Source: a virus. From it: 30,468 nt of DNA. The notes under the pieces are model-generated. The model made no database searches. It had not been told where the DNA came from and saw only the letters and a program-made list of their open reading frames with translations. Below, piece by piece: positions 1 to 30,468 of this stretch; the first letter of the stretch is position 1; the number at the start of each line of letters is the position of its first letter. The stretch lies in the IMG/VR virus record IMGVR_UViG_3300022927_000080, positions 1 to 30,468 of that record; one strand, given 5' to 3'. Made by a program: the position numbers and the translations under genes.

Positions 1-707
1 GGATTGTCTGATTTTGACTCATCAAACTGTAGACCAATTTGTGATAGTTGAAGTAGCGCCTGTCCACGCATTTCTTCGTTGTAGGTATAACCACGCCAGT
101 TACTACGTGTAGCATAACGCTCACATAATTTGACGAACATATGGGCTAGTTTATTGGTCATTTGTCCGTGATCTTTTGAAAACTTACCGTTATCAAGGGT
201 GCCCTTCCAATGGCTCTTAGCAACTAGGTATGGTTTACCCTCGTCGTCAACTTTAAAATGTTGGAACGGTGGAAAGTTAACCTTGGCATGCACTTTGTCA
301 TCAATTCCATAATCTTCTTGTTCTCGAGCTTCTTCAATATCATCAAACATTTCCTCAATCTTAGCACGTTTTTTTAACTGTGCTTTGGTAGGTTTTTTAG
401 GAACCTTTGGAATGTGATCCCATGTCATTACACGGAATACCAAATCTGTGTCTGCTATTGTCTTTGGATCTAATTCCTCACCGTACTCTCTCTTGTAATT
501 GAGACACTTTAGATCTCTTGCTTCTTTAAGGCGAGTTTTGTTAATTTTCTTAATGTCATGTATGATGATATCAAAGTCAGAATCAGTATCAAAGTTCTTG
601 TAAGCACAATAACTCTTCTTTGACTTGTGTATTTCCTTTAATATATCTCTATTATTAAGATAATTTACTCTACGTCCTGTCCTGGTAATTACTTTATCTT
701 CTGACAC
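1..707 (-). CDS. 55: T4 gp55-like late-transcription sigma factor (partial, 3' end beyond window)
   Basis: The gene reads leftward from a GTG at 707-705, preceded by AAGGAG with a 9-nt spacer, and stays open for 235 codons to the window edge. gp55 replaces the host sigma on RNA polymerase and directs it to TATAAATA-type late promoters. The N-terminus (VNYLNNRDILKEI, about residues 14-26) resembles the start of T4 gp55. Residues about 185-235 (NKLAHMF, then NWRGYTYNEEMRGQ, then GLQFDESKSDN) align with the sigma region-2-like core of T4 gp55, which has SGYT, EM and FDETKYKNP at the same places. Between these blocks lies about 130 residues absent from T4 gp55, charged and lysine/glutamate-rich, then FPPFQHFKV and KSHWKGT. 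From memory this insertion is usual in marine T4-like phages. A consensus sigma-70 promoter lies directly upstream. It diverges from the structural genes it would activate. The C-terminus, including any clamp-binding motif, is outside the window. Confidence 0.88.
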   Translation of the reverse strand, partial: MSEDKVITRTGRRVNYLNNRDILKEIHKSKKSYCAYKNFDTDSDFDIIIHDIKKINKTRLKEARDLKCLNYKREYGEELDPKTIADTDLVFRVMTWDHIPKVPKKPTKAQLKKRAKIEEMFDDIEEAREQEDYGIDDKVHAKVNFPPFQHFKVDDEGKPYLVAKSHWKGTLDNGKFSKDHGQMTNKLAHMFVKLCERYATRSNWRGYTYNEEMRGQALLQLSQIGLQFDESKSDN

Positions 708-736
708 TTTAGGGTTCTCCTTGTTTGATACTAATA

Positions 737-764
737 ATTATACAGCCGATTAGCCACCTGTCAA
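737..764 (-). promoter_or_regulatory. Consensus sigma-70 promoter for gp55
   Basis: On the minus strand TTGACA (764-759) and TATAAT (742-737) are separated by 16 bp, a perfect match to both consensus hexamers. Transcription would start near 730, about 22 nt before the GTG of the late sigma gene. This fits expression by unmodified host polymerase before late transcription begins. Confidence 0.85.
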
Positions 765-770
765 CCTTTT

Positions 771-799
771 TTGGTTTAGCAATTATATACTACTATAAT
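771..799 (+). promoter_or_regulatory. Possible sigma-70-like promoter, weak -35
   Basis: On the plus strand TATAAT (794-799) has TTGGTT (771-776) 17 bp upstream. The -10 is perfect but the -35 matches only TTG. It could give some host-polymerase transcription of the baseplate genes, or the AT-rich match may be chance. The late box just downstream is the better candidate. Confidence 0.3.
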
Positions 800-806
800 A
801 GGTTGA

Positions 807-814
807 AATAAATA
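807..814 (+). promoter_or_regulatory. T4-type late promoter box AATAAATA before gp48-like gene
   Basis: AATAAATA differs from the T4 late consensus TATAAATA only in the first base. It lies 18 nt upstream of the gp48-like ATG, leaving room for a start site and the ACGGAG ribosome-binding site at 821-826. It would be recognised by the gp55-like sigma encoded divergently next door. Confidence 0.65.
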
Positions 815-832
815 GTATAAACGGAGAACAAT

Positions 833-1894
833 ATGGCAACACGAGAAGAAGCGATAGAGAGACTGATTGCTCAGGGACTGTCTAGATCACAGGCTGAACA
901 AATTGTGGCCAACGATGACGGCCTTGAAACTAATGTCACGCCTATCCTCGGTGGTTTAGCACTTGGTGGTGCCACACAGCGTAACCCCACTCCTAACTTA
1001 GAGGGATATAACACTGTTGAGGAAGAAGTGATAACACCCGTAGAGCCTAACAGCAATCAGGGAGAGCCTGGCGGGTTTGATCCTGAACTATTTAAGCAAC
1101 AGGCCAACATCAGAGATATCGAACACACCACTGATGATTGGAGATTCCGCATGCGATTGGCTCCTAGAAGCCAGGACTTATACAAGTCTGGTGATCCAGG
1201 CATACTACGACCATTGGTAGAGACAGACGGTGTAATATTTCCATATACACCTCAGATACAGATCAACTATCAGGCAAATTATTCAGAATCACAGCCCACA
1301 CACAGTAATTACAAACAATTATTTTATCAAAACAGTGCTGTTACAGACATTAACTTAACAGCCACATTTACAGCACAGAGCACTAGAGAAGCAGACTACT
1401 TATTGGCCGCAATACACTTCTTTAAGTCCTGTACCAAAATGTTTTATGGACAGGATCAGAATAAGGGAGCACCGCCACCGTTGGTGTATTTAGATGGGTT
1501 TGGTGAACATCAATTCAACGAAATGCCTTGTGTTATAAATCAATTTAATTATATGTTGCCAGGAGATGTTGATTATGTGAGAACCAGTGGTGACTCAGGT
1601 GCCGCATCTATAGATTTATCTGAAAAGAGAGCATCAACAACATCATATAAATCTCCACTCTCAAGATTATTTGATCTCTTTAGCCAAGGAATAGGCAAAG
1701 GAGGAGGTCCTCGCAACTCACAACGTGTCAACCCCATTGGCAGTTTAAGCCAAGGTAAGCAGGATTATGTGCCTACTAAGATAGAATTCACGTTGATATT
1801 GTTACCAATAGTAACACGTAAGAGACAGGCCACTGAATTCAGTCTAGAGAAATACGCATCCGGCGAATTGTTAAGCAAAAGAGGTATGTGGTAA
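833..1894 (+). CDS. 48: Baseplate tail-tube cap protein, gp48-like
   Basis: This 353-residue protein has the length of T4 gp48 (about 364 aa) and the sequence character I associate with gp48 of marine T4-like phages, where it caps the hub and starts tail-tube polymerisation. The core runs from about residue 100 to 350 and includes WRFRMRLAP, GVIFPYTPQIQINYQANY, THSNYKQLFYQNS, TATFTAQSTREADYLLAAIHF and KMFYGQDQNKG. The first 55 residues are a separate extension: a short helix (EEAIERLIAQGLSRSQAEQIV), then VTPILGGLALGGAT at residues 35-48, a peptide also found at the C-terminus of the 922-aa protein two genes on. A glycine-rich loop (GKGGG) lies near residue 287. The start is ATG with ACGGAG 6 nt upstream. 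The stop overlaps the next start as TAATG. gp54-like is the main alternative, because gp48 and gp54 are related in role. Confidence 0.65.
   Translation: MATREEAIERLIAQGLSRSQAEQIVANDDGLETNVTPILGGLALGGATQRNPTPNLEGYNTVEEEVITPVEPNSNQGEPGGFDPELFKQQANIRDIEHTTDDWRFRMRLAPRSQDLYKSGDPGILRPLVETDGVIFPYTPQIQINYQANYSESQPTHSNYKQLFYQNSAVTDINLTATFTAQSTREADYLLAAIHFFKSCTKMFYGQDQNKGAPPPLVYLDGFGEHQFNEMPCVINQFNYMLPGDVDYVRTSGDSGAASIDLSEKRASTTSYKSPLSRLFDLFSQGIGKGGGPRNSQRVNPIGSLSQGKQDYVPTKIEFTLILLPIVTRKRQATEFSLEKYASGELLSKRGMW
935..976 (+). repeat. Shared peptide motif, copy 1 (VTPILGGLALGGAT)
   Basis: This encodes residues 35-48 of the gp48-like protein. It matches residues 900-913 of the 922-aa protein (4903-4944) at 11 of 14 positions, with many synonymous base differences, so the peptide rather than the DNA is conserved. 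Confidence 0.7.
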
Positions 1895-2202
1895 TGGCAA
1901 CAGAAACGCAATATACATCACGCTCTCCCTATTTTACTACCGCTAAGGTAGATGGATATTTGGAAATCAGAAATGATCGCAAGATACCCAAGTATGCCAG
2001 CGATCGAAAATTTAGGATAACAGCAAAATATCAATATCGTCCAGACATGCTGGCGAATGATCTGTATGACGACCCACAGTTATGGTGGGTGTTCGCACAG
2101 CGTAACCCAAACACGATACAAGATCCTATATATGATTTCGTAGTAGGCAAGACGATATACCTACCTACATTAGACACGCTAAAGAAAGCACTGGGCTTTT
2201 AA
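1894..2202 (+). CDS. 53: Baseplate wedge protein gp53
   Basis: A 102-residue protein of the gp53 family, which joins baseplate wedges in T4. The hallmark stretch is YQYRPDMLANDLYDDPQLWW, then FAQRNPN, DPIYDFV and VGKTIYLP near the C-terminus, a LysM-like end typical of the family. T4 gp53 is about twice as long, so this is the short marine form. The frame is open from a GTG at 1888, but ATG at 1894 is preferred. It makes a TAATG overlap with the upstream stop and places AGAGG (1880-1884) 9 nt upstream, whereas the GTG would have only 3 nt. The overlap suggests translational coupling to the gp48-like gene. Confidence 0.88.
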   Translation: MATETQYTSRSPYFTTAKVDGYLEIRNDRKIPKYASDRKFRITAKYQYRPDMLANDLYDDPQLWWVFAQRNPNTIQDPIYDFVVGKTIYLPTLDTLKKALGF

Positions 2203-2205
2203 TAA

Positions 2206-4974
2206 ATGGCTACTAGTCAAGAAATCAATGCCATCAAGACACTGGCGCAGATCAATGTTGATCGATCTAAGGAGTTAGTCACACAGAGTGATGATCTCAC
2301 AGAACCTTATTTCATAGGACTTAACAAGAATAAAAGTCCCAAGTCAGATCAAGTGGTGTTTGCCAAACAACAATCAGCAGTAGAACTTCAGATACAGTCT
2401 AACGAACAGAGTATATTAGACATTCAGCAAGTTGTTACCGACGGCAGTGCTAACTATCAAGTGCTAAACCTTAGACAACAGAACAGAGATCTAGCAGAAG
2501 CCAAAGACAAGATTGAGGATGCTAGATCATTGGCTGGCGACGACACTATAACAAGTCAATTTAGTATTGGTGAGGTCATTGATGAGGAAAAAGAAGCCCG
2601 CAAAGAAAACGCAACAGTACAGACACCTCCTATAGAGAATGTACCTACAGCAAATACTCCTGTTACCAGCAACGCAAATGAGACTATTGCTGATAACGAT
2701 GGCAACGATATTAATTTCCAAACATCAGATGATCAGGGAGCGATCAGCAACGATAATGCTTCAGGGTCTACAGGACAAGGAACCAGTACTGGTGATCGAA
2801 CATCAGATGATGTTGATATGGGACAAACAGTGTCAACAGCGGAAAAAGGCATAACAATACCAGACAATTATACTAAACCATTTGATGCTCAGCCTAACGT
2901 ACTAAGAGAATTAGGGCATTATACCTATCAGATATCAATATATCTACAGAGCAAAGATGAATATGTACAGTTAGTCTCATCAAAAGAAAAAATACCAACA
3001 GGGGATCTCATAATACAAAGTGGCGGAATATCCTTAGACGAAAGAGTTGAAGAGTTTAAAGATTATGATTACTACATTGATGACCTAGAGATAGAGTCTC
3101 TAATGCCACAAGAAGTGGGCGGAGCAACTAATGCGACTAGCCTATCATTTAAAATAACAGAGCCATATGGTTTTACTTTCCTCTCAGCACTAAAGAAGGC
3201 CGCACTGCGTAAGATGGACGGCGAAAGCAGTGATTTCCTTAAACAACACTATCTTATGGTAATTAGATTCTTTGGAGAGGATGACGACGTTCAACAGGCA
3301 GGGGGAACAACAGCAGGAGGTTCAGCTACTCCAGCTACATTAGTAGAAAAATTTATTCCTTTTAGAATAAACAAGATAACCTCAAAGGCTACAACTGGTG
3401 CTGTTGAATATAACGTAGAAGGACTATCAGCCAATCATAATGAGGGCTTTGGCCAGAAGAGAGCCGCGATACCCTTCCAGGTTGAGATCAAAGGCCAAAC
3501 ACTAAATGATCTGTTTAATGGCACAGACGATACTAGAGAGATAACAACTGTGAATGCCGCAACAGGTGGCAGAGAGAACCAACCGGCGGTGTTGACACAA
3601 CCAGCAGGGGTTAATACAACCAGCAAGACTTCCATCAGTACAGGATTAGTTACAGCAATGAATAACAGAATGAAAAAACTTGCTGATGAAGGCAAGATAG
3701 GAATTGCTGACAAATATAAAGTAACATTTGATATTCCCTCAGGTATGGCATCAGCAAGGATTAAACCACCAGGCACGGTTAAAAAAGAAAAAACAGCGAT
3801 GTCAGATCCAGGACTTGGAGCCAGCGTATATCTATCATCCCGAGGTCAGGTAGACGGTGAAACATTTTTGATTAGCGCCAATGCTGGTCAACAGTTTCAG
3901 CAGTTCATTGATACCGTAACCAGGACTAGCACTTATATTACAGATCAACAGACATTTCATCTTGATCCAAATACTGGAGACCCTAAACAAAATGAAAAGA
4001 GTAATGAGGTCATGGCATGGTTCCGTATTGGAGTCAACACTAAACCTATAGGGTGGGACGAGATAAGAAACGATTGGGCATACGAAATTGAATATGTTGT
4101 AGTACCATCTCAGGTCAGTGATCTTAAGAGTGAATTCTTCCCCAAATCTAAGTTTTACGGAGTACACAAGAAATATAATTATTGGTTTACAGGAGAAAAC
4201 ACAGAAGTATTGAGTTATGAGGTTGACTACAATGCTCTATATTACATAGGTATAGGACAGGAAGTTCCTAAGTTGCCCACAGACAGTGCTAACAAGGATG
4301 ATCAACATGCTAAGGTTGTAGAACCACCCACAGCAAGTTCAGGAGGTGTTGATGCTAAATCATCAGAACCTGCGGCCAGAGGTGCTAGTGTACTGTATTC
4401 ACCTACAGACTATGCTCAACTGCGTATGGAAATATATGGTGACCCAGCCTACATCGTACAGAATGATGTGTTCTATGGATTGGGAGAATATAACGACAGA
4501 TTTCTACCTGACGGAACTATCAACATGGATGGCTTTGAGACATTGGTAGAAATTAATTGGAACACCATTGAAGACTACAATGATGAGACTGGTACAGTTG
4601 AAATCAAAGCAATAGAGAAGAAATCTACCAAACAGAGAGACATCACAGGCACCGACGGTATGATATACTGTCTTACAAAAGTAACAAATAAATTTAATAA
4701 TGGCCAATTCACTCAAGAGGTAAACGGAATTATGCGTGAGTTCCAAGAATCAGGTGTGGCTAATAGTACCAAAGAAACCAATGGGGATAATGTAGGTAGA
4801 GATGAAACATTATCAATAAGATCTCCGGTAGTCAATGTAGTAGGACGTTCTTCATCAGCTTCTACTCCTAGACTAGGAACAACTAGTTCTGGACCAACAA
4901 GGGTAACTCCGGTTCTAGGTGGATTGACCTTATCAGGTGCGACTTTCCAAGCACCAGATGATGATGCGAGTTAA
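2206..4974 (+). CDS. Large baseplate hub-like structural protein, possibly with gp27-type role
   Basis: I cannot assign this 922-residue protein to a named T4 gene with certainty. Residues about 65-120 look like coiled coil (QSNEQSILDIQQ and LRQQNRDLAEAKDKIEDA). Residues about 145-215 are a low-complexity linker rich in N, D, S, T and G. A folded region starts near residue 220 and includes YQISIYLQSKDEYVQLV, ITEPYGFTFLSALKKAA, FIPFRINKI and a KYNYWFTGENTEVLSYEVDY block near residue 655. The C-terminal tail repeats the VTPxLGGLxLxGAT peptide of the gp48-like protein. It lies directly before the gp5-like spike gene, where a hub subunit is expected, and no separate gp27 gene is visible. A gp27-like role binding the spike is therefore a reasonable inference, not a demonstrated homology. 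It starts 3 nt after the gp53 stop with no clear ribosome-binding site. Confidence 0.6.
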   Translation: MATSQEINAIKTLAQINVDRSKELVTQSDDLTEPYFIGLNKNKSPKSDQVVFAKQQSAVELQIQSNEQSILDIQQVVTDGSANYQVLNLRQQNRDLAEAKDKIEDARSLAGDDTITSQFSIGEVIDEEKEARKENATVQTPPIENVPTANTPVTSNANETIADNDGNDINFQTSDDQGAISNDNASGSTGQGTSTGDRTSDDVDMGQTVSTAEKGITIPDNYTKPFDAQPNVLRELGHYTYQISIYLQSKDEYVQLVSSKEKIPTGDLIIQSGGISLDERVEEFKDYDYYIDDLEIESLMPQEVGGATNATSLSFKITEPYGFTFLSALKKAALRKMDGESSDFLKQHYLMVIRFFGEDDDVQQAGGTTAGGSATPATLVEKFIPFRINKITSKATTGAVEYNVEGLSANHNEGFGQKRAAIPFQVEIKGQTLNDLFNGTDDTREITTVNAATGGRENQPAVLTQPAGVNTTSKTSISTGLVTAMNNRMKKLADEGKIGIADKYKVTFDIPSGMASARIKPPGTVKKEKTAMSDPGLGASVYLSSRGQVDGETFLISANAGQQFQQFIDTVTRTSTYITDQQTFHLDPNTGDPKQNEKSNEVMAWFRIGVNTKPIGWDEIRNDWAYEIEYVVVPSQVSDLKSEFFPKSKFYGVHKKYNYWFTGENTEVLSYEVDYNALYYIGIGQEVPKLPTDSANKDDQHAKVVEPPTASSGGVDAKSSEPAARGASVLYSPTDYAQLRMEIYGDPAYIVQNDVFYGLGEYNDRFLPDGTINMDGFETLVEINWNTIEDYNDETGTVEIKAIEKKSTKQRDITGTDGMIYCLTKVTNKFNNGQFTQEVNGIMREFQESGVANSTKETNGDNVGRDETLSIRSPVVNVVGRSSSASTPRLGTTSSGPTRVTPVLGGLTLSGATFQAPDDDAS
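4903..4944 (+). repeat. Shared peptide motif, copy 2 (VTPVLGGLTLSGAT)
   Basis: Residues 900-913, ending 9 residues before the C-terminus of the 922-aa protein. It is the counterpart of residues 35-48 of the gp48-like protein (935-976). Confidence 0.7.
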
Positions 4975-4977
4975 ATA
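4970..4977 (+). promoter_or_regulatory. TAAATA box 5 nt before the gp5-like start
   Basis: GTTAAATA overlaps the upstream stop codon and ends 5 nt before the ATG at 4983. It matches only the TAAATA core of the late consensus. It may be a weak late promoter or just an AT-rich junction. The ATG has no good ribosome-binding site. Confidence 0.25.
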
Positions 4978-4982
4978 GAAAC

Positions 4983-7226
4983 ATGGCAGAAAATATACAA
5001 AGAAATATAGGGCGAGGAAAGGCCTACAAATACGATAAAGAGGGAGTACCCTCGGAGTTTGGGCCGTTTATAGGAACGGTCAAGAACAACGTAGATCCTA
5101 CAAGGAAAGGCAGGCTTCAAGTCTATATAGAACAATTTGGTGGCGAAAATCCAAATGACGAAAGCAACTGGAGAACCGTCAACTACGCATCTCCCTTCTA
5201 TGGTGACATAGGCAGGATGGATGAAAGTATGCGTAACAGTGTAGATGGCACGGGCGAGTTCGTTGGCAACAAGCACACCTATGGCATGTGGTTCACACCA
5301 CCAGACATAGGCACAAGAGTTATTTGTATATTCATAGGTGGCAGTCCGGACGAAGGTTACTACATAGCCTGTGTTCCAACCAGAGGATTGGGTCACATGT
5401 TACCAGCGATTGGAGCATCGACCAAGTATGTACAAAATTCATCAACTTCAAAATACCTAGCAGGCGCTAGTCAAGTACCAGTAACAGAGATCAATGACAT
5501 GAATAACTCGGTCATTGAGAATCCAAGATATTATGATCAAGCTAAACCAGTACATGAAGTGTTGGCGTATGAATTGTTTCAACAGGGGCTGATAACTGAC
5601 ACAACTCGTGGACCCATAACGAGTTCCAGCCATAGAGAATCGCCTAGCAAGGTGTTTGGTCTCAGTACTCCGGGCCTTCCTATATATGAGGGAGGGATGT
5701 CTGAAACCACTATTAAGACACAGTTAGAAAAGGGAGAGATCACTTCTGATCAGATCAAGGTAGTTGGCCGACGTGGTGGGCACAGCGTTGTCTTAGACGA
5801 TGGTGACATATCAGGTAAAGACCAAGTTATTAGAATTAGAACTGCCAAAGGTCACCAAATCACAATGAGTGATGACGGTGATTCATTCTATATCATACAT
5901 GCTAACGGACAGACATGGCTCGAGCTCGGCAAGGAAGGTACTGTAGATGTATTTTCCACAAACTCTGTCAATGTGAGGACACAAGGCAGTATCAACCTAC
6001 ATGCTGACAAGGAAATTAATATGTCAGCAGGCACCAAGATCAATATGTATGGTAAGCAAGAAATAAATTTAGAATCGTTGACATTAAATCAACGAGGAGA
6101 CACAGATATCAAGTTATACAGCAAGTCTAGGATATCAGCTAGGTCTGATGGTGTCATCGCACTTCAGGCAGACAAGACAACCAGTATTAAGGCAGGTGAT
6201 TCTGTTCCAATTGAAGCAGGATGTATAAATCTTAACGGAGGCGGTGGTTTACCAGCAACACCAGTTAAAACCATACGTAAAAATAAACTACCTGACACTA
6301 AATTTAATGATCAAACAGGTTGGCAAGTTGAAACCGGCACGTTAGAAACCATTACAAGCAGAGCACCAACACACGAACCTTATCCATATCACGGACTAGG
6401 AATAGAAAATTCAGCAGATCTAGGAGCAGAAACAGTTTCGTCAGCACCCGCTAAAACACAGGCTAAAATTGAGCAGGCACTGGCCAAGACACCTGACGGA
6501 ATAGGACTGGACCAATATACAGCACAGGCCAAAGCAACTAAAGGCATAGGTACTTTAAATGTTGACCAGACCACAGGAATAATGGCACAGTTAGGCAAAG
6601 AGACCAATCAACGCTTTGACGAATTTTCTATAGAAAACGGTCTAGGTAAGTTTGGACTCAGTCCAACGCAGTTAGAAGAAACAGGTTATCTCAAACCAGG
6701 AACAACAGCAAACTTCTTATCAGACCCATCAAGAACATCAACTGACGCATTTGGTCGGACTAAAACTGACTTTGAAAAAGTGCTGTCAAACACCAATGTC
6801 TGGACCAACAAAGGAGGAGCAGAAAATCTCACAACATTCCTCAATTCACAGAGTACACAGGATAGAGTAATACAAGATGTGTATTCAAATGACCTTAGCA
6901 AATTAAAAGCTAATGGAGTCCTTAAAGGAACTGAATCGCCAGAGGATATTGCCGGTATTCTTAATGCTAGTGCCAGGTACGGTAATGACAAGGTGATAGC
7001 GTGGACTAACAACAGTCAGGATATCTCCCAATCATTGTCAAACGACATGAGCCAAACTTTGAGAAATGCTCAATACTCAACAAAATTCGTTGACACTAAG
7101 ATAACACCTGATCTCAGTGGCTTTAGTTCACCCGGCGGGTATGCTAATACGACACAGAGAAGCGGTATTGACAGTGCCGCCGAGGCATTTAGCAGTAGCG
7201 GCAAGGTTCCGTACCCTAAATTTTAA
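4983..7226 (+). CDS. 5: Central baseplate spike, gp5-like, with a non-T4 C-terminal domain
   Basis: A 747-residue spike protein. Residues about 25-135 form the gp5/VgrG-type OB domain (GPFIGTVKNNVDPTRKGRLQ, then MWFTPPDIGTRVICIFIGG and GYYIACV). Residues about 265-421 look like the triple-stranded beta-helix needle: short alternating strands such as VDVFSTNSVNVRTQGSINL, INMSAGTKINMYGKQEINLE and TSIKAGDSV. The T4 lysozyme domain that normally sits between these parts is absent. Instead, after a linker with RAPTHEPYPYHGLG near residue 459, residues about 506-680 form an extra domain with GKFGLSPTQLEETGYLKPGT and ESPEDIAGILNASARYG. This could be a distant transglycosylase-like muralytic domain, with E540 (GKETN) as a candidate catalytic glutamate; that is tentative. 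Marine T4-like gp5 proteins often carry such a tail, as I remember. The protein would trimerise under the hub and pierce the outer membrane. Confidence 0.85.
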   Translation: MAENIQRNIGRGKAYKYDKEGVPSEFGPFIGTVKNNVDPTRKGRLQVYIEQFGGENPNDESNWRTVNYASPFYGDIGRMDESMRNSVDGTGEFVGNKHTYGMWFTPPDIGTRVICIFIGGSPDEGYYIACVPTRGLGHMLPAIGASTKYVQNSSTSKYLAGASQVPVTEINDMNNSVIENPRYYDQAKPVHEVLAYELFQQGLITDTTRGPITSSSHRESPSKVFGLSTPGLPIYEGGMSETTIKTQLEKGEITSDQIKVVGRRGGHSVVLDDGDISGKDQVIRIRTAKGHQITMSDDGDSFYIIHANGQTWLELGKEGTVDVFSTNSVNVRTQGSINLHADKEINMSAGTKINMYGKQEINLESLTLNQRGDTDIKLYSKSRISARSDGVIALQADKTTSIKAGDSVPIEAGCINLNGGGGLPATPVKTIRKNKLPDTKFNDQTGWQVETGTLETITSRAPTHEPYPYHGLGIENSADLGAETVSSAPAKTQAKIEQALAKTPDGIGLDQYTAQAKATKGIGTLNVDQTTGIMAQLGKETNQRFDEFSIENGLGKFGLSPTQLEETGYLKPGTTANFLSDPSRTSTDAFGRTKTDFEKVLSNTNVWTNKGGAENLTTFLNSQSTQDRVIQDVYSNDLSKLKANGVLKGTESPEDIAGILNASARYGNDKVIAWTNNSQDISQSLSNDMSQTLRNAQYSTKFVDTKITPDLSGFSSPGGYANTTQRSGIDSAAEAFSSSGKVPYPKF

Positions 7227-7228
7227 TA

Positions 7229-7236
7229 GATAAATA
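7229..7236 (+). promoter_or_regulatory. Late promoter box GATAAATA before gp25
   Basis: GATAAATA is one mismatch from the T4 late consensus and lies 2 nt after the gp5-like stop. It ends only 5 nt before the gp25 ATG, and no ribosome-binding site is visible. If it is used, the transcript would begin at or next to the start codon. Confidence 0.5.
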
Positions 7237-7241
7237 TTAGC

Positions 7242-7616
7242 ATGGCTACTTATATTGGATTCAATACTATAGGAAAGAAGAGAAAGTTTACTCTCACGGA
7301 TTATGATCTCGTGGTGCGTGACGTTCTCAATAGTCTATTGATTAGGAAAGGCGAGAAGTTAGGACGTCCAGATTACGGAACAGATTTATGGGGTCTAATA
7401 TTTGAGCCATTAACTGACCAAGTACTTAAACAGTTACAACAGGAACTAAGAGAGACCATCCAACAAGACCCTCGTGTTAGATTTGAAGACGCACAGGCGT
7501 ATACTCAGCCTAATGGCATTCTAGTGGAACTATTCATAACAGTTCTTCCAACATCAGAACAACAACGACTAAGTTTGTTTTTTAACAAAGACGAACAGAC
7601 ACTACAACTAATATAA
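7242..7616 (+). CDS. 25: Baseplate wedge protein gp25
   Basis: A 124-residue protein, close to T4 gp25 (132 aa) and to the gp25/GpW-like family found in contractile injection systems. Recognisable parts are DLVVRDVLNSLLIRKGEK, then GRPDYGTDLWGLIFEPLTD (the family's GxPxxGTxLxxLLFEP-type signature) and LQQELRETIQQDPRVRFED. gp25 clamps to gp6 in the wedge and helps to start sheath assembly. The gene stands alone between two short gaps, each with a GATAAATA box, and is followed by gp6 as in T4. The start is ATG at 7242; no Shine-Dalgarno sequence precedes it. Nothing is truncated. Confidence 0.95.
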   Translation: MATYIGFNTIGKKRKFTLTDYDLVVRDVLNSLLIRKGEKLGRPDYGTDLWGLIFEPLTDQVLKQLQQELRETIQQDPRVRFEDAQAYTQPNGILVELFITVLPTSEQQRLSLFFNKDEQTLQLI

Positions 7617-7645
7617 TATCTCCGTATTAAATTATAAAGTACGCA

Positions 7646-7674
7646 GTTATCTAAGGTGATAAATACTGGATAAC
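7646..7674 (+). promoter_or_regulatory. Late promoter box GATAAATA before gp6, inside inverted repeats
   Basis: The 69-nt gap between gp25 and gp6 carries GATAAATA at 7658-7665, 20 nt before the gp6 ATG, with an AGAGAG ribosome-binding stretch between. GTTATC (7646-7651) can pair with GATAAC (7669-7674), or TTATC (7647-7651) with the GATAA of the box itself. The pairings are short and may be chance. Confidence 0.55.
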
Positions 7675-7685
7675 AGAGAGACACT

Positions 7686-10600
7686 ATGGCTAAGACTACA
7701 AGACAAACAGCAATATTTGGTGCGGAGGATTGGAAGAAGTTATACCAAACATTCCGTGAAGCAGACCTTCAGAGCTACGACTATGAGACCTTAAGAAAGT
7801 CAATGGTTGACTATCTCAGATTGTACTACCCTGAGACATTCAATGACTATGTGGAGTCATCAGAATTCGTAGCATTATTAGATCTCATAGCATTTATGGG
7901 ACAGGGCCTGTCGTTCCGTAGTGACCTAAATACCAGAGAAAACTTCCTTAGCACTGCCGAACGTAGAGATTCAGTAGTCAAGTTAGCAGAGCTTGTTGGA
8001 TATACACCCAAACGTAACACCAACTCAGAGGGGTATCTAAAGGTAACCAGTGTCACAACTACCGAAAGCGTAATAGATTATAATGGTTTTAATCTATCCG
8101 GACTAACAGTTAATTGGAATGATCCAACAAACGTTGATTGGTATGAGCAATTTGTTTCAATAATGAATGCGGCATTTGTCTCTGGACAACGTGTAGGTCG
8201 ATCAGCCAACCAACAAGAAATATTAGGTATCACAACAGACGAATATGAATTTAACGTAGCGGCCGGATATCTACCAGTGATACCATTCCAACAAGAAGTA
8301 GATGGTAGAAGCATGGCATTTGAAGTAGTGTCGGCAACATCGGTAAACAAAACATTCATATATGAACCAGCACCACAGACGAACGGTCAGATGAACGTGC
8401 TGTATCGCAACGACAAACTAGGGTTTGGCAGTGCTAAAACTGGTTTCTTCTTTTACTTTAAACAAGGTTCATTGATCAGCCAGGACTTTACTGTACAGGA
8501 AAGGATAGCCAATAGGTCTGTAGATATTGACTTAGATGGAGTTAATAATAACGACGTCTGGCTTTTTGAAGTAGAGAATGAAGGACGAAGCCTAACTGAA
8601 TGGAACAAGGTAGACAACATCTTTGGAGTGGGAGCGACACCAAGCACGAACAACCAATTAAGACGTGTGTTCTCTGTCAAGTCTAGAGGCAACGACCAAA
8701 TTAGTTTAGTATTCGGAGACGGAGTTTTTGCTAAACAACCAGTAGGAACATTTAGAACGTTTCTACGTTCGTCAAACGGACTAGAATATGTCATAGACCA
8801 ATCAGATCTACAGAACGTACAGATATCATTGCCTTATGTCAGCAAGAACGGACGTAACGAAACATTATCATTTACATTAAGTCTAGAGACAACAATCACA
8901 AATGCCAAGTTTAGAGAGAACTTGAACGAGATCAAAACCAGAGCACCTTCAAGTTACTACACACAGAACAGGATGGTCAATGGTGAGGATTATAATAATT
9001 TTCCATACACACAATTTACTTCGATATTAAAATCAAAGGCAGTAGGAAGATCAAGTATTGGTCTGTCAAGATATCTTGATTTGTTAGATCCTACAGGGAA
9101 ATATTCCAGCACAAACACATTCTGTTCAGATGGTATGATATATAGAAATTATGAGGATCCTAATTTTACATTTACATTTGTTGACAACAATGATATTTCA
9201 AACGTATTAGTAAATCAATTAGAGCCAGTGCTATCATCTAGGGCATTTACACACTTCTATCATGACAAGTTTGTAAGACCAAGCCTAACCAGTATTGACA
9301 TATTATGGCAACAAGCAACATCAACAACAAACCAGTCAACTGGATACTTTAAAAATAGTTTAGAGAACACCGTTCCTGTTGGTGGTACAGTTTCAAACAA
9401 TGCTAAATTTATTGATCAGGGAAGTTTAATTAAATTTGAGCCACCAACAGGATATTTCTTTGACAGTAACAATAGATTAAAAGCAGGCACACCAAGTGGA
9501 GCGAACGAAAAATTGGTCTTATGGTCAACAATCTCAGCGTTAACACTGGACGGTACTAATTTTGGTAACGGTAATCTAAGTGACGGATCCGGACCGGTAA
9601 CATTGAATCAATTTGTTCCAACAGGAGCCATACCCACAGAAGTCATTGCCAAATTGGTCACTGATTTGCCGTCAGCATTTGAAACATCAATGATCGAACA
9701 GGTTGAGCTATATAGAGATTTTGGCATAGGTTACGACAACGCAACATCATCATGGTATTTAATAACAGCTGACAACCTTGACAAGGATGCCGCTTGGTCA
9801 TCATCATTTGCTAAGAATATTGACAGATTACAGCGTGACGCAAGTTGGTTAGTTCAGTTTACCACAGATGGTGAGACATACACTGTAAAATATAGAAATC
9901 TAAACTATTATTTTGCGAGTGTACAGGAAAATAGATTCATATATGATACGAAAGATAAGATATTTGATCCTAAGACAGGCAAAACTGTTAATGATCTTGT
10001 TAATGTATTAAAAATGAACAGCAAACCTGATGTAAGTTCCAATCTTACCACAGATCTTAAATTAGATATCATTGGTCAGGAAGTGGAGACAGATGGTTTT
10101 ATTGACAATTTTAAAGTGTTGGTCAGTTACGCAGACAGCGACAGCGACGGAGTGGCAGACGATCCGGATGTCTTCAAACAAATTGTTGCGCCAACGGTGA
10201 ATGCTTCATCTAAAGTGATCTTCTTAGAGAAAACAACAGACTTTGACAATTTAGAAAGATACTTACCGGTAGCATCGGGTGTGATCAACACACTCTATGC
10301 TGATTTAGATGCTATAGAACTAGCAAAGACAGAATATCTAAACGGTCAGGTGTTTTATGGTACCACAGATAAGAAATTTTACAAGTTAACAGTGGTTGGA
10401 ACCACATATACATTGGCAATAACAACAGATTATATCTATAGGACCGGAAGACAGGACCTTTATTTCCAATACAAACACAATTCAAGTAACAACAAGAGAG
10501 TGGATCCAGGTATAACCAACATTATTGACATGTTCCTTGTGACAAATTCATACTACACAGCGTATCAGAATTGGATCAAAGACATCACTAATAGTGTTAC

Positions 10601-11090
10601 AGAACCTGCTGTACCAACCATAGATGAATTATCAATTAGTTACAGTACCTTGAATCAGTATAAGATGTTAAGTGATAATATGATTCTAAATTCAGTCACT
10701 TTCAAACCTCTTTTTGGTAGCAAGGCGGCGACAGAGTTACAGGGTAAGATCAAAGTCATTAGATACTCAGACACAGTGACATCGATCAGTGAGATTAAAG
10801 CACGTACAGTTGAAGCACTCAACGAATACTTTACTATAGAGAATTGGGATTTTGGAGATACATTTTATTTCTCTGAATTAAGTGCGTATCTACATGAGCA
10901 GTTGGGAGACATAGTGTCATCTGTGGTACTAGTCCCTAATGACCCTGAGAAGAGCTTTGGTGATCTATATGAAATTAGGTCAGCACCAAATGAGATATTT
11001 GTTAATGCGGCAACGGTCAATGACATTGAGGTTGTAGACGCACTGACACCTAGCGTATTAAGAACAGCATCAAATAGTGGGATTGTTTAA
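7686..11090 (+). CDS. 6: Baseplate wedge protein gp6 (baseplate J family), enlarged
   Basis: A 1134-residue gp6, much longer than T4 gp6 (660 aa). gp6 dimers form the continuous ring that holds the wedges together. The N-terminal part has YDYETLRKSMVDYLRLYYPE, EFVALLDLIAFMGQGLSFRS, NTRENFLSTAERRDSVVKLA and LVGYTPKRN (about residues 30-115), the conserved gp6 start. The baseplate J-like core includes LVFGDGVFAKQPVGTFRTFL near residues 340-360. The extra length lies in the C-terminal half. At about residues 816-827 DSDSDGVADDPD has the spacing of a DxDxDGxxDxxD calcium-binding loop. The C-terminus (AAFNEYF-like region ALNEYFTIENWDFGDTFYFS, then ELSAYLHEQLGDIVSSVVL) is the part that in T4 gp6 contacts neighbouring subunits. 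It starts at ATG with AGAGAG 5 nt upstream. The stop overlaps the next start as TAATG. Confidence 0.92.
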   Translation: MAKTTRQTAIFGAEDWKKLYQTFREADLQSYDYETLRKSMVDYLRLYYPETFNDYVESSEFVALLDLIAFMGQGLSFRSDLNTRENFLSTAERRDSVVKLAELVGYTPKRNTNSEGYLKVTSVTTTESVIDYNGFNLSGLTVNWNDPTNVDWYEQFVSIMNAAFVSGQRVGRSANQQEILGITTDEYEFNVAAGYLPVIPFQQEVDGRSMAFEVVSATSVNKTFIYEPAPQTNGQMNVLYRNDKLGFGSAKTGFFFYFKQGSLISQDFTVQERIANRSVDIDLDGVNNNDVWLFEVENEGRSLTEWNKVDNIFGVGATPSTNNQLRRVFSVKSRGNDQISLVFGDGVFAKQPVGTFRTFLRSSNGLEYVIDQSDLQNVQISLPYVSKNGRNETLSFTLSLETTITNAKFRENLNEIKTRAPSSYYTQNRMVNGEDYNNFPYTQFTSILKSKAVGRSSIGLSRYLDLLDPTGKYSSTNTFCSDGMIYRNYEDPNFTFTFVDNNDISNVLVNQLEPVLSSRAFTHFYHDKFVRPSLTSIDILWQQATSTTNQSTGYFKNSLENTVPVGGTVSNNAKFIDQGSLIKFEPPTGYFFDSNNRLKAGTPSGANEKLVLWSTISALTLDGTNFGNGNLSDGSGPVTLNQFVPTGAIPTEVIAKLVTDLPSAFETSMIEQVELYRDFGIGYDNATSSWYLITADNLDKDAAWSSSFAKNIDRLQRDASWLVQFTTDGETYTVKYRNLNYYFASVQENRFIYDTKDKIFDPKTGKTVNDLVNVLKMNSKPDVSSNLTTDLKLDIIGQEVETDGFIDNFKVLVSYADSDSDGVADDPDVFKQIVAPTVNASSKVIFLEKTTDFDNLERYLPVASGVINTLYADLDAIELAKTEYLNGQVFYGTTDKKFYKLTVVGTTYTLAITTDYIYRTGRQDLYFQYKHNSSNNKRVDPGITNIIDMFLVTNSYYTAYQNWIKDITNSVTEPAVPTIDELSISYSTLNQYKMLSDNMILNSVTFKPLFGSKAATELQGKIKVIRYSDTVTSISEIKARTVEALNEYFTIENWDFGDTFYFSELSAYLHEQLGDIVSSVVLVPNDPEKSFGDLYEIRSAPNEIFVNAATVNDIEVVDALTPSVLRTASNSGIV

Positions 11091-14000
11091 TGGCGACCAG
11101 AATTAGAACGGTAGATCTACTACCTGAAATATTTAGAACCGAGACTAATAAGAAATTCCTTGCGGCCACGTTGGAACAAGTGGTACAACCAGCCAAGCTC
11201 AGAAGAGTACAGGGCTACATAGGAAAGCGTTATGGAATTGGTGTTGATCAGGGTGACAACTACGTCATTGAACCGGACAAGGAAAGAACCGATTATCAGT
11301 TAGAACCTTCTGTGATCTATAAGGCAACAGATAGTTCTAAGACCAAAGATTTATTAACATATCCTGGATTGATAGATGCTCTCTCAGTAAATGAGGCATT
11401 AACTAGTAGACACGATAGATTGTTCTCAAGTGATTACTACTCCTGGGATCCATTTGTAGACTACGACAAGTTCGTTAACTTTGGACAATACTATTGGTTA
11501 AGTGGCGGACCTGATGCTGTTAACGTACAGGCTACAGAAGTAGCAACAACAAATGATTATACAGTGTCACGAAAAGCCAATGGATATCAGTTCACTGATA
11601 TTGCTGGGGATAATCCAACACTAACATTAGCACGAGGCGGTAACTATACCTTTACTGTAGAGCAGACTGGAAATCCATTCTGGATACAAAGCGATGCTGG
11701 TATTAACGGAGTCGTTCCTGGACAGGAAAACGTATCAAGTAGAGAAGTATTAGGAGTGGCCAATAACGGAGATGACAACGGTACCATAACCTTTAATGTC
11801 CCTGAGGCAGACGCACAAAGTTTCTACTATGGACTAACTGATCTAGGCTCAGCAGACCTAGCCACAACACTACGATTTGATGAGATCAATAACCAATTTG
11901 TTGATGTGTTCTTAGAGTCAACCGACGGCATTGACGAAATCAGAGACCTTGAATCAAGAACAATTATATTCCTTAACAGGAACACACAGTCTGACCCAGC
12001 AAACAGTGGCTGGAGATATACAGACAGGTTTGACACAGACGGAGTTAACTATGACACCAGTGGCTTTGATGTAGAGACAGAGATTACAGATCAAGACATT
12101 AGATATTCAGTATGGCAGATACAGTTCTTTACTGACGCAGGTAGCACACGACCATATATGAAATTGAGACGTGTACTAGATACCGCCAAGCTCAACAAGA
12201 TAACAGTATCATACGGCACTGTATCAGCTTCGAGACAGTATTATAGAAATGCTGAAGGATTCTGGGAATTGGTTCCACCTCTCACAGCAGTACAGGATAC
12301 CTTTTATTATCAAGACGGCACTGACGAGACCAAATTTGGAATCATTAAGATAGTTGACGAAACAACCAGTGACTTATTATTTGTTGCTGATGACATCGTA
12401 GGCAAGAAAACTTATACATCACCCAACGGAGTTGTGTTCTCCAATGGTCTGAAGGTCAAGTTCCGCGGCACGACAGAACCCGCAACATATCAAGATGGTG
12501 AGTATTACATTGAGGGAGTAGGGACAGCCATACAGTTGTTGCCCGTTGGCGATTATAAGACTCCTGAAGAATACACTAAATCAGAGACTCAGCCATTTGA
12601 CGTATATGGGTATGACAGCGTTCCGTTTGATGAGAGCCTAAATGCTCCAGAAGACTTGGACTATTTCACTATAAACAAGGCCAGCCCAGACAGGAATGCC
12701 TGGAGTAGAAGTAATAGATGGACACACGTAGATGTCATTAATAAGACTGCGGAATACAATGAAAGCATCGCTATCCTGGATCAGGATAAACGTGCTAAGA
12801 GACCTATCCTCGAATTTAAAGCAGGACTAAGATTATTTGATCATGGTACTAATAGCTTAGGATACATCAATGTCTTAGACAGTTCTCAAACGGATGCTCT
12901 ATCAAATGTAAATGGCAAAACGGGATACAGCGTAGATGGATATGGACTGGTAACAGGGACAAGAATTATATTTGCCGCTGACACTGATCCTGAAGTACGA
13001 AACAAGATATATGAAGTCACATTGATCGACGAGGACGGTGATAGCCAAACATCTAAAATAATTAATCTCACTAAGATCAATGACGTTGTCACAGACGATG
13101 TTGTTTATCAATTGAGCGGTATATCTGGTCAAGGCAAAGCATGGAGATATGATGGAACAGCTTGGCAAGAAGCACAGCAAAAAACATCAATTAACCAAGC
13201 ACCTTTATTTGATATGTTTGACAAGAATGGATACTCTTTTGGCGATAGAACGTATTATCCTTCCACAAACTTTAATGGTACTAAACTTTTCTCATACGCA
13301 CAAGGTTCAGGCGCAGTTGATTCTGAGCTTGGCATTAGGCTGAAATATCAAACCATTAATAATGTCGGAGACATAGTGTTTGATAACAATCTTGAAAAGG
13401 ATACTTTTATATACACTGCCAACTCGGTGTCGTCAACGTTAAGAGTTAATACAGGATTTGCTAGAGTATATTCAGATAGATCCACTTTTGAAAAAGACAT
13501 AGGGTGGAAGAAACACATTAACAAATCTACCCAGTATCAGACATTGGAATTTACCTATGCCGGTGTTGATCTAATAGCAGACATTCCTGCTAAGTCATCT
13601 GAGGACATTCCTGTTGTTGTTTATGTTGATAATATATTTCAGGAAACATCTAAGTATTCATACACAGTGTCAGACACGCAGACTACTATAACGTTTAATA
13701 GTAACTACATTCCAACAACCGGTGCTAATATCACAGTTAACATACTGAGTGACAAAGTCAGCCTTAAAGGATTTTACGAGGTTCCAACTAATCTTAGCAA
13801 TAATGCTCCCAATGGATCATTTAATGACATCACACTAGGAACTGTGCGTAATCACTATATTAATCTAGCACAAAATTTAACAGATCTATCAGGTGCTGTA
13901 TTTGGCGCTAACAACTCCAGAGATCTTGGAGACATTGTACCATACGGTAATAAAATAGTTCAACAAGGCTCTCCACTACATCTAGCATCAACATTTGTAA

Positions 14001-17000
14001 GAGATAGTAACATCAACTTCTTTAAGGCATTAGATTACTCATCTCAGGAATATGAAAAATACAAAGGCAAATTGCTAGACGCTCTGGCCAAGAATGACTT
14101 TCAAGGCACAGTGGCTGAACAATTAGACGAAGCATTGGCATTTGTCAATCAAGGTAAACAGAATTCAGAGGCCTTTTATTGGTCAGATATGATACCCTGC
14201 GGTCAGGTGTTCACTGAGGTCAGTTATACCATAACAGCCATCGACGATGAAATATTTGATCTAGAACAAACATATGACTTTACAAAAGCTAATTATCTAG
14301 GACTAACAGTCTACGTTAATGACGTACAGCTGATCAAAGATGAGGACTATACTGTAGCAGTTGGCGCACCTAGACTAACCTTACTGAATACATTATCACC
14401 TGGTGATGTTGTTAAAATCAGAGAATATACAAGCACCTCAGGCAGTTTTATTCCGTCGACACCAACAAAATTAGGACTATATCCAAAATCAGATCCTAAG
14501 AAATTCTTAGATGACACTTATGTTGATTCGCAATATGTAATCAGAGGGCATGATGGCTCGCTGACTATTGCGTTTGGTGACAGCAGAGACGACATACTGT
14601 TAGAGTTTGAGAAACGTATATACAACAACATCAAATGGACCGGTGACATTCCATTGGAATTACAGGACGTAGAACCTGGCAAGTTTAGGTCAACTGACTA
14701 TTCACAAGCCGAAGTTGTAGAAATATTGAACAGAGATTTCTTATCGTGGGTAGCCTGGAATAGGTTAGATTATAAGTCACAGGACTATGACGCAGACGAC
14801 AAGAAAACTTGGAACTACTCAGAAGCAGACGACAAGATAGATGGAGAACTATTACCTGGACATTGGAGAGGAGCATTCCTAAAATACTACGACACCGATC
14901 ATCCTCACTTACATCCGTGGGAAATGATTGGCTTTAGTGAGAAGCCAACTTGGTGGGACGTCAAATACGGCGCCGCTCCATATACGTCAGGCAACGATGT
15001 ACTATGGGACGACCTTGAGAATGGTCGCATCTGGGATACTAATGTTTACGGAGATGGATCAGCAGGGACATACACAGTAGTTGACAAATGGAAACGTCCA
15101 GGACTTAGCAAGATATTACCCGTAGATGACGAAGGCAATCTAAAGTCAGCATTTGATTGTTTAGCTGGCAACTATAACTCTGTCTCCTTTAAGAAATCTT
15201 GGGTGTCAGGTGATGTAGGTCCAGTTGAATCTTCCTGGAGGAGATCAAGCAGTTTCCGATTTGCTGTAATACGATTATTGGCGCTGACCAAACCAGCTGA
15301 GTTTTTCGCACTCAATGCTGACAGAGATCTATACAAATATGACAGTGAATTGGGTCAATATCTATATAACAGCAGATCAAGGATCAAAGCAGAGGACATC
15401 GTATTATATGGTGACGGTACTGCCAAGCACTCGTATATTAACTGGTGTGTGGAATACAGTAAGAAACAAGGTGTTTCAGCAATCACAGACATCAAGAATG
15501 TTCTTGAGAACATAGACATACAATTAACTTATAGACTAGCAAGTTTCAGTGACAAGGAATACCTTAAAATTTACACAGAGAAGTCATCTCCTAACTCTAA
15601 CAACACTAGTTTATTGTTACCTGATGAGAGCTTTGAAGTGTTCCTCTACAGTAACGAAATATTTGACCATGCTGAATACTCAAGCGTAATAGTACAACAA
15701 ACAGCAGACGGATGGGCAGTTAGCGGTAATAGCCAACTAGATCCATACTTTACAATATACACCAGCATAGTGAACGGAAATTATTCAACTCTTAGAGTGG
15801 GTAATAGATCTGTAAGAGTTAGCAACGATTTTTATGAGGACAGAACCACTAGAGTACCATACGGGTATGTGTTTACTAGCACCAGTGCTGTAGCAGACTT
15901 CTTAATCAGCTATGGAAAATATCTAGAAGGCAAGGGATATGTGTTTGACGACCGCGACAATAATTATCTTCTAGACTGGAATCAAATGATCCGTGAGTTC
16001 CTATATTGGAGCCAACAAGGTTGGTCAGATGGTAGCATTATAAATCTTAACCCAAACGCAAATAGACTTAAAATTTCTAGAGCACAGAGCATTGTAGCAC
16101 CTGTTGCCGGCGAGACAGCAGATGATTTTATTCTAAATCAGAATTTAAAAGCTATACCAAATAATAAACTAAACTTTACAAGATTAGATAATGATTTCAG
16201 CGTTGAAAGCCTCGACGAGGACGCATTAGCATATCTCAAAGCAGAATTTACAAGCTACGAGCATGTTCTAATATTTGATAACAAGTCAATATTTAACGAT
16301 CTAATATACGATCCAACAACAGGGTCTAGACAACAGCGTTTAAGATTATCTGGCTACAAGACATCTGATTGGAATGGCCAAGTTGATGCTCAAGGCTTTA
16401 TATTCAACATCGACAATGTTGAAGAATGGCAAAATAATAAAGAATACAGCAAGGGCGACATTGTGTTGTATAAGAATTCTTACTATACAGCATCCAACCC
16501 AATATTTCCAAAGGAGAAGTTTGAGTATACTGATTGGTTAGAAACAGAATATGAGAACATCAAGAAAGGCCTACTACCTAACCTTAGCCTCAAAACAGAT
16601 CAACTGCGTGACTACTATGATCATAACATAGCGAATCTAGAGAAAGATGGCGACAAGTTAGGTTTTAATCTTATTGGATTTAATGAGAGAGATTACATGA
16701 CCAACATGGGCCTCGATGACATCAGTCAGGTTAATGTGTTCCGTAGTTTCATTGGCAACAAAGGTACCAGACGAGCCGCTGATCTATTTAAAACTTCTAG
16801 GTTGTCCAAAGAGATCGCTGATTACGACATCTATGAAAACTGGGCAGTCAAGCAAGGTCAATATGGCGCGGGAGGTAACAGGGCATATATTGAAATGAGA
16901 ATGGATGAAAGCCTCTTAAAAGCAAATCCATCAACAATCAAAGTAACCAACAGCGGAAGTGACTCGGCAGTTGATCAAAGCGTTAGCCTAGATAATTTAT

Positions 17001-20000
17001 ACAAGCAGAGTTATAAGATACAGTCAACACCAATATTGCCACAGCGTTACTCGGTACCATCAGAACTTAACTTACCTACATCAGGATATGTTAATGTTGA
17101 CGACATTGATATACAATTATTTGACATACTTGACCTAGGATCATTGACTCCTTATATATCTCAGATAGGAGAAAGTACAACCATATGGGTAGCCAAAGAT
17201 AACTCATGGGATTGGAACGTTTATAGATCAGGAATAATAATACCTACACTGTCCAGAATAACTGACAACTTAGACGGAACATCTACATTACTGTTTAACG
17301 GAAACCATGGTCTACAGAAAGATGATATTATTATTGTAAAATGGGGACTTGATGGCGATGTCTTACTAGACAGTGCCTTTAGGATAGTGGACGTACAATC
17401 ACTGAATAGAGTATCAATACAACTAACCTTGCCAGATGAAATAACCTTTTTGACATTAGAAAGTCTAACATACAAGTTAAATTCAGTCAGGGTAGCTCAA
17501 GGCAGTGACGTAGTAAATCTACCGTTTGCCAATGACATTGATCCAGGTAGCAAGGTATGGATTGACAATAACGGAAACGATCGTTGGCAGGTACTTGAGA
17601 AGATTGACCCATTTACACAGGAAAGTAGTTTAGAACCAGCAAGAAACTTCCTCAATGGCCTCACTGACCAAAACTTAGTTAATATTGATTTTGGTACATC
17701 AGTAGCACAAAACGCAGAAAGCCTAACAGCATTTGTAGGTGCTCCGGGCTACAACAGTAGTAAGGGTGGCTTGTTCACATACGTCAAAACATCAGATGAT
17801 GTCATGGTACAGAATAGCATATTAACAGGAAGTGGTACAACAGCGTTAGACAACTACGGCAATGATGTGGCATGTGCCAATGAGACATGGAGTATAGCAG
17901 GAGCCTCAACATCAAACAACGGCGAGGGTTATGCCTACGTACTCAAACAATTAAATTCAAACTTAATAAGTGAACATCAATTATTGGTAAATCCAAGCGA
18001 TGCCAATGATGAGGCTGAGTTTGGTCATGCTGTTGCGATATCAGACAATGGAAGATGGGCATACGTAAGTGCGCCAGGTAAAGACTCAGTCTATGTGTTT
18101 CAACGCATTGACAGACAGTTACAGAGATTTGAAACGAAAGGTGACGGATCAACAACACAATATACTCTAAAAGGTTTAATGCTAGTAGATGAACCTAATC
18201 AGATAGCAGTTGTTGTTAATAATGTAGAATTAACAGCAGGCGTTGACTACACTTTAACATCAACAGTGTCATCAACAGGCGTGTTGACATTAAACACTGC
18301 TCCTGAGGACGGTAAAGACGTAGCAGTTACTAGGAGAGAAAGCCTGACATTTGAAGGCGATGCTTCAACTACAGCGTTTGACATCACAGGATTGTATACA
18401 GCCGACGGAGAGTACAGCCTCACAGTCGTAGTAGACGGTGTGTTACAGAGATTAAACATTGATTACGACTACGCACATGATTCTTCAGATGTCTTTGAAT
18501 TTGCGACTGCTCCAGCCGACGGTGCGAGCATAGTTGTTCGTTCAAGTGACTACTTTGAATACGTTACAGCCATTGTGGGTACCAAAGGTGAAGAATTTGG
18601 TTATAGTTTAGCAACAACAACAGATGGCAGGCAGTTGGTTGTTGGTGCGAGGACAGCAAATAAAGCCTATATCTATGACAGAGATGTTGAAAGACAAGTA
18701 GTTACAGATGACACTGACAAGACCTACGTGTCAGACAAGAGCCCTGTTGGGCGGGCAGTGGTATCTGTTAATGGAACTATATTACAAGATTCAGAAAAAT
18801 ATATCGGCGGTGAATACACAATATCAGGTAATACAGTTACACTAGCAACAGCACCTGGCCTAGGTGACTTTGTTGAAATAGAAACTAACAACTTCTTATT
18901 AGTAGATACCATTGAGATGACCAACGGATATCAAGCGGCACAGTTTGGCCATAAGGTAACTATATGCCCAACGAACTGTTCGGTATATGTAAGTGCTCCT
19001 GATGATGGAAACGTATTACCGAGTGCGGGTAGCGTACAACGTTCTGTAAACCAATCAAGACTATACGGAACCATAACTGGCACTGTGTCAAACCCAACGG
19101 TGACAGTAGGTGAGAAGATTAGAATTAATAATGTTGTTGTAACATTTACAGGCACCACATTGGATCAAGTAGTTACAGACATCAACAACGCAACGATACC
19201 AAATGTTAAGGCAGTGAACTCCAATGGTAAACTAGCAATATCGTTAACGAATGTTAATGCTGGCGCGGTGGCTAACAAGTTATACGTGTATCCAGCAGGT
19301 AACAACAACGATGCCTTAACAGATCTAGGGCTTGACATTTTCAAATATCTACAGACAATCACATCGCCATATCCTGTACAGAATGCTCGATTTGGTGAAA
19401 GCATGTCAGTTAGTTCAGATGCGTTAACCTTGGTGGTAGGAACCAGCAAAGGTGCTAGTAACCTAGCAACAACATTTGACAGCAACACTATGAAAATTGA
19501 CGGTGGTTCAACTAGAATAAGAGATATTAGAACACAGAGCGGTAGTGTGTACACATTTGATTATCTATCATCAGCTAGTGACAGCGTATCAAATCCAGGT
19601 AATCTAGTGTTTGGTCAACAGATAGTTGACAACAAGGTTGAAGAATTAGTTGAATTTGGTAAAGCAGTTGACTACAAGGCCGGAAGGTTATTAATAACAT
19701 CACCAGGTCACGTTGCTGGTGATGATTCGAGTGTGGTCGGACGTTTGGTCATCTATAACAACACAGACAGGGAATTTGCCTGGAGAACTATTAGAGAAGA
19801 GAGTCAGGTAGTTGACATAGATCTATTAAACAGATCATTCATCTATGATAAGACGACACTAGACAACAAAGTAGACGTTGACTTCTTTGATCCGTTACAG
19901 GGCAAACTTTTGGGAGCCGTTAGAGAAAATTTAGATTATCTAACACCAGTTGATCCAGCAGGGTATAATGTAGGAACAGTGAATAATTATGGACAGACCT

Positions 20001-23000
20001 GGAGAGACGAGCATGTTGGTGAGATATGGTGGAACACAACGAATGCTAGATTCATTAATCATTATCAAGGACAACCTGAATATAGAGCCAAGAGATGGGG
20101 ACAACTATTCACTGGATCCAGTATTGATGTTTACCAATGGATAGAGAGCACTGAGACACCAGAAAACTATACAGGTACTGGCACGGTATATAGCACCACA
20201 TCATATACAACCAAAACACAGATAGGAGCCAATGGTGTCGTAGAAACACTCTATTACTACTGGGTTAAAGAGATACCAGCAGTGTCAACAGGTAAGACTT
20301 TAAGCTCAGCGGTGTTAGCACAATACATTGAAGATCCTAGATCCAGCGGCATAGCATACATAACTCCAATTGATTCTAGCACTATTGCTTTATACAACGT
20401 TGGACAATATTTGTCAGCAAAAGACAGTGTATTACATATTGAATTTGACAGAATAAAGACAGACAACAATGTACACGTTGAATATGAACTGATCAAAATA
20501 GGTGATGCAGATCAGTTCCTAAATGATCAACTATACAGAAAATTACTTGACAGTTTTGCTGGTGTTGACACAGCAGGCAACAAAGTTCCTGACACTGCCC
20601 TGTCAGAAGCCGACGCTTATGGTGTTGATTTTAGACCAAGACAATCAATGTTTAAGGACAGATATACTGCCCTTAGAAACTATCTAACAAGAGCTAATAG
20701 AAAATTAGCATTACATCCTATTAGCGAGAGCAAATCATTTAACTTACTCAACAGCAAGGAAAATGAACCAGCGGCTACGTCATACGACAAACGATTATTA
20801 ACAAATGAAGAACTAACATATCAAAACCTAGCACTAGTACCAGTAGGCTACAAATACCTAGTGGCTAACGACAGCTCACAGAATAACTTATGGACATTAT
20901 ATGAAGTACAGAGCAACAGGGCACTGTTGTTAACACGTGTTCAGAACTTTAAGACATCTAGATATTGGACATACACAGATTGGTATGCTACTGGATATTC
21001 AGCAGAAGATAAACCTATAAACGAAGTTTCAACGTATTCAAGATTAGCAACAATTAGCAGTAAGACGGAAGTAGGACAGGTCGTAAAGGTAACGACGAAT
21101 AGTAACGGTAAGTTTGAATTATATTCTAAAACTAACTCAGGGTGGGACAGAGTAGCTCTCGAAGACGGAACTATTACAATAGATACGTCAATATATGATT
21201 ACACCTTAGGACGCAATGGATTTGACATTGAGGTATTTGACGCACAATATTTTGACGAGGAGCCAGTTACAGAGACAAGACAGATTATCAAGGCAATCAA
21301 TGAGGAACTGTTCGTTGCTGATCTAGCAAAAGAACGCATAGACCTCATTAACTTGATATTTGAATATGCTAAGAGTGAACACACTGCGGCTGACTGGTTG
21401 ATCAAAACATCTCTCATTGACGTTAATCATAACTTACGTGAGCTTGAACCGTTCAGCATCTATCAAGTTGATAATCAAGATTTTATAGAAAAATATATTC
21501 AAGAGATTAAACCTTATCATGTACAGGTTAAAGAATTTTCGTTGACATACAAGGGAGAGGATCTCTTTGGTGGTGATGCTACTGACTTTGACTTACCGTC
21601 TTTCTATGAGGAATCATCAAACAAATTTATTAGTCCGAAATTAGCGGACAGCGGAGTAGTAGGAGATTTTGTTTCAACAGACAGCATCTGGACTACTTGG
21701 CCGTATAATCAATGGATCACAAATTATACACTAAGCATCGATTCGGTTACCGTACTTACTGGCGGTAGTGGTTACACAGAAGTTCCGACGGTAACAGTAT
21801 CAGGCACTTGTACAACTCCAGCTACAATGATAGCAAGAATTAACACAGCCGGAGTGGTTATAGCTATAGATGTAATAACATCAGGGGTTGGGTATACAAC
21901 CACTCCAATAGTTACTATAAGTGGCGGTAATGGTACTGGAGCAACGGCGATCGCAGTAACATCTCCAGGTACAGTTCGTGACATAAAAACAACATTACGA
22001 TATGACCGTTACGAATATCAGTCTGAGATAGTTGATTGGGAAGCCAATACAGCATACGAAGCAGGCACACTGGTTAGATACAATAACAAGGTATACGAAG
22101 CCAAGAACGAAGACGACAGCACGTTAGCAGTCACAGGCGCATCATTTAACACTGATGACTTTACAGTAGTGGATCCAAGCACACTTAGTGGTGTGAATAG
22201 GACTATGGGCTTATACGTTCCAGCAGTCAACAACACTGGGTTAGACTTAGGCTTATTAGTATCCGGCACTGAATATCCAGGAGTACAAGTTACAGGTGTG
22301 CTATACAATCAGAACACAGGATATGACATTGGTAACTTTGACATCAATCCGTTCGACAACTTAGACTTTGGTGAGGAAGGATTACCTAGTTATTCTGAGA
22401 CACTTTTAGACACCAAATACAATCCTGGTGACTATGCTGATACATATCTAGGTACACAGGTAACAGACATTAATGTGGAAGGTGGTGAGTTCATAGACAC
22501 ATACAGTTCACATTCACCGGAAGAACTTGTTCCAGCATCAATTTTTGACACATTAAACATGAAGGTGTTTACACGTCCGGGCTATGACTACGAAAATGAC
22601 GGACACGGACAACCATTTGGATCATTCACATGGAAGTATGACGGCACTGCTGATACCACAACTGTAAGTTGGGATCTAATAGAGAATCCATTTGCTGTTA
22701 GGGTGTTCAACGTAACTACCGGATTAACATTACGCTTTGAATACTTCGCACCATATGAGGGCACTGTTGACTACTCAGCAAACTGGCTGAACAAGACAGT
22801 GACACTGACAGGTACAGGAGTCTCAGTGGGAGACATCCTACGTGTTGAATCATACGGCATAGGTGGCGGCGATCAACTTTGGGTAGACAACTACTCAGTG
22901 GCAGACTTATTAGTTGATGATTCAACAGACGGTCTGTTCATAGACATTCCTGTAGCGTTTGAACAGATATACGAAGCGATGATTAAAGTCAACGGATATC

Positions 23001-24517
23001 GCGTAACGAACTATACGTTCTCTGAAATAGATGATGTGACTACACGCATAACATTTGGCACGCAGGATGTAGATGGCAACGGAACTGCTGACCTAGAAGT
23101 CAAGTATGATAATAGGGATCCATTGGCAGTGGGCGATTACATCAGTGTTGCTGTGTTTGGATATGATGAAAATGACGTATCAACAATTCCTGGATACATC
23201 ACACATGACGAACACTTGGTACACTCATCCAGCCACCCTACATCTCAGATAATGTATGGTGATGGAACACGCAAAGAATTTTCTTTGATCAACGACATAC
23301 AGGGCACCAACGCATTTACAGCAGTGGTGGAAGTGGATGGTCGTAGACTGACTCCAGCAGAAGGTATAGAATATACAGGTGACGGTTCGAGCGAAGGACC
23401 ATTCTATCTCAATCTAACTAACTGGAAGTCAACTGAAGACCTGTTCCAAACATTGATAGTGGACAGTGACGTACACTGCTTTATCGACGATGTTGAACAG
23501 AAGTTATATGAAGACTTCACCGTAAGTCCAGCAGACTCCAGCTCAGTGAGATACGTGGTGTTTACTACAGCACCTGCGGCAGGAGCGGATGTTAAGATAT
23601 TTGTTGAGACAGCGGCAGACTACAAGATATCATACAGCGGAGTACCGGTAAGTCCAGGTCTGAATAAGATAACATTTAATACAGCTCCCATTGACGATGC
23701 CCGTATAATGATAACCACAGATAACAATACATCTGAACTTGACATCATTACTAGATGTTACAGGGGACCAACCTCAACAGGTTCTACAATAGTAACCGGA
23801 TTTGATGTTGTTGGCTTTGATGCTGACGGAGAGCCATTTGACAAGACAATTGGAACCACAGTGGATCTCAGTAACTTTGACCTAGGTAGAAGCATAACCA
23901 AACCAGACAAGTTACGTGTCACGGTGAACGGGCTACGCAAGTATCTCGGTAGGGACTGGCAGATTAATTCTACAGACAGCACTGAGTTACAGTTCATTTC
24001 TATGTCAATAACTGACAGTGACGTCGTAGTGATAACCCTACAGACTGAGAACGAAGTACCAGATAACTTGAACTTTGCTGTATTCAAGGACATGAGAGAT
24101 AACAACGCAGTCTACAGGATTAAGACCAGCGAACAAACTAAATTGACACAGGCATTGTCAGCAACGGCAGATACCATATATGTTACAGATGCCAGCAAGT
24201 TAGCCAAACCTAACCTAACTGTGGGCACGTTTGGTATCGTGATAATCAATGGCGAGCGTATAACATATCGTGAACGTGATGTCACTAACAATACATTAAG
24301 CGGACTACGTAGAGGTACTGCTGGTACAGGTGCGACAGCACATGCGGCAGGTAGCGTTGCCTATGATTACTCTATAGCAACATATCTAGATTACAGTTAC
24401 AGCAAGACATGGTATGATACACCAACTGTGGACGACGGTAGTTCAGTTACACAAGGCAAGGCATTACAGAATACCACAACGGTGCCAGCCAAGTTCTTAA
24501 GGGGTGAAAATTCATAG
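11090..24517 (+). CDS. Giant baseplate wedge/fibre protein, gp7-like N-terminus and gp8-like C-terminal part
   Basis: A single open frame of 4475 residues (about 490 kDa), coupled to gp6 by a TAATG overlap. Residues about 1-150 (DLLPEIFRTETNKKFLAATL, DNYVIEPDKERTDYQLEPSV, YYSWDPFVDYDKFVNFGQYY) resemble gp7 of marine T4-like phages. In order after that: a cupredoxin-like segment (about 177-249, LTLARGGNYTFTV); at least eight loosely related beta-sandwich modules of the form V-x-V-x-G ... Y ... I-x-F ... P-x-G; a carbohydrate-binding-like motif at about 1777-1817; a seven-blade FG-GAP-type propeller at about 2209-2892 interrupted by three inserts; a conserved VGEIWWNTTNARFINHYQ block near 2977; a gp8-like block with WLIKTSLIDVNHNLRELEPF and EIKPYHVQVKEFSL at about 3430-3490; GSGYT-type repeats at about 3556-3624; and a second carbohydrate-binding-like motif at about 3648-3694. 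No separate gp7 or gp8 gene is seen, so this probably supplies both. No frameshift or internal stop interrupts it. Function beyond the wedge role is inference. Confidence 0.8.
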   Translation: MATRIRTVDLLPEIFRTETNKKFLAATLEQVVQPAKLRRVQGYIGKRYGIGVDQGDNYVIEPDKERTDYQLEPSVIYKATDSSKTKDLLTYPGLIDALSVNEALTSRHDRLFSSDYYSWDPFVDYDKFVNFGQYYWLSGGPDAVNVQATEVATTNDYTVSRKANGYQFTDIAGDNPTLTLARGGNYTFTVEQTGNPFWIQSDAGINGVVPGQENVSSREVLGVANNGDDNGTITFNVPEADAQSFYYGLTDLGSADLATTLRFDEINNQFVDVFLESTDGIDEIRDLESRTIIFLNRNTQSDPANSGWRYTDRFDTDGVNYDTSGFDVETEITDQDIRYSVWQIQFFTDAGSTRPYMKLRRVLDTAKLNKITVSYGTVSASRQYYRNAEGFWELVPPLTAVQDTFYYQDGTDETKFGIIKIVDETTSDLLFVADDIVGKKTYTSPNGVVFSNGLKVKFRGTTEPATYQDGEYYIEGVGTAIQLLPVGDYKTPEEYTKSETQPFDVYGYDSVPFDESLNAPEDLDYFTINKASPDRNAWSRSNRWTHVDVINKTAEYNESIAILDQDKRAKRPILEFKAGLRLFDHGTNSLGYINVLDSSQTDALSNVNGKTGYSVDGYGLVTGTRIIFAADTDPEVRNKIYEVTLIDEDGDSQTSKIINLTKINDVVTDDVVYQLSGISGQGKAWRYDGTAWQEAQQKTSINQAPLFDMFDKNGYSFGDRTYYPSTNFNGTKLFSYAQGSGAVDSELGIRLKYQTINNVGDIVFDNNLEKDTFIYTANSVSSTLRVNTGFARVYSDRSTFEKDIGWKKHINKSTQYQTLEFTYAGVDLIADIPAKSSEDIPVVVYVDNIFQETSKYSYTVSDTQTTITFNSNYIPTTGANITVNILSDKVSLKGFYEVPTNLSNNAPNGSFNDITLGTVRNHYINLAQNLTDLSGAVFGANNSRDLGDIVPYGNKIVQQGSPLHLASTFVRDSNINFFKALDYSSQEYEKYKGKLLDALAKNDFQGTVAEQLDEALAFVNQGKQNSEAFYWSDMIPCGQVFTEVSYTITAIDDEIFDLEQTYDFTKANYLGLTVYVNDVQLIKDEDYTVAVGAPRLTLLNTLSPGDVVKIREYTSTSGSFIPSTPTKLGLYPKSDPKKFLDDTYVDSQYVIRGHDGSLTIAFGDSRDDILLEFEKRIYNNIKWTGDIPLELQDVEPGKFRSTDYSQAEVVEILNRDFLSWVAWNRLDYKSQDYDADDKKTWNYSEADDKIDGELLPGHWRGAFLKYYDTDHPHLHPWEMIGFSEKPTWWDVKYGAAPYTSGNDVLWDDLENGRIWDTNVYGDGSAGTYTVVDKWKRPGLSKILPVDDEGNLKSAFDCLAGNYNSVSFKKSWVSGDVGPVESSWRRSSSFRFAVIRLLALTKPAEFFALNADRDLYKYDSELGQYLYNSRSRIKAEDIVLYGDGTAKHSYINWCVEYSKKQGVSAITDIKNVLENIDIQLTYRLASFSDKEYLKIYTEKSSPNSNNTSLLLPDESFEVFLYSNEIFDHAEYSSVIVQQTADGWAVSGNSQLDPYFTIYTSIVNGNYSTLRVGNRSVRVSNDFYEDRTTRVPYGYVFTSTSAVADFLISYGKYLEGKGYVFDDRDNNYLLDWNQMIREFLYWSQQGWSDGSIINLNPNANRLKISRAQSIVAPVAGETADDFILNQNLKAIPNNKLNFTRLDNDFSVESLDEDALAYLKAEFTSYEHVLIFDNKSIFNDLIYDPTTGSRQQRLRLSGYKTSDWNGQVDAQGFIFNIDNVEEWQNNKEYSKGDIVLYKNSYYTASNPIFPKEKFEYTDWLETEYENIKKGLLPNLSLKTDQLRDYYDHNIANLEKDGDKLGFNLIGFNERDYMTNMGLDDISQVNVFRSFIGNKGTRRAADLFKTSRLSKEIADYDIYENWAVKQGQYGAGGNRAYIEMRMDESLLKANPSTIKVTNSGSDSAVDQSVSLDNLYKQSYKIQSTPILPQRYSVPSELNLPTSGYVNVDDIDIQLFDILDLGSLTPYISQIGESTTIWVAKDNSWDWNVYRSGIIIPTLSRITDNLDGTSTLLFNGNHGLQKDDIIIVKWGLDGDVLLDSAFRIVDVQSLNRVSIQLTLPDEITFLTLESLTYKLNSVRVAQGSDVVNLPFANDIDPGSKVWIDNNGNDRWQVLEKIDPFTQESSLEPARNFLNGLTDQNLVNIDFGTSVAQNAESLTAFVGAPGYNSSKGGLFTYVKTSDDVMVQNSILTGSGTTALDNYGNDVACANETWSIAGASTSNNGEGYAYVLKQLNSNLISEHQLLVNPSDANDEAEFGHAVAISDNGRWAYVSAPGKDSVYVFQRIDRQLQRFETKGDGSTTQYTLKGLMLVDEPNQIAVVVNNVELTAGVDYTLTSTVSSTGVLTLNTAPEDGKDVAVTRRESLTFEGDASTTAFDITGLYTADGEYSLTVVVDGVLQRLNIDYDYAHDSSDVFEFATAPADGASIVVRSSDYFEYVTAIVGTKGEEFGYSLATTTDGRQLVVGARTANKAYIYDRDVERQVVTDDTDKTYVSDKSPVGRAVVSVNGTILQDSEKYIGGEYTISGNTVTLATAPGLGDFVEIETNNFLLVDTIEMTNGYQAAQFGHKVTICPTNCSVYVSAPDDGNVLPSAGSVQRSVNQSRLYGTITGTVSNPTVTVGEKIRINNVVVTFTGTTLDQVVTDINNATIPNVKAVNSNGKLAISLTNVNAGAVANKLYVYPAGNNNDALTDLGLDIFKYLQTITSPYPVQNARFGESMSVSSDALTLVVGTSKGASNLATTFDSNTMKIDGGSTRIRDIRTQSGSVYTFDYLSSASDSVSNPGNLVFGQQIVDNKVEELVEFGKAVDYKAGRLLITSPGHVAGDDSSVVGRLVIYNNTDREFAWRTIREESQVVDIDLLNRSFIYDKTTLDNKVDVDFFDPLQGKLLGAVRENLDYLTPVDPAGYNVGTVNNYGQTWRDEHVGEIWWNTTNARFINHYQGQPEYRAKRWGQLFTGSSIDVYQWIESTETPENYTGTGTVYSTTSYTTKTQIGANGVVETLYYYWVKEIPAVSTGKTLSSAVLAQYIEDPRSSGIAYITPIDSSTIALYNVGQYLSAKDSVLHIEFDRIKTDNNVHVEYELIKIGDADQFLNDQLYRKLLDSFAGVDTAGNKVPDTALSEADAYGVDFRPRQSMFKDRYTALRNYLTRANRKLALHPISESKSFNLLNSKENEPAATSYDKRLLTNEELTYQNLALVPVGYKYLVANDSSQNNLWTLYEVQSNRALLLTRVQNFKTSRYWTYTDWYATGYSAEDKPINEVSTYSRLATISSKTEVGQVVKVTTNSNGKFELYSKTNSGWDRVALEDGTITIDTSIYDYTLGRNGFDIEVFDAQYFDEEPVTETRQIIKAINEELFVADLAKERIDLINLIFEYAKSEHTAADWLIKTSLIDVNHNLRELEPFSIYQVDNQDFIEKYIQEIKPYHVQVKEFSLTYKGEDLFGGDATDFDLPSFYEESSNKFISPKLADSGVVGDFVSTDSIWTTWPYNQWITNYTLSIDSVTVLTGGSGYTEVPTVTVSGTCTTPATMIARINTAGVVIAIDVITSGVGYTTTPIVTISGGNGTGATAIAVTSPGTVRDIKTTLRYDRYEYQSEIVDWEANTAYEAGTLVRYNNKVYEAKNEDDSTLAVTGASFNTDDFTVVDPSTLSGVNRTMGLYVPAVNNTGLDLGLLVSGTEYPGVQVTGVLYNQNTGYDIGNFDINPFDNLDFGEEGLPSYSETLLDTKYNPGDYADTYLGTQVTDINVEGGEFIDTYSSHSPEELVPASIFDTLNMKVFTRPGYDYENDGHGQPFGSFTWKYDGTADTTTVSWDLIENPFAVRVFNVTTGLTLRFEYFAPYEGTVDYSANWLNKTVTLTGTGVSVGDILRVESYGIGGGDQLWVDNYSVADLLVDDSTDGLFIDIPVAFEQIYEAMIKVNGYRVTNYTFSEIDDVTTRITFGTQDVDGNGTADLEVKYDNRDPLAVGDYISVAVFGYDENDVSTIPGYITHDEHLVHSSSHPTSQIMYGDGTRKEFSLINDIQGTNAFTAVVEVDGRRLTPAEGIEYTGDGSSEGPFYLNLTNWKSTEDLFQTLIVDSDVHCFIDDVEQKLYEDFTVSPADSSSVRYVVFTTAPAAGADVKIFVETAADYKISYSGVPVSPGLNKITFNTAPIDDARIMITTDNNTSELDIITRCYRGPTSTGSTIVTGFDVVGFDADGEPFDKTIGTTVDLSNFDLGRSITKPDKLRVTVNGLRKYLGRDWQINSTDSTELQFISMSITDSDVVVITLQTENEVPDNLNFAVFKDMRDNNAVYRIKTSEQTKLTQALSATADTIYVTDASKLAKPNLTVGTFGIVIINGERITYRERDVTNNTLSGLRRGTAGTGATAHAAGSVAYDYSIATYLDYSYSKTWYDTPTVDDGSSVTQGKALQNTTTVPAKFLRGENS
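11617..11836 (+). other. Cupredoxin-like segment in the giant wedge protein
   Basis: Residues about 177-249 read LTLARGGNYTFTVEQ, then GNPFWIQSDAG, GTITFNVPEAD and FYYGL. The order is that of a cupredoxin-like Greek-key sandwich, but the histidine, cysteine and methionine ligands of copper proteins are not evident. It is most likely a structural fold. Confidence 0.35.
16421..16540 (+). other. Carbohydrate-binding-like motif, copy 1
   Basis: Residues about 1777-1817 contain VEEWQNNKEYSKGDIVLYKN followed by SYYTASN and a further W. This W-x(n)-Y-x-x-G-D-x-V-x-Y-x-x-x-x-Y-x-A spacing resembles CBM5/12-type modules. A similar copy is at 22031-22170. Confidence 0.4.
17711..19765 (+). repeat. Seven FG-GAP-like propeller blades with inserted modules
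   Basis: Within the giant wedge protein seven blade-like units can be read. Their anchors are FVGAPGYNSSKGG (about residue 2215), NYGNDVACANETWSIAGAST (2254), EFGHAVAISDNGRWAYVSAP (2307), EFGYSLATTTDGRQLVVGAR (2501), QFGHKVTICPTNCSVYVSAP (2617), RFGESMSVSSDALTLVVGTS (2765) and EFGKAVDYKAGRLLITSPGH (2853). Most have the F-G ... x-V-x-x-x-G/S-x-P and a following G-x-x-Y-V-Y strand of integrin-type FG-GAP repeats. Two beta-sandwich modules lie between blades 3 and 4, one between 4 and 5, and a flagellin-IN-like segment between 5 and 6. Blade limits are approximate. Confidence 0.55.
18130..18895 (+). repeat. Three beta-sandwich modules inserted in the propeller
   Basis: The three units are anchored by VVVNNVELTAGVDYTL with LNTAPEDGKDVAV (about residues 2347-2419), VVVDGVLQRLNIDYDY with FATAPADGASIVV (2420-2486), and VSVNGTILQDSEKYIGG with LATAPGLGDFVEI (2544-2602). 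Related units occur elsewhere in the protein at about 13500-13755, 14220-14430, 22930-23150, 23460-23620 and 23930-24050. Confidence 0.55.
21755..21960 (+). repeat. GSGYT-type repeat pair in the giant wedge protein
   Basis: Residues about 3556-3624 carry GGSGYTEVPTVTVSG and then SGVGYTTTPIVTISGG, each followed by an alanine-containing strand. This is the two-fold YT-x-x-P-x-V-T-[IV]-S-G repeat common in phage and bacterial surface proteins. Confidence 0.55.
22031..22170 (+). other. Carbohydrate-binding-like motif, copy 2
   Basis: Residues about 3648-3694 read VDWEANTAYEAGTLVRYNNK followed by VYEAKN. The spacing of W, Y, G, V, Y, Y and A is the same as in the copy at 16421-16540. Confidence 0.4.
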
Positions 24518-25182
24518 TGGATAAATATAGTATGGAACAAACTAAAGATACCGAGATGAAAGAAGAACAAAAGAAACCAGATGAGCAAGGTGGAGTCCTG
24601 ATTCAAGGACACATCAAGATATTTGACCCTAACTCTAAGGAAGTCATGGTAGACAAGCGTAATGCTATCCACTATGAGAACTTTTCTAACAGTTTAGCAC
24701 AGGCTATGGCTAACAAGAATTTAGGACACATATATCAAATGGCATTTGGTAATGGTGGATCTAGTGTAGACTCTACAGGAGTCATTACATATCTACCACC
24801 TAACATTACTGGACAGAATGCCGATCTATACAACCAAACATACCAAAAGGTTGTGGATGACACATCATCAGCAAACACTGACACATCTAGGAACAAGTTG
24901 ACTGTGTTACACACAGCAGGTAAACTGTACACAGATATATTGGTATCATGCTTACTAGACTATGGTGAACCATCAGGACAGCAGGCATTTGACAACTCAA
25001 CAAACCTAGACGGAGATTTTGTGTTTGACGAGTTAGGTTTAAAATCGTGGCAGGGAAGTGCTAGTGATTTAGATTTGATAACACATGTTATATTTCACCC
25101 AGTACAGAAATCATTGAACAGGCAAATTCAAATAGATTACACGGTGAGAATACAAACTCTGACTAATTTAAGCACCACTTAA
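24517..25182 (+). CDS. Conserved marine-phage virion protein of unknown role
   Basis: A 221-residue protein that I recognise only as a type seen beside baseplate and tail-fibre genes of marine T4-like phages. The first 30 residues are charged and disordered-looking (MKEEQKKPDEQGG). The folded part has GHIKIFDPNSKEVMVDKRNA, IHYENFSNSLAQAMANKN, QMAFGNGGSSVD, TGVITYLPPNITGQNADLYN, DILVSCLLDYGEP, FVFDELGLKSW and HVIFHPVQKSLNRQIQIDY. It has no signal peptide or membrane segment. The start is uncertain. GTG at 24517 overlaps the upstream TAG as TAGTG and has GGTGA (24503-24507) 9 nt upstream. ATG at 24532 is in frame but has no ribosome-binding site and would fit only a leaderless transcript from the GATAAATA box at 24520. 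I prefer the GTG. Confidence 0.75.
   Translation: MDKYSMEQTKDTEMKEEQKKPDEQGGVLIQGHIKIFDPNSKEVMVDKRNAIHYENFSNSLAQAMANKNLGHIYQMAFGNGGSSVDSTGVITYLPPNITGQNADLYNQTYQKVVDDTSSANTDTSRNKLTVLHTAGKLYTDILVSCLLDYGEPSGQQAFDNSTNLDGDFVFDELGLKSWQGSASDLDLITHVIFHPVQKSLNRQIQIDYTVRIQTLTNLSTT
24520..24527 (+). promoter_or_regulatory. GATAAATA box inside the start region of the 221-aa gene
   Basis: The box lies after the GTG start and ends 4 nt before an in-frame ATG at 24532. If it acts as a late promoter, it would yield a second, shorter product beginning MEQTKD from a leaderless or near-leaderless mRNA. Confidence 0.4.
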
Positions 25183-25190
25183 TGTGCTTA
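25169..25190 (+). terminator. Hairpin overlapping the stop codon of the 221-aa gene
   Basis: TAAGCAC (25169-25175) and GTGCTTA (25184-25190) form a perfect 7-bp stem around an 8-nt loop that contains the TAA stop. No T-tract follows; the next bases are the TATAAATA late box. It may be a weak terminator, an mRNA-stabilising hairpin or a processing site. Confidence 0.35.
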
Positions 25191-25198
25191 TATAAATA
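25191..25198 (+). promoter_or_regulatory. Perfect T4 late promoter TATAAATA
   Basis: This is the only exact TATAAATA I found in the window. It lies 42 nt upstream of the 450-aa gene and just after the stop-codon hairpin, in the direction of transcription. Confidence 0.75.
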
Positions 25199-25202
25199 GA
25201 CA

Positions 25203-25210
25203 GATAAATA
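25203..25210 (+). promoter_or_regulatory. Second late box GATAAATA, tandem
   Basis: A one-mismatch late box starting 12 bp downstream of the start of the perfect one, about one helical turn, and 30 nt before the 450-aa start codon. A doubled late promoter would fit strong expression of this gene. Confidence 0.55.
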
Positions 25211-25240
25211 ATATACAAATAAGGATACGGAGTATTAACG

Positions 25241-26593
25241 ATGGCTTACACTATTAACCAAACAGATGGAACCATATTTGCCACAGTCGCAGACGGTACC
25301 ATCAATACTGACAGCTCATTGACGCTGGTTGGTAAGAACTATGCCGGTTACGGCGAGTTCCTAAATGAGAACGTTCTCAAGTTACTTGAGAGTGGTGCTA
25401 ATACAACAGCGCCAGGCGCACCGCTAACAGGCCAATTATGGTTTGACAAAACAGCTGGTGTATTAAAAGTTTATAACGGAACACTATTTAAAAACTTAGG
25501 TAGTGCTACAAGTTCTACTTCAGCACCAACATCAGTGGTAGCAGGTGACCTATGGTTTGACTCAACAAACGCACAATTAAAAGTATATGACGGTTCAGCA
25601 TTTATATTAGTTGGTCCTTCATTTACAGCAGGCACAGGCACATCAGGCGCTATTGTTGACACTGTAGAAGATAACGTAGCAGTTGACCACGTTGTTGTTA
25701 AATTGTTCGTTGAGGACGATGTTGTAGCTACAGTATCTAAAGACGCAACGTTCACACCAGGCTCAGCCATCACTGGTTTTGCAACGATTGGTCCAGGCGT
25801 ACAGTTAAGCTCATCAGTTTCAAACGCTGTGTTTAAAGGCTCAGCAACAAACGCACAATTATTAGATAACCTAGACTCAACAGACTTCCTAAGTGCTATC
25901 GCAAACGATACAACATCGGGCACACTAGGCGTGTTAAATGACACAGGTCTTGCAGTTGGTGTTGACAGTGACTTCAGAGTAAGCGTATCCGGCTCAGACG
26001 TTACCATCCAAAACCAAACTTCAGACGGTGATATCTCAATTAAAGTAAATGACGGTGGTTCAACAACAACTGTTGTTAACTTTGATGGTGCTACATCATC
26101 AATGAATCCTGGTGCTAACGCAAGTATCGACTTAGGTACTGTGGCATTACAATATAACAATGTTTACGCTGTCAACTTTAACGGTACAGCATCTGCCGCT
26201 GAATATTCTGACTTGGCTGAACGCTTTGAGACAGATACAGCATATCCAGCAGGTACAGTAGTTGAGTTAGGCGGAGAGAAAGAAATCACAATGGCGCAGA
26301 CAGAGTTAAGTGACGCAGTATTTGGTGTTATATCATCCAAAGCGGCATACTTAATGAACTCAGGCGCAGGTAGTAATGAAACACATCCACCAATTGCTAT
26401 GAACGGGAGAGTTCCTGTGAGAGTGGTTGGTACTGTGAGGAAAGGCGACAGGCTAGTATCAGCAGGTGGTGGATTAGCAAGAGTAGCTACAAAAGAAGAG
26501 CTAACACCATTTAATGTGATAGGCAGAGCGTTAGAAGCAAAAACAACCAGTGAAGAAGGTACTGTCTTAGCAGTAGTTACCGTATCTCACTAA
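25241..26593 (+). CDS. Tail-fibre-like structural protein with WFD repeats and autoprotease-like C-terminal domain
   Basis: A 450-residue virion protein. Residues 63-87 and 101-125 are two tandem copies of a fibre motif (GQLWFDKTAGVLKVYNG and GDLWFDSTNAQLKVYDG). The middle is serine-, threonine- and valine-rich and beta-predicted by eye, ending in LGTVALQYNNVYAVNFNGTA. The C-terminal domain (about 321-450) starts YSDLAERFETDTAYPAGTVV and continues with VFGVISSKAAYLMN, NGRVPVRVVGTVRKGDRLV and NVIGRALEAK. It resembles the C-terminal domain of many marine-phage fibre proteins, related as I understand it to the peptidase G2 / IMC autocleavage class that trims and releases trimers. The cleavage residues cannot be assigned from sequence alone. 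A doubled late promoter and a good ribosome-binding site (CGGAG, 8-nt spacer) precede it. Codon choice is richer in GTT, GGC and GCA than in the giant gene, which suggests high expression. Confidence 0.75.
   Translation: MAYTINQTDGTIFATVADGTINTDSSLTLVGKNYAGYGEFLNENVLKLLESGANTTAPGAPLTGQLWFDKTAGVLKVYNGTLFKNLGSATSSTSAPTSVVAGDLWFDSTNAQLKVYDGSAFILVGPSFTAGTGTSGAIVDTVEDNVAVDHVVVKLFVEDDVVATVSKDATFTPGSAITGFATIGPGVQLSSSVSNAVFKGSATNAQLLDNLDSTDFLSAIANDTTSGTLGVLNDTGLAVGVDSDFRVSVSGSDVTIQNQTSDGDISIKVNDGGSTTTVVNFDGATSSMNPGANASIDLGTVALQYNNVYAVNFNGTASAAEYSDLAERFETDTAYPAGTVVELGGEKEITMAQTELSDAVFGVISSKAAYLMNSGAGSNETHPPIAMNGRVPVRVVGTVRKGDRLVSAGGGLARVATKEELTPFNVIGRALEAKTTSEEGTVLAVVTVSH
25427..25615 (+). repeat. Two tandem WFD fibre repeats
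   Basis: Residues 63-87 and 101-125 of the 450-aa protein share G-[QD]-L-W-F-D-x-T-x-x-x-L-K-V-Y-[ND]-G. This repeat is frequent in phage tail fibres. Confidence 0.75.
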
Positions 26594-26596
26594 ATA
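26589..26596 (+). promoter_or_regulatory. Weak late-box candidate ACTAAATA
   Basis: The TAAATA core overlaps the stop codon of the 450-aa gene and lies 21 nt before the next ATG. It has two mismatches from TATAAATA, so it is only a candidate. The downstream gene also has its own AGAGGA ribosome-binding site at 26605-26610. Confidence 0.25.
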
Positions 26597-26617
26597 TAGA
26601 TATTAGAGGAATATAAC

Positions 26618-27628
26618 ATGGCATATACAGCAGGCGATACCATACTCGACGATGAGTATAATACGTTTGCCACTGGTAACGCGGCAGGTACAGGTGACAA
26701 CGGTACTGCAAATCTTAACACGATTTGGGGCACTGGCACACTTGACTACGGTTATGGCGAGACTGGATCATTGATCTCGGCGGTCTCAGCGGGCTCAACT
26801 ATTACAGCGGCACAGTGGAACACATTACTTGGTAGAATCGAAACTATTGGAGCTCACCAAGGCACAACGGTAACAAACTATTCATCACTATCAGCAGGTA
26901 ATACTGTTGAAGCATTGGCTACAGTGTCGACAGACATCACTAACGTGTTTAACGCTAGATTGGATGCGGCGGATTCGGGCTCAACAGTTACGACAAGTGG
27001 TGCTTCATCAAGAACAACAAGCTGGACAACAACGATCAACACCACACACAGATTGACATTTGCTTCAGCTAACGCATTGAGATACTTCTTTAATGCGGGT
27101 GGATTGGTGACATTTACATTTAGCCGTTCGGGTGGTACATCAAACGACAAGAACACAGAATGGTCAGACTTGTGTACGAAAATGGGAACTATCACATTCT
27201 CAGGTTCATCATCACACACTGTAAACGGCACGGCATACACAGGTACTACACAGACTGGCGGTGGCGCGGGTGGCGCTGGCTCGGCGAAGTCAACTATTGA
27301 CGCTTTCGCTCTAACAACATCAAACCAACAGTTAATCGTTAAGTATGCTGACACATCACCATACACAGCAAACTACATCAAGATTGACGCTAAAGCAGAT
27401 GCGGCGGCTGGTTCAGCAACATACATCGAGTTCACAGTGACCTGTGTTGACGACGCGGCTGACACTGGTAACCCGACATATCCAATAGCAGGCACTGACG
27501 CGGCGTCATTGGACATCGTTGACGGTACGTTGACTTCGACAATGAATTTCATATACCCAGCGAGCACACAGTTAACCAGTGCGGCATGGGGAACACCTAC
27601 GATGTCAGTTACTGAAGCATTCAACTAA
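26618..27628 (+). CDS. Virion structural protein, fibre- or decoration-like, function unknown
   Basis: A 336-residue protein starting at ATG with AGAGGA 7 nt upstream. I recognise its general type from marine phage tail-fibre regions but know no defined function. The N-terminus MAYTAGDTILDDEYNTFATG is followed by YGETGSLISAVSAGSTITAA and QWNTLLGRIETIGAHQG (about residues 44-80). Residues about 168-195 contain TFSRSGGTSNDKNTEW and MGTITFSG, a motif common to many phage fibre proteins. Near 213-226 is a glycine/alanine-rich turn (GGGAGGAGSA). The remainder is threonine- and serine-rich with alternating beta strands. It has no membrane segment or signal peptide. The GC content and alanine/glycine codon use (GCG, GGC) are visibly higher than in the wedge genes. 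It is the last gene before a strong terminator, so it ends the structural transcription unit. Confidence 0.7.
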   Translation: MAYTAGDTILDDEYNTFATGNAAGTGDNGTANLNTIWGTGTLDYGYGETGSLISAVSAGSTITAAQWNTLLGRIETIGAHQGTTVTNYSSLSAGNTVEALATVSTDITNVFNARLDAADSGSTVTTSGASSRTTSWTTTINTTHRLTFASANALRYFFNAGGLVTFTFSRSGGTSNDKNTEWSDLCTKMGTITFSGSSSHTVNGTAYTGTTQTGGGAGGAGSAKSTIDAFALTTSNQQLIVKYADTSPYTANYIKIDAKADAAAGSATYIEFTVTCVDDAADTGNPTYPIAGTDAASLDIVDGTLTSTMNFIYPASTQLTSAAWGTPTMSVTEAFN

Positions 27629-27646
27629 TCTATATTTGGTAGAATT

Positions 27647-27677
27647 GAAAGGCACTTTTTTAGGTGCCTTTCTTTTT
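27647..27677 (+). terminator. Strong intrinsic terminator after the structural genes
   Basis: GAAAGGCAC (27647-27655) pairs perfectly with GTGCCTTTC (27664-27672) around an 8-nt loop, followed by TTTTT (27673-27677). It lies 18 nt after the stop of the 336-aa gene. Confidence 0.9.
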
Positions 27678-27681
27678 GCCT

Positions 27682-27700
27682 GGTAAATATGTGTTATAAT
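27682..27700 (+). promoter_or_regulatory. Promoter candidates for the glycosyltransferase operon
   Basis: Directly after the terminator are GGTAAATA (27682-27689), a late-type core, and TATAAT (27695-27700), a perfect sigma-70 -10 without a convincing -35. The ATG follows at 27706. One of them must serve the downstream operon if the terminator is efficient; which one is unclear. Confidence 0.45.
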
Positions 27701-27705
27701 AGGGT

Positions 27706-28005
27706 ATGGATAATATAACACAAAAGATCAGAGCTCGCTTCGATCATGAAGCGGCCAAGCAAACGCTTCTCGAAAAATACGAGGCTAAACTGCTATTCGC
27801 ACATCAGGGCGGTATGTTCCGTGCCGGGCCTGAACTTATAGTCTTATTAAATTCATATGACACAGGCGAAATGGTCATACTGGATGAATTTAAAAATCCC
27901 ACAAAAGTCACTAGACTTGCCCTATTAGATGAGGCCAAGCAACGTTATCAAGAACAGTTAAATGCTTGGATGGTTGAACTAGCAGAACAATCGAGACAGC
28001 GATGA
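27706..28005 (+). CDS. Small conserved protein of unknown function
   Basis: A 99-residue, largely helical and charged protein. It has an N-terminal helix (IRARFDHEAAKQTLLEKYEA), a central strand region GGMFRAGPELIVLLNSYD and MVILDEFKNPTKVTR, and a C-terminal amphipathic helix (EAKQRYQEQLNAWMVELAEQ). It has no cysteines, signal peptide or membrane segment. I recall similar small proteins beside tail-fibre genes of marine T4-like phages. A role as an assembly factor or chaperone is possible but unsupported. The stop overlaps the next start as ATGA, so it is coupled to the first glycosyltransferase-like gene. The start ATG is only 5 nt after a TATAAT and has AGGG too close to serve as a normal ribosome-binding site, so initiation may be leaderless. 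Confidence 0.7.
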   Translation: MDNITQKIRARFDHEAAKQTLLEKYEAKLLFAHQGGMFRAGPELIVLLNSYDTGEMVILDEFKNPTKVTRLALLDEAKQRYQEQLNAWMVELAEQSRQR

Positions 28006-28772
28006 GTCAGGGAGTGTTGCTCTACGCATTCAACAATGGCACCACGGACTATCTCTCCATGGCCAAATGGAGCGCCAAACGTATTGAGAGATTCCTAGGT
28101 CTTCCTACAACAATTATATCTGATTCAGATGAGGCAGAATATGGAGGTGTTAGAATATTTAATGCTACCAAGGGTGGGGAGAAATGGTACAACGCTAGTC
28201 GCAATCGGGCATGGGACCATAGTCCCTATGATCAGACACTGGTCCTAGATGTAGACTATGTAGTTAATTCAGACCTATTGGGCTTGTTGTTTGAGATAGA
28301 TAAACCATTCATGATACACAGGTACGCATTGGATGTGACCAATAGGGCTCATTTTGTGGCTCTGGATAACTTTGGAGATCATCAGTTTCCCAGCACCTGG
28401 GCCACTGTGATGTACTTCAACAGGAACCCCGAAGGCAAGTATATATTTGATCTAGTGGAAATGATCAAAAAGAACTGGCAACACTATGCTAACCTGTACA
28501 AGTTTAAATCAAACACGTTTCGCAATGATTGGGCATTCAGTATAGCTATGGGCATAATAGGCGGACATAAAGAACCGCAGTACTATCATATCCCATGGCC
28601 ATTGGCAACAGTGGGCACAGACGTTGATATAGAACAAGGAGAGCATGATGACATGTTCGTGCTAAAGTATACAGCATACCTACAACAAAAGGCAGTGGTT
28701 CAGAACATACGTGGCTTGGACCTACACGTTATGAACAAAGAGGAAATGGAGGCGATCTGTGCAAGCAGTTAA
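28002..28772 (+). CDS. Glycosyltransferase-like protein (GT-A type, DxD present), first paralogue
   Basis: A 256-residue protein with the layout of a small GT-A enzyme. It opens with a strand (GVLLYAFNNG) and a helix with LSMAKWSAKRI, then PTTIISDSD. The sequence SPYDQTLVLDVDYVVN at residues 74-89 carries D83-V84-D85, the usual metal- and nucleotide-sugar-binding DxD. Later blocks are FRNDWAFSIAMGIIGG (about 174-190) and YYHIPWPLA. The substrate cannot be read from sequence. The gene overlaps the 99-aa gene by 4 nt and the next gene by 14 nt, and its neighbour is a visible paralogue. Modification of a fibre protein or of host surface glycans is inference from its position after the fibre genes. 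Confidence 0.7.
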   Translation: MSQGVLLYAFNNGTTDYLSMAKWSAKRIERFLGLPTTIISDSDEAEYGGVRIFNATKGGEKWYNASRNRAWDHSPYDQTLVLDVDYVVNSDLLGLLFEIDKPFMIHRYALDVTNRAHFVALDNFGDHQFPSTWATVMYFNRNPEGKYIFDLVEMIKKNWQHYANLYKFKSNTFRNDWAFSIAMGIIGGHKEPQYYHIPWPLATVGTDVDIEQGEHDDMFVLKYTAYLQQKAVVQNIRGLDLHVMNKEEMEAICASS

Positions 28773-29550
28773 GGCAGAACGGGGATACTTGATAGTGGCA
28801 CAGGGCGACATATACCACCCGTGTGCTAGAGCATTAGCAAAGTCAATAAAATATTTCATACCCAAATCTCAGGTAGCAGTTGTGGGTAACTGTAAGGACG
28901 CAATATTTGACTATGAGATAGAGCTACCCCATGGTGATCAAGGTGGACTTAAGAATGATTGGCAAATATTTGAAGCCTCACCTTTCCGTCAAACTATCAA
29001 ACTAGAAGCAGACATGGTCCTAAATGGTTCAATAGAGCATTGGTGGGCCATGGTAGAAAAGCGTGATGTGTTCGTGGCACAGGGCACCAGAAACTTTTAC
29101 GGACACAAGACCACGGATAGAACTTATAGACGTCATCTGGATGATAACAAGTTACCTGATGTTTACAATGCCATAACATACTGGAGACGATCAGAACTGG
29201 CCGCTAAGTTCTTCGTGACCTGTAGAGAGATATTTGATAATTGGGATCAAGTCAAACTGCGTAACTGGAATCAACCCGAGCCAGACACTGACACAGTATA
29301 CGCACTGGCGACAGTGTTATTGGGCAGGGAGAACTTCCTACTGCCAAGCACATATCCACAGTTCGCACACATGAAGGGCAAGATAAACTTCTGCCATGGT
29401 GAGGACTGGACCAAGGAACTGGTATGGGAGTTGACTGATCGTGGACTTCGCATACAGACCATACAACAACAGATACCAACACACTATCACATCAAATCAT
29501 TTGCTACCACATTAGAGGAACACTATGAGCAACTTCTGGCAGGTAATTAA
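28759..29550 (+). CDS. Glycosyltransferase-like protein with altered DxD (EAD), second paralogue
   Basis: A 263-residue protein. Residues 74-90 read SPFRQTIKLEADMVLNG and align position for position with SPYDQTLVLDVDYVVNS at 74-90 of the preceding protein, so the two are tandem paralogues. The first aspartate of the DxD is replaced by glutamate (E83-A84-D85), which could keep, change or abolish activity. Other blocks are GYLIVAQGDIYHPCARALAK at the N-terminus, VVGNC, and a C-terminal part with NFCHGEDWTKEL and IPTHYHIKSF. The start is GTG at 28759, chosen because GGAGG lies 6 nt upstream at 28748-28752. It overlaps the previous gene by 14 nt and the next by 26 nt, so the operon is translationally compact. 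Function is inferred only from the fold-like motif. Confidence 0.65.
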   Translation: MQAVKAERGYLIVAQGDIYHPCARALAKSIKYFIPKSQVAVVGNCKDAIFDYEIELPHGDQGGLKNDWQIFEASPFRQTIKLEADMVLNGSIEHWWAMVEKRDVFVAQGTRNFYGHKTTDRTYRRHLDDNKLPDVYNAITYWRRSELAAKFFVTCREIFDNWDQVKLRNWNQPEPDTDTVYALATVLLGRENFLLPSTYPQFAHMKGKINFCHGEDWTKELVWELTDRGLRIQTIQQQIPTHYHIKSFATTLEEHYEQLLAGN

Positions 29551-29848
29551 AGATCACAAAGGTGTCAAACCTAAAACAAAATACGAGTACAGACTCTATT
29601 ACAATGAGGATGGCAGTGTTAGATGTTACAGCTCGGAAGAGTTGGATGGTGATTACATAGTAGTTGATCAGTCAACGTTCGCACAGAATCGATATGATGT
29701 GTTAGTAGAAGATGGCAAGATAGTTAACCCACACAAGATTAAACAGTACAGGAAATTAGTGCCAGACATTGTAGGAACAGAAACACTAGAAGATGACATT
29801 ACATTGATTGGAAAAGGAAGACATTGGAAGGTAAAATATTATGATTGA
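29525..29848 (+). CDS. Conserved protein of unknown function between glycosyltransferase-like genes
   Basis: A 107-residue protein with no domain I can name. It is rich in tyrosine, lysine and aspartate, with alternating strands: YEYRLYYNEDGSVRCYSSEE, GDYIVVDQSTF, YDVLVEDGKIVNP and a C-terminal GKGRHWKVKYYD. It looks like a small all-beta protein. It has no signal peptide or membrane segment. The ATG at 29525 is preceded by AGAGGA with a suitable spacer and lies 26 nt inside the upstream gene. Its stop overlaps the next start by 8 nt. Placement between two glycosyltransferase-like genes hints at a shared role, but this is inference. Confidence 0.7.
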   Translation: MSNFWQVIKDHKGVKPKTKYEYRLYYNEDGSVRCYSSEELDGDYIVVDQSTFAQNRYDVLVEDGKIVNPHKIKQYRKLVPDIVGTETLEDDITLIGKGRHWKVKYYD

Positions 29849-30468
29849 TGTAGCAGACTTAGATGTAGTTTACCTTAGTTACGATGAACCCCAAAAGGAG
29901 GAGTTCTGGGTAAAGATTAAAAACATGGTTCCCTGGGCAACTCGTGTTGATGGTGTTAAAGGTTCTGATGCCGCACACAAGGCCGCGGCTGATGCCAGCA
30001 CCACAGATAGGTTCATCCTGATAGATGGCGATAACATGCCAGACCCAGACTTCTTTAACTTAACATTTGATCTAAAAGATGAACAATATGAACAGGCAAC
30101 ATTCCGTTGGAGAGCTCGTAATCATATCAATGGATTAATGTATGGTAACGGTGGACTTAGTTCATGGACTAAAGACTTTGTTTATAATATGAAGACACAT
30201 GAAAACTCACAAGGAGATGATGAAACTAATGTGGAGTTTTGTTTTGATCCCTTATACTGGGCCATGCACGATTGCTACAGTGTTACATATCCTAATGCCA
30301 CACCCTTCCAAGCATGGCGAGCAGGCTTCCGTGAAGGTGTCAAGATGTGTTTAGATCGAGGACACAAACCAACTATAAATGAATTTAAAGATAGAGCTCA
30401 TGCTCGTAACTTGGATAATCTCAACATATGGCATACAGTAGGCAGAGATGTTGAGAATGGTATATGGG
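29841..30468 (+). CDS. Third glycosyltransferase-like protein (partial, 3' end beyond window)
   Basis: The frame is open from ATG at 29841 to the window edge, 209 codons. GGAAGG (29826-29831) lies 9 nt upstream. The N-terminus VVYLSYDEPQKEEFWVKIK leads into VPWATRVDGVKG, then HKAAADASTTDRFILIDGDN, with D62-G63-D64 as a DxD followed by MPDPDFF. This is the order seen in GT-A-fold sugar transferases, where the helix before the DxD strand positions the donor. Downstream are TFRWRARNHINGLMYGNGG and PFQAWRAGFREGVKMCLDRG. It is not closely similar to the two upstream paralogues outside the DxD region. It shares the operon by an 8-nt overlap. The C-terminus is not visible, so length and any extra domain are unknown. 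Confidence 0.65.
   Translation, partial: MIDVADLDVVYLSYDEPQKEEFWVKIKNMVPWATRVDGVKGSDAAHKAAADASTTDRFILIDGDNMPDPDFFNLTFDLKDEQYEQATFRWRARNHINGLMYGNGGLSSWTKDFVYNMKTHENSQGDDETNVEFCFDPLYWAMHDCYSVTYPNATPFQAWRAGFREGVKMCLDRGHKPTINEFKDRAHARNLDNLNIWHTVGRDVENGIW

Follow-up and report, generated by a model that had tools for sequence, protein, structure and literature searches.

The alpha chains of integrins carry a propeller of seven FG-GAP blades, into which, in integrin alpha M, an I domain is inserted. Among phages, the closest described precedent that we found is the nozzle protein of SU10, whose seven-blade propeller has Ig-like domains inserted after blade 2, before blade 3, and docks a fibre through blade 1 (PMC9509320). 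A beta-propeller on a baseplate is found in the receptor-binding protein of Staphylococcus aureus phage 80alpha (PMC7048315). In coliphage phAPEC6 a 382 kDa protein, gp245, is listed beside the baseplate wedge protein gp244 and was detected in virions (PMC7247149). In the literature searched, the coverage of which was incomplete, we found no description of an FG-GAP propeller in a phage baseplate, nor of a wedge protein that combines an integrin-type propeller cassette with variable inserted modules.

Here we analyse such a cassette in an uncultivated-virus fragment of 30,468 bases (the window, i.e. the whole stretch of DNA that was analysed). Its modelled propeller shares the seven-FG-GAP-blade fold of integrin alpha M (PDB 9t3y) and alpha 4 (3v4v), with Z scores of 38-39 and 2.7-2.9 Å over about 350 residues, at about 18 % identity. 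The integrin calcium motif DxDxDGxxD does not occur in the window and was matched once each in 7 of 142 relatives; we therefore class the fold as integrin-like and not as an integrin. Nor would a phage virion protein be expected to pair with an integrin beta subunit. Unlike the integrin domain, this propeller is embedded in a phage wedge protein, and its inserts lie in the hairpins between strands 3 and 4 of blades 3-5, whereas the integrin insert lies between blades 2 and 3. By sequence, the propeller belongs with the Pfam FG-GAP_2 repeat proteins, from which it differs in the domains inserted into blades 3, 4 and 5 and in the long loop of blade 6. The nozzle propellers of SU10 and T7, which are likened to it by description and not by direct structure comparison, belong to short-tailed phages and line the channel. 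In contrast to SU10, units 2 and 3 of the window are only 55 residues apart and have no insert between them. The 80alpha propeller, in turn, has five blades and forms a separate trimeric protein outside any wedge protein, whereas that of the window has seven and lies within one.

The giant open reading frame and its family

The window carries a T4-like tail gene cluster from a jumbo phage (Table 1), with tail fibre genes 3' of the giant open reading frame (ORF) that encodes the propeller. A separate gene at 25241-26593 probably encodes a tail fibre protein, which ends in a Peptidase_G2-like autoproteolytic chaperone domain. The consecutive ORFs at 28002-30467 resemble glycosyltransferase-type proteins by eye; one of them falls in a PHROG of unknown function, and the last has a Pfam match below threshold only.

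Table 1. Features of the window, with residues numbered along the giant ORF; each blade begins at the first residue of its F/Y-G unit.
Feature	Residues	Position	Strand	Basis
Late sigma factor		3-707	-	
gp53-type wedge protein		1888-2202		
gp5-like hub protein		4983-7226		
gp25-like baseplate wedge protein		7242..7616	+	Pfam GPW_gp25 8.6e-8; PHROGs
gp6-like baseplate wedge protein		7686..11090	+	phrog_10646 9.5e-283, phrog_219
Giant baseplate wedge ORF	4475 aa	11090..24517	+	PHROG 10938 'virion structural protein' family; directly downstream of gp6
Left host strand KVWIDNNGNDRWQVLEK	2155-2171	17552..17602	+	Empty-site alignment; recognisable in propeller-less PA5oct too
Seven-blade FG-GAP propeller cassette with inserts (predicted)	2172-2896	17603..19777	+	AlphaFold2; integrin matches; Pfam
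N-terminal strand, expected outer 'Velcro' strand of blade 7	2176-2181	17615..17632	+	DSSP; aligned from integrin residue 1 onward
Blade 1	2201-2245	17690..17824	+	F/Y-G unit; model
Blade 2	2256-2300	17855..17989	+	Pfam; F/Y-G unit; model
Blade 3, strands 1-3	2311-2340	18020..18109	+	Pfam; F/Y-G unit; model; distant-clade profile
Beta-sandwich 1	2343-2411	18116..18322	+	Phage_T7_tail and DUF2460 matches; hhalign; most divergent module by rate table
Beta-sandwich 2, homologous to sandwich 1	2412-2487	18323..18550	+	Pfam; hhalign
Blade 3, strand 4	2488-2496	18551..18577	+	DSSP
Blade 4, strands 1-3	2503-2537	18596..18700	+	Pfam; F/Y-G unit; model; distant-clade profile
Beta-sandwich 3	2538-2599	18701..18886	+	Model; hhalign to sandwich 1, 88 %
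Blade 4, strand 4	about 2600-2609	18887..18916	+	DSSP
Blade 5, strands 1-3	2619-2654	18944..19051	+	F/Y-G unit; model
Flagellin-IN-like segment	2655-2750	19052..19339	+	Pfam Flagellin_IN in five relatives; model
Blade 5, strand 4	2751-2757	19340..19360	+	DSSP
Blade 6	2768-2845	19391..19624	+	F/Y-G unit; model; distant-clade profile
Blade 6 low-confidence loop between strands 2 and 3	32 residues	19445-19540	+	Model
Blade 7, strands 1-3	2856-2890	19655..19759	+	F/Y-G unit; model
Right host strand AWRTIREESQVVD	2897-2909	19778..19816	+	Empty-site alignment; short loop to left strand in propeller-less relatives

The giant ORF matches PHROG 10938 (1049 bits), a family of virion structural proteins of RaK2-like jumbo phages, and its N-terminal block is homologous to 57 phage records (tblastn). 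Homology to the members of this family in RaK2, 121Q, GAP32, PA5oct and Atu_ph07 extends over residues 1-2050 and 2900-3500 of the window's ORF, and the gene order after gp6 is the same, but in these phages the gene has a short loop instead of a propeller. In the window and six relatives (L008, L009 and L012-L015), the giant gene is immediately preceded by a gp6-type wedge gene. The homologue in Pseudomonas phage PA5oct is recorded as a virion protein detected by mass spectrometry; from its size and position, phAPEC6 gp245 is probably also a member of the family.

In the first-pass annotation the ORF was called a baseplate wedge protein, an assignment that is supported by its place downstream of gp25 and gp6, and by its homology to jumbo-phage virion proteins. 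The assignment rests on gene order and family. A single T4 gp7 sequence gave no match to the family profiles in hhalign, gene position alone being in agreement, and profile searches with the conserved blocks flanking the propeller found no relative among PDB sequences.

Further along the ORF (residues about 3540-3675; 21700-22110 of the window) are GxGYTxxPTVTI-type repeats, followed by CBM_5_12-like segments. Such repeats are also found in part of a stretch of ~1500 residues in Sinorhizobium phage Phosso and Agrobacterium phage Atu_ph07, before the site of the window's propeller.

Fold of the propeller and position of its inserts

Seven units that begin with F/Y-G and have VGAP-like second strands follow one another in order. 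The G of the unit is invariant across 38 relatives, bar one row that ends before unit 7. Pfam FG-GAP_2 (PF14312) matches the propeller region at 4.8e-15, and also matches 37 of the 38 relatives. Single units of the window are weak, Pfam picking out blades 2, 3 and 4; a profile trained solely on a distant clade found blades 3, 4 and 6 at 12.6-14.1 bits, compared with a maximum of 5.7 bits in 500 shuffles.

AlphaFold2 modelling of the propeller region with the 38 relatives gave a pLDDT of 84.1 and a pTM of 0.86. The best Foldseek matches to this model are integrin alpha chains, and the best 50 PDB matches found with a second structural aligner were all integrin alpha propellers, the top one being integrin alpha M (Z 39.1, 2.7 Å over 350 residues, model residues 24-752). 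Residues 2172-2896 are thus predicted to fold as a closed seven-blade FG-GAP beta-propeller of the integrin alpha type, and we regard this propeller as real. When the PDB was searched with a sequence profile of the propeller, 15 of 16 matches were integrin alpha chains but all were below threshold (E 0.02-0.45), so that the argument for the fold is carried by the structural comparison. A second prediction, extended with the flanks, was of moderate confidence (pLDDT 72.6, pTM 0.60), and its flank geometry was left unused.

The seven-blade FG-GAP-like propeller that had been read from the sequence therefore withstood both checks proposed with it, a structure prediction and FG-GAP profile matches to at least four of the seven units: the model has high confidence and matches seven-blade integrin alpha propellers from end to end, and four units are recovered by independent profiles, compared with all seven in the model. 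Its limits, placed at 17711-19765, are corrected to 17603-19777.

The secondary structure of the model places extra domains between strands 3 and 4, two of them in blade 3 and one each in blades 4 and 5. Two beta-sandwiches, one further sandwich and a flagellin-IN-like segment had been proposed in the first-pass annotation as lying between blades. Their identity stands, given the fold pattern, a Phage_T7_tail match to sandwiches 1 and 2 together (5.3e-9; the family of the T7 tail-fibre N-terminal domain) and Pfam Flagellin_IN matches to the fourth insert in five relatives, although not in the window itself. Their location does not, for they lie inside blades 3, 4 and 5, in the strand 3-4 hairpins. 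The three sandwiches are mutually related (hhalign probabilities of 98, 88 and 79 %), and in the relative L003 an additional sandwich is found within the flagellin-IN-like insert. The giant ORF has weaker copies of the sandwich module at residues 1056-1111 and 4132-4168, a recurrence in keeping with a structural building block.

Insertion site and distribution of the cassette

In PA5oct, Phosso, Atu_ph07 and SCTP-2, a strand matching the WQVLEK strand of the window is followed, after about 4-10 residues, by one that matches the WRTIREE strand, whereas 725 residues separate the two in the window. The empty-site alignment is less sharp for RaK2, GAP32 and one Vibrio phage. Relative to these phages, the whole propeller is an inserted cassette, absent from their homologues. 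No match to FG-GAP_2 was found in the whole genomes of RaK2, 121Q, GAP32, PA5oct, SCTP-2, Vibrio phage 2.275.O and T4. When 50,697 phage records were searched by tblastn with the propeller regions of the window and two relatives, nothing was returned, and thus there is no detectable copy of the propeller in the cultivated phages of that collection.

Scans of viral contigs with the block that follows the propeller revealed at least 576 stretches encoding a relative, 80 of which were kept. Among the listed relatives with full upstream sequence, 70 of 77 have seven units, 6 have six and 1 has eight, the extra match in the latter being marginal (2.7 bits); unit matches occur nowhere else in the upstream sequence of these 77. 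Exactly seven units were also counted in 127 of 142 other propeller regions, which derive from overlapping contigs and include some from the training set of the profile; shuffled regions gave 1 match in 142. The number and order of units are fixed in nearly all relatives in which the region is complete, and the stretches between them range from about 50 to 290 residues (for example, unit spacing is 184-294 for units 3 to 4 and 142-266 for units 5 to 6). Ten contigs from the propeller clades, the longest of 353 kb, have all their FG-GAP_2 matches within a single ORF (4577-4953 residues).

A sister clade (L030-L034 and others) retains the seven units, and its propeller model matches integrin propellers with a Z score of 37.3. 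Chitin-binding-like modules (Pfam CBM_5_12) are inserted here; according to the model, they separate strand 2 from strand 3 in blades 2 and 4. Since the 3-4 hairpins and the 2-3 hairpins of a propeller usually lie on opposite faces, the two clades would decorate opposite faces of the disc.

Possible roles of the cassette and propellers elsewhere

On balance, we lean towards the cassette being a closed seven-blade propeller inserted in the wedge protein as a rigid platform, which displays modules for docking and has surface contact as a secondary role. Anchored to the wedge at both ends, the propeller would form a rigid disc on the outer part of the baseplate, a location suggested by gene order alone. 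Its blade hairpins would display small modules, namely the three related sandwiches and the flagellin-IN-like domain or, in the sister clade, the chitin-binding-like modules. Fibres or neighbouring baseplate parts might dock on this platform, and the modules may be exchangeable. The platform is supported by the modelled fold in both clades, by the retention of seven units while their spacings vary, by the empty site in relatives, by purifying selection on the blades like that on the wedge core, by the virion homologue in PA5oct, by the sandwich copies elsewhere in the ORF and by the SU10 precedent. Against it, no homologue of the flanking blocks was found among PDB sequences, and the chitin-binding-type modules of the sister clade fit carbohydrate binding equally well.

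The selection estimates come from the window and two close relatives, where dN/dS is about 0.02-0.1 for the blades, as for the wedge core, with dS near saturation and only three close genomes. Sandwich 1 is 62 % identical in the same genome pair in which blades 1-3 are 94 % identical, and its dN/dS is 0.24; this faster divergence might be that of a surface-contact module, which would also speak against the platform. We also considered whether the propeller as a whole evolves rapidly, driven by a receptor; the rates do not support this, but are weak evidence given the saturation and the number of genomes. The purifying selection on all but sandwich 1 speaks against the propeller as the main determinant of host range.

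A less probable reading, although a possible one, is that the propeller and its inserts form a head that contacts the host surface and binds receptors or glycans as integrin heads bind ligands, with specificity set by the inserted modules. The modules do differ between clades and vary in length, those of the sister-clade propeller are CBM_5_12 modules, sandwich 1 is the fastest-changing part, and integrin I domains are likewise inserted in a propeller. However, CBM-like domains are common in phage structural proteins and need not bind sugar. Moreover, the blades and most inserts are conserved as much as the wedge core or more in close relatives, although at larger distance their identity falls somewhat below that of the core (0.39-0.43 for the blades versus 0.47-0.50). 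Together with the separate fibre gene at 25241-26593, the conservation of the blades leads us to favour the structural platform over a main host-range determinant. It seems to us more doubtful still that a family of environmental jumbo phages acquired an integrin-type propeller cassette in the wedge protein and use it as a head of interchangeable modules in contact with host glycans; if true, this would be a functional parallel to integrin heads with inserted I domains.

It is improbable that the propeller is a moving part, whose inserted domains rearrange on contraction and extend the baseplate towards the cell. A precedent exists in SU10, where Ig domains inserted in a seven-blade propeller swing into the nozzle (PMC9509320), but these form one chain at one point between blades, whereas one or two modules are found here inside each of blades 3, 4 and 5. 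Furthermore, the propeller of that short-tailed phage lines the channel, and nothing places the window's propeller there. It is very hard to credit that the seven units were read by chance from the repeats of a long beta-rich protein. Although just three to four of them score singly in the window, the predicted structure contradicts this reading, with a confident model and a Z score of 39 to integrin propellers, as does the count of exactly seven units in most relatives.

A large and widespread group of uncultivated jumbo phages would thus have a baseplate built around an integrin-type propeller, their cultivated relatives being without one in this gene. The presence of a propeller with small extra domains at what is a loop in related phages points to a modular platform at the baseplate. 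The clean insertion site opens the contribution of the propeller, be it to fibre docking, surface contact or assembly, to experiment.

FG-GAP_2 repeats are also found in other genes of two of the cultivated phages. In Phosso (PV764938.1), two adjacent unannotated giant genes on the minus strand (48338-57826 and 57900-68978; about 3160 and 3690 residues) contain dozens of them, apparently as strings of several propellers, and two more matching ORFs of about 400 residues are located at 92370-93980. In Atu_ph07, a gene annotated 'hemagglutinin' (243018-244199), which adjoins a tail sheath gene, matches FG-GAP_2, and a 'Hemagglutinin protein' of this phage is among the structural matches to the window's propeller.
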